64,000 nt of DNA from an uncultured Bacteroidia bacterium. Its GTDB lineage: Bacteria; Bacteroidota; Bacteroidia; Bacteroidales; UBA932. Shown here piece after piece: positions 1 to 64,000 of the stretch (its first letter is position 1; each line of letters opens with the position of its first letter). The stretch spans positions 1 through 64,000 of the forward strand of contig CADBFO010000017.1 of NCBI GenBank assembly GCA_902794005.1, in the 5' to 3' direction. The notes under the pieces were generated by a model. The model was not told where the DNA came from and searched no databases. It saw nothing but the letters and a program-made list of their open reading frames with translations. The position numbers and the translations under genes were made by a program.

Positions 1-1
1 C

Positions 2-982
2 GAGGGGAAACCCACCCCCGTGGCCGCCAAGCGCGGACAGGTGTTCCAAAAGGAGATTATGGCCGATTATCTGGCCTTCATGCGCAAGTTCGTGAAGGAC
101 TACAGCGGTCTCACCATCGCCATGGACCTGTCCAACGGCATGGCCAACCTCTTCGCCAAGGAGATTTTCGGAACGGGTGACAACATCCACTACCTCTTTG
201 ACACCCTGGACGGCCGTTTTCCCAACCATGAGCCCAATCCCCTCATTGAAAAGAACTGCTTCCCGCTGGAGGAAAAGGTGCGCGAGGTAAAGGCCGATGC
301 CGGCGTCATCTACGACGGCGACGCAGACCGCGTGATGTTCGTGGACGAGAAGGGACAGTTTATCTCTCCGGACCTGATGATAGCCCTCATGGGCAATTAT
401 TTCGTGAAAGAACGCGGCCTCAAGGGCCTGGTGCTGCAGGATATCCGTTCCTCCAAGGCCGTAGGGGAGTACCTTGCGCCCATGGGCTGCGAGATGCGCA
501 CCTGGAAGGTGGGCCGTGCTTTCGCCGCCCGCAAGCTCCGGGAAATTGACGGTGTGTGGGGCGGAGAACTGGCCGGTCACTATTATTTCCGCGACTTCTT
601 CTACAGCGACAGCGGCCTGCTGGCTTCCATCATTCTCCTGAACATCGTTTCCGGTCTCAAGAAGGAAGGAAAGACCCTGAGCCAGGCCATCGCCGGGATT
701 GTCCGTTACCGGAACTCCGGTGAAATCAACTACCGGATAGAGGACAAGCAGGGAGCCATGGATGCGATAAAGGATCATTTCATGGCCCGGGAAAAGGCCA
801 CCGCCTTCATGGACTTTGACGGTTACCGGGTGGAATTCCAGGACTGGTGGTTCAACATCCGTCCGTCCAACACGGAGCCCTATCTCCGGTTCATCTGCGA
901 AGCTACTTCCGGGGAACTCCTCCAAGAAAAAATCTCCGAGACGGATTCCATCCTGGTGAATCGCTTCGGAGGCAAACGATGA
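2..982 (+). CDS. Phosphoglucomutase/phosphomannomutase, 3' part (5' end outside window)
   Basis: Cytoplasmic phosphohexomutase of the alpha-D-phosphohexomutase family, which interconverts hexose 1- and 6-phosphates and feeds sugar-nucleotide and envelope glycan synthesis. The frame is already open at the first bases, so the N-terminal domain with the catalytic phosphoserine lies upstream; about 326 of the usual 450-460 residues are visible. Seen in order: the metal-binding loop DGDADR (bases 314-331), the sugar-binding loop GGELAGHYY, and the C-terminal phosphate-binding loop RPSNTEPYLR. Whether glucose or mannose phosphate is preferred cannot be read from this part. The stop lies three bases before the next gene, so the two are probably cotranscribed. 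Confidence 0.9.
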   Translation, partial: EGKPTPVAAKRGQVFQKEIMADYLAFMRKFVKDYSGLTIAMDLSNGMANLFAKEIFGTGDNIHYLFDTLDGRFPNHEPNPLIEKNCFPLEEKVREVKADAGVIYDGDADRVMFVDEKGQFISPDLMIALMGNYFVKERGLKGLVLQDIRSSKAVGEYLAPMGCEMRTWKVGRAFAARKLREIDGVWGGELAGHYYFRDFFYSDSGLLASIILLNIVSGLKKEGKTLSQAIAGIVRYRNSGEINYRIEDKQGAMDAIKDHFMAREKATAFMDFDGYRVEFQDWWFNIRPSNTEPYLRFICEATSGELLQEKISETDSILVNRFGGKR

Positions 983-985
983 CGA

Positions 986-2029
986 ATGAAAAAAAGCCTG
1001 CTCATATCCCTGACGCTTTGTTTTTTCCTTCCGCTTGCGGCCCAGGAAACCAATGACCATGCGGCCGATTCCCTCCGTCATGTGTTCGGCCGTCAGCAAG
1101 TGGTGCCTACAACGCTCACCACCTCTGAATATGCCGATACCCTGGACACCGGGAATCCTTCCGTGAAAGTGGTCCTGTACGACAACGGGACCTATCGTTT
1201 CGTAAAGGACCCTTCCGCCGTTGCCGATTCGACGGTTTTTTCCGAGTTCTGGGATACGCGCACCGTGAATCCTTACAATACCTCCCCGGAAACCCTTCCG
1301 GACCAGTTTTCCATCTGGATTGTGGACTCGCTGGATTCTTATTGCTGCCCCAACAAAGTGACGCCGCGTTCCAAGTTCGGTTACCGCCATGGCCGCCGGC
1401 ATCAGGGCATCGATCTTCCGTATCCCAAGGGGACACCGGTTCCGGCCGCTTTTGACGGCAAGGTCCGCATCTCCGACTATATCGGCGGTTACGGCAATCT
1501 GGTGGTCATCCGCCATGCCAACGGGCTGGAAACTTTCTATGGCCATCTTTCGGAGCGCAAAGTGGATTCGGGCGATTGGGTGAGTGCGGGCGACATCATC
1601 GGCCTGGGCGGCTCCACGGGCCGTTCCACCGGTCCGCACCTGCATTTCGAAACCCGGTACAAGGGTGCGGCGTTCGACCCGTCCTGGATTATCGATTTCG
1701 AGACGGGTACGCTCCGTCACCGCCTGCTGAAGATTCGCAGCTGGTATTTCAATCCCAATCAGCGCTATGTTCAGAATGTGGATGACGAAGACGAGATTTT
1801 CCGCACCGACGAGGAAGACCGCATTGCGGCCGAGGAGCAGGCCAAGAAAGAAGCCGCCGCCCGCGCCAAGGCGGAAGCCGCCGCCCAGAAGTACCACACC
1901 ATCCGCAACGGAGACACCCTTTCCGGGATTGCCAAGAAGTACCGCACCACGGTGAAGCGCCTTTGCCAGCTCAACGGCATCAGCGAAAAAACCATTCTCC
2001 GGGTGGGGAAACGGCTCCGTGTCAGATGA
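986..2029 (+). CDS. Secreted M23 (LytM-type) peptidase with C-terminal LysM domain
   Basis: Predicted periplasmic peptidoglycan endopeptidase or activator of murein hydrolases. An N-terminal signal peptide (MKKSLLISLTLCFFLPLAAQ) precedes a linker. The M23 domain spans about residues 125-235, with the zinc-site motifs RHQGIDLPY and HLHFETRYKG (both family histidine motifs present), so it looks catalytically competent. A charged Ala/Glu/Lys coiled stretch (about 265-300) links to one LysM repeat (about 301-346, YHTIRNGDTLSGIAKKY), which binds peptidoglycan glycan chains. The 347-residue length and architecture match Bacteroidetes NlpD/EnvC-like proteins. It is convergent with def, and the space between them is filled by an inverted repeat. 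Substrate is not provable from sequence. Confidence 0.88.
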   Translation: MKKSLLISLTLCFFLPLAAQETNDHAADSLRHVFGRQQVVPTTLTTSEYADTLDTGNPSVKVVLYDNGTYRFVKDPSAVADSTVFSEFWDTRTVNPYNTSPETLPDQFSIWIVDSLDSYCCPNKVTPRSKFGYRHGRRHQGIDLPYPKGTPVPAAFDGKVRISDYIGGYGNLVVIRHANGLETFYGHLSERKVDSGDWVSAGDIIGLGGSTGRSTGPHLHFETRYKGAAFDPSWIIDFETGTLRHRLLKIRSWYFNPNQRYVQNVDDEDEIFRTDEEDRIAAEEQAKKEAAARAKAEAAAQKYHTIRNGDTLSGIAKKYRTTVKRLCQLNGISEKTILRVGKRLRVR

Positions 2030-2047
2030 TGAAAAAGGGGACTGAAA

Positions 2048-2137
2048 AGATTCTTCGCTTCGCTCAGAATGACAGGATCCCGGTTCAGAATGACAGCCTC
2101 ATGTCATTCTGAGGCAGGTTTACCTGCCGAAGAATCT
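2048..2137. repeat. Large imperfect inverted repeat of an interspersed element, between convergent genes
   Basis: The outer arms AGATTCTTCG (2048-2057) and CGAAGAATCT (2128-2137) are complementary. The inner segments TCAGAATGACA (about 2085-2095) and TGTCATTCTGA (2102-2112) are complementary too. The first 27 bases (2048-2074) are the exact reverse complement of bases 61709-61735. It sits between two convergent stop codons and could fold as a bidirectional terminator, or be a REP-like/MITE-like element. Confidence 0.75.
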
Positions 2138-2157
2138 ACTTATATTCAGCCTCTTCT

Positions 2158-2712
2158 CTATTTCAGGCGGCTGTTGTAGTGCGGGTGTACCTTGCCTTTG
2201 GTGATATTCTGCAGCTTGCCGGATATCATCTTTTTCCGGATGGGCGCGGCGTGGTCCGTGAACAGGTCTCCGTCCAGATGGGACATTTCGTGCTGAATCA
2301 TCCGGCATGCGAAATTGTCAAACTCTTCGGTCACTTCCTGAAGGTCTTCATTGTAGTAGCGAACCGTCATTTTCTTCGGACGAACCACGTCGCAGTAGAT
2401 GCCGGGGATGCTCAGGCAACCTTCCGAATAGGTGGTTTTCTCCTCACTTTCGGAAACGATTTCCGGATTGATGAGGGTGCGGCGGAAGCCTTTGAGGTAG
2501 CTGTAGTTGTCGGAAACCACATCTCCGTCCACAATCACGACACGGGTGCTCACGCCAATCTGGGGAGCTGCCAGGCCACAACCGTCGGCCACCACAAGGG
2601 TGTCTTTGAGGTCCTGAACCAGGGCGGCGATGCCCTCTTTGTCGTTGAGGTCGGCCGGAGCGGCGGTCTTGCGCAGCACTTCTGCGCCATAAAGGTAAAT
2701 CGGTCTTATCAT
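2158..2712 (-). CDS. def: Peptide deformylase (cytoplasmic)
   Basis: Metalloenzyme that removes the N-formyl group from nascent proteins at the ribosome. All three family motifs are present: GCGLAAPQIG (motif 1), EGCLS with the metal-binding Cys (motif 2), and QHEMSHLDG, the HExxH zinc/iron site (motif 3; the usual D of HExDH is S). The 184-residue length is normal for a type I-like enzyme. There is no export signal, unlike the second deformylase at 44407-45057. The start codon overlaps the ruvX stop as ATGA, so the two form a translationally coupled operon on the minus strand. Confidence 0.95.
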   Translation of the reverse strand: MIRPIYLYGAEVLRKTAAPADLNDKEGIAALVQDLKDTLVVADGCGLAAPQIGVSTRVVIVDGDVVSDNYSYLKGFRRTLINPEIVSESEEKTTYSEGCLSIPGIYCDVVRPKKMTVRYYNEDLQEVTEEFDNFACRMIQHEMSHLDGDLFTDHAAPIRKKMISGKLQNITKGKVHPHYNSRLK

Positions 2713-3194
2713 TTCTTTCTTCTTGTCTTGTTGCGGGACAGGCTTTCGGGGACGGCCGACGGATCGAATCCGGCGCTGCCGCCGGCGCTCCGGTCCAGAT
2801 AGCCCTGCAGGATGATGGCGGCGGAAATCTTGTCCACGGAGCTTTTGTCTTTCCGCTGCGATGCCTTCATGCCGCCGTCAATCATCACCCGGTGTGCCAA
2901 TACCGATGTAAAACGCTCGTCTTCCAGCGTTACAGGCGTTTCCGGGAAGGCTTTGGCGAGACTCTTCAAAAAGAGGTCAACGTCGGCCCGGGCCTCGGAC
3001 GGCTTTCCGTCCATGTTTACCGGATACCCCACCACAAAGCGAAGGATTCTCTCGGAGATGGCGTAATTTTTGAGATAATCTATTAACTTTGTAGAATCGA
3101 TTGTATCCAGGGCGGTGGCAAAGATTCCAAGCGGATCACTGACCGCGAGGCCGGTTCTCCTGCGTCCGTAGTCTATGCCGATGATTCTGTCCAT
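2709..3194 (-). CDS. ruvX: Putative pre-16S rRNA nuclease / Holliday junction resolvase-like YqgF
   Basis: Small RNase H-fold nuclease implicated in 16S rRNA 5' end maturation. The start is set at MDRIIGIDYGRRRTGLAVSD, which carries the first catalytic Asp; the frame can be extended upstream, but the extra residues are not family-like and cross the promoter. A second acidic motif, DERFTSV, follows at about residue 97, and Asp in SSVDKISAAIIL completes the active site. 161 residues is slightly long because of a basic tail (LSRNKTRRKK). A -7 box lies 8 bases before the start. Overlaps def by ATGA. Confidence 0.9.
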   Translation of the reverse strand: MDRIIGIDYGRRRTGLAVSDPLGIFATALDTIDSTKLIDYLKNYAISERILRFVVGYPVNMDGKPSEARADVDLFLKSLAKAFPETPVTLEDERFTSVLAHRVMIDGGMKASQRKDKSSVDKISAAIILQGYLDRSAGGSAGFDPSAVPESLSRNKTRRKK

Positions 3195-3202
3195 ACAATC
3201 CG

Positions 3203-3210
3203 CAAATATA
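3203..3210 (-). promoter_or_regulatory. -7 box of ruvX-def
   Basis: Reads TATATTTG on the minus strand, the Bacteroidetes -7 consensus TAnnTTTG. It ends 8 bases before the ruvX ATG, giving a very short or absent leader. No convincing -33 TTTG was seen. Confidence 0.5.
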
Positions 3211-3219
3211 CGAATAATT

Positions 3220-4065
3220 ATGGATAAACCCGATAAGAAAACCCGCAACTTCCGTCTTACCCTGGTGGACGCCAATTCGCATGAGCGGCTATGGAGTCTG
3301 CGTTTTTCCAGTACCAATCTCCTGGTAGGCGGTATTTCGGCCGTCGTTGTCGTCCTGCTGGTTATCTTCTCCCTCATCGCCTTTACGCCCATCCGTACCT
3401 TCATTCCCGGCTATCCGGATGCCAATTCCCGCCGTCAGGCCGTGCAGAATGTCCTCAGGATCGATTCGCTGGAAACGCGCATCCTGCAATGGGAGCTTTA
3501 TACGGAAAACCTTCGTCGCGTGGTGGCCGGGGAAGCCCCTCTCCGCCTGGATTCCCTGATTCTGGCCAGCCAGGGCTCCCGCTCCGTTTCCGATGCGCGT
3601 TATCTGGCCATCCGGGATTCCCTTCTTCGGCAGGATGTCACCCGGGAGGAACAGTTCGGGGTTTCGACCGGTGCGCGCCGGGGGAATCTTCCCATCGAGG
3701 CCCTTTCGTTCTATATGCCGGTCAAGGGGGTCATCTCCAAAGGTTACGAGCGGGTGCAGCATCCCTGGCTGGACATTACGGCCCCGGTGGGCAGCACCGT
3801 CATGGCTGTCCTGGACGGGACGGTGGTTTATACCAGCTGGGAGCAGGAAACGGGCTATACCCTGATCATCCAGCACGGGAGCGACCTTCTTTCCGTCTAT
3901 AAGAACAATCAGAAACTGCTGCACCGGAGCGGAGATGTGATCAAGGCCGGTACGCCCGTGGGCATGTTGGCTTCGTCTTCGTCACTCACGAAGGGAGATC
4001 ACCTGCACTTCGAACTCTGGTACAAGGGTGCCTCCGTCGATCCGTCACAGTACATTAAGTTTTAG
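3220..4065 (+). CDS. Membrane-anchored M23 family peptidase-like protein
   Basis: Envelope protein of 281 residues starting MDKPDKKTRNFRL. It has a short cytoplasmic N-terminus, one transmembrane helix (about residues 29-51, rich in V, L, I), a linker with heptad character, and a C-terminal LytM/M23 domain (about 165-281). The domain shows HPWLDITAPVGS and DHLHFELWYKG. In the first motif the usual HxGxD is replaced by HPWLD, so zinc binding may be incomplete and the protein may be an EnvC-like activator rather than an enzyme. One base separates its stop from dxr, so it heads the dxr-rseP-DUF4837 run. Confidence 0.85.
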   Translation: MDKPDKKTRNFRLTLVDANSHERLWSLRFSSTNLLVGGISAVVVVLLVIFSLIAFTPIRTFIPGYPDANSRRQAVQNVLRIDSLETRILQWELYTENLRRVVAGEAPLRLDSLILASQGSRSVSDARYLAIRDSLLRQDVTREEQFGVSTGARRGNLPIEALSFYMPVKGVISKGYERVQHPWLDITAPVGSTVMAVLDGTVVYTSWEQETGYTLIIQHGSDLLSVYKNNQKLLHRSGDVIKAGTPVGMLASSSSLTKGDHLHFELWYKGASVDPSQYIKF

Positions 4066-4066
4066 G

Positions 4067-5221
4067 ATGAAGCAAAAGACCATCGCCATTCTGGGCTCCA
4101 CAGGCTCTATCGGCACACAGACGCTGGATGTCGTCAGCCAATTTCCGGAGCGTTTTTCCGTTTTCATGCTGTCGGCCAACAACAGTGCCGATTTGCTCAT
4201 CGAGCAGGCCCTCAAGTTCCATGTCCCCCATGTGGTCATCTGCAATCCCGAGAAATATGCCCGGGTAAAGGAGGCGCTTCCGGGCGTTCAGGTTCATCTG
4301 GGCATCGAGGCCGCCTGTGACCTGGTGCAGGCTCCGGAGGTGGAGGTGGTGGTGGCTGCCATGGTAGGGTTCAGCGGACTCAAGCCCACGCTGGCCGCCA
4401 TCCGTGCCGCCAAAACCCTGGCTCTGGCCAATAAGGAGACGCTTGTGGCGGCCGGCCCGCTGGTGATGGGCGAGCTGGAACGCTGCGGCGCCCGCATTTA
4501 TCCGGTGGACTCGGAGCACTCGGCCATCTTCCAATGCCTGCTGGGGGCCCGGGAAAACCCGGTTCATCTCATTCATCTGACAGCTTCCGGCGGTCCGTTC
4601 CGCACCTGGTCCCGGGAACAGATTGCCCGTGCCACCAAGGCGGAGGCGCTGAAGCATCCCAATTGGGACATGGGGGCCAAGATTACCATCGATTCCGCCA
4701 CCATGATGAACAAGGGGTTCGAGGTTATCGAGGCCAAGTGGCTGTTCAATGTCCCGGCAGAAAAGATTCACGTGCTGGTGCATCCGGAGTCCATCATTCA
4801 TTCCATGGTGGAGTTTGCCGACGGGGCCGTCATCGCCCAGCTCGGCTGCCCGGACATGCGGCTTCCCATTTCGCTGGCCATGGCCTATCCGGACCGCCTC
4901 CCTCTTGCAGGGAACCGATTGGATTTCAACGCTTTGAAGGATCTGACTTTCTTCGAGCCCGACCGTGTCAAATTCCCTTGCCTGCAACTGGCCTTCGACG
5001 CCATCGGCCGTGGCGGAAACATTCCCTGCGCCATGAATGCCGCCAATGAGGCGGCCGTGGCCGCCTTCCTCGCCGGAAGAATTGCCTTCTACGATATTCC
5101 CCGTACCATCACCCGTGTAATGGATGGTGTGAATTTTGTAGAGAATCCTTCGCTGGATGATATTTTTGCCACCCACAACCTGGCCTGTCAACTGGCAGAG
5201 CAGTCCTTTTCGCGCGTATGA
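4067..5221 (+). CDS. dxr: 1-deoxy-D-xylulose 5-phosphate reductoisomerase
   Basis: Second enzyme of the MEP isoprenoid pathway: converts DXP to 2-C-methyl-D-erythritol 4-phosphate with NADPH and a divalent metal. Seen: the NADPH-binding loop GSTGSIGTQTLDVV at the N-terminus, the catalytic metal motif VDSEHSAIFQ, the flexible-loop region ASGGPFR, HPNWDMGAKITIDSATMMNKG with conserved substrate-binding residues (about 200-220), and HPESIIHSMVEF. 384 residues is normal. Start at MKQKTIAILGSTG, two bases after the upstream stop; the end overlaps rseP by ATGA. Confidence 0.96.
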   Translation: MKQKTIAILGSTGSIGTQTLDVVSQFPERFSVFMLSANNSADLLIEQALKFHVPHVVICNPEKYARVKEALPGVQVHLGIEAACDLVQAPEVEVVVAAMVGFSGLKPTLAAIRAAKTLALANKETLVAAGPLVMGELERCGARIYPVDSEHSAIFQCLLGARENPVHLIHLTASGGPFRTWSREQIARATKAEALKHPNWDMGAKITIDSATMMNKGFEVIEAKWLFNVPAEKIHVLVHPESIIHSMVEFADGAVIAQLGCPDMRLPISLAMAYPDRLPLAGNRLDFNALKDLTFFEPDRVKFPCLQLAFDAIGRGGNIPCAMNAANEAAVAAFLAGRIAFYDIPRTITRVMDGVNFVENPSLDDIFATHNLACQLAEQSFSRV

Positions 5222-6552
5222 CGGTACTTCTGAAAGTCTTGCAGGTTATCCTGGCCCTTTCCGTCCTCATCATTATCCATGAGGCCGGGCATTTTATGTG
5301 GGCGCGCATCTTCCGCATCCGGGTGGACAAGTTTTTCCTTTTCTTCGATATCGGAGGCGTGAAACTGTTCTCCACCCGCATGGAGTGGTTCCGCAAGCTG
5401 ATCCCCGCATCGGCCCGCTGGGAGACGGAATACGGCATTGGCTGGCTGCCGCTGGGCGGTTATTGCAAAATTGCCGGAATGATAGACGAGTCCATGGACA
5501 CGGAGGCCCTGAAGCAGGCCCCGCAGCCCTGGGAGTTCCGCAGCAAGCCGGCCTGGCAGCGCCTGCCGGTGATGAGCGGCGGGGTGCTCAACAACTTTCT
5601 GCTGGCCATTGCGCTCTTTATCGCCATCCTGGCCATCTGGGGAGACAATTACATGCCCAACGAAAGTCCGGTCTATGTCAATGAACTGGGAGAGGAACTG
5701 GGGTTCCGAACCGGGGACCGCATCCTGCTTTATGACGGTTATGCCCCCCGGGATTTCCTCAGCCTCCATGCCGACCTGGCCCGCCGCCAGGTGGAGAAAG
5801 CCACCGTGCTCCGCGGTACGGATACCTTGGACATTTATATCGACCAGTCCCTGATGGGCGATATTCTGAATACCCCGGGGATGTTCGACATCGCCCTTCC
5901 TTTTGTGGTGGACAGCATTATGGCCGGGTCGCCCAACCGCCTGTCCGGCTTGCAGAAGGGAGACCGCATCGTCGGTGTCTGCGGGGAGGGGACGCCCTAT
6001 CTGCAAGATGCGCAGAAGCTGCTTCGCGCCCATCCCGGCGAGACGCTTCCGGTGGCGGTCCTCAGGGGAACGGATACCCTGTCGCTGACCATGCAGGTGG
6101 ACACCCTGGGCATGCTGGGCGTTTTCTTCCGCAATCCTTCGCTCCGGCACCGCGACTACTCCTTTTGGGAGTCGGTTCCGGCCGGCTGCGCCCTGGCATG
6201 GCGGTCCGTCACGGGCTATCTGCAAGACTTGCGGCTCGTCGCCACTCCTTCCACCGGCGCCTACAGGTCGGTGGGCAGTTTCGTCGCCATCGGCCAGGTG
6301 TTCCCTTCTTCCTGGAACTGGCATCAGTTCCTGTATATCCTGGCGCTCCTGTCCATCATGCTGGGGGTGATGAACCTTCTGCCTATTCCGGCCCTGGACG
6401 GCGGGCACATCGTTTTCTGTCTATATGAGATGATAACGGGACGCAAACCCAGCGACCGTTTCCTCACCATCGCCCAGCTCATCGGCATGCTCCTGTTATT
6501 GATGCTGATGTTTCTGGCCTTTGGGAATGATATTTCACGTCTAATCCATTGA
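5218..6552 (+). CDS. rseP: RIP metalloprotease RseP (site-2 protease)
   Basis: Inner-membrane zinc metalloprotease that cuts transmembrane anchors, typically of anti-sigma factors. The first helix contains HEAGH (zinc-binding HExxH, about residues 22-26), and the C-terminal helix carries NLLPIPALDGGH with the third zinc ligand (LDG motif). Between them lie two PDZ-like segments (about 150-300, for example GFRTGDRILLYDG and GLQKGDRIVGVCG). The 444-residue length and hydrophobic segments at both ends fit the family. Overlaps dxr by ATGA. The dxr-rseP order is common in bacteria. Confidence 0.95.
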   Translation: MTVLLKVLQVILALSVLIIIHEAGHFMWARIFRIRVDKFFLFFDIGGVKLFSTRMEWFRKLIPASARWETEYGIGWLPLGGYCKIAGMIDESMDTEALKQAPQPWEFRSKPAWQRLPVMSGGVLNNFLLAIALFIAILAIWGDNYMPNESPVYVNELGEELGFRTGDRILLYDGYAPRDFLSLHADLARRQVEKATVLRGTDTLDIYIDQSLMGDILNTPGMFDIALPFVVDSIMAGSPNRLSGLQKGDRIVGVCGEGTPYLQDAQKLLRAHPGETLPVAVLRGTDTLSLTMQVDTLGMLGVFFRNPSLRHRDYSFWESVPAGCALAWRSVTGYLQDLRLVATPSTGAYRSVGSFVAIGQVFPSSWNWHQFLYILALLSIMLGVMNLLPIPALDGGHIVFCLYEMITGRKPSDRFLTIAQLIGMLLLLMLMFLAFGNDISRLIH

Positions 6553-6557
6553 GAATT

Positions 6558-7559
6558 ATGAGATTCCGTACAATTCTGGCCATTGCGGCCTGCCTTTTGG
6601 CCCTCTCTGCATGCAAAAGCGGCAACAAGAAGACCTTGCTTCCCAATGTAAGCGGGAAGGCGGGAGAAGTCCTGGTCACAATCGAGCGGGAACAGTGGGA
6701 AGGGAATCTGGGGGTGGCCATCCGCGATGCCCTGGCCTCCGATACGCCCTATCTGGCCCAGCGGGAACCGCTTTTCGCCCTGTCCAATGTTCCTCCGGGG
6801 AGTTTCAATAATATGTTCAAGATGCACCGCAACCTGTTGCTGGTGAACATCAATCCGCAGAATGCCCAAAACGGGGTCGTGTACAAAAATAATGTGTGGG
6901 CGCAGCCCCAGGCCGTCGTTCAGGTCAATGCCGCAGACCAGGAGCAGGCTCTGTCATTGTTCCAGGAGGCGGCTCCCGTCATTGCCGAATTCTTTGAACA
7001 GTCGGAGCGGGACCGCAACATCGCCAATGCCAGGCTGTATGAGGAACGCGCCCTTCAGGAACCCGTGAAAAAGGTGACCGGGGGAGTCATGCATCTCCCT
7101 TCCGGCTATCGTTGCCGGAAATTCACAGACGATTTCGTCTGGATTGCCGACGAAAAACAGTATGTCCAGCAGTATGTGATGGTGTACCGGTATCCGGTAA
7201 ACCGACAGGATGTTTTTACGGTGGAGAGTATCATCCGGGAACGGAACCGTGTCATGCAGGCCAATGTCCCGGGCATGTTCGAAGGTTCTTATATGACGAC
7301 CTCCACCGCCCAGGAACCGACCACGCGTTCGCTCCGCTACCACGGCCGCGATTTCATGGAAACCCGCGGTTTCTGGGAAGTGCAGGGAGACTTCATGGGG
7401 GGGCCTTTTGTGTCCCACTCCTTTTACAGCAGGGACGGAAAGGACATCATTGTACTGGAAGCCTTCGTCTTTGCTCCCCGTTATGACAAGCGCCAGTATC
7501 TCAGGCAGGTCGAATCGCTTCTTTATTCTTTTGAATGGGAAGATGAATCTGAACAGTAG
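6558..7559 (+). CDS. DUF4837 family lipoprotein
   Basis: Predicted lipoprotein: the signal peptide MRFRTILAIAACLLALSAC ends in a lipobox (LSAC), so the mature protein begins at Cys19 and is probably periplasmic or outer-membrane anchored. The rest (333 residues in total) matches the Bacteroidetes DUF4837 pattern as I recall it, including the segment beginning VLVTIEREQW and a C-terminal FSWE-like end. No enzymatic motif is visible and the function is unknown. An in-frame TTG nine bases upstream would overlap the rseP stop, but ATG gives the better signal peptide. Sits in the dxr-rseP run. Confidence 0.8.
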   Translation: MRFRTILAIAACLLALSACKSGNKKTLLPNVSGKAGEVLVTIEREQWEGNLGVAIRDALASDTPYLAQREPLFALSNVPPGSFNNMFKMHRNLLLVNINPQNAQNGVVYKNNVWAQPQAVVQVNAADQEQALSLFQEAAPVIAEFFEQSERDRNIANARLYEERALQEPVKKVTGGVMHLPSGYRCRKFTDDFVWIADEKQYVQQYVMVYRYPVNRQDVFTVESIIRERNRVMQANVPGMFEGSYMTTSTAQEPTTRSLRYHGRDFMETRGFWEVQGDFMGGPFVSHSFYSRDGKDIIVLEAFVFAPRYDKRQYLRQVESLLYSFEWEDESEQ

Positions 7560-7562
7560 ATT

Positions 7563-9233
7563 GTGAAAAAAATAAGTTGGATTCTTTTTCTTCTCTTATC
7601 CGTATTTTTTTTCTCTTGCGTGGAAGAAAATACCGGAGGGAATGAAGCTGAAAAACCGGTAGCGGTAAAACTCCAGATTCTGCTGGCCGACGATGCCTTC
7701 CAATCCCTGAGACCCGGGGAAACCCTGCAGGTTGCCTATGAGGTGAAAACACCTCAGAATGTAACATATACGCTTTCTTCATACCACCCGGAAGGATGGA
7801 CGGTCACCCTCAGTGCGCCCAGCGGCAACAAGGGGACGATCAGCGTATCCCTTCCCGCCGGGGCTTCTGTCGGCCGGATGATGCTGGCAGCCAACGGCAG
7901 CGACGGCAGCTGCTTTGTGAAGGTGATCGGGGTGGGGGTCGGAAATGCCGGAACCGTGGATGCCTACGAAGCGGTGGACGCTTCCGGAGGTTCTCTGGAA
8001 CTGCCTTCCGGCGCCTCTTCCATCCGTATCACTTCTGCTGACGGCTGGGTTTCCCTGAACGGGAACCGCCTGGTCCTGGCCGAAAACTCCACCTATGACT
8101 CCCGGAAGGCCCAGGTCAGTTTTACCGTTGACAAGCGGAACTGCGAACTGAGCCTGGTCCAGGCCCAGAAAGATGCCATCGTCCTCACGGCCGATGAACT
8201 TGAGGCCCTTCCCGAAGGCGAAATCCTGCAGTTCGTGGTCCGCGCCAATGTGGAAGTGGAAGTCCGCTGCAATGCCGACTGGCTATCGCTTGCCGCCGCC
8301 ACCAAGGGGATGGAGGACAAGCCCTTCAACATCACGGTATCGCCCAATGAAACCGAGGAAACCCGCTCAGCGGTGATTTCCTTCACTTCCGGAGATCTCC
8401 TCCAGGAGCTTACCCTTACCCAGGCTCCTCTTCCTCCGCCCGTAAGCGGAGACTTTCTGCTGCTGACAGACGCCTCCATCTTGGAGCCGGGAGACCAGCT
8501 GATTGTCGTGAACCCGAAAGGGACCATGGCGATGAGCGCCCAGAACGGCACCTACCGCAGCCCCGTCGCCATAAGCCCGGAATATGATATCATCCGCAAT
8601 CCCGGAAGGGGAGTGGCGGTGATTACCTTGGGCGGAACATCCGGTGCCTGGGAGTTCGGCGTGACGGGCGGTTATCTCTCGGCCCCGTCCGAGGCCAAGA
8701 GCCAGCTGCTCACGGTGGAAACGCCGTCGGATTATGCCCGGTGGACCATTGAGGTGGCCGATGACGGAACCGCCGTCATCAAGTCGCTCGAGGGAAGCAG
8801 GAACCAGCTGTGCTACAATATGCGGGATATGCGCTTCTGCTGCTATCTGTCTTCCACTGCCAATGTGGTGGAAGTTACCTTGTACCACAAACCGGCCCGT
8901 CCCAAGTCCGTCACGGACAATGCCGATCCCGGTATCTATCTGGGCGGTCGGAACCATCGCATTTACCAGTCCGGTACGGACCAGCAAGTCCGTTCCTGTC
9001 AGGAGGGGCGGCTGCATTATGCCCTGGTGAACCCTGCCGGACGGGAGCAGATATCGATAGAGGGCTATCGGGAAGGACTTTCCCCCGGAGAATCCGTAAA
9101 GGTTCATGTCCTGTGGAAAAAGGGTTGGAATGTCCTCCTTTCCAGGGAGTTTGACTTTGTCCTGGAAAAAGAGGAAAACGGCAAGGTCTGGCTCGGAAAC
9201 GAAGTGGGCCAGGGCGTCATCATCAAAAAGTAA
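7563..9233 (+). CDS. BACON-domain lipoprotein
   Basis: Surface or periplasmic lipoprotein of 556 residues. The signal peptide ends at FFFSC (Cys19). At least two BACON-type beta-sandwich modules are suggested by the Bacteroidetes pattern of ADWLSL / ISFTSGDLLQELTLTQ followed by a short linker (about 120-205 and 207-290); these usually mediate carbohydrate or protein contacts. The C-terminal half (about 300-556) is beta-rich and not recognised. The start is GTG, four bases after the previous stop; no in-frame ATG gives a signal peptide. The next gene is a secreted M6 protease, and together they resemble a small secretion pair. Function inferred only. Confidence 0.75.
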   Translation: MKKISWILFLLLSVFFFSCVEENTGGNEAEKPVAVKLQILLADDAFQSLRPGETLQVAYEVKTPQNVTYTLSSYHPEGWTVTLSAPSGNKGTISVSLPAGASVGRMMLAANGSDGSCFVKVIGVGVGNAGTVDAYEAVDASGGSLELPSGASSIRITSADGWVSLNGNRLVLAENSTYDSRKAQVSFTVDKRNCELSLVQAQKDAIVLTADELEALPEGEILQFVVRANVEVEVRCNADWLSLAAATKGMEDKPFNITVSPNETEETRSAVISFTSGDLLQELTLTQAPLPPPVSGDFLLLTDASILEPGDQLIVVNPKGTMAMSAQNGTYRSPVAISPEYDIIRNPGRGVAVITLGGTSGAWEFGVTGGYLSAPSEAKSQLLTVETPSDYARWTIEVADDGTAVIKSLEGSRNQLCYNMRDMRFCCYLSSTANVVEVTLYHKPARPKSVTDNADPGIYLGGRNHRIYQSGTDQQVRSCQEGRLHYALVNPAGREQISIEGYREGLSPGESVKVHVLWKKGWNVLLSREFDFVLEKEENGKVWLGNEVGQGVIIKK

Positions 9234-9240
9234 CGAAGCC

Positions 9241-11043
9241 ATGAAAAAGATACTGTTGCTTGTAACGTTTGTGGCGCTCTCCCTGTCCGTGCTGGCCAAG
9301 CCGGCCAGACCGGGTTTCTTCCGATACGTCCAGCCGGACGGAAGCACGATCCTTATCCAGCGTCACGGTGACGAATGGGGCCACTGGACCACCGATGACA
9401 AGGGACGGGTGGTCGAACGGGGTGCCGACGGGTTCTATCGGCCCGTGGCCGGAATGACGCCGACGAAGGCCGCACAGGGAGCGGCAATCCGTGGCAAGGC
9501 TGCCCGGCAGAAGCGTGCATCGTCCCCGTCCCGGGCTCCGCTTGCCTTGGGAACGAAAAGGTTCTTGCTGGTGCTGGTGGAATTCAGCGACCTGGCTTTC
9601 ACGGCGGAGAATTCCCATGAAGCCTTTGACCGGATGATCAATCAGCCGGGCTATTCGGCCAACGGAGCGTCCGGAAGCGTCCGCGATTTCTATTTCGACA
9701 ATTCCCATGGCGTTTTCGAGCCCGTTTTTGACGTGTTCGGCCCCGTGAAACTGGAGAAAGAGATGGCCTATTACGGAGCGAATAACAAAGAAGGGAACGA
9801 CGAAAGGGCCAGTGAAGCGCTGCGGGACGCCCTTGCCATGCTGGACAAAGAAGTGGATTTTTCCCGCTACGACCAGGACAATGACGGCATCGTGGACCTG
9901 GTGTATATGATTTATGCCGGAAAGGGTGAGGCTGACGGCGGCGATGACGATTCCATCTGGCCGCACCAGTGGGACCTCCGGGCCGGCGGAATCGAACTCA
10001 CGCTCGACGGAAAGACCGTGGGCCGATATGCCTGCGGATCGGAACTGAACGGTTCCGGTGTCATGGACGGCATCGGGACGCTGTGCCATGAGTTCGGCCA
10101 TGCCTTGGGCCTGCCGGATTTCTACGACACGGATTACGATACCAACGGGCATGCCAGAACCCTTCTGGGCTATTCTGTCATGGATTTGGGTTCCTACAAC
10201 GACGGAGGTCGCACGCCTTATTTTAACATGGAAGAAAGGATTCTCCTGGGCTGGCTGGAGGAAGATGCCATCCCGGTGTTTACGAAAGACGGCGAATATA
10301 CCCTGGAACCCCTGGACAACAATGTGGCATACAAGACCCTCACGGATACGGAGGGTGAATATTTTGTCTTTGAGTGCCGTCCCCTCACGGGCTGGGACCG
10401 TTTTATCCCGGCACCCGGACTCATTGTCTATCATGTGGACAAGTCGGCCCGCCAGGTGAGCATCCTGGATGCGAACGGGCGCTCTTCCCAGCATACGGCC
10501 AAGGACCTCTGGGTAAACTGGTCTTACACCAATGCCATCAACGAGAACGGGGAACATCCCTGTTTCTATGTCGAGGCTTCCGCTGCCCCCGGTGATGTTT
10601 CCTTCGGCATGGAATACTACAGCGGTTACGGTTATTATTTCAATGACGGGTTCAACAAGCGTCTGCCCTTCCCGGGAGAGGACAAGGTGACCGAATACAT
10701 CCCGGTGAGTTGGAACGGGATTTTGTCGGATGTCAAAATCTCCGGGATAGCATTTGCCTCCGACCGTGTCACCTTTCAGGTACAGGGCCTCTCATCCGGC
10801 ATTCTGGACTATCCGGTCATCGCCAATCCGGGCGAGGGCCGATATCAGGCCGGCTCGCAGTTCAACCTCTCCCTTGTCCTGCCGGCAGCGTATGTTGCGG
10901 AAGAAGTGAAGTGGCTGTTCGATGGCACTCCGGTGAATACGGCATCCGTGACCCTTTCGGCCGGTACCCATGTCGTGGAGGCGCAGGTGAGCCTGGAGGG
11001 TGGCAGAAAAGACATTATTGCGCTGGAAATAGAAGTTGAGTAA
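9241..11043 (+). CDS. Secreted M6 family metalloprotease
   Basis: Zinc endopeptidase of the immune-inhibitor-A-like M6 family, predicted secreted (signal peptide MKKILLLVTFVALSLSVLA). The catalytic motif HEFGHALGLPDFYD (bases about 10087-10130), an extended HExxHxxGxxD, is intact. Upstream is the family segment FLLVLVEFSDLAF, and YDQDNDGIVDLVYMIYAG resembles the D/N-rich calcium-type loop. The last ~90 residues form a beta-rich Ig-like tail. 600 residues in all; start taken at the ATG that gives a signal peptide. Seven bases after the BACON gene, so cotranscription is likely. Substrate unknown. Confidence 0.88.
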   Translation: MKKILLLVTFVALSLSVLAKPARPGFFRYVQPDGSTILIQRHGDEWGHWTTDDKGRVVERGADGFYRPVAGMTPTKAAQGAAIRGKAARQKRASSPSRAPLALGTKRFLLVLVEFSDLAFTAENSHEAFDRMINQPGYSANGASGSVRDFYFDNSHGVFEPVFDVFGPVKLEKEMAYYGANNKEGNDERASEALRDALAMLDKEVDFSRYDQDNDGIVDLVYMIYAGKGEADGGDDDSIWPHQWDLRAGGIELTLDGKTVGRYACGSELNGSGVMDGIGTLCHEFGHALGLPDFYDTDYDTNGHARTLLGYSVMDLGSYNDGGRTPYFNMEERILLGWLEEDAIPVFTKDGEYTLEPLDNNVAYKTLTDTEGEYFVFECRPLTGWDRFIPAPGLIVYHVDKSARQVSILDANGRSSQHTAKDLWVNWSYTNAINENGEHPCFYVEASAAPGDVSFGMEYYSGYGYYFNDGFNKRLPFPGEDKVTEYIPVSWNGILSDVKISGIAFASDRVTFQVQGLSSGILDYPVIANPGEGRYQAGSQFNLSLVLPAAYVAEEVKWLFDGTPVNTASVTLSAGTHVVEAQVSLEGGRKDIIALEIEVE

Positions 11044-11060
11044 AAAAGATTCCAAATTAT

Positions 11061-11091
11061 TTTGGATGCTAATTTTTTTTTCTTACCTTTG
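11061..11091 (+). promoter_or_regulatory. Promoter of tRNA-Glu/rpsT/tRNA-Pro
   Basis: TTTG at 11061-11064 and TACCTTTG at 11084-11091 are separated by 19 bases, a textbook match to the Bacteroidetes housekeeping promoter. Transcription would begin a few bases before the mature tRNA-Glu. Confidence 0.85.
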
Positions 11092-11104
11092 CAGTCCCAA
11101 GTTT

Positions 11105-11179
11105 GGTGGGTTCGTATAACGGTTAGTACTCGGGATTTTCATTCCCGCAATAGGAGTTCGATTCTCCTACCCACTCCCA
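11105..11179 (+). tRNA. tRNA-Glu (anticodon TTC)
   Basis: Cloverleaf readable by eye: acceptor GGTGGGT pairs with ACCCACT (one G-T pair), and the anticodon arm CGGGA-TTTTCAT-TCCCG gives anticodon TTC. The T arm is AGGAG-TTCGATT-CTCCT. The CCA end is encoded directly after discriminator C. First gene of a tRNA-rpsT-tRNA unit. Confidence 0.95.
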
Positions 11180-11204
11180 CTACCAAATATAAAAAAGTAA
11201 AATA

Positions 11205-11459
11205 ATGGCAAACACTAAATCCGCCCAGCGTGCCGCGCGTCAGAGCGAGCGACACAGACTGCATAACAAGTATTATGCAAAAACAACGAGGAACGCCATT
11301 CGCGACCTCCGTAACACAACCGATAAGGCAGCAGCCCAGGAGAATGCCCCCAAGGTCTATGCCATGATTGACAAACTCGCAAAGATCGGGGTTATCCACA
11401 AAAACAAAGCGGCCAACCTCAAGAGCGGTCTCCAAGTGTATATTAACAAGCTCGCCTAA
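11205..11459 (+). CDS. rpsT: 30S ribosomal protein S20
   Basis: Primary 16S rRNA-binding protein of the small ribosomal subunit, binding near the 5' domain and helix 44. The 84-residue, strongly basic, Ala-rich helical protein begins [21 protein letters not shown], the usual S20 start. It continues with the conserved [19 protein letters not shown]-like stretch and the segment ending [12 protein letters not shown]. It lies between tRNA-Glu and tRNA-Pro and probably shares the promoter at 11061-11091. No strong ribosome-binding site is visible, as is usual for this phylum. Confidence 0.97.
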
Positions 11460-11481
11460 GGGCTTGTTTTTTATCGGGAAT

Positions 11482-11557
11482 CGGGATGTAGCGCAGTTGG
11501 TAGCGCACTACGTTCGGGACGTAGGGGTCGCTCGTTCGAGTCGAGTCATCCCGACCA
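11482..11557 (+). tRNA. tRNA-Pro (anticodon CGG)
   Basis: Acceptor CGGGATG pairs with CATCCCG. The anticodon arm CTACG-TTCGGGA-CGTAG gives anticodon CGG, reading codon CCG. The T arm follows with TTCGAGT, then discriminator A and an encoded CCA. Sits just after rpsT and ahead of a strong terminator hairpin. Confidence 0.93.
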
Positions 11558-11562
11558 AAATA

Positions 11563-11588
11563 ACAGCCAGGCTTTCGGGCCTGGCTGT
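11563..11588. terminator. Hairpin terminator after tRNA-Pro
   Basis: A perfect 10-bp stem ACAGCCAGGC / GCCTGGCTGT with a six-base loop lies six bases after the tRNA. There is little poly-T on the plus strand. It lies between convergent units (the sugar transporter ends at 11613) and may end transcription from both sides. Confidence 0.75.
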
Positions 11589-11612
11589 ATTGCGTTAATG
11601 GGGAGGCTGTTG

Positions 11613-12635
11613 TTAATTTCCGGCAATCACGATGCAGGCGAGGCCTGCGATGAACAGACAGAACATGAGGGCCAGCATGCCGTAAACATTTTTTCCGGCG
11701 CCCTTGAACTCTTTCCAGATGAAGACGCCCCAGATGGCGGCAATCATGGGCGCGCCCTGTCCCAGTGCATAGGAGACGGCAGGACCGGCCTTTTCTGCGG
11801 TAATGTAGCTGAGGGCCGTTCCCAGGCACCAGATGGCGCCGCCCAGCATGCCCACAAGGTGGGTCTTGAAGTCTCCGGAGAAGTATTCCTTATATGATAC
11901 GGGAGAGCCTACGAAGGGTTTCCGCATCACAAGGGTATTGAATACGAAGTTGCTCAGGAGGACACCGAGGGTGAAAATGACGATGGCCGTATAGGGTGTA
12001 ACCTTGCCTGCGGCGGGGCTTACGAAGTTGGTCGTATCCATGGCCCGCATCACGAAGGAGGAGAAGAAGGACATCACCACGCCGGCAATCAGGGCCAGGA
12101 TAATGCCCTTGCGCTGATCGGCCTTGGAAATGCCGCTGTCTCCCTTGCGGCTGGCTGCCATGCCGTTGCAGACGATGGCGCAGACAACCAGGGCCACCCC
12201 GATGGCCAGAAGCACAAGATTGCCGGTTTTGGAACCCTGTTGCACCGCGACCCGGTAGTTGTTGACGACGCCCAGCACCAGGGCCAGTCCCACTCCCAGC
12301 GGGAAGGCGACGGAAAGTCCGGCGATGGATGTGGATGCGGAAAGCAGGATGTTGGATGCATTGAAAATGACGCCGCCCAACAGAATCCACAGGATGCTGG
12401 ATTGGGAGGCTTGTGCAAGGTCTGTCAGGAACGGACGCCCTTGGGAACCGATGCTGCCGGCCGTAAAGGCGAGAAGCAGGGCGAAGAGAACCATCCCTAT
12501 TACATAATCCCAATAGAACAATTCATACCTCCAGCTTTTGGCGGCCAGTTTCTGGGTGTTTCCCCACGAGCCCCAGCAGAGCATGGTGACAAAGCACAGG
12601 ATGACGGCTAATGCATAACTGTTGACGATAAACAT
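11613..12635 (-). CDS. GRP-family sugar transporter (drug/metabolite superfamily)
   Basis: Inner-membrane sugar uptake protein with about ten transmembrane helices over 340 residues, of the glucose/ribose porter (GRP) family. The N-terminal signature YALAVILCFVTMLCWGSWGN is family-like (CWGSW motif), and the protein ends in a final hydrophobic helix (FCLFIAGLACIVIAGN). It lies 14 bases downstream of ribokinase on the same strand, which points to ribose or a related pentose as substrate (inference from context). Convergent with tRNA-Pro. An EamA protein at 31184-32086 is a distant structural relative. Confidence 0.85.
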   Translation of the reverse strand: MFIVNSYALAVILCFVTMLCWGSWGNTQKLAAKSWRYELFYWDYVIGMVLFALLLAFTAGSIGSQGRPFLTDLAQASQSSILWILLGGVIFNASNILLSASTSIAGLSVAFPLGVGLALVLGVVNNYRVAVQQGSKTGNLVLLAIGVALVVCAIVCNGMAASRKGDSGISKADQRKGIILALIAGVVMSFFSSFVMRAMDTTNFVSPAAGKVTPYTAIVIFTLGVLLSNFVFNTLVMRKPFVGSPVSYKEYFSGDFKTHLVGMLGGAIWCLGTALSYITAEKAGPAVSYALGQGAPMIAAIWGVFIWKEFKGAGKNVYGMLALMFCLFIAGLACIVIAGN

Positions 12636-12649
12636 GACTTATTAAATTT

Positions 12650-13576
12650 TTAGAAATTCATTTTGGCAAGAAGGGCATCAACTTCGGGCCGATGCGGTAC
12701 GCCACTTTGGGCGCCCGGGCGCGTGACGGCAATGGAAGAAGCCAGGGTGGCAAAACGGGCGGCATCCGTCAGCGACTTTCCTTCGGAGAGCGCCGTCACC
12801 AATGCGCCGTTGTAAACGTCTCCGGCACCGACGGTGTCCACGGCCGCCACCTTGCGGGCAGGAACAAATTCGCGTGACGCGGAGTTGCAGACGACAGACC
12901 CGGAACAGCCCAGGGTAACGATGACATTCTGAACACCTTGCGACAAAAGGAAATCCGCCGCCCGGAATGCATCTTCGGCCGAGCCGATTTTGATGCCGGT
13001 CAGTTTTTCGGCCTCCGTTTCATTGGGAGTGATGAGCCACAGTTTGCGGAGTACCTCCGCGGGAATGGCTTCCGAAATGGGGGCGGGGTTCAGAATCACT
13101 TTGATTCCTTTCTGGAAGGCGACATCCACGGCGTGGTAAACGCTTTGGAGAGGAATCTCCAGCTGCATCAGCAGCCAGGAAGCTTCTGCCAGGGCGCTCT
13201 CTGCCGCGTCGATGTCTTCGGGGAGCAGTTCCCGGTTGGCCCCGGGCGCCACAGCAATGCAGTTTTCTCCGTCATCGGCCACAAAAATGAGCGCTGTACC
13301 GGTAGGGGAGGTGGTGCTGAATTTCATCAGGTCCGTGTGAATGCCGTCCCGGGCGAAGACCTCGCGGAGCATGCGCCCCTGCATATCGTCTCCCACGCAG
13401 GTGAGGAACTGAACGTCGCCGCCCAATCGGGCGGCCGATACAGCCTGGTTGGCTCCCTTTCCGCCGTTGGCCTGTAAGAATCGGCCGTCTCCGATGGTCT
13501 CACCGGGCCGGGGAAGGGTTTTGACATAGGCAGTCATATCGATGTTGGAGCTGCCTGCAACAAGTATTTTTCCCAT
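12650..13576 (-). CDS. rbsK: Ribokinase (PfkB family)
   Basis: Phosphorylates D-ribose to ribose 5-phosphate using ATP, joining ribose uptake to the pentose phosphate pathway. The 308-residue protein has both PfkB signatures: GGKGANQAVSAARLGG near residue 40 (substrate side) and DTVGAGDVYNGALV near 250 (anion hole GAGD with the catalytic Asp). The N-terminal VAGSSNIDMTAYV matches ribokinases. First gene of a two-gene operon with the GRP transporter, under the promoter at 13597-13628. Confidence 0.92.
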   Translation of the reverse strand: MGKILVAGSSNIDMTAYVKTLPRPGETIGDGRFLQANGGKGANQAVSAARLGGDVQFLTCVGDDMQGRMLREVFARDGIHTDLMKFSTTSPTGTALIFVADDGENCIAVAPGANRELLPEDIDAAESALAEASWLLMQLEIPLQSVYHAVDVAFQKGIKVILNPAPISEAIPAEVLRKLWLITPNETEAEKLTGIKIGSAEDAFRAADFLLSQGVQNVIVTLGCSGSVVCNSASREFVPARKVAAVDTVGAGDVYNGALVTALSEGKSLTDAARFATLASSIAVTRPGAQSGVPHRPEVDALLAKMNF

Positions 13577-13596
13577 ATACTATTCTTTTATCCATA

Positions 13597-13628
13597 TAAA
13601 GATAGTGTGGAAAAATCAAAAACCCAAA
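13597..13628 (-). promoter_or_regulatory. Promoter of rbsK operon
   Basis: On the minus strand TTTG (13625-13628) lies 20 bases from TATCTTTA (13597-13604), one base off the -7 consensus. The ribokinase ATG is 20 bases downstream. Confidence 0.65.
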
Positions 13629-13644
13629 TATTTTCGGTATATGC

Positions 13645-13677
13645 GCAAAAAAACCACCTGCATTTCTGTAGGTGGTT
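13645..13677 (-). terminator. Intrinsic terminator of tRNA-Asn
   Basis: An 11-bp stem (13652-13662 with 13667-13677, one G-T pair) with a four-base loop is followed on the minus strand by seven T residues, just after the tRNA-Asn 3' end. Confidence 0.85.
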
Positions 13678-13684
13678 CCGGGAG

Positions 13685-13758
13685 CTCCCCCTGTTGGACT
13701 TGAACCAACGACCCTCTGATTAACAGTCAGATGCTCTAACCAACTGAGCTAAGGAGGA
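13685..13758 (-). tRNA. tRNA-Asn (anticodon GTT)
   Basis: On the minus strand acceptor TCCTCCT pairs with AGGGGGA (one T-G pair). The anticodon arm CTGACTGTTAATCAG places GTT in the loop. T arm GTTGG-TTCAAGT-CCAAC. Discriminator G; CCA is not encoded. Confidence 0.95.
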
Positions 13759-13786
13759 ATTTTCCGTTATTTCCGTAACGGGATTG

Positions 13787-13817
13787 CAAAGGTACAACCT
13801 TTTTTGGATTCTCCAAA
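13787..13817 (-). promoter_or_regulatory. Promoter of tRNA-Asn
   Basis: TTTG (complement of 13814-13817) and TACCTTTG (complement of 13787-13794) are 19 bases apart, the same -7 sequence and spacing as the tRNA-Glu promoter. Confidence 0.8.
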
Positions 13818-13849
13818 GGTTTTGCAGAATTTTTTCAAAGGATTTTTTG

Positions 13850-13857
13850 TATATTTG
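13850..13857 (+). promoter_or_regulatory. -7 box of the HU-like gene
   Basis: TATATTTG, an exact -7 consensus, ends 28 bases before the ATG of the HU-like gene. The nearest TTTG upstream (13821) is 25 bases away, longer than usual. Confidence 0.55.
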
Positions 13858-13885
13858 TGAATTAAACCAATCTAAAACAAGTAAG

Positions 13886-14734
13886 ATGGATATCGACCTC
13901 CTTGCCAAAATGGTGAAAGAAGTGGTGATGGACCATGACAGTGTCACGCTTCCCGGTGTAGGTTGTTTTGTAACAGAACTTGTTCCGGCTACCTTTGCCG
14001 ACAGGGGATATACCATCTTGCCCCCGTATCGTCGCCTCTTTTTCACGCCCAGGCAGGGCGATGACACGTTGCTGGTGGATTTGTACGCCAAGGCCAATTC
14101 CGTCCCCAAAGCCGATGCCAACCGCATCCTCACCGATTTCCTCACGGAAATGAAAGAGGTGCTAAAGGTAAAGAAGACCATCGTTTTCCCGGGCCTGGGC
14201 CGTCTCAGGGCCACCCGCGAGAATCATTTCTTCTTTGTGGCCGACGAAGATCTGGACATTTATCCGTCCGGTTTCGGTCTGCAGCCCATCTCCCTCAAAA
14301 CCCATGAGGAAACCAAGGAAGAAGTGGAGCAGGCGGTGTCTTCCCTCGCCGAGATGCTGGAAGTGGCCCCCGCTCCCGAAGCTGAAAACGAGCCTGTGGC
14401 GGAGCCGGAGCCTGTTGCGGAGCCCGAGCCTGTTGCGGAACTTGAGCCTGTGGCAGAGCCTGAGCCCGTGGCGGAACCCGAACCCGTTGCGGAGCCGGAA
14501 CCCGTTGCAGAGCCTGAACCTGTTGCGGAGCCGGAACCTGTTGCAGAACCTGAGCCCGTGGCGGAGCCTGGGAAGAAGGGAAAGGCAGGAAAGGTGATTC
14601 TGCGGATTCTGCTGGTTCTGCTGGTGATTCTGGCTGTTCTTGCGATCGCACTTGCGGTGACGGGACGAGTGGCCCCGGAGTGGCTGGATTCTTTCCTGTA
14701 TTCTCCGGAAGAACTTGAAATTCTCCATAAATAG
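13886..14734 (+). CDS. HU-CCDC81-like protein with PEPVA repeat and C-terminal membrane helix
   Basis: 282-residue protein. The first ~120 residues look like the tandem HU-type module of Bacteroidetes HU-CCDC81/SPOR proteins ([16 protein letters not shown], then [17 protein letters not shown]). It continues with a linker, ten tandem six-residue EPVAEP units (about residues 169-228), a basic patch GKKGKAGK and one transmembrane helix (about 236-262). The expected C-terminal SPOR domain is absent; only ~20 residues follow the helix. A DNA-binding or nucleoid role at the membrane is inference. Start chosen at [10 protein letters not shown], downstream of the TATATTTG box. Confidence 0.7.
14390..14569 (+). 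repeat. 18-bp coding minisatellite (EPVAEP x10)
   Basis: Ten in-frame 18-base units encode EPVAEP (one unit has EL). Third-codon positions vary between units, so the array is old or under protein-level selection rather than freshly expanded. Pro/Glu/Val/Ala repeats often span the periplasm or act as rigid spacers. Confidence 0.9.
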
Positions 14735-14768
14735 TGCTATCTTCGCGGTCCCAAAAAGTAGTGTAAGC

Positions 14769-15536
14769 ATGAAACCTGTGAGCCGTGAAAGTTATAAGTT
14801 CCGTCAAGATGTCTGCAAGTTCCGTCAAGATGTCTGCATCCCTTGCTATCAGACCAATGACAAAACCCTTCTGAGGCCATCCGCCTTTATGGATCTGGCC
14901 CAGGAAATCGCCTACTGGGCGGCGCAGGAGCTGGGTTTCGGCTACGACACGCTCCACATCCACCATACGGCCTGGGTACTTACCCGCATGCATGTCCGTT
15001 TCAGCAAAGCTGTTGCGTGGAGAGATTCAGTGTCCCTCTACACCTGGCATAAAGGCGCCGGCGGCCTGTTCTACCTCAGGGACTTCGACCTCCGGGGAGA
15101 GAACGGGGAATCCTGCGTGACGGCTACCAGTTCCTGGGTGGTCATCAATGAGGAAACCCGCCGCCTGGTGCGTCCGGAAGAGATGGCCCACCTTCTCCAG
15201 GTGGACGATGATGTGGACGACGCCATCGTGGAACCGGCCCCTAAAATCGTCTTGCCGAAAGGCATGGTCCCCGAGCTGGCCGGAGAGCACACGGTGGCAT
15301 TTTCGGACATTGACCTCATCGGCCATACCAACAATGCCCGCTATGCGGTCTGGGCCATGGATTGCCTGCCTTTCGAGGAGGCCGAAAAGCCTCTCCGGGA
15401 ATTGTATATCAATTTTAACAAAGAGACCAAGGCCGGCGAAACGGTAGAACTTCTCCGCCTCAAGGACGGAGATGCCTGGTATGTGGAGGGCCGCGTGGAT
15501 GGGAAGTCCTGTTTTGTGGTAAAAATGGAATTCTGA
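14769..15536 (+). CDS. Acyl-ACP thioesterase
   Basis: Releases free fatty acids from acyl carrier protein in the cytoplasm. The 255-residue length and double hot-dog layout fit the acyl-ACP thioesterase family. Visible features: the N-terminal hot dog with LRPSAFMDLAQEIAYWAAQELG and TAWVLTRMHVRF, and the second half with FSDIDLIGHTNNARYAVWAMD (the N/D-containing segment that carries catalytic residues in the C-terminal fold). Start at MKPVSRESYKF. An exact 21-base tandem duplication (14796-14837) repeats KFRQDVC near the N-terminus. One base before the next gene. Confidence 0.88.
   Translation: MKPVSRESYKFRQDVCKFRQDVCIPCYQTNDKTLLRPSAFMDLAQEIAYWAAQELGFGYDTLHIHHTAWVLTRMHVRFSKAVAWRDSVSLYTWHKGAGGLFYLRDFDLRGENGESCVTATSSWVVINEETRRLVRPEEMAHLLQVDDDVDDAIVEPAPKIVLPKGMVPELAGEHTVAFSDIDLIGHTNNARYAVWAMDCLPFEEAEKPLRELYINFNKETKAGETVELLRLKDGDAWYVEGRVDGKSCFVVKMEF
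14796..14837 (+). repeat. Perfect 21-bp tandem duplication inside the thioesterase
   Basis: Unit AAGTTCCGTCAAGATGTCTGC is present twice with no mismatch, giving KFRQDVC-KFRQDVC in frame. Complete identity suggests a recent slippage or duplication. Confidence 0.95.
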
Positions 15537-15537
15537 C

Positions 15538-17223
15538 ATGAAAGACTTGTTTTTCGGATATGGCATCGCCCACTCCATCATGCTGTTTGCTTTTGTGATC
15601 GGGGTGGGAATCTTTCTGGGCCGCTTCAAGGTCAAGGGGGTTTCCTTGGGCTCTACCTGGATCCTGTTCCTGGGCATCCTGATGGGACATCTCGGCTTCA
15701 AGGCCGATCTGGATGTCCTCCATTTCGTAAAAGAGTTCGGCCTTATCCTCTTTGTCTTTTCCATCGGCATGCAGGTCGGCCCCGGCTTCTTCCATTCGTT
15801 CAAGAGCGGTGGCGTCAAGATGAACCTGCTTGCCACCCTGTGCATTCTGTTGGCCGTGCTGGTGACCTGGGGCATTTCCGCCCTGACCGGGGAGGACCTT
15901 GGCACCATGACCGGCGTCATGTCCGGCGCAGTGACCAATACGCCCGGTCTGGGTGCCGCCCAGCAGACGTACATCGATGTGGCCGTGGCCGGCGGTGTCA
16001 GTAAGCTGGCGGCCGGCGAGGCTTCCGAACACCTGGCATCGGCCTATGCCGTGGCTTATCCGATGGGCGTTATCGGCGTCATTCTGATTATTTTGCTGGG
16101 CAAGGCCATTTTCAGGATCGACCCTCAGAAGGAACTGGATGACCTCAAGGCCCAGGACGAGGTCGTGGACAAAGCCCGACGCATGCATGTAGCGGTGGAG
16201 AACCCCGCCATTTTCGGCAAGAAACTGGAGGATGTCCTGAAGGACTTCGGCAGTGGCTTTGTGGTGTCCCGCGTCATGAAAGGGGAACAGATTATTTCCC
16301 CGGGCGCCGATACCGTCCTGGAAGAAGGGGACAAACTGCTTGTCGTCACCTCTCAGCACGAGGTGGACAAAATCCGTATTCTCTTCGGCCAGGAAGTTGC
16401 CATGCACCAGACCGACTGGGTGCGGAAAGACCACAACATGGTCACCCGCCGGATCGTGGTTACCAAGAGCGACCTTACCGGCAAAAAACTCAAGGAACTG
16501 GCCTTCCGCAGCGCTTACGGCGTCAGCGTGACGCGGGTGATCCGCGCCGGCGTGGAGCTGGTTGCCGGCCCTGACCTGTATGTGCAGATGGGGGACGGCC
16601 TCATGTGCGTGGGCACGGTGGACAATATCGAGAACCTGGCCAAGAAAGTGGGTAATTCCAACGACGCCCTCAACAAACCCAACCTGGTTCCCATCTTCCT
16701 GGGTATCGTGGTGGGGATTGTCTTCGGCTCCATTCCCATCCGTTTCCCCGGCATTCCGCAGGCCATCAAGCTGGGCCTGGCCGGCGGCCCGCTCATCATC
16801 GCCATCCTGCTGGGTCACTTCGGCCCCAAATATAAGATTACGACCTACACCACCACCAGCGCGAATTTGATGCTGCGTGAAATAGGCATTTCCCTCTTCC
16901 TGGCAGCCGTGGGCATCGGCGCCGGCGACAATTTCTGGAGCTCCATTGTCGGCGGAGGCTACTGGTGGATCCTGTACGGAGCGCTTGTGACCATGATTCC
17001 GGTGGGCATCACGTTCATTGTGGCCCGCGCCCTGTGTCACCTCAACTTCTATCAAATCTGCGGTCTGATCAGCGGTACGTGCACCAACCCTCCGGTGCTG
17101 GCGTTCGCCCAGGGCATGTACGGCAGCGATTATACCTCTGTGAATTACGCCACGGTGTATCCGCTTTCCATGTTCCTGCGGGTGTTGGTGGCGCAGCTTC
17201 TGATTCTGATCGCAATGGCATAG
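15538..17223 (+). CDS. AspT/YidE/YbjL-type putative transporter with two TrkA_C domains
   Basis: Inner-membrane protein of 561 residues of the aspartate:alanine exchanger (AAEx) superfamily. Two hydrophobic halves (about residues 8-190 and 385-560) each resemble an AspT/YidE/YbjL duplication domain. The second carries a GLISGTCTNPPVLAFA-like signature echoing SGAVTNTPGLGAA in the first. Between them are two RCK_C/TrkA_C cytoplasmic regulatory domains (about 200-370). The substrate is unknown; dicarboxylates or amino acids are plausible from the family. Start one base after the thioesterase stop, so probably one operon with it and the NUDIX gene. Confidence 0.88.
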   Translation: MKDLFFGYGIAHSIMLFAFVIGVGIFLGRFKVKGVSLGSTWILFLGILMGHLGFKADLDVLHFVKEFGLILFVFSIGMQVGPGFFHSFKSGGVKMNLLATLCILLAVLVTWGISALTGEDLGTMTGVMSGAVTNTPGLGAAQQTYIDVAVAGGVSKLAAGEASEHLASAYAVAYPMGVIGVILIILLGKAIFRIDPQKELDDLKAQDEVVDKARRMHVAVENPAIFGKKLEDVLKDFGSGFVVSRVMKGEQIISPGADTVLEEGDKLLVVTSQHEVDKIRILFGQEVAMHQTDWVRKDHNMVTRRIVVTKSDLTGKKLKELAFRSAYGVSVTRVIRAGVELVAGPDLYVQMGDGLMCVGTVDNIENLAKKVGNSNDALNKPNLVPIFLGIVVGIVFGSIPIRFPGIPQAIKLGLAGGPLIIAILLGHFGPKYKITTYTTTSANLMLREIGISLFLAAVGIGAGDNFWSSIVGGGYWWILYGALVTMIPVGITFIVARALCHLNFYQICGLISGTCTNPPVLAFAQGMYGSDYTSVNYATVYPLSMFLRVLVAQLLILIAMA

Positions 17224-17227
17224 CGTT

Positions 17228-17818
17228 ATGATGGATTTGTTGTATCCGGCCGATCCTGCTCCGTATTATCCCAAGCCTTCCATCTCCAGGCCCGGCAGGC
17301 AGGTGATCCCGAAAGGGGAGAAGGTCCCGCTGGTGGAGCCTGGCGGTCTGGTGTACGGCCAGGCCACCCGGGAATGGTGCCACGGTGGCTCCAAGGCCCT
17401 GCATCCCGTGGTGCATCTTCACATCATCGACCGTTTTTCGCGAATCTATCTGCAGAAGCGTTCCCTTGCCAAGGATTTTCTGCCCGGATACTGGGATACG
17501 GCCGTGGGAGGTCACATCACTTATGGAGAACGGGCCGAAGAAGCCCTCTACCGTGAAGCGGCCGAAGAACTCGGCTTGCAGGCGTTCAACGCCCATCCCA
17601 TCGAGTCTTATCTCTACGAGACAGACCGGGAACGTGAGCTTATTCTGGTCTATGCCACGGTCGGCCACCCCTGTCTGAACCCGGATAAGGGTGAAGTCTC
17701 TGAAGGAAAATGGTGGAGCCTGGAAGAATTGGAATCGGTCTGGGACAAAGAGATCCTTACCCCCAATTTCCAGTCGGAATTCCTTCGCATCAAGGACAGA
17801 TTGCTGGCACTTCTGTAG
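17228..17818 (+). CDS. NUDIX hydrolase
   Basis: 196-residue NUDIX-fold protein with an intact Nudix box, GGHITYGERAEEALYREA continuing AEELGL (GX5EX7REUXEEXGU), about residues 93-117, that binds the catalytic divalent metal. The N-terminal ~40 residues are an extra segment typical of YfcD/isopentenyl-diphosphate isomerase-like members, which suggests a nucleoside-diphosphate or isoprenoid-diphosphate substrate, not decidable here. Two adjacent ATGs (17228 and 17231); the first is used. It follows the transporter stop by four bases. Confidence 0.9.
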   Translation: MMDLLYPADPAPYYPKPSISRPGRQVIPKGEKVPLVEPGGLVYGQATREWCHGGSKALHPVVHLHIIDRFSRIYLQKRSLAKDFLPGYWDTAVGGHITYGERAEEALYREAAEELGLQAFNAHPIESYLYETDRERELILVYATVGHPCLNPDKGEVSEGKWWSLEELESVWDKEILTPNFQSEFLRIKDRLLALL

Positions 17819-17838
17819 GATTTTCCCTCAAAATGCCG

Positions 17839-17846
17839 TATCTTTA
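17839..17846 (+). promoter_or_regulatory. Possible -7 box of the DUF4922 gene
   Basis: TATCTTTA lies six bases before the ATG at 17853, one base from consensus. If used, the transcript would be leaderless. Confidence 0.4.
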
Positions 17847-17852
17847 CAAGGT

Positions 17853-19403
17853 ATGGCAACAGATATCGACAAATTTGTACACGACCAGTTGTCGGTTTGG
17901 CCGGCGGTGGCAGCCAAGTACCGGGCCCTCAAAAGCGCCCGGACACGCACCGTCCCCATCGGCGGCATCCTTGTGACGCTGCAGTCCAATCCCGGCCGGC
18001 TGCCCGTCTTCGACCATGGCTGCCCGCTTTGTGAAGAAAACTACATGGAGCATCAGCATACCCTTCCGTTCGAAGGGCGGAAGGGCCGCAAGTACGATAT
18101 TCTGGTGAACCGGGCTCCCATTTTCCCCAACCATCTGGTGATCACGCGCGATATCCATGTGCCGCAAACCATCTGGCACCGCTTCCCCGACATGCTGGAC
18201 CTGGCGGCCCAACTGGACAATTACATTGTTTTCTATAACAGCCCCAACAGCGGGACGTCGGTTCCCCAGCATGCGCATTTCCAGGCCTGCCCCAAGGGCT
18301 ATATGCCCCTGGAACGGGTGACGGAGCGCCTCCTGAGGGCCGTGGCGGCCGGCACTGTCCCGGAAGAACTGGCGTTCATCGATACGGCGCGGGATGCCCA
18401 GCTGTTTCATTATAAGCGCTTCAACCGGGGCATTTTCATGCTTCGTGCCCAGACTTCCAAGTCCATGGCCAAACTCTTTTACCGCCTTCTTGACTGCCTG
18501 AACCTGCTGGCCGAAGAGACCGAACCGCGTTTCAACGCTTTCACTTATTGCAGTGAAGGGGAGTTCCGCACGCTGGTCACGCTCAGAAGCGCGTCGCGGC
18601 CGCATTGTTATTATGCGGAAGGGGAGGAGCATTTTTCGATTTCCCCCGGTGCGGCCGACATGGCCGGCTTCGTCGTGGTCCCGGAAGAGGATGACTTTGA
18701 CCGGCTGAATGCCGCTGTCCTTCAGGAAATCTACGAAGATGTCACTCTTTCGGAAGCGGAGGAAAAACGCCTCCTCTGGCGTCTTGTGCGTACGCAGCCC
18801 AAAGTGGAAGTGGGCATCTGCGCAGCGCAGGAGGTTGTTTTTGAAATCATTTCCGACGGCGCCGGCCCCCAAAAGGTCAGTTACCGGGAAGGAAAGATCG
18901 ACTACAACGGTGTCCTGTACGACGAACTGGTCTTCGAGGCCGTCACCATCTCCACCCTTTTTGCCGAACCTTCTTTCATCCTTTATGGGGAGGGGAGTCC
19001 CCGCCGTTTTGCCGGTACGCTCAAATTGCTGGCCGAAGAGGGCGGGGTAAGGGCTGTCAACATTCTGGGTGCGGAGGATTACCTTCTGAGCGTCGTGTCC
19101 CTGCTGCCGGAGGAGCGTCGAAGGGAAGCATCCATCGCCATCCGACGCTCCCTGCTGGAACAGATGGAGCAGCGCCGGAAAGGGCGCTTGCATATCTCAG
19201 GCCCGGAACTTGTAAACACCCCGGAAGTGATAACCTGGCTGGAGCATCGGCCCGTTTCGGAGAAGCGTTCCGGAGAAGGCCCGGTCCACGCTCTTTTTGA
19301 CGTGTGCGCATCGGAGCATTGTTACCGTTATGAAGGACTGACGCCTGCGGCCGATGCCGACGCACGTTCGGTCATCGACGAAACCTGGGGACAGACAGAA
19401 TAA
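17853..19403 (+). CDS. DUF4922 family, HIT/GalT-like nucleotide phosphotransferase homologue
   Basis: 516-residue Bacteroidetes protein. The segment PQHAHFQACPKG contains the HxHxQ-type triad of the HIT/galactose-1-phosphate uridylyltransferase superfamily (about residue 140), and upstream NRAPIFPNHLVITRDIHVPQ has the matching strand pattern (compare GDP-galactose phosphorylases). A C-terminal half (about 290-516) of unknown fold follows. The name DUF4922 is from memory. A nucleotidyl transfer or phosphorylase reaction on a sugar phosphate is inference. Start at MATDIDKFVHDQL; a longer frame upstream overlaps the NUDIX gene and is not protein-like. Followed closely by murI. Confidence 0.7.
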   Translation: MATDIDKFVHDQLSVWPAVAAKYRALKSARTRTVPIGGILVTLQSNPGRLPVFDHGCPLCEENYMEHQHTLPFEGRKGRKYDILVNRAPIFPNHLVITRDIHVPQTIWHRFPDMLDLAAQLDNYIVFYNSPNSGTSVPQHAHFQACPKGYMPLERVTERLLRAVAAGTVPEELAFIDTARDAQLFHYKRFNRGIFMLRAQTSKSMAKLFYRLLDCLNLLAEETEPRFNAFTYCSEGEFRTLVTLRSASRPHCYYAEGEEHFSISPGAADMAGFVVVPEEDDFDRLNAAVLQEIYEDVTLSEAEEKRLLWRLVRTQPKVEVGICAAQEVVFEIISDGAGPQKVSYREGKIDYNGVLYDELVFEAVTISTLFAEPSFILYGEGSPRRFAGTLKLLAEEGGVRAVNILGAEDYLLSVVSLLPEERRREASIAIRRSLLEQMEQRRKGRLHISGPELVNTPEVITWLEHRPVSEKRSGEGPVHALFDVCASEHCYRYEGLTPAADADARSVIDETWGQTE

Positions 19404-19410
19404 CAACGTT

Positions 19411-20190
19411 ATGGCAACTATCGGCATATTCGATTCCGGCTGCGGTGGCCTTTCGGTCTATCGGGAACTGGTAAAAGTGCTCCCGGAGGAACAGTATCAC
19501 TATTACTCCGACAACGCTCACTGCCCGTACGGGGAGAAATCGGCCCTGTACATCCGGCGGCGCGCGCGCTTCATCACGGAATTCCTTCTGGACAAGGGGG
19601 CCGATATCATCGTAGTTGCCTGCAACACCGCCACGGCGGCGGCCATCGCCACGCTTCGGGCAGCGTATCCGGATGTTCCCTTCGTGGGCATGGAGCCTGC
19701 CGTGAAGCCGGCGGCTCTGGGAACCCGCAGCGGCGTCATCGGCGTCCTGGCGACGGCCGGCACTCTAAAAGGGTCCAAATATCTTAACACCAGAGGTTTA
19801 TACGAGGACGACGTTACCATTGCCGAGCATGTGGGCCAGGGCTTTGTGGAACTGGTGGAAAGCGGGATTCTGGATGGTCCGGAGGCCGAAGCGCTTGTCC
19901 GCGCCTCCCTCCAGCCGCTGCTGGATACCGGGGCCGACACCATTGTCCTGGGCTGCACGCACTACCCTTTCCTGCAGCCGCTGATTGAACGGCTGGCCGG
20001 CCCGTCGGTGCGGGTCATCGACCCCGCCCCGGCCGTGGCCCGGCAAACCCTCCACGTGTTGGAGCAGCGCGGCGTCCCCATCGGCGCGGGCCCTTTTTCC
20101 GTGAAACTATACGCTTCCGGCGACCCCGCCGCCCTCAACCGTATCTTTGGCTCGTTGACGGGTGGCTCGGAACATATTAATAGTCAATAA
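19411..20190 (+). CDS. murI: Glutamate racemase
   Basis: Makes D-glutamate for peptidoglycan stem peptides. Both catalytic cysteines are in their motifs: ACNTATAAAIATL and GCTHYPFL. The N-terminal GIFDSGCGGLSVYREL holds the conserved Asp/Ser. 259 residues, normal length. The start at MATIGIFDSG is the family start; the frame extends upstream into the DUF4922 gene but without homology. Stop followed directly by a hairpin element. Confidence 0.96.
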   Translation: MATIGIFDSGCGGLSVYRELVKVLPEEQYHYYSDNAHCPYGEKSALYIRRRARFITEFLLDKGADIIVVACNTATAAAIATLRAAYPDVPFVGMEPAVKPAALGTRSGVIGVLATAGTLKGSKYLNTRGLYEDDVTIAEHVGQGFVELVESGILDGPEAEALVRASLQPLLDTGADTIVLGCTHYPFLQPLIERLAGPSVRVIDPAPAVARQTLHVLEQRGVPIGAGPFSVKLYASGDPAALNRIFGSLTGGSEHINSQ

Positions 20191-20247
20191 TTTACGTATA
20201 TTCCTCTGCGCTTTTTGCGCAGAGAAATACAAGCAAGTAACTGATTT
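20191..20247. repeat. Palindromic element, copy 1 (between murI and namZ-like gene)
   Basis: An 8-bp stem CTCTGCGC (20204-20211) / GCGCAGAG (20217-20224) with a TTTTT loop sits in a longer stretch resembling bases 22985-23050. The outer arms are decayed compared with copy 2 (TTACGTATATTC matches the left arm; the right arm diverged). It may act as the murI terminator. Such paired hairpins are typical of REP/BIME-like or MITE remnants. Confidence 0.75.
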
Positions 20248-20255
20248 ACAGAAAG

Positions 20256-21494
20256 ATGCGAATCACCCAAATGTTACTCGGATTGCTGCTGGCAGTGCTT
20301 CCGGCCAGGGCGCAGGTGCTCACGGGAATAGATGTCCTGGAGCGCGACGGATTTGAACCGCTGAAAGGGAAGCGTGTGGGGCTTGTCACCAATCCCAGCG
20401 GTGTGGACCGCAACCTCCGTTCCACCATTGACGTTCTTTTCGAGGCGCCGGAAGTGCATCTGGTCGCCCTCTACGGGCCGGAGCACGGTGTACGGGGGGA
20501 TGCCTATGCGGGAGATCATGTGGAAAGCGGCAAGGACCCCAGGACCGGTCTTCCGGTGTATTCCCTTTACGGCAGCACGCGCGAGCCTACGCAGGAGATG
20601 CTCAAGGGAATTGATGTCATGGTGTACGACATTCAGGATGTGGGTGTCCGCTGCTATACCTTCATCTCCACCCTCGGTCTGGTGATGCGTGCCTGCGCCC
20701 GGGCCGATGTGGAAGTCCTCGTCCTGGACCGTCCCAATCCCCTGGGCGGCAACAAGGTGGAGGGACCGCTGGTGGAAGAAGGTTACTATTCTTTTGTGAG
20801 CCAGTTCCATATTCCTTTTGTCTATGGCCTCACGGTGGGAGAACTTGCCTCCCTTATCAATGAGGAGGGATTGAACCGAGGTCAGAAAGGGGACCAGAAG
20901 CCCCTCAAGTGCCGCTTGAACGTGGTCCCCATGCAGGGCTGGCAGCGTTGGATGCAGTTCCGTGACACCGGCCTTCCCTGGATTCTTCCTTCCCCCAATA
21001 TTCCTTCCATGGAGAGTGCTCTCTGCTATGCCAGTTCCGGTATCTGCGGAGAATACGGCTACCTGAACACGGGCGTGGGCTACACCATTCCGTTCCAGAC
21101 GTTCGCGGCTGAATGGATCGATGCCGACAAACTCAAGGACCGTCTGGACAGTTATGCCCTCCCCGGGGTGGCTTTCCGCACCATTCACTACAAGCCCATT
21201 TCCGGCTCCCTGTCCGGAAAACTCATCCATGGCGTACAGTTCTTTTTTACCGATTATGAATCGGCCCCGGTTTCCCTCCTGCAGTTTTATGTGATGCAGG
21301 CCATCCAGGAGCTGTGGCCGTCGCGCAGTCCCTATCCCCTCAAGAAAACCCGGATGTTGGATATTGTTTGTGGTACGGATTATGTAAGGACTACTTTCGG
21401 AAAGCGAATGAAAGCAGCCGACATCGTTGATTATTGGAACAAGGATACCGAAGATTTCAAGGCGCTTTCCCAACACTATTACTTATATCGTTAA
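20256..21494 (+). CDS. Exo-beta-N-acetylmuramidase-like protein (DUF1343, NamZ type)
   Basis: Exported 412-residue protein (signal peptide MRITQMLLGLLLAVLPARAQ) of the DUF1343 family, whose founding member NamZ removes MurNAc from the non-reducing end of peptidoglycan fragments (GH171). Seen: GLVTNPSGV near the N-terminus, GPEHGVRGD with the conserved acidic residue, VYDIQDVGVRCYTFISTL, LDRPNPLGG, and SPNIPSMESALCY. All are hallmark segments, so activity is plausible. It probably works in cell-wall recycling or degradation in the periplasm. Downstream of murI but separated by a hairpin; followed 19 bases later by a Ser-rich exported protein. Confidence 0.85.
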   Translation: MRITQMLLGLLLAVLPARAQVLTGIDVLERDGFEPLKGKRVGLVTNPSGVDRNLRSTIDVLFEAPEVHLVALYGPEHGVRGDAYAGDHVESGKDPRTGLPVYSLYGSTREPTQEMLKGIDVMVYDIQDVGVRCYTFISTLGLVMRACARADVEVLVLDRPNPLGGNKVEGPLVEEGYYSFVSQFHIPFVYGLTVGELASLINEEGLNRGQKGDQKPLKCRLNVVPMQGWQRWMQFRDTGLPWILPSPNIPSMESALCYASSGICGEYGYLNTGVGYTIPFQTFAAEWIDADKLKDRLDSYALPGVAFRTIHYKPISGSLSGKLIHGVQFFFTDYESAPVSLLQFYVMQAIQELWPSRSPYPLKKTRMLDIVCGTDYVRTTFGKRMKAADIVDYWNKDTEDFKALSQHYYLYR

Positions 21495-21513
21495 TCCTAA
21501 AAACGAAGATGCT

Positions 21514-22962
21514 ATGAGAAGTTTAACCACCCTTGCCACTTCCATGATGCTGGCGTTTGTCATGCTCATGGCACCTGATATGCTGGCCCAGTCCCGCTCT
21601 AAGGGCGGCAGTTCTTCCGGCCGGTCCACCACTTCCGGAACCACCACCCGTTCTTCGGGCAGTTCCGTTTCCCGTTCTTCCGGAACCACCACCCGCTCGT
21701 CCGGCGGCACGGTAAACCGTTCTTCAGGAACCACCACCCGTTCTTCCGGCAGCGCAGCCGTGCAGCAGGACCGTCGGAGCACCACTTCGACCAGCCGCTC
21801 CTCCGGCAGCGGTCAGGCCACCCGCTCCTCCGGCAGTTCCGTAACCCGTTCTTCCGGCAGCAGCACCGCCGGTACCGGCACCAGCCGGTCTTCCAGCGCT
21901 ACCCGCTCTTCTTCCGGCAGTTCTTCGGCCGCCAAGAGCACCGGCGCACCGTCCGGCGGCACTACGGTCCGTTCTTCCAGCCAGTCCCATTCCAACCAGA
22001 GCGTGAGGCAGCCCGTGCAGAACACCGGGTCGGTTTCCTCTTCCGGCACTTCCCGCACATCGGCAGGCGGCGGCACTACCGTTACCGGCACCACCGTCCG
22101 CTCTTCCAACGTGAGCCGCACCGGACTCACCTCCGGTGTCGTCACCAAGGACTCGGCTCCCGTGCAGCCCACTTATCGGGATGACGGTTACAACTACCGC
22201 TACAACGATGACATGCGGGTGGACGATCGGCACAACATGTACCGCATCCCTCCGCGCCAGCGGGATCCCATGCCCTGGGACCGTGCAGGTTATTTCTGGG
22301 GAGACCATCCGCACTATTACGGATATCGTATCCACAGCCTGCCTCCGCAGTGGCGCCGTATCAGCCACTGGGGCATCGACTACTACTTCCACAACGGGAT
22401 TTATTACCGTCCCTTCGGAGGTGTGTATGTCGTCTGCCGTCCTCCTTTCGGCACTCCGCTGGAGGCCGCCATCGACCGCGCCATTTTCCGCGCTGTCACT
22501 TTCGCCTACTATTGCGATACCTACCGTACCTATAGCCGTACTTTCGACTATTACAACGTAATTGCCAGACAGAACCTCATCATTGCCCAGCAGAACGCCC
22601 GCCTCATCGCGCGGAACAGCAGTTATGCCATCAATGCAAACCGTGCCCTCACCGCCTATGAGCTGGCCGAGAAACTGGGCCTTGTCCAGAGCTATGCCTA
22701 CGCCAACTCCGAGTATTTCTACCAGGACGGCGTGTTCTACACCATCTCCGCCTCCGGCGTGTATTCCACCATCGTGCCTCCTGCAGGCGCCCTGGTTTCC
22801 TCCCTCCCGGACGACTATGAGATCATCGTGATGAACGGTGCCGAGTACTACATGGTGGACAACACCGTATATCGCACCACCCTCTTCGAAGGCGTTCCCT
22901 ACCTGGAGGTCCTGGGCCAGATGTACGGCAGCCTCTACAACCAGTACAACGTGTATCGGTGA
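21514..22962 (+). CDS. Exported Ser/Thr/Arg-rich protein with DUF6515-like C-terminus
   Basis: 482 residues with a signal peptide (about residues 1-26, ending APDMLAQ). Residues about 27-205 are low complexity, built from loosely repeated TTRSSG, SVSRSSG and SSSG blocks. The C-terminal half is Tyr-rich. It has two related segments, DYYFHNGIYYRPFGGVYVV and YFYQDGVFYTISASGVYSTI followed by PPAGALVSSLPDDYEII, which resemble DUF6515 (identification from memory, moderate). No enzyme motif. The basic, Ser-rich arm could bind the cell surface or be glycosylated (inference). Start at ATG 21514, giving the signal peptide. Pairs with the NamZ-like gene. Confidence 0.65.
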   Translation: MRSLTTLATSMMLAFVMLMAPDMLAQSRSKGGSSSGRSTTSGTTTRSSGSSVSRSSGTTTRSSGGTVNRSSGTTTRSSGSAAVQQDRRSTTSTSRSSGSGQATRSSGSSVTRSSGSSTAGTGTSRSSSATRSSSGSSSAAKSTGAPSGGTTVRSSSQSHSNQSVRQPVQNTGSVSSSGTSRTSAGGGTTVTGTTVRSSNVSRTGLTSGVVTKDSAPVQPTYRDDGYNYRYNDDMRVDDRHNMYRIPPRQRDPMPWDRAGYFWGDHPHYYGYRIHSLPPQWRRISHWGIDYYFHNGIYYRPFGGVYVVCRPPFGTPLEAAIDRAIFRAVTFAYYCDTYRTYSRTFDYYNVIARQNLIIAQQNARLIARNSSYAINANRALTAYELAEKLGLVQSYAYANSEYFYQDGVFYTISASGVYSTIVPPAGALVSSLPDDYEIIVMNGAEYYMVDNTVYRTTLFEGVPYLEVLGQMYGSLYNQYNVYR

Positions 22963-22988
22963 TCGGCAAGTAATTGACAGTTAATGCT

Positions 22989-23033
22989 TTACGTATAATC
23001 CTCTGCGCTTTTTGCGCAGAGGATTATACGTAA
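22989..23033. repeat. Perfect 45-nt palindrome, copy 2
   Basis: A 20-bp stem without mismatch, left arm TTACGTATAATCCTCTGCGC and right arm at 23014-23033, with a TTTTT loop. Same core and flanks as the element at 20191-20247. Lies downstream of the Ser-rich gene. It could end that transcript; a perfect 20-bp stem is more than a terminator needs and hints at a mobile or cruciform-forming repeat. Confidence 0.85.
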
Positions 23034-23098
23034 GTGGCTGATTATAAATAGATTCCGTGCCACCGGAAAATGCGGGATGATTTGAAAGGGATTATTAC

Positions 23099-23106
23099 TA
23101 TCTTTG
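23099..23106 (+). promoter_or_regulatory. -7 box of the C69/sialidase fusion gene
   Basis: TATCTTTG, exact consensus, 44 bases before the ATG. A TTTG at 23081-23084 is only 14 bases upstream, closer than usual. Confidence 0.55.
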
Positions 23107-23150
23107 TAAAGTACGCATTGTCGTGAAAAACCACCTTTTTCCGGAGAGTA

Positions 23151-25391
23151 ATGAACCCGTTCCTGCTTCCTCTGCTCTGTTTCGGCATCATTGCCGGACG
23201 TAACGCAACCACCGACGGTTATGTCTATCTCGGCCATAACGAAGACCAGCACGGAGAAACGATGCTGAACATCTATCATGTCCCGGCCAATGACGCACGA
23301 TGTGCCTATCTCTGGTTCGAGTTCCCGGGCCAGGCCGCCGGAGACAGTTATGCCAACGAATACGGCGTGAGCATCGCTTCCAACCAGTGCCTTTCCCGTG
23401 AAGACAAGACTCGGGGCGGCATGGTTTACGAAATTCGCACGACAGCCATCCAGCATGCGCGTTCCGCACGCGAAGCCGTTCACATCATCGGCTCGCTTGT
23501 AGAACGATACGGCTATGCCGATTCCGGACGCTCTTACCTGGTGGCGGACCAGCGGGAAGGCTGGATTGTGGCGGTGGTCAGGGGCCGGCACTGGGTGGCG
23601 CAACGGGTTCCGGACGATGAGATCGCCACCATCCCCAACTACTACACCATCGGGGAGATTCATCTCAAGGATACCGTCAACTTCCTGGGCAGCAAGGATT
23701 TGGTAAAGTATGCCCGTAAGCGGGGATGGTATCATCCAAAAAGGGACGGGAACTTCAACTTCCGCAGGGCCTATGCCCATCCCGAGACGCTTACGGACAG
23801 GCATAACTGCGATCGGCACGCTTTGGCACAGGAGCGCTTTTTCGGCGACTTCCAGGCGGAGACCTTTTCCCGGAAGCCTGCACAGAAGTTCCATCGCAGG
23901 CATCTTTCACAGCTTCTGACCGAACCGCCCATCCGCAACGATGCCACCGCCCTCACCACGGTGTTCACGATGAATCCGTCCTTCCCGCCAGAAAAAGGGA
24001 CCGTGGTCTGGGTGGGCTTCCCGGGGCAGGATGCGGCAAGCCAAAGCCAGTGGACCGTGTTCATGAGAGTGCCGGAATCCTGCCACCGCTACGCTACGGC
24101 CGATGAAGCGCTGGAGCGTCATTTCACGGACGTGGGCAATTATCGTGAACGTTGGCCGGGGCACTTCTACTGGCACTACCTTTATCCGGAAACGGATATC
24201 GACGTGGTCCCGCACGACTTTACCGTCTATGTCCCGCGGCAGCCCCGCGTAGAATCGGAACGGGACAAAAACAAGGTGGGAGACACGTTCAACGACCATT
24301 TCCATGTGCTGGAAGACCCTTCCCGCGGTCTTCTGTACGCTTTTTGGACGCAGGGATCCTTTGAGGCGGCCGACGATGAGCATGTGGTGTTCTCCAAGAG
24401 TGCGGACAAGGGCAGAAGCTGGAGCGAACCGGTCGTCCTTGCCGGTTCTCCCACCCTGGCGGCCCCCAAACCCGTTGCCGGCTGGCAGCAGCCGATGATA
24501 AGCCGGAGCGGACGCCTCTATCTGCTCTGGAATCAGGAAACCACGGTCAAAAAACACCTCCAGGGCATTATGTGCGGCCGATATTCCGACGATGGCGGCC
24601 AGACTTGGAGCGAGCCGGAAACCGTCCCGTTCCCCATCCGTTTCGAAAGCGACCCAGAGGACCCTTCCCTCCCTCCGGTCTGGTGCATGTGGCAGAGACC
24701 GCTGCGCCTGGGTGCGGACGGACGCTACTTGGCGGGCTGCTCCCGATACGACCGCAAAGGCATCGCGCGCGTGGAGTTCTGGCAATATGAGAACATCGAT
24801 GAAGACCCTCAAGTGCGGGATATCCGCATCTCTTTTTTCAACACGGGAGGGCAGTCGTTCGACTCTTCTACCGTCGCTGCCGAGGAGGATTACCATCCCA
24901 GGGAAGGGAAAATAACGGAAGAGGCCTGTATCACCGGTCTGCCGGACGGGCGGCTGTTTGCGGTGATGCGCACTTCCATCGGCCATCCTGTATGGTCGGT
25001 CAGTGCCGATAACGGACGCAGCTGGAGCCGTCCGGAAGTCCTGCGCGAGAAAGACGGAGGCGCCGCCATCCTTCACCCCTGCTCTCCTTGTCCGCTATAT
25101 GACATCCACGGGCCCGAAGCCCGCAGCGGCCATTATATGCTTCTGGTGCATGACGCCTTCGATTTCAATTCCCCGACCTCTTACCAGAACCGGGGCCCCC
25201 TGTACCGAAGGGACGGCGTTTATGTTCCCGGCGCCCATCAGCCGATATGGTTCGGAGAAGGCTCGGTTTTCTCTCCCCGGGAAACCGGGAACTCATTCTA
25301 CACAAGTTTTACCGCCTTGGACGGCGAAAGCGTCCTGTGGTTCGGCGACCAGAAATTCTACCTTTTCGGCAAGCTGATCCATTCGCACTAG
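23151..25391 (+). CDS. Fusion of a C69 (Ntn-hydrolase) peptidase-like domain and a BNR sialidase-like domain
   Basis: 746 residues in two parts. Residues ~10-370 resemble family C69 dipeptidases: Cys10, possible mature nucleophile, starts CFGIIAGRNATTDGYVYLG, followed by ARSAREAVHIIGSLVERYGY and SYLVADQREGWIVAVV, the same order as in the C69 enzyme at 45789-47456. Residues ~380-746 are a beta-propeller-like sialidase region with three Asp-box motifs: SADKGRSW, SDDGGQTW and SADNGRSW. The N-terminal leader is short (nine residues). The joint domains may act on sialylated glycopeptides in the periplasm or at the surface (inference). Stop shares CTAG with prfB. Confidence 0.75.
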   Translation: MNPFLLPLLCFGIIAGRNATTDGYVYLGHNEDQHGETMLNIYHVPANDARCAYLWFEFPGQAAGDSYANEYGVSIASNQCLSREDKTRGGMVYEIRTTAIQHARSAREAVHIIGSLVERYGYADSGRSYLVADQREGWIVAVVRGRHWVAQRVPDDEIATIPNYYTIGEIHLKDTVNFLGSKDLVKYARKRGWYHPKRDGNFNFRRAYAHPETLTDRHNCDRHALAQERFFGDFQAETFSRKPAQKFHRRHLSQLLTEPPIRNDATALTTVFTMNPSFPPEKGTVVWVGFPGQDAASQSQWTVFMRVPESCHRYATADEALERHFTDVGNYRERWPGHFYWHYLYPETDIDVVPHDFTVYVPRQPRVESERDKNKVGDTFNDHFHVLEDPSRGLLYAFWTQGSFEAADDEHVVFSKSADKGRSWSEPVVLAGSPTLAAPKPVAGWQQPMISRSGRLYLLWNQETTVKKHLQGIMCGRYSDDGGQTWSEPETVPFPIRFESDPEDPSLPPVWCMWQRPLRLGADGRYLAGCSRYDRKGIARVEFWQYENIDEDPQVRDIRISFFNTGGQSFDSSTVAAEEDYHPREGKITEEACITGLPDGRLFAVMRTSIGHPVWSVSADNGRSWSRPEVLREKDGGAAILHPCSPCPLYDIHGPEARSGHYMLLVHDAFDFNSPTSYQNRGPLYRRDGVYVPGAHQPIWFGEGSVFSPRETGNSFYTSFTALDGESVLWFGDQKFYLFGKLIHSH

Positions 25392-26530
25392 TCCAGGTCG
25401 TCCGGTTCCGTAACGGCGCTGCCGGTGCCCATCAGATAGGTTTTCATGAATTCGTTGAGGTCTCCGTCCAGGACACCCTGGGTATCGGCCGTATTGTAGC
25501 CGGTACGCAGGTCTTTCACCAGTTTATAGGGGTGGAGGACGTAGTTTCGGATTTGGGAACCCCACTCGATGCGCTTTTTCTGCCCTTCCAGCTCGGCCTG
25601 CTTTTCCTGCCGCTTCTTGAGTTCGATATCGTAGAGACGGGATTTGAGGATGAGGAGGGCTCTTTGCCGATTGTCTTGTTGGCTGCGGGTTTCCGTATTC
25701 TCCACCATGATACCGGAGGGGATGTGGCGCACGCGGACGCCCGTCTCCACCTTGTTCACGTTCTGGCCGCCGTGGCCGCCGCTGCGGAAAGTATCCCACT
25801 CCAGGTCGGAGGGGTTGATTTCGATATTGATGGAGTCGTCCACCAGCGGATACACAAATACGCTGGAAAAGGTGGTCTGGCGCTTCCCCTGGGCATTGAA
25901 TGGAGAGATGCGCACCAGCCGGTGCACGCCGTTTTCGGCCTTCAGATAGCCGTAGGCGTAGTCTCCTTCCACTTCGATGGTGCAGCTTTTGATGCCGGCT
26001 TCTTCGCCTTCCAGCAGGGAGCTTACCGTCATTTTGTACCCGTTGCGCTCTCCCCAGCGGAGGTACATTCTCATGAGCATGGCACTCCAGTCGTTGGCTT
26101 CGGTGCCGCCGGCGCCGGAATTGATGGTAAGGACGGCGCCCAGGTTATCCCCTTCGCCGCCCAGCATGTTGCGCAGCTCCAAGGATTCCACCGATGCGGT
26201 GGCCGCGGCGAAAGCCTGGTCCAGTTCCCGGGTATCGGCCGTCTCGATGGCTTCGTCATCGGCCCCGGAAAGGCTGTCTTTGGCAAAATCGTAAAGGACT
26301 TCCAGGTCGTCGGTCTCGCTTCGGGCTTTGTCAAAATCTGTGACCCAGGACTTGAGACCGGAAAGTTTTTTCAGGAAGGTCTCGGCCTGCTTGGGGTCGT
26401 TCCAGAAATCCGGAGCCAGGGTCTGTTCCGTTTTGGCGGCCACCTCCCTGCGTTTTCCGGCAATATCCAGACAAGCGTCCAGCGTAGCCATCCGCGCCTG
26501 CAGGTCTTTGATTTGTTCAAAAGTAATCAT
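25388..26530 (-). CDS. prfB: Peptide chain release factor 2
   Basis: Class I release factor terminating at UGA and UAA. The 380-residue protein shows the peptidyl-transferase motif GGHGGQNVNKVET and the stop-codon-reading tripeptide SPF in VRISPFNAQGKRQ. Start MITFEQIKDLQARM is taken because a -7 box lies six bases upstream. No programmed +1 frameshift is needed: the frame is continuous, unlike the classic E. coli gene. Convergent with the fusion gene; the two stop codons overlap in a CTAG. Confidence 0.95.
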   Translation of the reverse strand: MITFEQIKDLQARMATLDACLDIAGKRREVAAKTEQTLAPDFWNDPKQAETFLKKLSGLKSWVTDFDKARSETDDLEVLYDFAKDSLSGADDEAIETADTRELDQAFAAATASVESLELRNMLGGEGDNLGAVLTINSGAGGTEANDWSAMLMRMYLRWGERNGYKMTVSSLLEGEEAGIKSCTIEVEGDYAYGYLKAENGVHRLVRISPFNAQGKRQTTFSSVFVYPLVDDSINIEINPSDLEWDTFRSGGHGGQNVNKVETGVRVRHIPSGIMVENTETRSQQDNRQRALLILKSRLYDIELKKRQEKQAELEGQKKRIEWGSQIRNYVLHPYKLVKDLRTGYNTADTQGVLDGDLNEFMKTYLMGTGSAVTEPDDLD

Positions 26531-26536
26531 ATAGTA

Positions 26537-26544
26537 CAAATATA
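26537..26544 (-). promoter_or_regulatory. -7 box of prfB
   Basis: TATATTTG on the minus strand, six bases before the prfB start codon, so the message would be leaderless or nearly so. Confidence 0.6.
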
Positions 26545-26557
26545 CGCAATTTTCTGC

Positions 26558-26565
26558 TAACTTTG
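26558..26565 (+). promoter_or_regulatory. -7 box of pncA-pncB
   Basis: TAACTTTG, exact consensus, 17 bases before the pncA ATG; divergent from the prfB box, 13 bases apart. Confidence 0.6.
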
Positions 26566-26582
26566 TAAAAAATGCAACTTTG

Positions 26583-27143
26583 ATGAAAGACAGCGCACTC
26601 ATTGTCGTGGATATGCTCTACGATTTCATAGACGGGAGCATGGCCTGCCAGGAGGCCGATAAGGCCGTAACCAATACGCTCGACTATCTGAAGATGCTCC
26701 CGGCCCGCTCGGATTTTCCTGTCCTCTTTGTCCGGGACCACCATCCGGCCAACCACTGTTCCTTCCAGGCACAGGGAGGCCCGTGGCCACCGCATTGCGT
26801 GCAGGGCACCCATGGGGCCGATATCCATGAGGCTCTGGCCCCTTATGCCCATGAAGACCTGTGCTTCTTCAAGGGAGAAGACCCCGAAAAAGAGCAGTAC
26901 AGCGGCTTCGAGGGCATGAACCCTGCCGGGCAAAGCCTCTGCGACGTCCTGCAGATCCTGGAGATCCGGCATGTCGTCGTCTGCGGCATCGCCACGGAAT
27001 ACTGTGTGTACAATACGGTCAAAGACCTGCAGGGGGCCGGTTTCAAGCTGAGCGTCCTCAAGGACTGCATTGCCTATGTAGAAAAAGAGGGGCATTTGAA
27101 AACCCTGAAAACCATGGAAAAAGAAGGCATCGTCCTCATATAA
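26583..27143 (+). CDS. pncA: Nicotinamidase (cysteine hydrolase family)
   Basis: Deamidates nicotinamide to nicotinate in NAD salvage. The 186-residue isochorismatase-fold protein has the N-terminal catalytic Asp (ALIVVDMLYDF), the metal/active segment VRDHHPANHCSFQ with the zinc-binding D and H residues, WPPHCVQGTHGA, and the catalytic Cys in VCGIATEYCVYNT. Start ATG at 26583; an in-frame TTG just upstream is less likely. Nine bases before pncB, and the paired enzymes support the assignment strongly. Confidence 0.93.
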   Translation: MKDSALIVVDMLYDFIDGSMACQEADKAVTNTLDYLKMLPARSDFPVLFVRDHHPANHCSFQAQGGPWPPHCVQGTHGADIHEALAPYAHEDLCFFKGEDPEKEQYSGFEGMNPAGQSLCDVLQILEIRHVVVCGIATEYCVYNTVKDLQGAGFKLSVLKDCIAYVEKEGHLKTLKTMEKEGIVLI

Positions 27144-27152
27144 ATCCGTACC

Positions 27153-28658
27153 ATGAACAAAATCAATTACGCCTATGTATCGGACAAGTACCAGTACACC
27201 ATGGGAAAGTCCTATCTGGACTGTGGAAAACAAGACCAGATTGCCGTGTTCAATCTCTTTTACCGCAAGGCTCCGGAAAACAACAACTGGGCTGTCGTGA
27301 GCGGCACCGAGGAAGTGATTGAAATGGTAAAGACCCTGGGGACGGAGCCCGAGGACTTTTATGAGAAATTCCTTCCCGGGGAGGAATACAAGGAGTTTCG
27401 CAAGTACCTGAGCACCATGAAGTTCACGGGGGACGTGTACACCATGCGGGAAGGGGAGATCGTGTTCCCCAATCAGCCCATCGTCACCGTTGTGGCGCCG
27501 CTCATCCAGGCCCAGGTGCTGGAAACGCCCATGCTGTGCATCCTGAATCACCAGATGGCCGTGGCCACCAAGGCCTCCCGCGTGTGCCGGTCCACCGACA
27601 GGCCCGTGAGCGAGTTCGGCTCACGGCGCGCCCACGGTCCCTGGGCGGCGGTCTATGGGGGCAAAGCGGCCCAGATTGCCGGATGCGCCAGTTCCTCCAA
27701 CATCCTCACGGGCGCTTTCAACGGAGTGCCTTCCACCGGCACCATGGCCCATAGCTTCATTACTTCTTACGGCAGCACGGTAGAAGGGGAGCACAAGGCG
27801 TTTACAGATTACATCAGAACGCACAGGGGAGAGAATCTGATTCTCCTCATCGATACCTACGACACCCTCAAGTGCGGTGTCAAGAATGCCATCCGCTCCT
27901 TCAAGGAAAACGGTATTGACGACAGCTACGTCCCCGGTTATGGCATCCGTCTGGACAGCGGAGACTTGGCATATCTCTCGCAGGAGGTGCGCCGCATTTT
28001 GGACGATCACGGCCTGACCAAGTGTAAAATCTTCGCCACCAACGGCCTGGACGAGTATCTGATTACGGATCTGGAGCGCCAGGGCGCCAGGATAGACAGT
28101 TACGGCGTGGGCGACGCCATCGCCACCTCCAAGGCTGCTCCCTGCTTCGGAAATGTGTACAAACTGGTCCAGATAGACGACCAGCCCGTTCTCAAGCGGT
28201 CCGAGGACAAAATCAAGCTCATCAACCCCGGCTTCCAGATTACCTGGCGCATATCGGCCCAGGACAAGGAGAAGGGAGATTCCATTGACGGCTATGTCTT
28301 CAAGGCCGATGTCACCTGTCTCCGCGGAGATGAGATGGACCTTGCCATCCAACAGGGGAAGACCATCACCCTCCGCGACGAATACGACTCCTTCAAGACC
28401 AAGACTTTCGAGGAGGGGAAGTATGAGGCCCGTCCGCTCCAGCTGCAGTCGGTGCGGGGCGGAGAACGCATCGCACCGTATTACGACCTCCAGACCAAGA
28501 AGGCCTTCTACAAGGACAACCTCCAGCATTTTTCACCGGCAGAACGGCGTCTCATCAACCCCCACTATTACAAAGTGGACATCTCCGATGCCCTTTACGA
28601 CATGAAGATGTCCATCATTGGAAAACTGGTGAAGGAGATTGACGCCTTCGAGATTTAG
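27153..28658 (+). CDS. pncB: Nicotinate phosphoribosyltransferase
   Basis: Joins nicotinate and PRPP to form nicotinate mononucleotide, the second step of the PncA/PncB salvage route. The 501-residue length and segments DKYQYTMGKSYLDCG, SEFGSRRAHGPWAAVYGGKA and SFITSYGSTVEGEHKAF match the NAPRTase family, including the active-site RRAHG-type motif. LILLIDTYDTLKCGVKNAI holds the D/T-D-T-Y-D stretch for PRPP binding. Operon partner of pncA. Its TAG overlaps the S46 peptidase stop codon (TTAG at 28655-28658), so it has no terminator of its own here. Confidence 0.93.
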   Translation: MNKINYAYVSDKYQYTMGKSYLDCGKQDQIAVFNLFYRKAPENNNWAVVSGTEEVIEMVKTLGTEPEDFYEKFLPGEEYKEFRKYLSTMKFTGDVYTMREGEIVFPNQPIVTVVAPLIQAQVLETPMLCILNHQMAVATKASRVCRSTDRPVSEFGSRRAHGPWAAVYGGKAAQIAGCASSSNILTGAFNGVPSTGTMAHSFITSYGSTVEGEHKAFTDYIRTHRGENLILLIDTYDTLKCGVKNAIRSFKENGIDDSYVPGYGIRLDSGDLAYLSQEVRRILDDHGLTKCKIFATNGLDEYLITDLERQGARIDSYGVGDAIATSKAAPCFGNVYKLVQIDDQPVLKRSEDKIKLINPGFQITWRISAQDKEKGDSIDGYVFKADVTCLRGDEMDLAIQQGKTITLRDEYDSFKTKTFEEGKYEARPLQLQSVRGGERIAPYYDLQTKKAFYKDNLQHFSPAERRLINPHYYKVDISDALYDMKMSIIGKLVKEIDAFEI

Positions 28659-30622
28659 TCGGCGAAATTCATTTCATCGAAAAGATAGGCGGCGTTGCCT
28701 ACTTCCTTGATTACAAACAGGAGGTAGCGGACGTCCAGTGAGATGTTGCGGCAGATTTCGGGGTCGTACACAAGGTCACTCATGGTGCCTTCCCATACGC
28801 GGTCGAAGTTGATGCCGATGAGTTCCCCCTTCGCATTGAGCACCGGAGAGCCGGAGTTTCCGCCGGTGGTGTGGTTGGTGGCCAGGAAGCATACGGGCTG
28901 CTCCTCGAACCCGCCGCGGGCATAGATGTCACGCAGCACCTGGGGAATGTTGTAGTCGAAAATGTCCGGATTGTCCTTCTCGATGATGCCCCGCAGCGTA
29001 GAGACCGGATTGTACCAGACCGCGTCCACGGGGCGGTAGCCGGCGACCTTTCCGTAGGCTACGCGGAGCGTGAGGTTGGCATCGGGGTAAAAGTCCCGCC
29101 CGCTCTCAAACTCCATCTGGCCCTGCATGTAGTCGCGGTAGGTGAGGGTTATGGCGCTGCTCAGTTCGCGCAACTGCGGAGTAAGCACCTGGGTGTAATA
29201 CGCATCCAGGCCTTCGGCCAGCTCCTTGGCCAGGGCATCGTCGGCAAAGACGGCGTCCTTCCAGGCCTCCACCGAAGCAAAGGCGGCCCGCTGCCGTAGG
29301 AAGGACTCCGGCTTGTAACTGTCGTCCAGGGCTTTGTCGAAGGCCGATACCATGGCGACGAAAATTTCCTCGTCGATGGGACGATAATAGTCTTTCTGCG
29401 CAACGGGGCGCCCCGATGCCATCTGGATTTTCTCCACGGCGCGCACGGTCTCGTTGTAGTATTCATAGGACCGGTAAATGGGGTTGTAAGCGGCGTACAG
29501 CAGGGCCAGCCGATCGGTAATTCCTTCATAGCGGGTCCCTACGGCCCACTCGGCAAAACGCTTTTCATAGGCTTGCTTCACCGGAACGACCTTGTTCTTC
29601 CGAAGGCCTTTTTCCTCTCCCTGCCACTTTTTCCAGGCATTGGCCACGCCGGCATATTTGGAAGAGTACTGGATGCGGACGGCCTGGCTCTGATCCATGT
29701 GCTTTTTCATCAGATTGAGCCGGGTGGTGCGGAGGGCGATCTTCTCGGGGTCGGAGATGTCCTGGATGTATCGGACTGCCTCGGAGTGGATATATTCCTG
29801 GGTGCTTCCGGGGCATCCATAGACAAAGGTAAAATCGCCTTCCTTGACCCCTGCACGGGAGATTTTCAGGGATTTTTTGGGCCGATAGGGCACGTTGGTC
29901 TCGCTGTATTCGGCCGGCATGTTGTCCTGGCCGGCGTAGATGCGGAAGATGGAGAAGTCTCCGGTATGGCGGGGCCACATCCAGTTATCCGTTTCTCCGC
30001 CGAATTTGCCGATGGAGGAGGGAGGGGCTCCCACCAGCCGGACGTCGCTGTATTCGCGGAATACGAAGAGGAAGTACTGGTTGCCATAATAGAGGGCTTC
30101 CACGCTGGCCCGGAGGCCCTTTCCTTCCTTGACGGCATCGGCCTTCAGTTTGTCGCTGTTTTTCTTGATGAGGGCCTGGCGCTGCTCTTCGTTCATCTTG
30201 GCGGGTTTGTAGCCCTTGAGGACGGCGGCGGTCACGTCTTCCATCCTTTCCAGGAAGCGGACGGTGAGGCCGGGATTGGGCAGTTCCTGGCTACGGTTCA
30301 TGGCCCAGAATCCGTCCTTGAGGTAATCGTGCTCCACGGAGGAATGCCTTTGGATAAAACCGTATCCGCAGTGATGGTTGGTAAAAAGGAGCCCTTCGTC
30401 GCTCACCAGTTCTCCGGTGCAACCGCGGCCAAAGAGCACCACGGCATCCTTCAGGCTGGCCTGGTTCACGCTGTAGATGTCTTCGGCGCTGAGCTGTAAG
30501 CCTTTGGCTTGCATGTCACCGATTCTTTGGGAAATGAGGGCCGGCAGCCACATGCCTTCATCGGCCTTCAGGGGCTCAAGGGCGGCAAAAAGAAGAGCCG
30601 CCAGGAGGAAGCTTTTTTTCAT
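28655..30622 (-). CDS. S46 family dipeptidyl peptidase, DPP11-like
   Basis: Periplasmic serine exopeptidase releasing dipeptides from the N-terminus of peptides. Signal peptide at residues 1-20 (MKKSFLLAALLFAALEPLKA). The catalytic His lies in FTNHHCGYGFIQ and the catalytic Ser in TGGNSGSPVLNAKG. The residue that sets P1 preference in the family sits in FDRVWEG: Arg here, as in DPP11 (Asp/Glu preference), where DPP7 has Gly; this alignment is from memory, so moderate. Length 655 is shorter than the ~700-720 of characterised DPP7/DPP11. Start at the ATG giving the signal peptide; a -7 box lies 27 bases upstream. Convergent with pncB. Confidence 0.88.
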   Translation of the reverse strand: MKKSFLLAALLFAALEPLKADEGMWLPALISQRIGDMQAKGLQLSAEDIYSVNQASLKDAVVLFGRGCTGELVSDEGLLFTNHHCGYGFIQRHSSVEHDYLKDGFWAMNRSQELPNPGLTVRFLERMEDVTAAVLKGYKPAKMNEEQRQALIKKNSDKLKADAVKEGKGLRASVEALYYGNQYFLFVFREYSDVRLVGAPPSSIGKFGGETDNWMWPRHTGDFSIFRIYAGQDNMPAEYSETNVPYRPKKSLKISRAGVKEGDFTFVYGCPGSTQEYIHSEAVRYIQDISDPEKIALRTTRLNLMKKHMDQSQAVRIQYSSKYAGVANAWKKWQGEEKGLRKNKVVPVKQAYEKRFAEWAVGTRYEGITDRLALLYAAYNPIYRSYEYYNETVRAVEKIQMASGRPVAQKDYYRPIDEEIFVAMVSAFDKALDDSYKPESFLRQRAAFASVEAWKDAVFADDALAKELAEGLDAYYTQVLTPQLRELSSAITLTYRDYMQGQMEFESGRDFYPDANLTLRVAYGKVAGYRPVDAVWYNPVSTLRGIIEKDNPDIFDYNIPQVLRDIYARGGFEEQPVCFLATNHTTGGNSGSPVLNAKGELIGINFDRVWEGTMSDLVYDPEICRNISLDVRYLLFVIKEVGNAAYLFDEMNFAD

Positions 30623-30649
30623 AATGTACTTAATAGTGCGGTTTGTTAA

Positions 30650-30657
30650 CAAAGATA
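30650..30657 (-). promoter_or_regulatory. -7 box of the S46 peptidase gene
   Basis: TATCTTTG on the minus strand, 27 bases before the start codon. Divergent from the box of the DUF4251 gene at 30671-30678. Confidence 0.55.
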
Positions 30658-30670
30658 CTGCTTTTTTTCG

Positions 30671-30678
30671 TACATTTG
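30671..30678 (+). promoter_or_regulatory. -7 box of the DUF4251-EamA unit
   Basis: TACATTTG, consensus, 27 bases before the ATG at 30706. Confidence 0.55.
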
Positions 30679-30705
30679 AACCTTGGATTACCAAAACAAA
30701 CGATT

Positions 30706-31194
30706 ATGAAGCATCTCCATTTCATCGCCATCTTTTCCATGCTGCTTGTTTCTGCCTGCGGCGTATTCACGCAGACTCCCGAGGAAAAGCAAAGAAGCGC
30801 ACAAATTATCCGCGAAAGACTGGACAGTCGCACCTACACCATTGATGTTGACTATATGGTTCCTCTGCGCGGAAATTCCCGGATGGTGGATTCCTTCTCC
30901 ATCACGGTGGACGGTGATATCCTGAACTCGCACCTGCCTTACTTCGGCGCTGCCCAGAATGTGTCGTATGGCGGAGGAAATGCCCTCAGTTTCAAGGAGC
31001 AGATGTCCGGATATTCCGACACGGGATTCGTGGGTGACAGGCGGAACATTGTCATCCATGTCAAGACCAAGGAAGACATTTTCGTATATAACATCACCGT
31101 CTTCGACAACGGATCGGCCGATATCAAAGTGAACTGCCACAACCGCGACGACATCTCCTATCGCGGAAACCTGCGTACCCGGGATGCTGAATGA
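30706..31194 (+). CDS. DUF4251 family lipoprotein
   Basis: 162 residues with a lipoprotein signal peptide (lipobox LVSAC, Cys at about residue 18). The body follows the Bacteroidetes DUF4251 pattern: TYTIDVDYMVPLRGNSR, then NSHLPYFGAAQNVSYGGGNA and a beta-rich C-terminus with NRDDISYRG. Function unknown; the family is usually annotated as a small exported beta-barrel-like domain. Its last ten or so bases overlap the start of the EamA gene, so the two are likely coupled. Confidence 0.75.
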   Translation: MKHLHFIAIFSMLLVSACGVFTQTPEEKQRSAQIIRERLDSRTYTIDVDYMVPLRGNSRMVDSFSITVDGDILNSHLPYFGAAQNVSYGGGNALSFKEQMSGYSDTGFVGDRRNIVIHVKTKEDIFVYNITVFDNGSADIKVNCHNRDDISYRGNLRTRDAE

Positions 31195-32086
31195 CAAGCT
31201 GAAGGGACATCTTTCCATTGCTGTCGCCTACACGATATTCGGCCTTAACCTTGTATTCTGCAAGGATATCGCCAACTCAGACACCATTTCGCCCTATGTG
31301 CTGTTTACATTGAGGGCGGTGGGGGCCAGCGCCATTTTCTGGCTCGTTTCCCTGTTCATGCCCCGGGAAAAGGTGGAGCGGAAAGACATGGGGAAGATAG
31401 CCGCTGCGTCGCTGGTGGGCCTTTTCATCCCGCAGATGACCTTCCTCATGGCCATTACGATGACATCGGCCATCGATACCGCCATCATCAGCACCCTGGG
31501 CCCCATCTTTACCATGTTCTTCGCCTTCCTGTTCCTGAAGGAACCCATCACGGGGAAGAAGGCCGGGGGAGTCGCCTTGAGTTTTGCGGGCATCCTTTTC
31601 CTGATTTTCAATTCCGTGCACGAGGGCGGATCGGCGTCCACCTCACCGGCAGGTGTCGCCCTGCTCCTGCTGAACAGTCTTAGTTTTTCCCTGTATCTGG
31701 GACTGTTTCGTCCGCTTATTTCCAAATACAGCGTGGTCACGTTCATGAAGTGGTCCTTCCTGTTCTCGCTTCTGCTGTCGTTGCCCCTTTCGGCCCGGGG
31801 GCTGTCCACCACGGATTTTGCGGCCATTCCGGGCAATGTCATCTGGGAGATTGCCTATCTGATTATCTTTGCCACTTTCGTGGCCTATTACCTCATTCCC
31901 TACGGGCAGAAGTTCATCCGGCCCACGCTGGTGAGCATGTATTCGTATCTGCAGCCCATCATTGCGGCCATCGTGAGCATCTGGGCGGGCATGGATTCGC
32001 TCACCTGGCAGAAAATCCTGGCCTCCGCCCTGGTCGTAGGCGGCGTGGTGCTGGTCTCCAAGAGCCGCGCGGTTGACGCTTCTTGA
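31184..32086 (+). CDS. EamA/DMT-family transporter
   Basis: Inner-membrane permease of the drug/metabolite transporter superfamily: 300 residues, about ten transmembrane helices, two EamA repeats (about residues 8-142 and 158-296). The pattern PQMTFLMAITMTSAIDTAIISTLGPI in the first repeat and PYGQKFIRPTLVSMYSYLQPI in the second is typical. The substrate is not identifiable; metabolite efflux is the usual role. Starts inside the DUF4251 gene (11-base overlap) and runs towards the UvrD helicase, 54 bases apart. Confidence 0.88.
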   Translation: MLNDKLKGHLSIAVAYTIFGLNLVFCKDIANSDTISPYVLFTLRAVGASAIFWLVSLFMPREKVERKDMGKIAAASLVGLFIPQMTFLMAITMTSAIDTAIISTLGPIFTMFFAFLFLKEPITGKKAGGVALSFAGILFLIFNSVHEGGSASTSPAGVALLLLNSLSFSLYLGLFRPLISKYSVVTFMKWSFLFSLLLSLPLSARGLSTTDFAAIPGNVIWEIAYLIIFATFVAYYLIPYGQKFIRPTLVSMYSYLQPIIAAIVSIWAGMDSLTWQKILASALVVGGVVLVSKSRAVDAS

Positions 32087-32140
32087 AGATTCCGGGATGT
32101 GGATTGCAAGCGGGACCGGCAGTACGACGGGGGACACAGG

Positions 32141-34273
32141 TCAAGGTAAGTCGCCCGCTTTGATGAAGGCGGCACGCAGGGTCCTGATGGAGCCGCTGTC
32201 GAACTGGACGTCGAAACTGGTGCAGTCTTTATTGGCGGCGATGATGATTCCTTCTCCGAAAACCGGATGCACCACAATCTCTCCCAGCTTGAAAGGAGAA
32301 GCGTAGGCGGCGCGCTCGGCGCTGAAGTCTTCCTGGTCCAGCACATGGGAGAGCCCCCGGGTTCCCTTCCAAAGTTCCTCAGGCACGACGCCTTCCGTCA
32401 CCACCAGGTTCTGCTTGATTTCGGCCAGGAAGCGGGAAGGGTATTTTGCCATTTTGGTGGAGATGTTGAAGCCCTCGGATTCCGTGAGGAACAGGGCATT
32501 CTGGGCGCGGGTAATGGCCACATACATAAGCCGGCGCTCCTCTTCCTCGCCGTTCTTCTTTCCCTCGCGGATGCTGCGCATGTTGGGAAAAATGCCCTCT
32601 GACAGGCCTGTGACAAAGACATAAGGGAACTCCAGCCCCTTGGCCTGGTGGATGGTCATGAGCTTGATGGTGGGGGTGTCCTTGCGGTGGTCGTCGTTGG
32701 TGTAGAGGGCGATGTCCTGCAGATAATCGGCCAGCGTGCTCTCTTCCGGGGTGCGGACGCTCTCGTAGAAACGGATGCTGGAAAGGAGTTCGTCCAGGTT
32801 TTCCAGGCGGTCTTCGTCCTGGTCTTCGCGCACCATTTTCTTGTAGCCGGAACGCTCCAGCAGGCGGTTCAGCAGGTCGCTCACCCGGTTTTCCAGCGCA
32901 AACTGCTTGGCATCCTCGATAAGTTCCACAAAGGGGGCCGATTTGGCATCCCCGTTCATCTGCAGGGCGCTGTAGAGCGAGATGCCCCTTTCGTCGGCCA
33001 TGGCCCGGATGCCGTCCAGGAACTTGCGGCCCAGCTTGCGGGAGGGTACGTTGATGATGCGCTCGAAGGAGAGGTCGTCGTCCTGGTTGCTAACAAGGCG
33101 CAAATAGCTGAGCGCATCCTTGATTTCCCGCCGCTCGAAAAAGCGTGTGCCGCCCCAGATGGTGTATTCCAGGTGGGCGCCCAGCAGTCCCTGCTCCAGG
33201 GCGCGGGAGAGGTAGCTGCTGCGGTAGAGGATGGCGATGTCGCTCACGCGGGCGCCGCCTTCCAGCAGGCGCTTGATCTGCGTCACAATCCACTCGGTCT
33301 CCTCCTTCTCGCTTTTGCCGTGGAAGTGAATGACGGCCTTGCCCTCGGCCTTGCGGGTAAATAAATCCTTGGGGATGCGGTTCTGGTTGTTGGAAATCAC
33401 GCAGTTGGCTACGTCCAGGATGCGGGGGGTGCTGCGGTAATTCTCGTCCAGGATGATGGTTTTGTCGGCCGCGAAATTGACAAAAAGATCCGGCCGGGCG
33501 CCGCGCCACTCGTAGATGGCCTGGTCGGGGTCCCCTACGATAAAAAGGTTCCGGTGCTTGGCACTGAGGCGGTCGATGAGGTCCCAGTCGTCCAGGTTGC
33601 AGTCCTGGGCCTCGTCCACCATGATGTAGTTGAGGCGGGTCTGCCACTCCTCGCAGGCGTCCGGGAAACGGTCCAGGATGTACTTGGTCACGTTCATGAG
33701 GTCGTTGAAGTCCAGCGCGTAGTTTTTCATCTGGCGGCTCACGTAGGCCGCCAGGCGGGAGGTGCGGCGCATCTCGTCGGAAACCACACTGCCCGGCAGC
33801 ATATACGTCTGGATGTAGCCGTTGAGGGCTTTTTCGGCCCCGATGGCATCCAGGAACTGCTTCACCGTTTTTTCCGTGCGCTTGAGCCCCAGCTGGTCCA
33901 TGGCCTGCTTGGCAATGGCCTTGCTGTCTTCCTCGTCCAGCACAGTGAAGGATTTGGGAAAGCCGATGCGGTAGATTTCCTTGCGCAGGAACTTGACGCA
34001 GAAGCCGTGCAGGGTGCACACGAAGTCGTTGTAGTCCCCGCTGTGGACCATGGCGGCGATGCGGCTGCGCATCTCCGCCGCGGCCTTGTTGGTGAAGGTG
34101 AGGCACAGCAGGTTGGCCGGGTCGATGCCCAGGACATTCACCAAGTAGGCGTAGCGGTGCGTCAGGGCCTTGGTTTTGCCCGTCCCGGCGCCCGCCACCA
34201 CGCGGATGCGGCCCTCGGTGGCCTCTACGGCCTCCCGCTGGCGCGAATTCAGTCCCTGGAAAATGTCCGTCAT
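32141..34273 (-). CDS. UvrD/PcrA-type SF1A DNA helicase
   Basis: ATP-dependent 3'-5' DNA helicase for repair and replication. 710 residues from MTDIFQGLNSRQREAV (Q-motif region). Walker A is AGAGTGKTKALTHRYAYL, motif II DEAQDC in IMVDEAQDCNLDDWDL, and motif III PDQAIYEWRGARPD. Later motifs TIHQAKGLEFPYVFV (V) and YVAITRAQNALFLTES (VI) are present, so it looks complete. The extended frame upstream of 34273 has no helicase homology and crosses the promoter. PcrA/UvrD versus Rep cannot be settled. Minus strand, alone, with a -7 box four bases from the ATG. Confidence 0.93.
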   Translation of the reverse strand: MTDIFQGLNSRQREAVEATEGRIRVVAGAGTGKTKALTHRYAYLVNVLGIDPANLLCLTFTNKAAAEMRSRIAAMVHSGDYNDFVCTLHGFCVKFLRKEIYRIGFPKSFTVLDEEDSKAIAKQAMDQLGLKRTEKTVKQFLDAIGAEKALNGYIQTYMLPGSVVSDEMRRTSRLAAYVSRQMKNYALDFNDLMNVTKYILDRFPDACEEWQTRLNYIMVDEAQDCNLDDWDLIDRLSAKHRNLFIVGDPDQAIYEWRGARPDLFVNFAADKTIILDENYRSTPRILDVANCVISNNQNRIPKDLFTRKAEGKAVIHFHGKSEKEETEWIVTQIKRLLEGGARVSDIAILYRSSYLSRALEQGLLGAHLEYTIWGGTRFFERREIKDALSYLRLVSNQDDDLSFERIINVPSRKLGRKFLDGIRAMADERGISLYSALQMNGDAKSAPFVELIEDAKQFALENRVSDLLNRLLERSGYKKMVREDQDEDRLENLDELLSSIRFYESVRTPEESTLADYLQDIALYTNDDHRKDTPTIKLMTIHQAKGLEFPYVFVTGLSEGIFPNMRSIREGKKNGEEEERRLMYVAITRAQNALFLTESEGFNISTKMAKYPSRFLAEIKQNLVVTEGVVPEELWKGTRGLSHVLDQEDFSAERAAYASPFKLGEIVVHPVFGEGIIIAANKDCTSFDVQFDSGSIRTLRAAFIKAGDLP

Positions 34274-34277
34274 AGTA

Positions 34278-34285
34278 CAAATATA
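34278..34285 (-). promoter_or_regulatory. -7 box of the UvrD-type helicase
   Basis: TATATTTG on the minus strand, only four bases before the start codon, implying a leaderless transcript. Confidence 0.6.
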
Positions 34286-34451
34286 GTCATTTTTTTGCAT
34301 ATCGGACATGGGTGCGGCAGGTATGGGGGTCGATGGAGGGGATATGGGTGCCGCTAGGGGTCCGCGCCGATGGTAGGGTAGGGTCAAAACGGGGCGTTTT
34401 CGCCCATACCCTGTCCCGGTTTTGGACCGGTAGTAGCAGGCATGTCGTAGT

Positions 34452-34488
34452 CATTGCGAAAAATTTCGCAACGAAAATTTTCGCAATG
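34452..34488. repeat. Near-perfect 17-bp hairpin
   Basis: Left arm CATTGCGAAAAATTTCG (34452-34468) and right arm CGAAAATTTTCGCAATG (34472-34488) are complementary with one mismatch around a CAA loop. There is no T-run, so a recombination site, REP-like repeat or protein site is as likely as a terminator. Confidence 0.8.
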
Positions 34489-34677
34489 AAAGAAGTTATA
34501 CGGGATATGCAAGTGCGGCCGACTTGAAACACATCATAGAGGATGGAGAATAGGGGCGCCCGGGGCATGTTCTGCAGAATCATTCCGCATAGAGCTAAAT
34601 GAACCAATGTGAACTTGATTGAGTTACGCCTATGTTTTTTCTTTGTATCGAAATAAATTATCAAACAAATCATAAGG

Positions 34678-35277
34678 ATGGACCAGAGGAAACTTACTAA
34701 TGAAGATGTCAAGGCTTTTCTTCTTAATGCCTATTTTGGTGATGTCACAGCCCCGTTATATACAGCAGCAAATTCGGCTTATCTGGACCTGAACCGGACG
34801 ATTGAGTATAAGAGAGCGCAAGGAGTTACGGAAGAGAAGAAAGCAACGATGCGACAGACTTGCGTAGAGGCGATAAAAGCCCATATTTTAGATTTGTCTA
34901 ATTATGGCTTCTTTGATAAAGAGATGTTTGATTCTTGGCATTCAAAGCTTTGTGAGGCGATTTGCCAAAAATACAACGATGCCGGCATTCATTTCCATTA
35001 TGGACAGGCCCAGAAGTGGGTTAATATGACAATGAAGTATTTGTCTGTCATTGACAGCAGCAAGACGGGTTTTTGTTTTGAATGCCTCCACGTGCCGATT
35101 GACTCGATTGTTTTTGATTTGGCGTACAAAGAATTTGGACTGGATCGTCCTGCAAATCGATGGAGCCGGATGACCAAGGAAGAGTATTTCGATTATCAAG
35201 AATCGTTACGTTCCAAAATTAAAGAGAATACAGGCCTGGCACCCCTTCTTTGGGAGTTTAGAAGTTGGAATCGGTAA
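34678..35277 (+). CDS. Hypothetical protein, AT-rich island, YGQAQKW motif
   Basis: 199 residues, predicted cytoplasmic and soluble. The visible signature is HYGQAQKWVNMTMKYL followed by HVPIDSIVFDLAYKEF; I associate that pair with an uncharacterised family of accessory genes but cannot name it, so no function is claimed. A Cys/His cluster (CFECLH, residues ~136-141) could bind a metal. Codon and base composition are clearly more AT-rich than the flanking helicase, so horizontal transfer is likely. First of a run of small genes on the plus strand; 43 bases before the next. Confidence 0.6.
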   Translation: MDQRKLTNEDVKAFLLNAYFGDVTAPLYTAANSAYLDLNRTIEYKRAQGVTEEKKATMRQTCVEAIKAHILDLSNYGFFDKEMFDSWHSKLCEAICQKYNDAGIHFHYGQAQKWVNMTMKYLSVIDSSKTGFCFECLHVPIDSIVFDLAYKEFGLDRPANRWSRMTKEEYFDYQESLRSKIKENTGLAPLLWEFRSWNR

Positions 35278-35320
35278 AAACGATTTTTAGTATTAACAAA
35301 CTGTTGATAATTATTGGGTT

Positions 35321-35686
35321 ATGACGTGTCAAGAACTTACAATCGTGTCTTTTCGCAAAGCATACGGTTACGTGAAACAACTTAATGGGATTGGAATGAC
35401 AGCAGTAAATATCCCGTATGGGCGTCAGAACAATCTTCATTTCCGAGCGTGGGCTTTTGCTGGAGATATTCTGCTAAAAAGCAGTGAAACAGCCCACACC
35501 CAGCAGGATTACAGGTTGACCATAGAGAAGTGGAATGAATTTACGAACTATGTCAAACAAAATCCTACGATGCAGGTTAACGATTTAGCCGAACACTATC
35601 AGGAATTTGGTTGTACCAATTTTACCTTCTGGCCTTCAATCATCAAAGTTTCCACTGCAATATTGAATTCGATAAATAATTCATAG
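35321..35686 (+). CDS. Hypothetical protein (121 aa)
   Basis: No family recognised. The protein is predicted soluble, rich in Thr, Asn and aromatic residues, with a helical C-terminus (WPSIIKVSTAILNSI). AT-rich like its neighbours and on the same strand, starting 43 bases after the previous stop. ATG start at 35321; no better alternative is seen. Whether it belongs with gene 34678 functionally is unknown. Confidence 0.55.
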   Translation: MTCQELTIVSFRKAYGYVKQLNGIGMTAVNIPYGRQNNLHFRAWAFAGDILLKSSETAHTQQDYRLTIEKWNEFTNYVKQNPTMQVNDLAEHYQEFGCTNFTFWPSIIKVSTAILNSINNS

Positions 35687-35825
35687 ACTTCTACCCTATA
35701 ATAGCTATCCCAGAACTAGCTGAAAAAATGAACATTAGCCCGTCTTTTCCTGCTATATGCAAGGCGTATTGGCGCTATCATAAACGATACATCATCATAC
35801 ATTAACCCTAAAAAATGAACTAAAA

Positions 35826-36122
35826 ATGGCTTTAATTACGTGCAAGGAATGTGGCGCGGAGATTTCCGATAAAGCCGTGACATGCCCTAAATGTGGCGCA
35901 CCCTTACAAGAAATTCCAGGGGTGGTTGAAGAAGAGAAAGAGGATGCAATCGAACAGTGGCTTGATTTAAGATGGTTGTGCTTTATCCTTCCACCACTTG
36001 GTCCTATCCTTTATTTGATACAGAAAGACGATTCTCCTGAGAAAGCTAAAAAATATCTCATTGCGGCAGGAATCGGGCTTGTTTTTGACATTGTTGCTTT
36101 TGCATGGTGGGGAATATTCTAA
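35826..36122 (+). CDS. Small zinc-ribbon membrane protein
   Basis: 98 residues. The N-terminal zinc ribbon has two CxxC pairs (CKECGAEISDKAVTCPKCG, residues 6-24), then an acidic linker (EEEKEDAIEQW). Two hydrophobic helices (LRWLCFILPPLGPILYLI and IAAGIGLVFDIVAFAWWGIF) flank a short charged loop (KDDSPEKAKKYL). The fold implies a membrane protein with a cytoplasmic zinc ribbon. Function unknown; such proteins often occur beside other tiny membrane proteins. Confidence 0.75.
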   Translation: MALITCKECGAEISDKAVTCPKCGAPLQEIPGVVEEEKEDAIEQWLDLRWLCFILPPLGPILYLIQKDDSPEKAKKYLIAAGIGLVFDIVAFAWWGIF

Positions 36123-36147
36123 TTTAACACTTAATAATCAAATAATT

Positions 36148-36357
36148 ATGGAACAGAAAAAAGAAAATTCAAACAAAAAGAATCTCATCATCATCCTTGG
36201 GATTATTGCCGCGATTGTTGTTTTCTTTGTTGCGCGTGCAATTTATGTGAATGCCGTTGTGGATCATGCCTATGATAAAGCAACTAAAGAATACAACAAG
36301 GCATACGACAAGGCAAAGAAAGATGTTGATAGGATGATGAGAGACTATAGCTTTTAG
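36148..36357 (+). CDS. Small single-pass membrane protein (69 aa)
   Basis: Start chosen at MEQKKENSNKKNLII; the frame is longer upstream but that part overlaps the zinc-ribbon gene. A basic N-terminus precedes one strong helix (NLIIILGIIAAIVVFFVARAI), then a Tyr/Lys-rich helical tail with the repeated pattern AYDKA-KEYNKAYDKAKKDVDR. Orientation is probably N-in, with the tail outside. Not recognised. It lies 25 bases after the zinc-ribbon gene. Confidence 0.6.
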   Translation: MEQKKENSNKKNLIIILGIIAAIVVFFVARAIYVNAVVDHAYDKATKEYNKAYDKAKKDVDRMMRDYSF

Positions 36358-36436
36358 TATAGCTAGTATGCCGATCAGTCTTGTGTAGAGGCGGGAAGGA
36401 GCCCTTTCCCGCTTCTGTAATTGTTTCGTGAAATGG

Positions 36437-36778
36437 ATGAAAGAAAAACACCCCCCCAAAAGAGGATTAGTTATTATTCTCTTGATTATTGCTTTAATAC
36501 TTGGCTTTTCGAAGTCCTCCAGAAAAAAACTGCCCAAAGAATATGAGTGGATATCGGGTATTTGGACATGTCAGACAATGTATGGGCCGATGACATATCG
36601 AATGGGCCCGGATATGTCCTTTTCCGATAATGAAGGGCATACCGGGACCTATCGCTTAGAGGAAGGGGTAATATATACACAATTGAACGGTACGCTCGGC
36701 TTTCGTATAGAGGTCGATGATTTAAATAAAAGAATTGGCCCGGGTGGAGGGTACTGGATGAAAAGAATAACAAAATAA
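36437..36778 (+). CDS. Small anchored exported protein (~113 aa)
   Basis: N-terminal anchor or signal helix (RGLVIILLIIALILGF) after a basic start, then a hydrophilic beta-rich domain (Gly/Tyr/Arg/Asp-rich, for example MTYRMGPDMSFSDNEGHTG). The start at ATG 36437 gives MKEKHPPKRG; GTG at 36428 is possible, three residues longer. Its general layout, an anchor plus a beta domain that reads like a lipocalin-like segment (WISGIWTCQT, GTYRLEEGVIYTQ), resembles the exported protein at 37164. No family name. Confidence 0.6.
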   Translation: MKEKHPPKRGLVIILLIIALILGFSKSSRKKLPKEYEWISGIWTCQTMYGPMTYRMGPDMSFSDNEGHTGTYRLEEGVIYTQLNGTLGFRIEVDDLNKRIGPGGGYWMKRITK

Positions 36779-36786
36779 GGACTCGT

Positions 36787-37167
36787 ATGAATATTAATAA
36801 TTTGAGAAAGATAGCGGAGCTCCAGAGCTCAGAGAATGATACTACATATTCTGGGTTAGATGCAATAAAGGCAGATCTTGATCGAGTTGAAGACTCTCTG
36901 AAACGAACAAGTGTATCCCTGAATCTTCCTCGTATTACCCTAATTGTGGCCACCTCAGTATTTATTATCTATTCAATTGTCTTTGGCTTCGGAGTAGCCC
37001 TTCTAATGGTTATAGCCATCGGCGGTGCTTTTTGGATAATTGAACCGGAGGTTGATATGCTAGCGGGATTCTCAAAAGAATCAATTGATGCCCTTAAGGA
37101 GTATCGAATCAATCAAATGACCTCAGTGTTTGATGGAATCGTAAAGGAAATAAAGTCATTATCATGA
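36787..37167 (+). CDS. Small membrane protein (126 aa) with paired helices
   Basis: N-terminal ~45 residues are polar and helical (SSENDTTYSGLDAIKADLDRVEDSL, coiled-coil-like). Two adjacent transmembrane helices follow (ITLIVATSVFIIYSIVFGFGV and VALLMVIAIGGAFWII), then a helical cytoplasmic tail (ESIDALKEYRINQMTSVF). No recognised domain. Eight bases after the previous gene, and it overlaps the next by ATGA, so these genes are probably one operon. Confidence 0.6.
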   Translation: MNINNLRKIAELQSSENDTTYSGLDAIKADLDRVEDSLKRTSVSLNLPRITLIVATSVFIIYSIVFGFGVALLMVIAIGGAFWIIEPEVDMLAGFSKESIDALKEYRINQMTSVFDGIVKEIKSLS

Positions 37168-37523
37168 AGAAAATAATAATTGTACTGGCAGCCCTTTTAA
37201 TAATCCTAGTGGCTCCGTTTATCATTAGGACGGCATCTTATGGATTTGGTGGCGATGATTTATTTGATTCTTGGGATGTATCTGATAGCAACTCGATTGA
37301 TGGTACATATACCTGGAGTGACGGATGGAGTTCTGTCACTGTTGACATCTATGGAGATACTTGGTACGGGGAGGTCTCATTTGGGCCATATGGAGAAACC
37401 AAAAGGGAATCAGGAAGGGTAAAAGGGAATTCGTTGTATTCAGGTTATGCTGGGTGGATAGTAGTTGGTAGAGTTTCAGGGAGAAATCTTACATATGGTA
37501 ACTCCTCATTGAGAAAACAGTAA
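37164..37523 (+). CDS. Small exported protein (119 aa), beta-rich
   Basis: N-terminal hydrophobic signal/anchor (MKKIIIVLAALLIILVAPFII), then a Trp/Gly/Ser-rich, probably beta-sheet domain (IDGTYTWSDGWSSVTVDIYG, SFGPYGETKRESGRV). ATG overlaps the stop of the previous gene (ATGA). It is similar in layout to the 36437 product: both show a G(T/S)YxW/R-type beta pattern, suggesting paralogues. Function unknown. Confidence 0.55.
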   Translation: MKKIIIVLAALLIILVAPFIIRTASYGFGGDDLFDSWDVSDSNSIDGTYTWSDGWSSVTVDIYGDTWYGEVSFGPYGETKRESGRVKGNSLYSGYAGWIVVGRVSGRNLTYGNSSLRKQ

Positions 37524-37527
37524 AAAT

Positions 37528-37553
37528 TCAATTATTGAAATTTGAATAATTGA
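37528..37553. promoter_or_regulatory. Operator-like inverted repeat around the -33 box
   Basis: TCAATTATT (37528-37536) and AATAATTGA (37545-37553) are perfect inverted arms with an 8-base spacer that contains the -33 TTTG (37541-37544). Position over the promoter favours repressor binding; it could also be chance in AT-rich DNA. Confidence 0.5.
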
Positions 37554-37572
37554 GATTTAAATAATATCTTTG
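37541..37572 (+). promoter_or_regulatory. Promoter of the STAND-like ATPase gene
   Basis: TTTG at 37541-37544 and TATCTTTG at 37565-37572 are 20 bases apart. The -7 box is half of a second inverted repeat, ATATCTTTG (37564-37572) / CAAAGATAT (37582-37590), that ends inside the start codon. Confidence 0.75.
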
Positions 37573-37588
37573 CAAAAATATCAAAGAT

Positions 37589-38722
37589 ATGCTTCAGCCG
37601 AATCCTTTTATCATCACTGCCGATTACCAAGGCCCGGAATACTTTTGCGACCGTGAGCAGGAAACCAAGGTACTGGAAGACAACATCCGGAATGGAAGGA
37701 ACACCGTCCTCATTTCCTCGCGCAGGATGGGAAAGTCAGGACTTGTTGCGCATGTGTTCGGAAGGGATTTTGTCCAAACGAACTTCAAGACGTTCTCCAT
37801 AGACTTGTATCCGACATCGAGTCTTGCCGAAATGGTCCTGATGCTGGCAAAAGCCATCACAGGGCCGTTGAAGAGCAAAGAGGAGAAAATCCTGGATTCC
37901 TTCCTCGGAATTGTGAAGTCGCTCCGCCCCGGTTTCAAAACAGATCCTGTGACCGGACAGTTCGTATTTGACCTCTCACTCGGGGAAATCGTTCGGCCGA
38001 CAGAATCGCTGGAAGAAATATTCTCCTATCTGGAAGACAGTGAGACTCCCTGCCTGGTATCCATAGATGAGTTTCAGCAGATAGCGGAGTACCCTGAAAG
38101 CAATGTCCTGGAGCTGCTCCGCACGCATGTACAAAAGTGCAGGCACACTTGGTTCATCTTTGCCGGAAGTAATCGGCGAATGATGGAAAGGCTGTTCAAC
38201 AACCCGGCGGAACCGTTTTACCTCAGCTGCTCTCCCTTATACCTTGATGCCATTGCATATGAGAGCTATCTTCCGTTTGCCAGACACCACTTCGAGCAGG
38301 CCGGGAAGGCAATCACGGAAGATTGCTTCAAGCGCGTTTATACCCTTTTTGAGGGACATACTTGGTATGTACAGCGCCTGCTTAACGAACTGTACGCATG
38401 GACTGGCAAGGGAGAGAAGGCCACCGGGGAACTTTTCCCTGCGGTACTGACATACGTCATCAAGACTTATGCCCGCACATTTCAGGATCAAATGAGTACT
38501 CTTCCTGAAATGCAGAAAAAACTGCTTATCGCCATCGCCAAAGAGGGGAAAGCTTCGCAGGTGACATCCATTGCTTTTTGCAAAAAGCATTTTTTAAAAA
38601 GCCCCAGCTCGGTTCAAAGTGCCTTGCGGGTGCTCCATGACAGCGGAGTCATCCAAAAAGAAGGTGAAACGTATTCACTTACCAATCGGCTTTTGGAGCT
38701 TTGGCTGGTCAAAGAGTATTAA
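37589..38722 (+). CDS. STAND-like AAA ATPase with C-terminal winged-helix region
   Basis: 377-residue P-loop ATPase of the archaeal ATPase/AAA (PF01637-like) group. Walker A is VLISSRRMGKSGLVAHVF (residues ~40-57), preceded by FCDREQETKVLEDNI, the usual N-terminal FxxRxxE segment. Walker B is CLVSIDEFQQIAEYP, and a sensor-like FIFAGSNRRMMERLF follows. The C-terminal third is a predicted winged helix (VQSALRVLHDSGVIQKEG). Members are common in Bacteroidetes and archaea with unclear roles; defence is possible but not shown. The promoter carries operator-like palindromes. The stop is followed by the next gene after two bases. Confidence 0.85.
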   Translation: MLQPNPFIITADYQGPEYFCDREQETKVLEDNIRNGRNTVLISSRRMGKSGLVAHVFGRDFVQTNFKTFSIDLYPTSSLAEMVLMLAKAITGPLKSKEEKILDSFLGIVKSLRPGFKTDPVTGQFVFDLSLGEIVRPTESLEEIFSYLEDSETPCLVSIDEFQQIAEYPESNVLELLRTHVQKCRHTWFIFAGSNRRMMERLFNNPAEPFYLSCSPLYLDAIAYESYLPFARHHFEQAGKAITEDCFKRVYTLFEGHTWYVQRLLNELYAWTGKGEKATGELFPAVLTYVIKTYARTFQDQMSTLPEMQKKLLIAIAKEGKASQVTSIAFCKKHFLKSPSSVQSALRVLHDSGVIQKEGETYSLTNRLLELWLVKEY

Positions 38723-38724
38723 CC

Positions 38725-39294
38725 ATGCCCAACCAGATTCCGGAAATAGCGTTCCTGCTCAAGGAAGTGGAACGCAAATATGGCCGGGAGGTGCATACCT
38801 CCACGGACTTTGAGTCGTTGTCGGTGGTTATAGAGCGGGAAATCAACGAGTACATCTCCTCGGCCACCCTCAAGCGGCTGTGGGGCTATGTGAGCCTGAA
38901 ACCGGCGCCGCGGGTGGCCACGCTGGATGTGCTGTGCCGATTCATCGGCCAACCGTCCTTCAACGCCTGGCGGGAGGAACTCAAGCATTCTCCGGCCTTC
39001 GAGTCCGGTTTTTTCAGTGCCACGTGCATCACTTCCGAGGAACTGCAGGCTGGAGACAGGGTTCTCATCGGCTGGTCGCCCAACCGCCTGGTGACACTGC
39101 TCTATGAGGGCAATGACACCTTCACCGTCCTCAAAAGTGAAAATGCCAAGCTGCAGGCCGATGACCGCTTCCGCGCCACGCAGTTCCTGCTGGGCTACCC
39201 CCTCTTCATTGACCATATAGACCGCGTCGGCGGTCCTACACCTTCTTATGTAGCCGGAAAGAACGACGGATTGAACCGGCTTGAGAAACTGTAA
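38725..39294 (+). CDS. Conserved Bacteroidetes protein, HTH-like N-terminus
   Basis: 189 residues from MPNQIPEIAFLLKEVE. The N-terminal ~80 residues (KYGREVHTSTDFESLSVVIE, then SATLKRLWGYVS and TLDVLCRFIG) match a family seen repeatedly in Bacteroidetes, whose order looks like a helix-turn-helix module. The rest has a beta-rich domain beginning FESGFFSATCI and a second segment YEGNDTFTVLKSENAKLQADD. GC content is higher than in the preceding island. No name recalled; regulator or signalling partner of the ATPase is inference from the two-base gap. Confidence 0.7.
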   Translation: MPNQIPEIAFLLKEVERKYGREVHTSTDFESLSVVIEREINEYISSATLKRLWGYVSLKPAPRVATLDVLCRFIGQPSFNAWREELKHSPAFESGFFSATCITSEELQAGDRVLIGWSPNRLVTLLYEGNDTFTVLKSENAKLQADDRFRATQFLLGYPLFIDHIDRVGGPTPSYVAGKNDGLNRLEKL

Positions 39295-39321
39295 GTCCGA
39301 CGCGATATTGGTTTTTATCCA

Positions 39322-39344
39322 TTTTTGCATTATTTTTGCAAAAA
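39322..39344. promoter_or_regulatory. Operator-like palindrome over the toxin-antitoxin promoter
   Basis: TTTTTGCA (39322-39329) and TGCAAAAA (39337-39344) are perfect inverted arms separated by seven bases. The -7 box TATTTTTG (39331-39338) lies across the spacer, as expected for autorepression by an antitoxin. Confidence 0.6.
39331..39338 (+). promoter_or_regulatory. -7 box of the vapBC-type operon
   Basis: TATTTTTG, consensus, 17 bases before the antitoxin ATG. Confidence 0.55.
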
Positions 39345-39354
39345 TGGGTTTATT

Positions 39355-39603
39355 ATGACAGCGATTGCTCTAAAAAACCTCGAGTGGTACACCAGTATGC
39401 TGGAGCCTCTTGATAATGAAATGAAAATCGGCATTATCAATCGGCTTAGCCATTCCATGCTCGTTAAGGAGCATGATACCGTCTCTGACTTTTCTGACTT
39501 TTCCGATGCCTGGAAAAATGACAGTTTGTCTCCTGATGAGGAGGCGGAAATGATTCGTAATGCCAGAACCAGTGGGGTGACCCATACAGTAATTGATTGG
39601 TAA
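39355..39603 (+). CDS. Antitoxin of a VapBC-type pair
   Basis: 82-residue protein from MTAIALKNLEWYTSMLEPLD. Small and acidic, with no clear DNA-binding fold seen, but placed immediately upstream of a PIN-domain toxin with the stop/start arrangement TAAATG. The N-terminal ALKNLEWYTSMLEPLDNEMKI pattern and the C-terminal DEEAEMIRNARTSGVTHTVIDW tail (aromatic end) fit antitoxins that wrap around a PIN toxin. The start is set by the promoter; a longer frame upstream crosses the -7 box. Family not named. Confidence 0.7.
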   Translation: MTAIALKNLEWYTSMLEPLDNEMKIGIINRLSHSMLVKEHDTVSDFSDFSDAWKNDSLSPDEEAEMIRNARTSGVTHTVIDW

Positions 39604-40008
39604 ATGGCGCAGAAGTACCTTCTGGATACAAACATTTGCATCTTTCTTTTGAAGGATGCGTACGGTGTCCGTGATAGGGTTTCTCAAATTGGAGTAGAGA
39701 ACTTTGCGGTATCAGAGATTACCGTCGGTGAACTTTTCTACGGAGCATCCAAGAGTACCCGCAAGGAAGAGCGCCTCTCAGATGTGGAGAAGATTATGAG
39801 GAAGTTTGTTGTATTACCGATATTCCCGTGTTTGCCCCTCTATGGAGATGTAAAGGCTTCCCTTGAAATAAAAGGGGAACGAATTGACGATTTCGATTTA
39901 TTGATTGGTTCTACGGCTTTGGCAAACGATTTGGTGTTAGTCACGGACAATGTCAAGCATCTTGGCCGCTTACCGAATATCAAACTTGAAAACTGGATTG
40001 AGCGATAG
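39604..40008 (+). CDS. VapC-type PIN-domain RNase toxin
   Basis: 134 residues, PIN fold, predicted Mg-dependent RNase that cleaves tRNA or rRNA when free of antitoxin. Active-site residues are in place: D in YLLDTNICIF, E in SEITVGELFYGA, D in IDDFDLLIGSTA and D in VTDNVKHLG. Its length is normal. Directly abuts the antitoxin stop. The last bases overlap the following lipoprotein frame. The AT-rich composition suggests acquisition. Confidence 0.92.
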   Translation: MAQKYLLDTNICIFLLKDAYGVRDRVSQIGVENFAVSEITVGELFYGASKSTRKEERLSDVEKIMRKFVVLPIFPCLPLYGDVKASLEIKGERIDDFDLLIGSTALANDLVLVTDNVKHLGRLPNIKLENWIER

Positions 40009-41272
40009 AGGCATAATTCTGGTTCTCTTCATGGCTCTCTTTACCGCTTGCAGCGGCAAGGAGAGCGGGCAGTTTGCGGCACCGGAGTTTTTGAAGGCCG
40101 ATGTGGCGGTGAAAGGGGCCGAAGCCACTTTCGTGTGCGAACTCTCCGGCAACCGTGTGGAACAGTGTGGCATTGTACTGGAGGACAGACTGATTGAGGG
40201 CAAGATGGAAGGACAGGCATTTACGGTGACGGCTGGCGGCTTGGAGACGGGCCGGACCTATACCTGGAGTGCCTTTGCAAAGGCCGGAGGCAGCGAAATC
40301 ACCACTCCGGTACAGGAATTCACCGCCCCGGACGGTAACGTTCCCATTCCGGATCCGGCCTTCAAGACCTACCTGACTGAGCACTACGACTGGAATCGCG
40401 ACGGTGAACTTTCTCCGCAGGAAGCAGGGCTTATCCGTCGGATAGACTTCCACTCCAATCAATTGGGCGTCAAAACCCTTCGAGGGATTGAATTTATGCC
40501 TAACCTGGAGGAAATTTGGTGCTGGGGCGATTGGTGCCATGATTATAATCTGGAAAAGTTCCCTTTTTACTATTTGAGCAAGCGTTATCATTTTGACGAT
40601 TGGTTTGGCCCCGTAGGGACGCTGGAATCCCTGGATGTCTCCAACAATCCCAAGCTAAGGATTCTGATTGTTAACAACAACAGTGCTCTGGGAGATCTGC
40701 AAGGGAGCCTGAATCTTTCCAATAATCCGCACTTGGAAGAGGTGGATTTGGGCATGACCTCCTTGTCTGTTCCTGATTTCTCGGCCTGCAAAAGTAGTCT
40801 TGTCCGCTTGATAATTACCCACTTGTGGGTCAGCTTTCCGGATTTTAGCCGGATGCCCCGATTAAAAGAGCTGGACATTTCCTATGCGCAGAACGGACGG
40901 TGCGTGCCTGTAGATATTTCCCAATGCCCGCTTCTGGAAAAACTCAATGTGGCCGGAACGGCGTCTGAACTCTCCGACCTGCGTTTTAATTCCGAACTCA
41001 AGGTCCTGGATATTCGTTACTGCGATTTTTCCGAAATAGATATTTCCCAGCTTCCGCATTTGAGGTCCTTTGATGGTAGGATGTCTTCATTAAAGTGTTT
41101 GGATGTATCGGCCAATACAGAGCTCCAGGAACTTTTGCTTTCTCCTATGCACAACGATGCCCTGGAAACGCTTTACATTGCACCCGGGCAGGTGATTCCG
41201 GGCGTTACGGTGGACCGTAGCGAAGCGTTTATTCCCGCCTATACCCAAATTATAGAGAAATCAGTCGAATAG
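39998..41272 (+). CDS. LRR-containing lipoprotein with EF-hand-like site
   Basis: Predicted surface lipoprotein. Starting at TTG 39998 gives a short signal peptide with lipobox LFTAC (Cys at about residue 18); ATG 39950 would overlap vapC by 59 bases, so the start is uncertain. An Fn3-like first part (about 20-130) precedes DWNRDGELSPQEAG, a calcium-binding EF-hand/dockerin-like loop. A bacterial leucine-rich-repeat array follows (about 150-410; LESLDVSNNPKLRILIVN, LNLSNNPHLEEVDLG, LKVLDIRYCDFSEIDIS). It belongs to the Bacteroidetes BspA-like/LRR surface protein type. Ends overlapping the kinase gene by 12 bases. Confidence 0.75.
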   Translation: MSDRGIILVLFMALFTACSGKESGQFAAPEFLKADVAVKGAEATFVCELSGNRVEQCGIVLEDRLIEGKMEGQAFTVTAGGLETGRTYTWSAFAKAGGSEITTPVQEFTAPDGNVPIPDPAFKTYLTEHYDWNRDGELSPQEAGLIRRIDFHSNQLGVKTLRGIEFMPNLEEIWCWGDWCHDYNLEKFPFYYLSKRYHFDDWFGPVGTLESLDVSNNPKLRILIVNNNSALGDLQGSLNLSNNPHLEEVDLGMTSLSVPDFSACKSSLVRLIITHLWVSFPDFSRMPRLKELDISYAQNGRCVPVDISQCPLLEKLNVAGTASELSDLRFNSELKVLDIRYCDFSEIDISQLPHLRSFDGRMSSLKCLDVSANTELQELLLSPMHNDALETLYIAPGQVIPGVTVDRSEAFIPAYTQIIEKSVE

Positions 41273-42259
41273 GTCCGTGGCCTGGCGGAAGAGTTCGTCG
41301 ATGGCGGCTTCGTCCACCGTAGCCTCCGTGACGGGCTTTGCTTCTTTTTGTTTCACGGGGGGCGTTGAACGGGCTGGACTCTCCGGAACAGTCTCCAGGG
41401 TATCTGCGGGCGGAACGGTTATGGTATCGGCCGGTACAACAACGGCTTCTTCCTTGCCAAGCCATTTTGCGGCATAAGGCGTGAGGACGATGGCGAAAAC
41501 CGCCAGGATGAACACCATCCCGGAAAGCACGGGCCAGCGACTATGCAGGGCCTTCTTGACTTCCGCGGCCGATGCATAGCGCCGCCAGGGCTTCGGTTCG
41601 CAGCATTTGCGGGCCACCCGCCGGAAACTGCGGGAAAGCTGGGCCAGGATAAGGCCCAGGGAGTAAACGTCGCTCCGCACATCGGCCTCCTTGCCTTTCA
41701 GGACTTCCGGAGCCGTATAAACGGCTGTTCCGGCCGATACTTTCAGGACGGAGTGCGAGTCGGAGTCGGAAAAGCCGAAGTCAATCAATTTGACCGTGTC
41801 ACCTCTATGCGTAATCAGGATATTGGAGGGCTTCAAGTCCCTGTGGATGACCTGTTTGGAGTGGATGTAAGAAAGAGCGTCGCAGAGTTCGTCGGCCATC
41901 TTTTCCGTCAGGGCTTTTTCGGGCTGTCCTGTAGCCAGCAACTGTTCCAGCGTGCGACCGTCAACCCATTCCATTTCGATGCAATGGCCAAGCGATTCTG
42001 ACTTCCGGAAGGAGTAATACTCGCAGATGTTGGGGTGGTCCAGGGAATAGCCGATCTCGAATTCTTTGCGAAGCAGACGCTCGTACAGATCTTTGCCCCT
42101 GTATTCCGGTTTCAGGCATTTGAGTACGCGGAATCGGCCTTGGCGATTGATCCGGTACAAATCACAGCATCCGGCCTCCGAGCTATGGATGAGCTGAGGC
42201 TGGGGACTGCTTGCTTCCGGAACATCCGGAGAGGCGAGGAATGAGGAGGTTTCGTCCAT
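41261..42259 (-). CDS. Membrane Ser/Thr protein kinase
   Basis: 332 residues from MDETSSFLASPDVPE. The start is chosen because the -7 box (42269-42276) lies downstream of an alternative ATG at 42280. The kinase domain covers about residues 30-235: VAIK-type Lys in FRVLKCLK, HRDLKPSNILI catalytic loop, DFGFSD metal-binding motif, and TAPEVLKG activation-loop end. The glycine-rich loop is poor (EAGCCDLYR). One transmembrane helix follows (VLSGMVFILAVFAIVLTPYA), then a Pro/Val-rich extracytoplasmic tail. A Hanks-type kinase facing the outer-membrane protein and LRR lipoprotein genes suggests envelope signalling (inference). Confidence 0.88.
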   Translation of the reverse strand: MDETSSFLASPDVPEASSPQPQLIHSSEAGCCDLYRINRQGRFRVLKCLKPEYRGKDLYERLLRKEFEIGYSLDHPNICEYYSFRKSESLGHCIEMEWVDGRTLEQLLATGQPEKALTEKMADELCDALSYIHSKQVIHRDLKPSNILITHRGDTVKLIDFGFSDSDSHSVLKVSAGTAVYTAPEVLKGKEADVRSDVYSLGLILAQLSRSFRRVARKCCEPKPWRRYASAAEVKKALHSRWPVLSGMVFILAVFAIVLTPYAAKWLGKEEAVVVPADTITVPPADTLETVPESPARSTPPVKQKEAKPVTEATVDEAAIDELFRQATDLFD

Positions 42260-42268
42260 TTGTTCTTT

Positions 42269-42276
42269 CAAAGATA
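42269..42276 (-). promoter_or_regulatory. -7 box of the Ser/Thr kinase
   Basis: TATCTTTG on the minus strand, nine bases before the kinase ATG. Divergent from the box of the exported protein at 42289-42296. Confidence 0.6.
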
Positions 42277-42288
42277 GCATTTTTTGTG

Positions 42289-42296
42289 TACATTTG
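42289..42296 (+). promoter_or_regulatory. -7 box of the outer-membrane-like protein gene
   Basis: TACATTTG, seven bases before the start at 42304. The intervening bases are TATGTTT, giving a leader of a few bases at most. Confidence 0.55.
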
Positions 42297-42303
42297 TATG
42301 TTT

Positions 42304-43185
42304 ATGAAGCGTTTCCTTGCATATTTTGCTGCTGTTTTCCTAAGTACGGCCGCCTTTGCCCAATCTTGGGTTGCCGCCCTGGACCAATATGAACAGATTA
42401 GCGAAGCGTGCATCCGTTTAAGGCAAAAGGCTCAGGAAGGGGAAAAGGTGTCCGGGAGCGCCCTGGTGCCCCTTTTGAACCAACTCTCCGACTTGCGAAA
42501 ATCGCTGCAGACTGCCGGTGGAAATATGACATGGGAACAAAGGGAGCGTTTTAAGGCCATCAGAAGCCGTTACGACGCCGCTTTCGGAAATCGGAAGGCT
42601 GTGGCTGCCGTCCCTTGCCGAAAGCCGGACCCTCTTCTTTACCGGGCGATGCTGCCTCCTGTTCCGGAAACGGGCCGGCCCTCGCCGGAGCCCAGGCATC
42701 GTCCGCTGACAGTTCCTGCCACCCCTTTTCATGTATCGGCACTCCTGTATGTCGGAATCCCCGATTTCTGTCCCGGACTGCTGCTTTCTTTCACCAAGGG
42801 CAAGTGGGGCGGCTTCGTAAAGGGTTCGGTCTCGCTGGCTTCCATGCAGGCCTCTTATGCGTGTTATGCCGATGGAACCACGGATTCCGGCTATATATGG
42901 ACGACAGGGAAAGAGGCTACAAAACGCTTCAATATCTCCGCTGGAGGCGTTTTTTCTCCCTTGGATTTCTTGTCTTTCTATGCCGGTGCCGGCTATGGAA
43001 AGCGACAACTGTTTTGGGAGGATACCACCAGCCTGTGGGCCTCTGTCCAGGACCGTTCCGTTTCCGGAATGGCCTTGGATGCCGGGGTCCTCTATTCCTG
43101 GCGGCATCTTTCACTGATGGCCGGAGTTTCCGCGATTGGCTTTAAGACTGTCTGTGCGGAGCTGGGTGTCGGATATTGCTTCTAA
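42304..43185 (+). CDS. Exported protein, helical N-part and probable outer-membrane barrel C-part
   Basis: 293 residues. Signal peptide MKRFLAYFAAVFLSTAAFA; a helical stretch (about residues 21-100) with Gln/Arg/Ala-rich heptads; a Pro-rich linker; then a barrel-like C-terminal region with alternating aromatic strands (FVKGSVSLASMQASYACY, FNISAGGVFSPLDFLSFYAGAGYG). It ends in a Phe (GVGYCF), a common outer-membrane signature. It is divergent from the kinase, with about 45 bases between the starts, and I read the two as partners. Name not known. Confidence 0.65.
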   Translation: MKRFLAYFAAVFLSTAAFAQSWVAALDQYEQISEACIRLRQKAQEGEKVSGSALVPLLNQLSDLRKSLQTAGGNMTWEQRERFKAIRSRYDAAFGNRKAVAAVPCRKPDPLLYRAMLPPVPETGRPSPEPRHRPLTVPATPFHVSALLYVGIPDFCPGLLLSFTKGKWGGFVKGSVSLASMQASYACYADGTTDSGYIWTTGKEATKRFNISAGGVFSPLDFLSFYAGAGYGKRQLFWEDTTSLWASVQDRSVSGMALDAGVLYSWRHLSLMAGVSAIGFKTVCAELGVGYCF

Positions 43186-43211
43186 AGCGAGCGGTTTTGC
43201 TTGTTTTTTCT

Positions 43212-43219
43212 TAAATTTG
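43212..43219 (+). promoter_or_regulatory. -7 box of the AI-2E transporter unit
   Basis: TAAATTTG, consensus, 19 bases before the start at 43239. Confidence 0.5.
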
Positions 43220-43238
43220 TACGCAGGAAGCATCCGAT

Positions 43239-44390
43239 ATGGAAAACGAAAGGAACATCGATAAACTGGCCGGTTGGATGATGAAACTGGCCGTATTCGC
43301 CGTAATCCTTGCGGCGTGCTGGTATTTCAGGAGCGTGCTCGTCTATGTGCTGGTGGCCTTCGTGGTGTCGCTCATCGGCCATCCCATCCTGCGTCTTTTC
43401 CGCAAATGCAAGATTCGGGGGAAAACTCTGCCGGATTCGGTACTCACCGTTTTTACCATCGTGGTCATTCTGCTGGCGATTACCCTTTTTGTCACGCAGA
43501 TGGTTCCGGTTGTGATGCACATCGTCCGTGATGCCTCGGTGATGAACGCCCAGGATGTACCGTATAATTCCCTCCTGGATCAGATGAACGAATGGCTCGT
43601 GGGCCTGTTCCCGGCCCTGGGAAAAGACTTCAACCTGGTTTCGGTGCTCCTGGAGCAAATTCGTTCCGTCGTGAGTCTTTCCAACGTGACGTCCATCATC
43701 GGCTCGGTGGCCTCTGCGGCGGCCAGCATCGGCGTGGGCGTTTTCTCCGTGGTGTTCATTTCGTTCTTCTTCATCAAGGACGAGCATCTTTTCTGCAAAA
43801 TCATCCGGGCGCTGGTTCCCGACAAGATTGAGAGCAGCGTAGAGAACACGGTCAACGACATCACCCACCTGCTGTCCCGCTATTTCATCGGCCTGGTGGT
43901 GGAGGTGATGGGCGTCATCCTGGTGGATTTCCTGGGCCTTTGGCTCATTGCCCGCATAGGGGCCGACTATGCCATCGGCATCGCCTTCATCGCCGGCGTG
44001 CTCAACGTGATCCCGTATGTGGGACCGCTGATGGGAGAGGTCATCGGCGTCCTGCTGTGCGTGGTGCTCAAGTATGGCGCCGGCGTTGGGCTTGATGTCC
44101 CCATCCTGGCCTTCGCCCTCATCGTCCTGGCCATCATGCTGCTGGCCCAGCTCATCGACAACTTTGTGTATCAGCCGCTTATCTATTCCACCAGCATCAA
44201 GTCCACTCCGCTGGAAATCTTTATCGTCCTGCTCATTGCCGGCCGCATCGGCGGAACGGTGGGTCTTCTGGTGGGCATTCCGGTCTATACGGTGGTGCGT
44301 GTGGTCGCCGCCCGTTTCTTCTATAAACACAAGGCGGTCCGGCGCCTGATTCCGGACATCGAAAAGGAAAATACCGGTTGGATCATCTAG
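43239..44390 (+). CDS. AI-2E family (PerM-type) transporter
   Basis: 383 residues with several transmembrane helices in the pattern of PerM/YdiK proteins: two helices at the N-terminus (VFAVILAACWYF and LVYVLVAFVVSLI), a polar periplasmic middle (about 90-160), and the family signature region GVLNVIPYVGPLMGEVIG near residue 250. This family is named for AI-2 export, but in most species the substrate is unproven. 16 bases ahead of the second peptide deformylase on the same strand. Confidence 0.85.
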   Translation: MENERNIDKLAGWMMKLAVFAVILAACWYFRSVLVYVLVAFVVSLIGHPILRLFRKCKIRGKTLPDSVLTVFTIVVILLAITLFVTQMVPVVMHIVRDASVMNAQDVPYNSLLDQMNEWLVGLFPALGKDFNLVSVLLEQIRSVVSLSNVTSIIGSVASAAASIGVGVFSVVFISFFFIKDEHLFCKIIRALVPDKIESSVENTVNDITHLLSRYFIGLVVEVMGVILVDFLGLWLIARIGADYAIGIAFIAGVLNVIPYVGPLMGEVIGVLLCVVLKYGAGVGLDVPILAFALIVLAIMLLAQLIDNFVYQPLIYSTSIKSTPLEIFIVLLIAGRIGGTVGLLVGIPVYTVVRVVAARFFYKHKAVRRLIPDIEKENTGWII

Positions 44391-44406
44391 GTTTCCAAGT
44401 TAGATT

Positions 44407-45057
44407 ATGAAGAAGATTTTAATAAGTGTCATGCTGCTTGTCGTCCTCCTCTTCCCGGGCAGGAGCTGCAGCCCTTTCACCTCGTGGGAAAAGCGCGTCA
44501 TCCAGGAGCAGGATTCCGTCCTTTATGTGACAACCCTCTGGCAGGACAGTTCCATCCTGCGTACGCCCAGTGCAGACCTCAGTTCCGCGGAACTGCGATC
44601 GGCCCTCCTGAAAACCCTGGAAGCCAAGATGCTGCGGACGGTCACGGACCCTTCCCAGGATGGCGTGGGCATCGCCGCTCCGCAGGTGGGCATCAACCGC
44701 CGCGTGGTGTGGGTGCAGCGGCTGGACAAGGAAGGGGAGCCCTTCGAATGCTACGAGAACATCCGGATAGACAGCCTGTTCGGGGAAACCGTTCTCCTGG
44801 AAGAGGGCTGCCTGTCGGTTCCGCCCCTGCGCGGCCGCGTTCCCCGATACAATGGCGTAAAAATATCTTATCTTTCCAACGGACAGAAGGTGACGGAAAC
44901 GGTAGAAGGTTATACCGCCCGCATCTTCCAGCACGAATGCGACCATCTGGACGGCATTCTGTACATAGACCGGGCCGATACGGTTTTCACCCACACTTCC
45001 TGGGCAGCCACACGGTCCGCTTTCGACTACATCCGTCCGGAAGTAATGAATAAATAA
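44407..45057 (+). CDS. Second peptide deformylase, with N-terminal export signal
   Basis: 216 residues. Residues 1-20 ([20 protein letters not shown]) form a hydrophobic signal, followed by Cys21 (sequence GRSC, a poor lipobox). All deformylase motifs are intact: [15 protein letters not shown] and HECDHLDG, so it looks catalytically competent. The cytoplasmic copy is at 2158-2712. A deformylase outside the cytoplasm has no obvious substrate, so this may be a repurposed metallohydrolase, an N-terminal misprediction, or a true exported enzyme. Seven bases before deoD. Confidence 0.8.
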
Positions 45058-45064
45058 CACTGAA

Positions 45065-45781
45065 ATGAGCAAGAATAACAACACCCCCACGCCCCACATC
45101 GGGGCAAAGAAAGGAGAAATCGCCCCCTTTGTGATCATGGCCGGAGATCCGCTCCGCGCCAAATTCATGGCCGACCATTACCTGGAGAATCCCGTCCTTT
45201 TCAACAACGTGCGCGGCATGCTGGGTTTCACGGGAACCTATAAAGGAAAGCCCGTGAGCGTGATGGGCCATGGCATGGGGATTCCCTCCATCGGCATTTA
45301 TACCTACGAGCTCTTCAATTTCTATGGCGTAAAGAGCATTGTGCGCATCGGCTCGTGCGGGGCTTGCCATAAAGGGCTCAAAATCGGGGACCTGGTGCTC
45401 GCGATGGGTGCCTGCACGGACTCCAATTACGCTGCCCAGTACCAGCTTCCCGGCACTTTCGCCCCCATTGCCGATTACGACCTTCTCACCAAGGCCGTGG
45501 ATGCCTGCAAGAAGCTGAAATACCGTTACCATGTGGGCAACGTGCTTTCTTCCGACACGTTTTATTCCGATACGCCCGGAACCGACAAATGGATGAAAAT
45601 GGGCGTCCTGGCCGTGGAAATGGAAGCTGCCGCCCTGTATATGAATGCCGCCCGGAGCGGCAACAGGGCCATGTCCCTGTTCACCATCTCTGACCACATT
45701 CTCACGGGCGAGGCCACCACGTCTGAAGAAAGACAGACCACGTTCACCAAAATGATGGACGTGGCCTTGTCTCTGCTGTAG
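45065..45781 (+). CDS. deoD: Purine-nucleoside phosphorylase, DeoD type
   Basis: Cleaves purine (deoxy)ribonucleosides with phosphate, giving base and (deoxy)ribose 1-phosphate in nucleoside salvage. Seen: the phosphate-binding [14 protein letters not shown] motif, the conserved [36 protein letters not shown], and the purine-binding EMEAAALY and SDHILTGE. 238 residues, typical of the hexameric DeoD class. Seven bases after the deformylase; convergent with the C69 dipeptidase after seven more bases. Confidence 0.95.
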
Positions 45782-45788
45782 AAACAAC

Positions 45789-47456
45789 TTACATCTGCGG
45801 CGGAATATACCGCTGACCGGTCTGTGCTTTCATCGCGTCGATAAAGGCGGGAGCGTAGGCCGGTGACGTATGGCGTCCGGGGACGATTTCACCGTCCTTG
45901 CTGGGACGTATGATCTGGTCGTTGTGTTTGACTACCAGGAATTTGAAGAGCTTTTCCCAGCGTTTCATCATTTTGTCGGTATAGCCGATGGTGGTGGCGG
46001 TGAGATAGTCGGCCCGCTCGCCCGGAGTGAGTTCCCGGGCCTTTGCGTCCACGGCCGCCTGTTCTGCCTCAAAATAGTCTTCCAGTTCCGTCTGGGCTTC
46101 CAGGAGATCCGGATACAGGGCGCTCCAGCGGGGATATACCATATTGGCCACCATGTTGTTCATCCAGAAAGCGCTTTCCCAGGAGAATTCCATGACGTTG
46201 TTGTTCTCGCGGCGGTACGGGTCCGGCAGGCGGTTGATGCCGCAATAGACAGGCACGTAGGCCACCATGGTGGCGTCGTCCATGTTGAAGTAGGTGACAC
46301 CGCCCACGGCATCGGGCAGCCAGGAACGCATGCGGCACACCATGGTCATGGCGCTCTGCTGGCAGCCGATGGGCCGTTCGCGGAACATCTTGGTACCGTC
46401 GGAGGCTTCGAAATTCACGGGTTGGTTGCGGTACGGGGAAGCCCAGGGACCGGCGCTCATGTCGCTTGTCATGTCCAGGGCGGTGCCTTCGTAGTGGTCT
46501 CTCATGTCGTTCTGGATGTCCCTGTAGCTCAGGGGCTTGTCCGGAACGATCCACAGCGGGAGGTGGTCGATTTCCGACATGTCGCCGTTGATGAAGGGCA
46601 GATAGCTGTCCATCACCTCGGTGCTGTAGTGGCGGCGGTAGAAGCTCCACACGCGGGCTTCGCAGGCTCGAATCTTGCTGAAAGTCATGGGCTGGTAGGC
46701 TTCACGGAAGCTGAAGTCTTTGTCGGCCCCTTCATAGTAACCCATTTCGCGGGCGAAGGAGATGACGTCGGCGCTGTACATGCACTGTCCGTCCGGCGTT
46801 ACATAGAAGCCCAGTTTCTTATCTATTTTCTTGGCCTGCGGAAACTGCTGGATACGGCTGGAGTTGGCATAGGCGCAGATGGCGTTGTCGGGGACGCGGA
46901 GGGCCACCCAGACGGCGCCTTTGCGGCCTTCTCCTTTTCCGATGAGTTCCATGATCCAGGCCTCGTCCTTGTCACAGACGGCGAAGGATTCGCCCGTCTC
47001 GCAGTAGCCGTATTCCTGAACCAGCTTGTGCATGACCTGGATGGCTTCCCGGGCCGATGCGGCACGCTGCAGGGCCAGCTGCATCAGGTTGAAGTAGTCC
47101 AGCCAGCCTTCCGGATTGCGCAGTTCCGGCCGGCCGCTCCAGGTTGTTTCCATGATGGAAACCTGCTTTTCGTTCATCAGGCCCACCACCGAGTAGGTGT
47201 AGGGGGCCTGCGGGATAAGATGGACTGTTTCCCGTCCCCGGGGGCGGACGGCAACCATCTCCGAAGGGTCGTGCTTGCCGGCGGGGGTGTAAGGCAGGGA
47301 AGTAACATAGCCGAAGCTGTCACAGTTGTACGTGCAGATGACGCTTCCGTCCACGGAAGCAAGTTTTCCGACGATGAGATTGGTGCAGGCATCTGATTGG
47401 AAGCCCGATGCCAGGAGCAGGGTGGCGGCGAAGGCCACAAAGATGTTTCTTTTCAT
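45789..47456 (-). CDS. Secreted C69 family dipeptidase
   Basis: Ntn-type dipeptidase. 555 residues with a signal peptide ending before Cys24 in ACTNLIVGKLASVDGSV; after cleavage that Cys becomes the N-terminal nucleophile, as in C69 enzymes. Further signature parts are SVVGLMNEKQVSIMETTWSG, ESFAVCDKDEAWIMELIG and VTYFNMDDATMVAYVPVY, in line with family length. It cleaves dipeptides, probably in the periplasm. Compare with the fusion protein at 23151, which shares the same motif order. The -7 box is five bases before the start codon. Confidence 0.92.
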   Translation of the reverse strand: MKRNIFVAFAATLLLASGFQSDACTNLIVGKLASVDGSVICTYNCDSFGYVTSLPYTPAGKHDPSEMVAVRPRGRETVHLIPQAPYTYSVVGLMNEKQVSIMETTWSGRPELRNPEGWLDYFNLMQLALQRAASAREAIQVMHKLVQEYGYCETGESFAVCDKDEAWIMELIGKGEGRKGAVWVALRVPDNAICAYANSSRIQQFPQAKKIDKKLGFYVTPDGQCMYSADVISFAREMGYYEGADKDFSFREAYQPMTFSKIRACEARVWSFYRRHYSTEVMDSYLPFINGDMSEIDHLPLWIVPDKPLSYRDIQNDMRDHYEGTALDMTSDMSAGPWASPYRNQPVNFEASDGTKMFRERPIGCQQSAMTMVCRMRSWLPDAVGGVTYFNMDDATMVAYVPVYCGINRLPDPYRRENNNVMEFSWESAFWMNNMVANMVYPRWSALYPDLLEAQTELEDYFEAEQAAVDAKARELTPGERADYLTATTIGYTDKMMKRWEKLFKFLVVKHNDQIIRPSKDGEIVPGRHTSPAYAPAFIDAMKAQTGQRYIPPQM

Positions 47457-47461
47457 ATTTC

Positions 47462-47469
47462 CAAAGATA
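47462..47469 (-). promoter_or_regulatory. -7 box of the C69 dipeptidase
   Basis: TATCTTTG on the minus strand, five bases before the ATG, so the transcript would be leaderless. A divergent TATCTTTG serves the neighbouring gene. Confidence 0.6.
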
Positions 47470-47490
47470 GTGAAAATCCCGAAATATCGC

Positions 47491-47498
47491 TATCTTTG
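47491..47498 (+). promoter_or_regulatory. -7 box of the nucleoside phosphorylase gene
   Basis: TATCTTTG, consensus, 21 bases before the start at 47520, facing away from the dipeptidase box. Confidence 0.6.
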
Positions 47499-47519
47499 CC
47501 AAAGAAAAAGCTAACCGAC

Positions 47520-48404
47520 ATGAGAATACCTGAATCTGAATTCATCATCAACGGGGACGGCTCCGCATTCCATATTCACCTGAAACCCGAACAGCTGGCC
47601 GACAATATCATCATGATGGGAGACCCCGGCCGCGTGGACATGTTGGCCGATTACCTCACCGACATTGAGTGCCGCAACGCCTCCCGGGAGTTTGTATCCG
47701 TCACCGGCAAATACAACGGAAAACGCATCACGGCGCTGTCCCACGGCATCGGCCCGGACAATATCGACATCGTGATGACGGAGCTGGACGCCCTGGCCAA
47801 CGTGGACTTTGAAACCCGCGAGGTGAAGCCTGTGCACCGCAGCCTGAATATCCTCAGGATCGGAACCTCCGGCGCCCTCCATGCCGATATTCCCCTGGGA
47901 AGTTTCATCCTTTCGCACATGAGCGTGGGATTCGACGGTGTGCTGAACTGGTACGGCCATCGCGAAAAGGTTACCATCCCCGAAGTGGAAGAGGCCTTCA
48001 AAAAGCACATGAACTGGGATCCGACGCTCCCGTCCCCTTATTTTGTGAAGGCATCCAACAAGATAATTGACCTCATGAAGGATGTCACCATCAAGGGCGT
48101 CACCATTTCGGCTCCCGGTTTTTATGGCCCTCAGGGCCGCGTGGTGCGCATTCCGCTGGCGATGCCCCGCATGCTTGAAGACATCGAAAGTTTCCGCTTC
48201 AAGCTGGGGGACGAAGATTTCCGCATCACAAACTTCGAGATGGAAAGTTCGCCGCTGGCCGGCATGGCCGCCCACTTGGGTCATAACGCATGCACGGTGT
48301 GCTGCGCCATCGCCAACCGTTACCTCAAGAGTTCCGATCCGGATTACAAGCCCGCCATCCGCAAACTCGTGGAACTCTCCCTGGAAAGAATGTCCATGCT
48401 CTAG
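47520..48404 (+). CDS. Nucleoside phosphorylase (uridine phosphorylase-like)
   Basis: 294-residue member of the nucleoside phosphorylase family. Signatures: IIMMGDPGRVDMLADYL (phosphate site), SHGIGPDNIDIVMTELDAL, NILRIGTSGALHADIPLGS, and ITNFEMESSPLAGMAA (ribose/base site). The set resembles uridine phosphorylases of Bacteroidetes, slightly longer than classic Udp. Start MRIPESEFIIN from the promoter; longer upstream reading has no homology. Converges with thrA; their stops share CTAG. Substrate is inferred. Confidence 0.85.
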   Translation: MRIPESEFIINGDGSAFHIHLKPEQLADNIIMMGDPGRVDMLADYLTDIECRNASREFVSVTGKYNGKRITALSHGIGPDNIDIVMTELDALANVDFETREVKPVHRSLNILRIGTSGALHADIPLGSFILSHMSVGFDGVLNWYGHREKVTIPEVEEAFKKHMNWDPTLPSPYFVKASNKIIDLMKDVTIKGVTISAPGFYGPQGRVVRIPLAMPRMLEDIESFRFKLGDEDFRITNFEMESSPLAGMAAHLGHNACTVCCAIANRYLKSSDPDYKPAIRKLVELSLERMSML

Positions 48405-50761
48405 AGGGACAATAAGATATCATTCAGCAGGCCGCCGGCAGTTTGTCTTGTTCCGGCGCCTGCTCCTTGTATAAGCATGGGAGAAGGATAGTCGCCCGTG
48501 GTGATGAGAATGGCGTTGTCGGTGCCGCGAAGGTTGTACAGCGGGCTTTCCGGCCCCACTTCCTGCAGGCCCACCACGGCGTGTCCTTCGGCATCCACCG
48601 AGGCGACATAACGGAGTTTCTTTCCGGCGGCGGAAGCCTTGGCAAAGCGTCGGGCGATATCGGCCGGAATGGGAGTCAGCGTCACCTGTGAGGCTTCCAG
48701 CGGAAGACCGGCCTGGCGGCTCAGAATGAGGATTTTACGCAGTACATCCTTCCCGGAAAGGTCCACCTGCGGATCCGGTTCCGTGTAACCTTTTATGCGG
48801 GCGTCTTCCACAAGGGCGTCCCAGTCGGTGCCGTTGTAGTTGTCCAGCAGGTAGTTGAGGGTGCCGGAGAGGACAGCGTCCATGCGCACCAGCGTGTCTC
48901 CGCTCTGGACCACGCGGTCCAGGGTTACCAGGACGGGCAGGGCGGCGCCGGCCGTGGTTTCGTACCGAAGGGAGACTCCGGCCTTGTGGGCTTCCAGCTG
49001 CAGATTCTTGAACTGGGCATACGTTCCGGAGAACGGAATTTTGTTGCAGGCTACCACCGAATAGCCGCTGTGGAAAAGGTCCGGGTAGCGGAATCCCAGT
49101 TCCTCATTGGCCGTGCAGTCGATATAGAGGGCGTTCTCCAGGGAAAGCCCGCAAAGGGCGTCGATAAAGGCGCCCGGCGTGCCGGCGGCCAGCAGCTGCC
49201 CGGCTTTGGCGAGGTCAATCCCTTCGGTGTCAATTACATAGCGGCGGGAGTTGGCCAGACCGCATACCCTCAGCTGCTTTCCGGACCGGCGGGCGATGGC
49301 GGCGGCATTGTCGCGCAGCATTTCCACCAGGGCCTTCCCCACGCGTCCGTAACCGGCGATGAAAAGGGGAATGACCTCCGTGTCAAAGCGGTCGAAAAAT
49401 TCGTGGTGGATGGCACGGATGGCTTCGTCGGCCCGGTCGGAAGGGACGATGACGGAGATATTCCGCTCGGAAGAGCCTTGGGCCGTGGCGCGGACGGGGA
49501 TGCTGTGACGCCCCAGGGCGGCCAGCATCTGGCCGGTGGCCCCGCTGTGCCCCAGAATGTCGTCACCGATGACACAGGCGATGGAGTATCCCTTCTCTAC
49601 GCGCAGCGGGTTCAGTTTTCCGATGGAGATTTCATAGGCGAAGCAGGCGTCGGCCGCACGACGGGCCTTTTCGGCATCGGCCGCGGCGATGGCGATGCAC
49701 ATCGAATGGACGGAGGAGGCCTGTGTGATGAGGATAATGTTGATGCCGGCGCGGGAAAGGGCGTCAAAAAGGCGCGAACTGAACCCCGGAACGCCCACCA
49801 TGCCGCTGCCCTCCAGCGAGAGGAGGGCCATCCCGTCTGAATGGGCGATGCCGATGACCCCGCCTCTGGTCCGCGGTGGATTCTTCTCCACCAGCGTGCC
49901 CGGCTCGTCCGGGTGGAAAGTGTCTTTTACGTAGATGGGAATCCCTTCGGCCACGACGGGTTGGATGGTGGGCGGGTAAATCACTTTGGCGCCGAAATGA
50001 GACAGTTCCTGCGCGGCCCTGTAAGAGATGTTGGGGATGGGACGGGCCGACGGAACCACCTTCGGATGGGCGGTCATGATACCCGGAACGTCGGTCCAGA
50101 TTTCGACGCGGCGGGCGTGGATGCCCACGGCGAAGAGCGAAGCGGTGTAGTCGGATCCGCCCCGTCCCAGGGTGGCGGGCCGCCCTTCCTCATCGCGCGC
50201 GATGAAGCCTGGAACGATGAACAATTCCACCCGGGAATGCCGGTCGATGGCTTCCTGGATGTGGCGGCAGGTATCGGCCGTGTCCACCACGCCGTCATGC
50301 ACCCGAATGAGGTCGCGGGCATCCAGCCATCGGCACGCAATGCCTTGAGAGAGGAAGCTGTCCGTAAGGATGCGGGTGGAGAAAAGCTCGCCGAAACTTT
50401 CCACTGCGCTCAGGCTGGCAGGGGAGAGTTCGCCCAGCAGGAACACGCCCTGCAGGATGCGTTCCAGGTCTCCGAACAGGGCATCTACGGCTGCCTGTGT
50501 CTTGTTCCTGTACCCTTCCGGAAGGAGTTTCCCGACGATGGTGCGATGTTTCTCCTGCCAGTGCGCCAGGCGGAGTTTGTAAGCCTCGTCGCGTCCGGCG
50601 GCCAGGCGGCCCATTTCGATGAGCCCGTCCGTGCAGCCGCTGATGGCGGAGCTCACGACGATGGTACGGTCGGCCTCCAGGGCCTTTTCCACTATTTTGA
50701 TGGTCTGAAGCATGGCTTCAGCGTTGGCAACGGAACTGCCGCCGAATTTGAGTACTTGCAT
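48401..50761 (-). CDS. thrA: Bifunctional aspartokinase/homoserine dehydrogenase
   Basis: Catalyses the first and third steps from aspartate to homoserine, feeding threonine and methionine synthesis. 786 residues. The aspartokinase domain (about 1-290) starts MQVLKFGGSSVANAEAM; ACT domains follow (about 310-460). The homoserine dehydrogenase domain (about 465-786) includes the NAD(P)-binding FIAGYGRVGKALVEML and GYTEPDPQVDLSGKDVLRK. Start at MQVLKFGG, four bases after the metX stop, so it belongs to the metY-metX-thrA operon. Confidence 0.95.
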   Translation of the reverse strand: MQVLKFGGSSVANAEAMLQTIKIVEKALEADRTIVVSSAISGCTDGLIEMGRLAAGRDEAYKLRLAHWQEKHRTIVGKLLPEGYRNKTQAAVDALFGDLERILQGVFLLGELSPASLSAVESFGELFSTRILTDSFLSQGIACRWLDARDLIRVHDGVVDTADTCRHIQEAIDRHSRVELFIVPGFIARDEEGRPATLGRGGSDYTASLFAVGIHARRVEIWTDVPGIMTAHPKVVPSARPIPNISYRAAQELSHFGAKVIYPPTIQPVVAEGIPIYVKDTFHPDEPGTLVEKNPPRTRGGVIGIAHSDGMALLSLEGSGMVGVPGFSSRLFDALSRAGINIILITQASSVHSMCIAIAAADAEKARRAADACFAYEISIGKLNPLRVEKGYSIACVIGDDILGHSGATGQMLAALGRHSIPVRATAQGSSERNISVIVPSDRADEAIRAIHHEFFDRFDTEVIPLFIAGYGRVGKALVEMLRDNAAAIARRSGKQLRVCGLANSRRYVIDTEGIDLAKAGQLLAAGTPGAFIDALCGLSLENALYIDCTANEELGFRYPDLFHSGYSVVACNKIPFSGTYAQFKNLQLEAHKAGVSLRYETTAGAALPVLVTLDRVVQSGDTLVRMDAVLSGTLNYLLDNYNGTDWDALVEDARIKGYTEPDPQVDLSGKDVLRKILILSRQAGLPLEASQVTLTPIPADIARRFAKASAAGKKLRYVASVDAEGHAVVGLQEVGPESPLYNLRGTDNAILITTGDYPSPMLIQGAGAGTRQTAGGLLNDILLSL

Positions 50762-50765
50762 ACGC

Positions 50766-51703
50766 TTACAGGATAAGGGCCGACAGTTTGGCGGTTTCCA
50801 AAAGGAAGCCGTCATGGCCGAAGTTGGAAGTGATTTCTACATATTGGGCTCCCGGAATCCAGGATGCCCATTCGCGGCTTTCTGCCGGCGGGAAAATGAG
50901 GTCGCTGTCCACGGCGACCACGGTGACGCGGGCCTTGATGCCCTGCAGGGCCTTTTGCACGCCGCCCCGTCCGCGGCCGACGTTGTGGCTGTCCAGTGCG
51001 TTGCACAGGCAGTAATAGGAGTAGGCGTCAAAGTTGCGACGCACCAGTTTTTCACCCTGATAACGCTCATAGGAGGCCACGCGGCTTGCAAACAGGGTGT
51101 CCGGGTCCGCCTCCGCCTGGGTGAGGCCGTAGCCTTTGAAGCAGCGGTAGCTGATAAGGGCCTGGGCGCGGGCGCACTTGAGGCCTTCTCGGCCGCCGTC
51201 CAGCGAGCGGGCTTCGCGGAAGGTCGGGTCCGCTTCCAAGGCCATGCGCTGGGCTTCCACCGTCGCTCCCAGGAAGGGGGAGATGCGCGGGGCCGTGCAA
51301 AGGAAGAGGCAGCGGGTAAACAAATCCGGCTGCATCACGGCCCATTCAATGGCGTCGAATCCGCCGTTGGAGGAGTTTGCACCGTATCGCGGATGGTGAC
51401 GTCCGGATAATCCAGCATCCAGGGCTTTCCGGTGGCGGGATTTTCCCGGGCGGGGCCTTCGCTGCCATAGGCGCTTCCCAGCATGTTCACGCATACGACG
51501 TAGTCTTTCTCCGTGTCGATGGTTTTTCCGGGACCTACCATTTCCGGCCACCAGTCCTGGGGGTCGCTGTTGGCGGTGAGGGCATGGCAAATCCACACCA
51601 CGCGACCGTTGCGGGCGCCGGAGGTGTGGAAAACGATGCGCGCATGCTCCAGCACGCCGCCACATTCCAAGTTCAGCTTTGCTTTAATTTCTTGTCTGAT
51701 CAT
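50766..51703 (-). pseudogene. metX: Homoserine O-acetyltransferase, disrupted by internal deletion/frameshift
   Basis: Would acetylate homoserine with acetyl-CoA for methionine synthesis. Two frames are needed. Frame A (51703 to about 51377) has the N-terminal half: MIRQEIKAKLNLECGG, HALTANSDPQDWWPEMVG, NMLGSAYGSEGPA, DVTIRD-TVQ. Frame B carries on with SNGGFDAIEWAVMQPDLF to the Asp in VVAVDSDLIFP and His in FGHDGFLLE. Typical MetX has roughly 20 residues (xxhxLLxxLGIxxxxxVIGGS) between RDxV and SxGG; these are missing, and the deletion shifts the frame. The nucleophile Ser is at the junction edge. Start overlaps metY by ATGA. An assembly error could mimic this. Confidence 0.85.
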
Positions 51704-52983
51704 GCTTTTTTTGCAGCTTGAAGGGCCTGTTCCAGGTCTTCAATGAGATCTTCAGGATGCTCCAGTCCCACGCTGAAGCGGATGAGGTCGGAAGCGATGC
51801 CTGCCTCCCGGAGCTGCTCGTCGGACAGTTGCCGATGGGTGTGCGACGCCGGGTGCAGGACACAGCTGTGGCAGTCGGCCACGTGGGTTTCGATGGTGGT
51901 GAGTTTGAGGGCGTCCAGGAAGCGGTTGTCAAATGCGCGGCCGCCCTTGAGACCGAAGCAAAGCACGCCGCTGCATCCGTCCGGCAGGTATTTGAGCGCC
52001 AGGGCGTGGTGCGGGTCGCTTTCCAGACCGGGATAGTGTACCCAGGCTACGTCCGGGCAGTTTTCCAGCCAGCGGGCTACTTGAAGGGCGCTGCTGCTGT
52101 GACGCGGCATTCTCAGATGCAGGGTTTGCAGGCCCAGGTGCAGGTAAAAGGCGTTCTGGGGGCTCTGCGTGCTGCCCAGGTCGCGCATCAGATGGGTGGT
52201 ACACTTGACGATGTAGGCCGCTTTTCCAAACTTTTTGGTGTAGGTAAGGCCGTGGTAGGAGGCATCCGGGGTTGTGAGGCCGGGGAATCTGCCGGCATAC
52301 TTGTCCCAGGGGAAGTTGCCGCTGTCCACTACGGCGCCGCCTACGCTGACACCGTGTCCGTCCATGTATTTGGTGGTGGAGTGGGTTACGATGTCGGCCC
52401 CCCATTCGAAGGGACGGCACAGGCAGGGCGTGGCAAAGGTGTTGTCGATGACCAGCGGAAGACCGTTTTTGTGGGCGGCCGCCGCCCAGCGTGCGATGTC
52501 GAGGACTTCCACGCCGGGATTGGAAAGGGTTTCGCCGAAGATGAGCTTGGTGTTGGGGCGGATGGCGGCTTCAATCTCCGTGTCGGTGGCATCGGCGTTG
52601 AGGAAGGTAATGTCGATGCCGAATTTGGGGAGGGTGACCCCCAGCAGGTTGAAGGTGCCGCCATAGATGTTGCTGGCGGCGATGATATGGTCGCCGGCCC
52701 GTGCGATGTTGATGACGGCGAAGAGGTTGGCGGCCTGGCCGGAGGAGGTGAGGATGGCGCCCACGCCGCCTTCCAGCTCGCAGATTTGCGCAGCGACAGC
52801 ATCTACCGTGGGATTTTGCAGCCGGGTATAGAAATAGCCGCTGTCTTCCAGGTCGAACAGGCGGGCCATCTGGTCCGAAGTTTCATATTTAAAGGTAGTG
52901 CTTTGGATAATGGGGAGTTGCCGGGGCTCTCCTTTTTGGGGAGCGTAGCCCGCGTGTACGCAGCGAGTATCAATTTTTGCCAT
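51700..52983 (-). CDS. metY: O-acetylhomoserine sulfhydrylase (aminocarboxypropyltransferase)
   Basis: PLP enzyme that makes homocysteine from O-acetylhomoserine and sulfide. 427 residues with the family start KIDTRCVHAGYAPQKGEPR, the cofactor region SGQAANLFAVINI, and the PLP-lysine motif THSTTKYMDGHG. The C-terminal LSVGLEHPEDLIEDLEQAL-like end is present (here RFSVGLEHPEDLIEDLEQAL). First gene of a three-gene minus-strand operon with metX and thrA; promoter box at 53004-53011. Its substrate depends on metX, which is broken, so either another acyltransferase exists elsewhere or the pathway is in decay. Confidence 0.94.
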   Translation of the reverse strand: MAKIDTRCVHAGYAPQKGEPRQLPIIQSTTFKYETSDQMARLFDLEDSGYFYTRLQNPTVDAVAAQICELEGGVGAILTSSGQAANLFAVINIARAGDHIIAASNIYGGTFNLLGVTLPKFGIDITFLNADATDTEIEAAIRPNTKLIFGETLSNPGVEVLDIARWAAAAHKNGLPLVIDNTFATPCLCRPFEWGADIVTHSTTKYMDGHGVSVGGAVVDSGNFPWDKYAGRFPGLTTPDASYHGLTYTKKFGKAAYIVKCTTHLMRDLGSTQSPQNAFYLHLGLQTLHLRMPRHSSSALQVARWLENCPDVAWVHYPGLESDPHHALALKYLPDGCSGVLCFGLKGGRAFDNRFLDALKLTTIETHVADCHSCVLHPASHTHRQLSDEQLREAGIASDLIRFSVGLEHPEDLIEDLEQALQAAKKA

Positions 52984-53003
52984 AGGTTGTTCGTTTTGAA
53001 TGA

Positions 53004-53011
53004 CAAAGATA
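53004..53011 (-). promoter_or_regulatory. -7 box of the metY-metX-thrA operon
   Basis: TATCTTTG on the minus strand, 20 bases before the metY ATG. Confidence 0.55.
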
Positions 53012-53062
53012 GATTAAATAGAAAAAACAGTCAAGTAATTTTCAAAAGTTAGAAAACAATTC

Positions 53063-53070
53063 TATATTTG
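53063..53070 (+). promoter_or_regulatory. -7 box of the Lrp-type regulator
   Basis: TATATTTG, consensus, with TTTT at 53039-53042 (20 bases upstream) as a weak -33. Divergent from the methionine operon. Confidence 0.5.
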
Positions 53071-53083
53071 TAGTCGTAATTAG

Positions 53084-53101
53084 AAAAACAAGGTTGTTTT
53101 T
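53084..53101. promoter_or_regulatory. Palindrome upstream of the Lrp-type regulator
   Basis: AAAAACAA-GG-TTGTTTTT: 8-base arms with a two-base centre. A possible Lrp/AsnC binding site, placed in the leader of the regulator gene downstream of its -7 box. Confidence 0.35.
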
Positions 53102-53136
53102 CCGGGGATTATTGACTGTTTCAGAATAATTTTCTT

Positions 53137-53604
53137 ATGAGCGAAACTGTACTGGATGCAGTGGATTTGCAAATTTTGCGGGCCCTGCAGGAGAATGCGC
53201 GTCTTACCACCAAGGAACTGGCGGCGCGGGTGAACCTTTCCACCACTCCGGTCTTCGAGCGGCTCAAGCGGCTGGAGAAAGGCGGCTTTATCCAAAAGTA
53301 TGTGGCGGTATTGGATGCGGAGAAACTGGGCCGGGGCTTCACCGTGTTCTGTTCGGTAAAGCTTAAACAGATGAGCCGGTCGGCCGCCCGGAATTTTGTT
53401 TCCGTAATCCGTGACATCCCCCAGGTGGCGGAGTGCTACAACATCTCCGGCGAGTACGATTACCTCCTGAAGATTCAGGCTCCGGACATGAAGTACTACA
53501 ATGAGTTTATCATCAATGTTCTGGGAAACATCGACTCCCTCGGTTCCATCCTCTCGTCCTTCGTGATGGACGAGATCAAGAACACCCACGCGATTTATTT
53601 GTAG
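53137..53604 (+). CDS. Lrp/AsnC family transcriptional regulator
   Basis: 155-residue leucine-responsive-type regulator. The N-terminal winged HTH (residues ~6-60; LDAVDLQILRALQENARLTT, LAARVNLSTTPVFERLKRLE) is followed by a C-terminal RAM/AsnC ligand-binding domain (about 65-150; ECYNISGEYDYLLKI). It binds DNA as a dimer/octamer with amino acids as effectors. It faces the methionine operon divergently and likely controls it (inference from position). Three bases separate its stop from the convergent esterase gene. Confidence 0.9.
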   Translation: MSETVLDAVDLQILRALQENARLTTKELAARVNLSTTPVFERLKRLEKGGFIQKYVAVLDAEKLGRGFTVFCSVKLKQMSRSAARNFVSVIRDIPQVAECYNISGEYDYLLKIQAPDMKYYNEFIINVLGNIDSLGSILSSFVMDEIKNTHAIYL

Positions 53605-53607
53605 CGG

Positions 53608-54549
53608 CTATTGATTCCTGCGATAGATATCGTCCATCGACAGTTGTCCCCAGCGGGGGAGGGATGCATCGTCCACCACTGCGTCGATGCAGCGGGAGCG
53701 CCCCTGGATTACATTCAGTTCCAGGAAATCTTCTTCAATGTCCCAGAGGTAGTCCATATAGGCGGCCACGTCGTGCGAACTGTCCTTGAAGCGGTAGATA
53801 CAATAGTTCCCGTATCCTTTTTTCTTCCAGTCTTTTACCAGCCAGCTGCTGCCCCAGAGGCCTTTTCCTCCCAGGCTCAGCTGCTTGTACTGCACCGCTT
53901 TGTCGGCCGTTCCGTGGAGCAGGAGCACGGGGCAGGGGGCTTTCTCAAAATGCGGCGCGCCCGTGGTGCTGATGACGCCCCCGGCGAAGGACATGACGCC
54001 CTTGAAGTTGAAGCCTTCCGGCAGCCCTTTCGCCTTCCCGTTCACGATGCCGTATTCGGCCGCCAGAGAAATGATGGCTCCGGCCGACGAGCCGGCCAGC
54101 ACGAGATTGTCCGTATCGATGCCGATGCTCTCCCGGTTGGCCGCCAGGAAGGCGACGGCGTCATAGACATCTTCCACGCCCACCTCCTGTGACAGCAGGA
54201 AGCGGTCCACGGCCTTCAAGGCTCCGGAAAGCCCTTTTCCTACCTTATATCCTTTCATTCCCAGCCTGTAGTCGATACTCACTACCGGATAGCCGTTTTC
54301 ATTGAGGCGCCGGAACCACTGCCGGTTCCATTTGCCGGACCGTTCTCCCTGGATGAAGCCTCCGCCGAAGACGAAGAGGATGGCGGGTTTGGCGAGGCTG
54401 TCCAACTGTGTCTGAGACCCTTCCGCCGGCCTGAAGACGTCCAGGTAAAGGTCACAGGTGTCCCGCTGGGCAAAACGATACGTCTCCTGTGCTCCGGTCG
54501 TATGCAGGCCGATGAGCATCAAAATCAGAAAAAGTGCAATTTTTTTCAT
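53608..54549 (-). CDS. Exported alpha/beta hydrolase (esterase-like)
   Basis: 313 residues, signal peptide about 1-20 (MKKIALFLILMLIGLHTTGA). Alpha/beta hydrolase fold: oxyanion-loop segment LFVFGGGFIQGERSG (HGGG-like with F for H), nucleophile Ser in LAGSSAGAIISL, Asp in HGTADKAVQ and His in SSHDVAAY. Probably a carboxylesterase for acyl-xylan or small esters, secreted or periplasmic. No neighbours define the substrate. Start codon well placed for the signal peptide. Confidence 0.85.
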   Translation of the reverse strand: MKKIALFLILMLIGLHTTGAQETYRFAQRDTCDLYLDVFRPAEGSQTQLDSLAKPAILFVFGGGFIQGERSGKWNRQWFRRLNENGYPVVSIDYRLGMKGYKVGKGLSGALKAVDRFLLSQEVGVEDVYDAVAFLAANRESIGIDTDNLVLAGSSAGAIISLAAEYGIVNGKAKGLPEGFNFKGVMSFAGGVISTTGAPHFEKAPCPVLLLHGTADKAVQYKQLSLGGKGLWGSSWLVKDWKKKGYGNYCIYRFKDSSHDVAAYMDYLWDIEEDFLELNVIQGRSRCIDAVVDDASLPRWGQLSMDDIYRRNQ

Positions 54550-54589
54550 AATATTTTAGCTTGGGCAATAGTTTGGCTCAAGATGGCCA

Positions 54590-54597
54590 TATCTTTG
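54590..54597 (+). promoter_or_regulatory. -7 box of the 41-residue gene
   Basis: TATCTTTG, consensus, 26 bases before the small gene ATG at 54624. A TTTG at 54572-54575 is 14 bases upstream. Confidence 0.55.
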
Positions 54598-54623
54598 CAT
54601 CAGAAATTTAAAGGAACAAAGTC

Positions 54624-54749
54624 ATGCGTAACACGGAATTCAATATCGACGCCCTCGGCGGATTCATTTCTTCTTCCACTTCCTTCCAGGCGCTCAAGGA
54701 CATCATCGAAGACCTGGACCTGGAATTCGAACAGGCCGCCAGCCTCTAA
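54624..54749 (+). CDS. 41-residue acidic protein with its own promoter
   Basis: Short gene starting MRNTEFNIDALGGFISSSTS and ending DLEFEQAASL; 41 codons, net acidic, predicted helical in its second half (FQALKDIIEDLDLEFEQA). A consensus -7 box lies 26 bases upstream, and the stop codon overlaps the clpC stop (CTAA at 54746-54749). That exact overlap, the promoter and the composition support a real gene. No homologue recalled; it could be a peptide precursor, a small regulator or an antitoxin-like protein. Confidence 0.55.
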   Translation: MRNTEFNIDALGGFISSSTSFQALKDIIEDLDLEFEQAASL

Positions 54750-57079
54750 ACCTCCTTGATGTCCACTGCCGTGGATTCCTTGTCCGGGGAAAGCCCCACG
54801 CGCAGGGTTCTCAGCGCATCGGCCCCCTTCTTCCGGGAAGTGAGGATGCGGTCGCTGATGATAAACTCGGACACGGGGTCTTCCACATAGCGCATCACGG
54901 CCCGCTTCAGCGGCCGGGCACCGTAGGCCGGATCGTAGCCGGCATCGGCGACCAGACGTTTTGCGGCCGGAGTGATGGTGAGCTTGTAGCCCGCCTCCAG
55001 CGCCCGCTTGCGAAGGTCCTTGAGTTCGATGTCGATAATGGATTCAATGGACTCCCGCGTCAGGGAGTTGAAATAGACCTGGTCGTCCACGCGGTTGATG
55101 AATTCCGGCGGAAAGGCTTTCTTTACGGCTTTCTCCACCACCGCCCGCCGGTCCATCTCCACATTTTTGCCGGCCGTGGCAAAGCCGATGCCGTTTCCGT
55201 ATTCCTCCATTTCGCGGCTGCCCACGTTGGAGGTCATGATGACAATCGTGTTTTTAAAGTCCACCGTGCGGCCGTTGCTGTCCGTGAGCCGGCCTTCGTC
55301 CATCACCTGCAGCAGCAGGTTGAAGATATCCGGGTGCGCTTTTTCAATCTCGTCCAGCAGCACCACGCAGTAGGGTTTGCGGCGCACCCGTTCACTGAGC
55401 TGGCCGCCTTCTTCGTACCCCACATAGCCCGGAGGCGCGCCAATCAGCCGTGAAACGCTGAATTTCTCCATGTACTCGCTCATGTCGATGCGCACCAGAT
55501 TGTCCTCGCTGTCGAAGAGATACTCTGCCAGAGAGCGGGCCAGCTGCGTTTTTCCGACTCCCGTCGGGCCGAAAAAGAGAAAAGTGCCGATGGGCCGGTT
55601 CGGGTCTTTGAGCCCCGCCCGGTTGCGCTGGATGGCGCGCACCACCTTCTCGATGGCCTCGTCCTGGCCGATGATGCGCTGCTGCAGGCGGGAGCGCATT
55701 TTCACCAGGCGGTTGCCTTCGCTTTCGGCCACTTTGTTCACGGGAATGCCCGTCATCTTGGATACCACGGAGGCAACGTCTTCGGCTTCCACCTCATTTT
55801 CATGGCCCTTTTTCCGGGCGATGGCCAGGCGCACCATGCTGCCCGCCTCGTCCAGGGCGTCGATGGCCTTGTCCGGAAGGGATTTGTCGGAGATGTAGCG
55901 GTCGGTGAGGCGGACGGCGGCCTCAACGGCGTCGTCGGTGTAACTCACGCCGTGGAACTCCTCGTATTTGGGCCTGAGCTGCTGCAGGATGCTGATGGAT
56001 TCCGTTACGCCGGTAGCTTCCACCACGATTTTCTGGAAGCGTCGGTCCAACGCGCCGTCTTTCTCCACGATTTTGGTGAATTCGTCCAGCGTGGTGGCGC
56101 CGATGCACTGGAATTCTCCGCGGGCCAGGGCCGGTTTGAGCATGTTGGCGGCATCCAGGCTGCCCGATGCCCCGCCGGCTCCCACGATGGTGTGGAACTC
56201 GTCGATAAACAGGATCAGATCCGGATTCTCGGCCGCTTCCTTGATGATGCCCTTGAGGCGTTTTTCGAAGTCTCCGCGGTATTTGGTGCCGGCCACCACC
56301 GAGGCGATGTCCAGCGAGAGGATGCGTTTTTTGGCCAGGACGGGGGAGATGGCGCCGGCGGCGATCCGCTGTGCGATGCCTTCCACGATGGCCGATTTCC
56401 CTACGCCCGGTTCGCCGATGAGCATGGGATTGTTCTTTTTTCTCCGGCCCAGGATTTCGATGACACGGGCGATTTCCGTATCACGGCCCACGACAGGGTC
56501 CAGTTTCCCTTCACGGGCGGCCCGGGTAAGGTCGTAGGCGAATTCTTCGATATCCAGTTTCTTTTCATCTTCAGTGGCTTCTTCCGGCCCCTGGGAGGGT
56601 TGTTTGGGTGCATTCTCCTCCGGCTCCGTCCGGGAACGGAGCAGCCCTTCATCTTCCATGAAAGCCAGCAGCCGTCCGTAGTCGATTCCGTGGGAGCGGA
56701 GATACACCTGACCGTAACTTTCCGTGGTGCGGCACAGGGCCAGCAGGAGGTGCTGGGGAGCCGCCGCGCCGCTTTTCAGGCGGGCGGCTTCCATGACGGT
56801 GATATTCAGGACATTCTGTGCATGGCGCGAAAAGTTGATATGGTCCATCTCCTCGAAGGGGATGGTTTCTCCGGTGAAAATGCGCTGGTCGATGAAAGCT
56901 TTTACATCGGCCGGTTCAATCCCCAGGCTCTGCAGCGTCCTGAAGGCCGCATTGTCTTCCTGGCGGATGATCCCCAGGAGAAGATGGTCCGGGCCGATTC
57001 CGTAACTGCCGGTGCGCATGGCTTCTTCCCGGGCATATTTGATGACTTGGTTGAGTTCTTCCGTTACTTTCAGTTGCAT
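54746..57079 (-). CDS. clpC: ClpC-like AAA+ unfoldase lacking the middle domain
   Basis: 777 residues from MQLKVTEELNQVIKYARE. The Clp N-domain (about 1-145) is followed by a linker, NBD1 with Walker A GEPGVGKSA and LDIASVVAGTKYRGDFEKRL, then NBD2 with GPTGVGKTQLARSLAEYLF and pore loop GYVGYEEGGQ. A GIGF motif after NBD2 fits the ClpP-docking loop. The coiled-coil M-domain seen between NBD1 and NBD2 in ClpC/ClpB is missing; only ~20 residues (VRLAIARKKGHENEVEAED) remain, as in ClpA. It unfolds proteins for ClpP. A -7 box lies five bases before the ATG. The sequence is ClpC-like but the architecture is ClpA-like. Confidence 0.85.
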   Translation of the reverse strand: MQLKVTEELNQVIKYAREEAMRTGSYGIGPDHLLLGIIRQEDNAAFRTLQSLGIEPADVKAFIDQRIFTGETIPFEEMDHINFSRHAQNVLNITVMEAARLKSGAAAPQHLLLALCRTTESYGQVYLRSHGIDYGRLLAFMEDEGLLRSRTEPEENAPKQPSQGPEEATEDEKKLDIEEFAYDLTRAAREGKLDPVVGRDTEIARVIEILGRRKKNNPMLIGEPGVGKSAIVEGIAQRIAAGAISPVLAKKRILSLDIASVVAGTKYRGDFEKRLKGIIKEAAENPDLILFIDEFHTIVGAGGASGSLDAANMLKPALARGEFQCIGATTLDEFTKIVEKDGALDRRFQKIVVEATGVTESISILQQLRPKYEEFHGVSYTDDAVEAAVRLTDRYISDKSLPDKAIDALDEAGSMVRLAIARKKGHENEVEAEDVASVVSKMTGIPVNKVAESEGNRLVKMRSRLQQRIIGQDEAIEKVVRAIQRNRAGLKDPNRPIGTFLFFGPTGVGKTQLARSLAEYLFDSEDNLVRIDMSEYMEKFSVSRLIGAPPGYVGYEEGGQLSERVRRKPYCVVLLDEIEKAHPDIFNLLLQVMDEGRLTDSNGRTVDFKNTIVIMTSNVGSREMEEYGNGIGFATAGKNVEMDRRAVVEKAVKKAFPPEFINRVDDQVYFNSLTRESIESIIDIELKDLRKRALEAGYKLTITPAAKRLVADAGYDPAYGARPLKRAVMRYVEDPVSEFIISDRILTSRKKGADALRTLRVGLSPDKESTAVDIKEV

Positions 57080-57084
57080 ACGTA

Positions 57085-57092
57085 CAAAAATA
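57085..57092 (-). promoter_or_regulatory. -7 box of clpC
   Basis: TATTTTTG on the minus strand, five bases before the clpC ATG. Confidence 0.55.
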
Positions 57093-57188
57093 ATGATTTT
57101 CCTTTGTATCAACAATCACGCCCCGGATTCTTTCATGACAAAATGTCAATATCCTGCGGGCATTGTTTTTGCAGCGTCAACTCCCGCT

Positions 57189-57710
57189 ATGAAAAAAATA
57201 TTGACCCTTGCCCTGCTTCTGTGCGGTATCGTCGCCGGAGCACAAGACCTTGAAGGTACATTTACCCAGGCCAAGACTTTGAAAATTTCCGGCCGTGTCA
57301 TCAAGAGCGAAGGAACCATTACCTATTCCGCTCCCGACCAGCTGGCCATGCTTTATACCAAACCCGACGGGGACTATTTCATCATTGACGGCCCCTATCT
57401 CCGCATGGATATGCGGGGCGTTGCCCTGGATGTGAATACGGAGAACAACAAAACGGTCAAAGCCCAGCGGAACGCCATCCTGTACGGCATTGCCGGAAGA
57501 TATGAGGAGATTGCCAGGGAAATGGATGCGGACTGCACCGTTTCGGCCGGGAAGGACGGAGGCAAGCACGTGGTTATCAAGGTGCGCAAGGCCCTCCCCA
57601 AGGGCTATACTGGAATGGAACTGGACTACAAGAAGAACGGGCAGCTCCGGCGCATGGTCCTGGAGGAATTCGGCGACATCAGCACCGAGTACATCCTTAC
57701 GGTAAATTAG
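57189..57710 (+). CDS. LolA-like outer-membrane lipoprotein carrier
   Basis: 173-residue exported protein (signal peptide MKKILTLALLLCGIVAGA). The body has the half-barrel pattern of LolA/DUF2092-type carriers: GRVIKSEGTITYSAPDQLAMLY, then PDGDYFIIDGPYLRMDMRG and a beta-rich C-terminus. It probably shuttles lipoproteins or lipids across the periplasm; assignment rests on pattern memory rather than an alignment. Start set at ATG 57189; a longer frame upstream overlaps the clpC promoter region. The next gene, gyrA, has its own promoter. Confidence 0.7.
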   Translation: MKKILTLALLLCGIVAGAQDLEGTFTQAKTLKISGRVIKSEGTITYSAPDQLAMLYTKPDGDYFIIDGPYLRMDMRGVALDVNTENNKTVKAQRNAILYGIAGRYEEIAREMDADCTVSAGKDGGKHVVIKVRKALPKGYTGMELDYKKNGQLRRMVLEEFGDISTEYILTVN

Positions 57711-57712
57711 TG

Positions 57713-57743
57713 TTTGAAAAACCGAATAATTTGCTTATCTTTG
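57713..57743 (+). promoter_or_regulatory. Promoter of gyrA
   Basis: TTTG at 57713-57716 and TATCTTTG at 57736-57743 are 19 bases apart, a strong match. The gyrA ATG is 27 bases downstream. Confidence 0.8.
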
Positions 57744-57769
57744 TATGTTATAAAGAAAGGTAAGTAAAT

Positions 57770-60328
57770 ATGGATATTAACGAAGAGAAGAACATCCCCG
57801 AAGAAGGTCTGGGTGGAGCCGGTTACATCGAGCAGGTAGAGATAGACCACGAGATGCGCACGGCATACATCGACTACTCCATGTCGGTAATTGTGTCCCG
57901 TGCCCTCCCGGACGCTCGGGACGGTCTCAAGCCAGTCCAGCGCCGTGTCCTTTTCGGCATGGACAATATGGGCCTCAGTTTCAGTGGCCAGACCAAGAAG
58001 AGCGCCCGTATCGTGGGTGAAGTGATGGGTAAGTTCCACCCGCACGGAGACTCCAGCGTATATGATGCCATGGTCCGTCTGGGCCAGGAATGGAACCAGC
58101 GTTACCCCATGGTCAAGGGGCAGGGCAACTTCGGCTCTGTGGACGGCGATTCTCCGGCCGCCATGCGTTATACGGAGGCCAAACTTCAGAAAATGGCGGA
58201 AGATGTCCTGGGAGACATGGACAAGGACACCGTGGACATGACCCTCAATTTCGACGACACGCTCGAAGAACCCACCGTCCTCCCCACCAAGGCTCCGCTG
58301 CTTCTTCTGAACGGCGCTTCCGGTATTGCCGTAGGTATGGCCACCAACATGGCTCCCCACAACCTGGGAGAGTGCTGCGACGCCATCTGCGCCTATATCG
58401 ACAATCCCGAGATTACCACCGACGAGCTCATGCAGTACATCAAAGGTCCGGATTTCCCGACCGGCGGCATTGTCATGGGCAAGTCCGGTATCAAGGAAGC
58501 TTATGAAACCGGCCGCGGCCGCGTGGTCATCCGGTCCAAGACGGAAATCGAGGTGGATGAGCACGGTCGCGAAACCATCGTGGTGACGGAGATTCCGTAC
58601 ATGGTGAACAAGCGGGAGATGATTGAGAAAATCGCCCAGCTGGCCGACGACAAAAAGGTGGAGGGCATCTCCTACATCAACGATGAGAGTTCCCGCGGTG
58701 AAACCCGCGTGATCATCCGTCTCAAGCAGGGAACCAACTCCGGCGTGGTGCTCAACATGCTGTTCAAGTACAGCCCCCTGCAGAGCAGTTTCTCCTTTAA
58801 CAATGTGGCTTTGGTCAAGGGGCGTCCCCGCACCCTCAGCCTCAAGGAAATCATCAAGGAATTCGTGGACTTCCGCCACGAGGTGGTGGTGCGCCGCACC
58901 AAGTTCGAACTGGACAAGGCCCAGAAGCGTGCCCATATCCTGGAAGGCCTCCTCAAGGCCATGGACCTCATTGACGAGATTGTCCATATCATCCGCTATG
59001 AGTCCAAGAGCATCGACGAAGCCCGCCAGATGCTGGTGGACCGTTACCAGTTCTCCGACGTCCAGGCGGCCGCCATCGTGGAAATGCGTCTGCGTCAGCT
59101 CGTCGGCCTGGAGCGCGAGAAGCTCCGCAGCGAGTACGACGACCTCATGAAATTCATCGATCGCTGCAATGTCATCCTCGGCTCTGTCGAGGAGCAGTTC
59201 AAGGTCGTCAAGGACGAGACCATGGATCTCAAGGCCCGTTACGGAGATCCCCGCCGCACGGAAATCACCCTCGCGGAAGACGAGTTCAACCCCGAGGACT
59301 TCTATGCCGATGAAGACCAGGTCATCACCATTTCCCATCTGGGTTACATCAAGCGCACCGCGCTCACCGAATTCCGCACGCAGAACCGTGGCGGCGTGGG
59401 CATGAAGGGCAGCGCCACCCGTGACGAAGACTTCATCGAACACATCTATATCGCCAATACCCACAGCACCATGCTCCTGTTCACCCAGAAGGGCAAGTGC
59501 TACTGGCTCAAGGTCTATGAAATCCCGGAAGGCAACCGCACCTCCAAGGGCCGTGCCATCCAGAATATACTGATGATAGACCCGGATGACAGCGTCCGCG
59601 CCTATCTGAATGTCAAAACCCTGAAGGACGAGGAGTTCATCAACAACAATTTCATCTTGATGGTCACCCGGAAGGGCGTCGTGAAGAAGACTTCCCTCGA
59701 AGCCTATTCCCGCCCGCGGACCAACGGCGTGAATGCCATCAACATCCGTGAGGACGATGAACTGCTGGAGGCCATCCTCACCAACGGCCGTTGCAACGTG
59801 ATGATTGCAGCCCACGGAGGACGGTGCGTCCGCTTCGACGAGGCAGAGGCCCGCGCCATGGGCAGAACCTCTACCGGCGTCCGTGGCATCAATCTTGATG
59901 AAGGAGATTATGTGGTCGGTGTCGTCTGCCAGGATCCCCAGGCGGAAGACGTGGAAAAGCACCAGGTGCTGGCCGTATCTGAAAATGGCTACGGCAAAAG
60001 ATCCGACCCGATGGACTACCGTCAGACCGCAAGGGGTGCCAAGGGTGTCAGAACCCTGAACATCACGGAAAAGACCGGCAATCTGGTGGCGATCAAGAAT
60101 GTCACCGATGAAGATGACCTGATGATCATCTGCCGCAGCGGAATGACCATCCGAATGCCTGTCAACACCATTCGTGTTGCCGGACGTGCCACCCAGGGCG
60201 TCAAGCTCATCAACATCCGGGAGAAGGATGCCATCGCCGCCATCTCCGTCGTCGCCCACAACGATGAGGAAGAAAGCCAGGCCGCAGAAGGAACCCCTCT
60301 TGCCGAAGCTACACCTACAGAAGAATAA
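57770..60328 (+). CDS. gyrA: DNA gyrase subunit A
   Basis: Breaks and rejoins DNA with GyrB to introduce negative supercoils. 852 residues. The catalytic Tyr sits in [10 protein letters not shown]. The quinolone-resistance region reads [10 protein letters not shown] with the wild-type Ser and Asp of the E. coli 83/87 positions, so no common resistance substitution is seen. The C-terminal domain (from about residue 520) carries QNRGGVG, a degenerate GyrA box, and six repeats such as VARNAIN. Promoter at 57713-57743. The TPR gene follows 20 bases later. Confidence 0.95.
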
Positions 60329-60348
60329 TTATCTAACCAGTTACTAGT

Positions 60349-61650
60349 ATGAAAAAGCTGTTATTCACCCTCGCGCTTGTCTGCTCCCTGCAGTTTGCGT
60401 ATGCTCAGAAGTCCGATGCCGACATGCAGAAGGCCGTTGACAAGGCCCTTGCAGCCGCTCAGGATGCCAAGAAGGGCACCAAAGCCAATACTTGGATGAA
60501 CCTGGCCAAGGCTTATATGGCCGCCTATAACAATCCTATCGCCAACATCACCCCCGGTGTGGACAAGTCCACCTTCGGAATGATGAACAAGGAGCAGCCC
60601 GCCTCCGTGTCCAATGTGACCCTTGGCGGCGAAGCCTATGAAAAGCTGCAGCTCTCCCACATGGATGTGTACTTCAACCAGGCCGGTATGCTTTCCTTCG
60701 CAGATGTGACCAAGCCCTCCGTCCCCGGAGATCTTCTGGGAGAGGCTGCCAAGGCCTATGTGAAGGCTTTCGAACTCGGTGCCAAGGAAAAGGACGTGGA
60801 TCCCAAACTTCAGGAGGTTGTAAACGCCTATTACAACGACGCTTTCACCGCCTATACCCTCGGTGATATGGCAAAAGCCAGCGACCTGTTCAAAGGTGCC
60901 GCCGACTGGTCCATGACCCCTCCCTGCTCCGTGAAGAACGATGACGCCGCCTACAACTGCGCTTTCACCGCCCTCGCCTCCAAGAACTACGACCGTGCCA
61001 TCGAGTACTACAACAAGTGCCTTGCCAACGGTTACACCTCCGAGGGTAACATCTATGCCGCCCTTTCCGAGTGCTCCCTGGCCAAGGCCGATACCCTGGC
61101 CGCCAAGGATTATCTGGCCACCGGTCTTACCTCTTACCCGGACAACGCTTCCATCCTTACCAGCCTCATCAACCTGTACCTCCAGACCAATGAGGATCCC
61201 AAGAAAATTGTGGAACTCCTGGATGAAGCCAAGAAGGCCATGCCCGACAATCCTTCCCTCTATTATGTAGAAGGTAACATCTATACCGGTGTCAAGGATT
61301 TCGATGCGGCCATTGCCGCTTACAACAAGGGCCTTGAAATCGACCCCAAGTACGATATGGCCTATTACGGCATCGCCAACGTGGCCCTGAAGAAGGGCGA
61401 GGCCCTCGTAGAGGAAATGAACGCCCTCGACGTCCGTGAGTGGAAGAAGTACGATGAACTCAACGCCCAGCTGGTCGGTGTTTACGAAAGCGCCATCGAG
61501 CCCTTCGAGAAGTGCTACGAAGTAAGCTCCAACCCCGACGTGAAGGCTGCTGCCGCAGACTTCCTCAAGAGACTGAACTTCCAGCTCCGCGGCGTGGATC
61601 CCAAGTACCAGGCCGCTTACGAAAAGTGGAACGAGATTGTCGCCCAGTAG
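60349..61650 (+). CDS. Exported TPR-repeat protein
   Basis: 433 residues, signal peptide (MKKLLFTLALVCSLQFAYA), then tetratricopeptide-like repeats covering most of the protein. They are clearest at AYNCAFTALASKNYDRAIEY, GNIYAALSECSLAKADTLAA and YYVEGNIYTGVKDFDAAIAA (about residues 200-345). Predicted periplasmic protein-binding scaffold. It follows gyrA by 20 bases; the pair is often conserved in Bacteroidetes. Transcription ends at the terminator at 61678-61709. Confidence 0.85.
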   Translation: MKKLLFTLALVCSLQFAYAQKSDADMQKAVDKALAAAQDAKKGTKANTWMNLAKAYMAAYNNPIANITPGVDKSTFGMMNKEQPASVSNVTLGGEAYEKLQLSHMDVYFNQAGMLSFADVTKPSVPGDLLGEAAKAYVKAFELGAKEKDVDPKLQEVVNAYYNDAFTAYTLGDMAKASDLFKGAADWSMTPPCSVKNDDAAYNCAFTALASKNYDRAIEYYNKCLANGYTSEGNIYAALSECSLAKADTLAAKDYLATGLTSYPDNASILTSLINLYLQTNEDPKKIVELLDEAKKAMPDNPSLYYVEGNIYTGVKDFDAAIAAYNKGLEIDPKYDMAYYGIANVALKKGEALVEEMNALDVREWKKYDELNAQLVGVYESAIEPFEKCYEVSSNPDVKAAAADFLKRLNFQLRGVDPKYQAAYEKWNEIVAQ

Positions 61651-61677
61651 GCGTATTCATGTCTTCCCTGCATCGAA

Positions 61678-61709
61678 AAGCTCCGTTCGTCATGAACGGG
61701 GCTTTTTTT
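61678..61709 (+). terminator. Intrinsic terminator of the gyrA-TPR operon
   Basis: An 11-bp stem (61678-61688 with 61694-61704, one T-G pair) and a five-base loop are followed by seven T residues. Directly after it lies the 27-base interspersed repeat that also forms the phoH 3' end. Confidence 0.88.
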
Positions 61710-61735
61710 GTCATTCTGAGCGAAGCGAAGAATCT
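61709..61735. repeat. 27-nt interspersed repeat, forming the phoH 3' end
   Basis: Begins TGTCATTCTGAG and is the exact reverse complement of 2048-2074. Read on the minus strand it encodes the last seven residues of PhoH (DSSLRSE) and supplies its TGA stop (61711-61713). See finding for the consequence. Confidence 0.9.
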
Positions 61736-62664
61736 TTCCGGTCGAAGGCTTTTACGATTTTGGTGACGAGGGGGTGGCGGACAATGTCTTCGTTCGTGAA
61801 ACGGATGGTGGCGATGCCTTTGATGCCGTCCAGAAGGCGGATGCCGGTGAGGAGACCGCTGTCTTCCCGGCGGGGAAGGTCTATCTGGGTGGCGTCTCCC
61901 GTGACGATGAATTTGGCGCTGGGGCCCATGCGGGTGAGGAACATCTTGAGCTGGCCCAGGTTGGTGTTCTGGGCTTCGTCCAGGATGACGCAGGCCCGGT
62001 CCAGGGTGCGGCCGCGCATGTAGGCGAGGGGAGCAATCTGGATGGTTCCGTCGGCCATGAATTCCTGAAGCTTGCGGGAAGGAATCATGTCCGAAAGGGC
62101 GTCGTAGAGGGGTTGCAGATACGGATCCAGCTTTTCTTTAAGGTCTCCGGGCAGGAAGCCCAGCCGCTCGCCGGCTTCTACGGCCGGGCGGGTGAGGATG
62201 ATGCGTTTGATTTCCCTGTTCTTGAGGGCGCGCACTGCCAGGGCGATGGCCATATAGGTTTTTCCTGTACCGGCCGGGCCGATGGCGAAGATGAGGTCAT
62301 GGTCGAAATAGGCTTTTACCAGTTCCTGCTGGGTCTTGTTTCGGGCGCGGATGGGCTTGCCGTCGGTCCCGTGGACGATGACGGCGTCGCCTGTCAGGAC
62401 AAAATGTCCGTTGCTGTTTCCGGAGAAAATATCTTCCACGTCATAGACGGTGAGATTCATCTTGTGGTGGCGCCGTTCCACCAGTTCTGCAAAGCGGATA
62501 TTGAACTCCGAGATGTCGCTTTCGCGGCCTTCCAGGATGAGTTCGTTTCCACGCGCAACTACTTTAAGATGGGGAAAATAGGTGCAGAATTCGGAAAGGA
62601 TCTTGTTCCCGACGCCATAAATCTCAATAGGGTCGATGGCTTCCAGCTGGATTGTTTTCTTCAT
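61711..62664 (-). CDS. phoH: PhoH family ATPase
   Basis: 317 residues. P-loop ATPase/putative RNase helper of the PhoH/YbeZ family: Walker A FAIGPAGTGKTYMAIALAVR and Walker B ACVILDEAQNTNLGQLKMFLTRMG with the VTGDATQIDLP motif. An N-terminal KH-like segment (about 15-80) is present. It is involved in RNA metabolism and ribosome maturation, often with YbeY. Its last seven residues and the stop are encoded by an interspersed repeat, so the C-terminus may differ from relatives. The promoter is seven bases before the start. Confidence 0.9.
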   Translation of the reverse strand: MKKTIQLEAIDPIEIYGVGNKILSEFCTYFPHLKVVARGNELILEGRESDISEFNIRFAELVERRHHKMNLTVYDVEDIFSGNSNGHFVLTGDAVIVHGTDGKPIRARNKTQQELVKAYFDHDLIFAIGPAGTGKTYMAIALAVRALKNREIKRIILTRPAVEAGERLGFLPGDLKEKLDPYLQPLYDALSDMIPSRKLQEFMADGTIQIAPLAYMRGRTLDRACVILDEAQNTNLGQLKMFLTRMGPSAKFIVTGDATQIDLPRREDSGLLTGIRLLDGIKGIATIRFTNEDIVRHPLVTKIVKAFDRKDSSLRSE

Positions 62665-62671
62665 ATGGACA

Positions 62672-62679
62672 CAAATATA
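62672..62679 (-). promoter_or_regulatory. -7 box of phoH
   Basis: TATATTTG on the minus strand, seven bases before the phoH ATG. Confidence 0.6.
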
Positions 62680-62689
62680 CGACTTTTAT

Positions 62690-62720
62690 TTTGATGAACT
62701 TTGAAAAAAGCGTATTTTTG
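62690..62720 (+). promoter_or_regulatory. Promoter of the SPOR lipoprotein gene
   Basis: TTTG at 62690-62693 and TATTTTTG at 62713-62720 are 19 bases apart. Divergent from the phoH box. Confidence 0.75.
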
Positions 62721-62726
62721 CAGATT

Positions 62727-62734
62727 AAGGAGGA
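62727..62734 (+). promoter_or_regulatory. Strong Shine-Dalgarno site
   Basis: AAGGAGGA six bases before the ATG at 62741. Such sites are rare in this window and in the phylum, so translation of this lipoprotein is probably strong. Confidence 0.75.
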
Positions 62735-62740
62735 TTATGT

Positions 62741-63271
62741 ATGAAAAAGACCTTCGTCATATTACTGGCAATCACTCTGCTGTGTACCGGCAGTTGCGAT
62801 TTCGTGAGAACCCTGGCCGGCCGTCCTACCACGGCGCAGGTGGAGCAGATTCGTCTGGAACAGCTGGCCGCCGAGGAGGCCCGGCAGCAGGCCCGCCTGG
62901 ACTCGATGGCCCGGGTCGAAAAACAGATGGCTGATTCCCTGGCCGCTCTGGAAGCCCATTTGCTGGATTCCTTGACGCAGGCCAAGGGCACGATCCTGAA
63001 TCCGGCCAAGATGGGAGGATTGTTCACCACCAAACTGGAAGCCCGTTACTGCATTGTGGTCGGGGCATTCCGTGGCCGATACTATGCCGACCGCAAACTG
63101 AAAGCCTGCAATGAGGCCGGTTACAAGGCTTCCATCATCAGTTTCAGAAACGGTCTTCTGGCCGTGGCCGTGTGCCCTTCGGACAATCTCAACGAAACCG
63201 TACAAACCCTCAAACAGCTGCGCGGAAAGGGTGTCTGCCCTCCCGACAGCTGGATTCTTGTGAATCAATGA
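62741..63271 (+). CDS. SPOR-domain lipoprotein
   Basis: 176 residues. Lipobox CTGSC, so Cys19 is the lipidated residue. A charged helical stretch rich in Ala, Glu, Gln, Arg (about 30-80) leads to a SPOR-like domain (about 100-170; RYCIVVGAFRGRYYADRKLK, ISFRNGLLAVAVCPSDNLNE), which binds denuded peptidoglycan at division sites. A likely cell-division or envelope role. Preceded by an unusual strong Shine-Dalgarno; its stop TGA shares the A with the next ATG. Confidence 0.85.
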   Translation: MKKTFVILLAITLLCTGSCDFVRTLAGRPTTAQVEQIRLEQLAAEEARQQARLDSMARVEKQMADSLAALEAHLLDSLTQAKGTILNPAKMGGLFTTKLEARYCIVVGAFRGRYYADRKLKACNEAGYKASIISFRNGLLAVAVCPSDNLNETVQTLKQLRGKGVCPPDSWILVNQ

Positions 63272-64000
63272 TGAAACGCCTGCTCTCCCTCGTGGCTGCC
63301 CTTATGGTGGCCACCGGTCTCGATGCCCAATTCAGGACCCCGCTGGAAGATTTGGACGACTCCGAAACCGTCCGGGCCTTCAAGGAGCATGTGGCCTATC
63401 TGGCCGGTGCGCAGATGGAAGGCAGAAAAGCCGGGTCCGAGGGTGAGAAAATGGCCGCGGATTATCTCTCGGCAAAACTGAAGGAATACGGAGTCGATGT
63501 CCTGACTTCCAGTTCCGAATTCAAGATTGCCCAGGGGGCGGATACACTCACTTCCCGCAACGTGATCGGCCTTTTGCAGGGATGGGACAAGAGTATGAAC
63601 GGCCGATACATCGTAGTGGGCGCCCGTATGGACAACCTGGGCATGGATCGGCTTACGGTTGACGGAGAGGTGGTGAACCGCACCTATTATGGCGCCAACG
63701 GCAATGCTTCCGGCATGGCCATGCTTCTGGAACTGGCGCAGAAACTGTCCTATGCCCGAACCCTTCTTCGCCGGAGCATCCTCTTTGTCGGATTCGGCTC
63801 CTCGTGCGAGTCTTTTGCCGGGTCGTGGTATTTCCTTAACCGGGCATTTTCCTCGGATGTGGAATACATCGACGCCATGGTGAATCTGGACATGCTGGGC
63901 CTTGAACAAAACGGATTTCAGGTCTATACCGCCTCCAATCAGGATTTGAACGCCCTTGTACAGAGTCTCCAGGGAGAACTGCTCCCCATCCAGGCGCAGA
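63271..64000 (+). CDS. M28 family peptidase homologue with degenerate metal site (3' end outside window)
   Basis: Signal peptide at residues ~1-19 (MKRLLSLVAALMVATGLDA). The fold matches M28 aminopeptidases, with VGARMDNLG, GANGNASGMAMLLELA, FGSSCESFAGSWYF and VNLDMLG in the family order. Expected ligands differ: the usual HxD His is Arg119, the GADDNASG Asp pair is Asn143-Gly144, and the general-base Glu (EE) is Cys179-Glu180. Asp121 and Asp207 remain. It is therefore probably a non-catalytic homologue. The window ends before the C-terminus. ATG 63268 is an alternative start one residue longer. Confidence 0.8.
   Translation, partial: MKRLLSLVAALMVATGLDAQFRTPLEDLDDSETVRAFKEHVAYLAGAQMEGRKAGSEGEKMAADYLSAKLKEYGVDVLTSSSEFKIAQGADTLTSRNVIGLLQGWDKSMNGRYIVVGARMDNLGMDRLTVDGEVVNRTYYGANGNASGMAMLLELAQKLSYARTLLRRSILFVGFGSSCESFAGSWYFLNRAFSSDVEYIDAMVNLDMLGLEQNGFQVYTASNQDLNALVQSLQGELLPIQAQ

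Follow-up and report, generated by a model that had tools for sequence, protein, structure and literature searches.

A conserved fusion of a C69-type Ntn domain with a sialidase-type propeller in Bacteroidales

The 64,000-nucleotide stretch of Bacteroidia DNA analysed here (contig CADBFO010000017.1; hereafter the window) contains a gene whose product appears to join a C69-type peptidase domain to a sialidase-like propeller. Is this combination real, and what would a protein built in this way do? A sequence-only reading had proposed that a single exported enzyme removes sialic acid and cuts the peptide of mucin-like glycopeptides.

One gene, two domains

The gene is one uninterrupted frame of 746 aa at 23151-25391 on the + strand. 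Its features, and the evidence for each, are as follows.

23099-23106, +: TATCTTTG, a Bacteroidota -7 promoter-like element, 44 bases before the start codon (pattern match)
23151-25391, +: complete C69-propeller fusion gene, 746 aa (open reading frame, Pfam, 32 other contigs with the same architecture)
23151-23177, +: hydrophobic leader MNPFLLPLL, residues 1-9, a probable propeptide (7-10-residue leaders in 26/31)
23178-23180, +: Cys10, the predicted Ntn nucleophile (Cys 21, Ser 8, Gly 2 of 31)
23178-24188, +: C69/Ntn domain, residues 10-346 (Pfam, fold model, Foldseek, alignment with stand-alone C69 proteins)
24204-25379, +: sialidase-type propeller, residues 352-743 (Pfam, fold model, Foldseek, stand-alone propeller set)
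24291-24299, +: Asn381-Asp382-His383, replacing the RIP motif; first triad Arg absent (sialidase alignment)
24348-24365, +: Thr400, which replaces the sialidase acid/base Asp, to the invariant Glu405 (alignment, conservation)
24399-24422, +: Asp box 1, SADKGRSW, residues 417-424 (sequence)
24585-24608, +: Asp box 2, SDDGGQTW, residues 479-486 (sequence)
24921-24923, +: Glu591, putative equivalent of the Tyr-activating sialidase Glu (alignment, conservation)
24969-24971, +: Arg607, putative equivalent of the second triad Arg (alignment, conservation)
25002-25025, +: Asp box 3, SADNGRSW, residues 618-625 (sequence)
25191-25193, +: Arg681, the probable third triad Arg, where the sialidase alignment is gapped (alignment, conservation)
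25299-25301, +: Tyr717, putative equivalent of the sialidase Tyr nucleophile (alignment, conservation)

When the whole protein was compared with Pfam, matches to PF03577 (Peptidase_C69, E 1e-30, residues 94-231) and PF13088 (BNR_2, E 2e-15, residues 395-634) were obtained. Each half also matched its own family when searched alone (N-terminal 375 aa, PF03577, E 8.1e-32; C-terminal 371 aa, PF13088, E 3.5e-16), and the three Asp boxes noted in the sequence-only reading are all present. A fold model was generated with AlphaFold2 on an alignment of 39 sequences (mean pLDDT 89.0, pTM 0.82). Its top PDB matches in Foldseek were the C69 dipeptidase of L. farciminis and then GH33 sialidases, which supports the Ntn and sialidase-type propeller folds expected of the two halves.

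Scanning the species-genome collection with a pattern gave 38 loci, 32 of them fusions and 6 stand-alone propellers. The 32 fusion contigs (L045-L076) are all from Bacteroidales/Bacteroidia and their products show 60-95% identity to the window protein; L070 and L072 have a shortened or damaged frame. RUG or RGIG names, which belong to ruminant-gut MAG series, are carried by 28 of the 32. The chance that two genes were joined by assembly or annotation error, for which the unusual architecture speaks and nothing further, is practically nil, because 32 other Bacteroidales contigs carry the fusion, both halves are under purifying selection and the two-domain model is confident. The same contigs exclude a chance architecture. 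The window gene is a real fusion, encoding a single protein with a C69 half and a sialidase-type propeller, as the sequence-only reading had it.

The 6 stand-alone propellers are from Verrucomicrobia, Planctomycetia/Thermoguttaceae and Kiritimatiellae. In the window's genus the propeller was found in 35 of 300 genomes, the window's own included, and 33 of the 300 have the fusion as judged by an open frame of at least 688 aa, one of these (G486) having a stop codon inside the match. Stand-alone propellers with a signal-peptide-like start are present in G477 and G497 of the genus, with open frames of 446 and 414 aa respectively, the latter cut by the contig end. Beyond the genus the propeller is rare: among 295 genomes of the order, the window's genome and two distant matches (28-30% identity) were found; among 296 genomes of the phylum, at E 1e-20, the window's genome was the sole match. 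Of 194 genomes of the Verrucomicrobia, the phylum of L077, 15 match at E 1e-40, the L077 genome being one of them. The domain combination is real, conserved and lineage-restricted. A literature search on the joined architecture found no relevant paper, in keeping with the earlier statement that no standard protein was known to join the two parts. In the papers searched, this conserved joining of a sialidase-fold propeller to an Ntn domain of the peptidase type is apparently undescribed.

A maximum-likelihood tree of the propellers (midpoint root) groups the 31 fusion proteins together (100/100) and gives two same-genus stand-alone proteins as their sisters (98/90). The fusion proteins also form one group (100/99) in the C69 tree, for which the program warned of long branches, and the nearest row is a same-genus stand-alone C69 (G012, L040; 98/90). 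The C69 half ends where the C-terminal tail of stand-alone C69 proteins begins, and the propeller starts in the tail's place. Since both trees group the fusions and the junction lies at the start of the tail, the pattern is most simply explained by one fusion event. A secreted Ntn hydrolase of the C69 type, cut short at its C-terminal end, would have been joined once to a stand-alone propeller of the Verrucomicrobiota/Planctomycetota type. The spread of the propeller in the Verrucomicrobiota suggests, without proving, its transfer into the window's genus.

The C69 domain and its leader

The C69 half scored 107.5 bits with PF03577 (gathering cut-off 23) and 102.9 bits with the NCBIfam C69 dipeptidase equivalog (cut-off 250). 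Its Ntn fold is like that of solved C69 dipeptidases (Foldseek match to 5imh_A, E 4.6e-19; model pLDDT 89). The dipeptidase PepD of L. farciminis (5iau/5imh, PF03577), the top match, shares this fold at 16-17% identity in the fold alignment; Cys10 falls on its Cys9 and Asp32 on its Asp31, in a very weak segment (0.2 bits), and this pair is mutated in 5img and 5imh. Unlike PepD, the fusion has a propeller in place of the C-terminal tail, and its nucleophile varies among relatives. The C45/AAT Ntn acyltransferases are weakly matched at residues 16-148 (PF03417, 23.6 bits, cut-off 23.2; NF040521, 31.7 bits, cut-off 85).

Cys10 shares its alignment column with the Cys of four stand-alone C69 proteins whose starts are signal-peptide-like, which bears out its proposal as the possible C69 nucleophile. 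Among the 31 fusion proteins, 21 have Cys at residue 10, 8 have Ser and 2 have Gly; the Ser and Gly forms represent one change each on the propeller tree. The N-terminal Cys nucleophile is therefore present in the window protein and not general to the fusion family. Asp22, Asn30, Glu57, Asn69 and Asp155 are found in all 31 proteins and Asp32 in 30. The two Gly forms are without 74 window residues (167-195 and 201-245), and the model of one of them, L073 (mean pLDDT 82.5), is fairly confident in the first Ntn strands and weaker at residues ~180-300.

dN/dS was calculated by the Nei-Gojobori method (own script) for 18 chosen pairs, with rough values for the 4 pairs whose dS exceeds 1 in one half or both. 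Values for the C69 half were 0.04-0.21, indicating purifying selection; six Ser pairs gave 0.08-0.18 and the Gly pair L073/L075 gave 0.09. Because dN/dS stays low in the Gly pair, the C69 domain is kept by selection even without the nucleophile. The Cys, Ser and Gly forms of the family thus make up a natural series, showing change and loss of an Ntn nucleophile in a domain that remains under selection. The C69 half has the C69 fold and a variable catalytic state. Peptide cutting, as had been suggested, may be possible for the window protein, which has Cys10, and does not extend to the fusion family as a whole.

Three further C69 genes are present in the window's genome, one in the window at 45789-47456 (- strand) and the others on contigs 8 and 26. 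The Cys is preceded by 23 residues in the first and by 32 in that on contig 26, unlike in the fusion gene. Two other C69 genes with very long open frames, G005 and G015, were considered as further fusions and rejected; by eye, their length came from long frames or masked bases and from no second domain. A plasmid search with the fusion protein returned two records, matching the C69 part only at 28-33% identity.

The residues in front of Cys10 were also compared. An in-frame stop lies 8 codons upstream of the window ATG, with no ATG, GTG or TTG between. Leaders of 7-10 residues before residue 10, hydrophobic on average, occur in 26 of the 31 fusion proteins; 21 of these have no further in-frame upstream start codon (L050 lies at a contig edge), and L045, L047, L060, L067 and L069 have at least one. 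In 7 of the 26 (L063, L066-L069, L071 and L076) the element TAnnTTTG, the Bacteroidota promoter consensus, ends 5 bases upstream of the ATG. This suggests that the transcripts are leaderless and supports the short-leader start. All seven genes encode Ser-type proteins. The nine-residue leader directly before Cys10, noted in the sequence-only reading, is real and typical of the fusion family.

Nine residues is short for a signal peptide. The leader residues are variable except for Leu at -5 (26/26) and at -1, where Leu (22) or Met (4) is found; residues 11-13, 15 and 16 are identical in all 26 short-leader proteins. This conservation break right after residue 10 speaks for removal of the leader directly in front of that residue. 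A cut after Leu or Met is unsuited to signal peptidase, making autocleavage the better guess, and the switch in conservation would fit an autocleaved propeptide. The Ntn domain of the window protein probably cleaves its own leader, and an N-terminally exposed Cys after such removal is plausible on this pattern of residues. Longer leaders of the signal-peptide or lipoprotein type (by eye) are found in 5 of the 31. The Gly pair and then L064, all with long leaders, branch first in the propeller tree, suggesting that export is probably ancestral. The Cys content of short-leader and signal-peptide forms showed no clear difference and is uninformative on the cell compartment.

The propeller and its partial sialidase site

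The C-terminal half is a sialidase-type beta-propeller, with Foldseek matches to GH33 enzymes from E 5.8e-14. It shares its fold and three Asp boxes with the GH33 sialidases of P. gingivalis (8feb) and M. viridifaciens (1eur), at 9-18% identity in the sialidase matches among the 50 listed. PMC4747158 describes a sialidase site made up of a Tyr nucleophile with Glu, an Asp acid/base and three Arg residues.

Residues were placed by alignment with two RIP-bearing sialidase homologues, one of them from the window's genome. Glu591, Arg607 and Tyr717 align with the catalytic Glu, second Arg and Tyr of these proteins, and the placement of Glu591 and Arg607 was repeated in a second alignment. Arg681 is likely to be the third triad Arg, although the alignment is gapped there. 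An hhalign comparison with the sialidase of the window's genome covered 97 columns with the active-site motifs outside, so the mapping rests on the other alignments, and the equivalences are putative ones at low identity. The RIP motif, the site of the first triad Arg in sialidases, is replaced by Asn-Asp-His-Phe-His (residues 381-385) in all 31 fusion proteins, and Thr400 is at the place of the Asp acid/base in all 31.

The GH33 pair of Tyr nucleophile and activating Glu thus has apparent counterparts in Tyr717 and Glu591, whereas the arginine triad is incomplete, with the second and probably the third Arg kept and the first replaced, and the general acid/base is lacking (Thr400). As for the Arg triad, whose presence the sequence-only reading had left to be checked, Arg607 and probably Arg681 stand and the first Arg does not. 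The candidate true sialidase was rejected, two defining residues being absent. The earlier proposal of sialic acid removal is not upheld by this site, and the same genome has a separate RIP-bearing sialidase.

The positions that remain are strongly conserved: Asp382, His383, Thr400, Glu405, Glu591, Arg607, Arg681 and Tyr717 are invariant in the 31 fusion proteins. In a wider set of 23 propellers (6 fused, 17 stand-alone), Glu405, Glu591, Arg607, Arg681 and Tyr717 are again present in every member. Residue 381 in this set is Asn (22) or Asp (1), residue 382 Asp (14), Glu (8) or His (1), residue 383 His (22) or Ile (1) and residue 400 Thr (21), Cys (1) or Leu (1); none of the 23 has Arg at 381-385 or Asp at 400. 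Mean pairwise identity over the 31 fusion proteins is 0.742 for the propeller and 0.665 for the C69 half, and propeller dN/dS was 0.035-0.167 in the 18 pairs. Judged by its residues, the site is preserved as something, and not as a canonical sialidase site.

Stand-alone BNR_2 propellers of Verrucomicrobiota and Planctomycetota (L077-L082, L121-L147) are relatives of the propeller, the nearest of them at 46-54% identity. They have the same NDH/NEH, WTQ and Glu/Tyr motifs and no C69 domain; many have a signal-peptide-like start and some do not (by eye). A propeller family found in Verrucomicrobiota, Planctomycetota and ruminant Bacteroidales keeps part of the sialidase active site, and labelling its members automatically as sialidases would probably be a mistake. 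Neither half of the fusion fully earns its own name, and the propeller is not filed as GH33.

Neighbouring genes and possible roles

A NamZ exo-N-acetylmuramidase gene (20256-21494), adjoining a murI-like gene, lies two genes upstream of the fusion gene. Between the upstream DUF6515 gene and the fusion gene is an almost perfect hairpin (22986-23038, ~20 bp, UUUUU loop, -37.6 kcal/mol, z -8.85) that is probably a terminator. The TATCTTTG element, resembling the Bacteroidota -7 consensus, follows; its pattern has 42 matches in the window, with 19.6 expected. A prfB-like gene (by eye) converges from downstream, and the fusion gene sits alone. No conserved operon was found in the 25 fusion loci compared, the window neighbours recurring in one (L045, the closest).

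Families were sought for neighbouring genes picked by eye. In L055 a SASA esterase, an S58 peptidase and GH106 are all on the strand of the fusion gene, and PCMD and an M15 peptidase are further neighbours. Other fusion loci have GH78 (L060), a melibiase-type gene (L061), GH20 (L062), GH3 (L051) and, in L056, MR_MLE and NAGPA. Near stand-alone kin, two sugar-type AraC/XylR-like regulators (L078, L081) and, in L081, a BD-FAE esterase and a GDSL protein were found; 3 of the 10 neighbours in one typed batch (L079, L081, L040) gave no family. The stand-alone sister L117 adjoins GH106. These neighbours, from a picked sample, point weakly to carbohydrate breakdown, perhaps of pectin. Some of them (the M15 and S58 peptidases, NAGPA, MR_MLE) are no argument for a sugar.

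In the Verrucomicrobiota, where neighbouring genes were called by a crude script and gene limits are approximate, an HpcH/HpaI aldolase is near the stand-alone propeller in 2 of 10 regions. The L155 aldolase gene begins 3 bases past the stop codon of the propeller gene (L155:1323-3557), and that of L152 lies ~6 kb downstream. None was recognised by eye in another 5 loci. The L155 aldolase is a hint that the released sugar might be a 2-keto-3-deoxy acid.

The reading that we prefer, with a probability of roughly 45%, is a propeller-led glycosidase whose sugar differs from ordinary sialic acid and whose Ntn domain is accessory. The propeller would be the conserved working part, a sialidase-superfamily glycosidase using the Tyr717-Glu591 pair on such a sugar. 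The Ntn domain is regarded as accessory because it is altered or dead in the Ser and Gly relatives; in the window protein, with Cys10 exposed, it may cut the same substrate at an amide or peptide bond. A more specific version, which seems quite doubtful, is a new sialidase-superfamily glycosidase family, with Tyr-Glu and with His/Asn/Asp for the first Arg, that would act on an unusual acidic sugar (e.g. a pectin 3-deoxy-ulosonic acid such as Kdo or Dha) and have a C69 partner in transition, its Cys, Ser or Gly exposed after leader removal.

Lacking the first Arg and the Asp acid/base, the propeller could just as well be one that only binds. The C69 half would then be the enzyme, a peptidase or amidase kept in place on cell-wall material or glycopeptides by a glycan-binding propeller, consistent with the Cys10 and Asp32 of the window protein, with purifying selection on the C69 half in all 18 pairs and with the NamZ and murI-like genes upstream. 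It is less likely, however, that a binding module would outlast the nucleophile of its enzyme, and the counted pocket residues of the propeller are invariant while 10 of the 31 proteins have Ser (8) or Gly (2) at residue 10. This arrangement is considered somewhat unlikely.

It is unlikely that the C69 domain is nowhere a hydrolase, leaving a glycosidase with a structural cap or with an N-terminal cofactor of the kind seen in secernin-3. Secernins belong to C69. PMC9285064 describes the conversion of Cys to a glyoxylyl N-terminus in secernin-3. The Gly forms fit such a role, keeping the domain under selection (dN/dS 0.09, L073/L075) together with a predicted Ntn core. Yet Cys is kept in 21 of the 31, Ser too can act as an Ntn nucleophile, and Asp22, Asn30, Glu57, Asn69, Asp155 and Asp32 are conserved as in an active site.

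The original proposal, by which one exported enzyme would act on mucin-like glycopeptides as both sialidase and peptidase, draws on the GH33 matches (from E 5.8e-14) and on the Tyr, Glu and at least one Arg that are kept. It is nevertheless very unlikely: the first triad Arg and Asp acid/base are absent from 31/31 fusions and from 23/23 of the wider set, several typed neighbours in relatives are of the plant-polysaccharide type, and a separate nan-like cluster in the same genome has its own sialidase. The genome thus seems to provide for sialic acid use elsewhere.

This nan-like cluster (L163) is on contig 25 of the window's genome, at 10000-29500, separate from the fusion gene. Its genes read, mostly by eye, as an N-acylglucosamine epimerase, SusC/D, an esterase, a NanM-like protein, GH20 and an MFS transporter. 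They are accompanied by a NanA-like lyase (TIGR00683, 108.9 bits, below the cut-off of 382) and by the RIP-bearing BNR_2 sialidase (E 5.9e-34).
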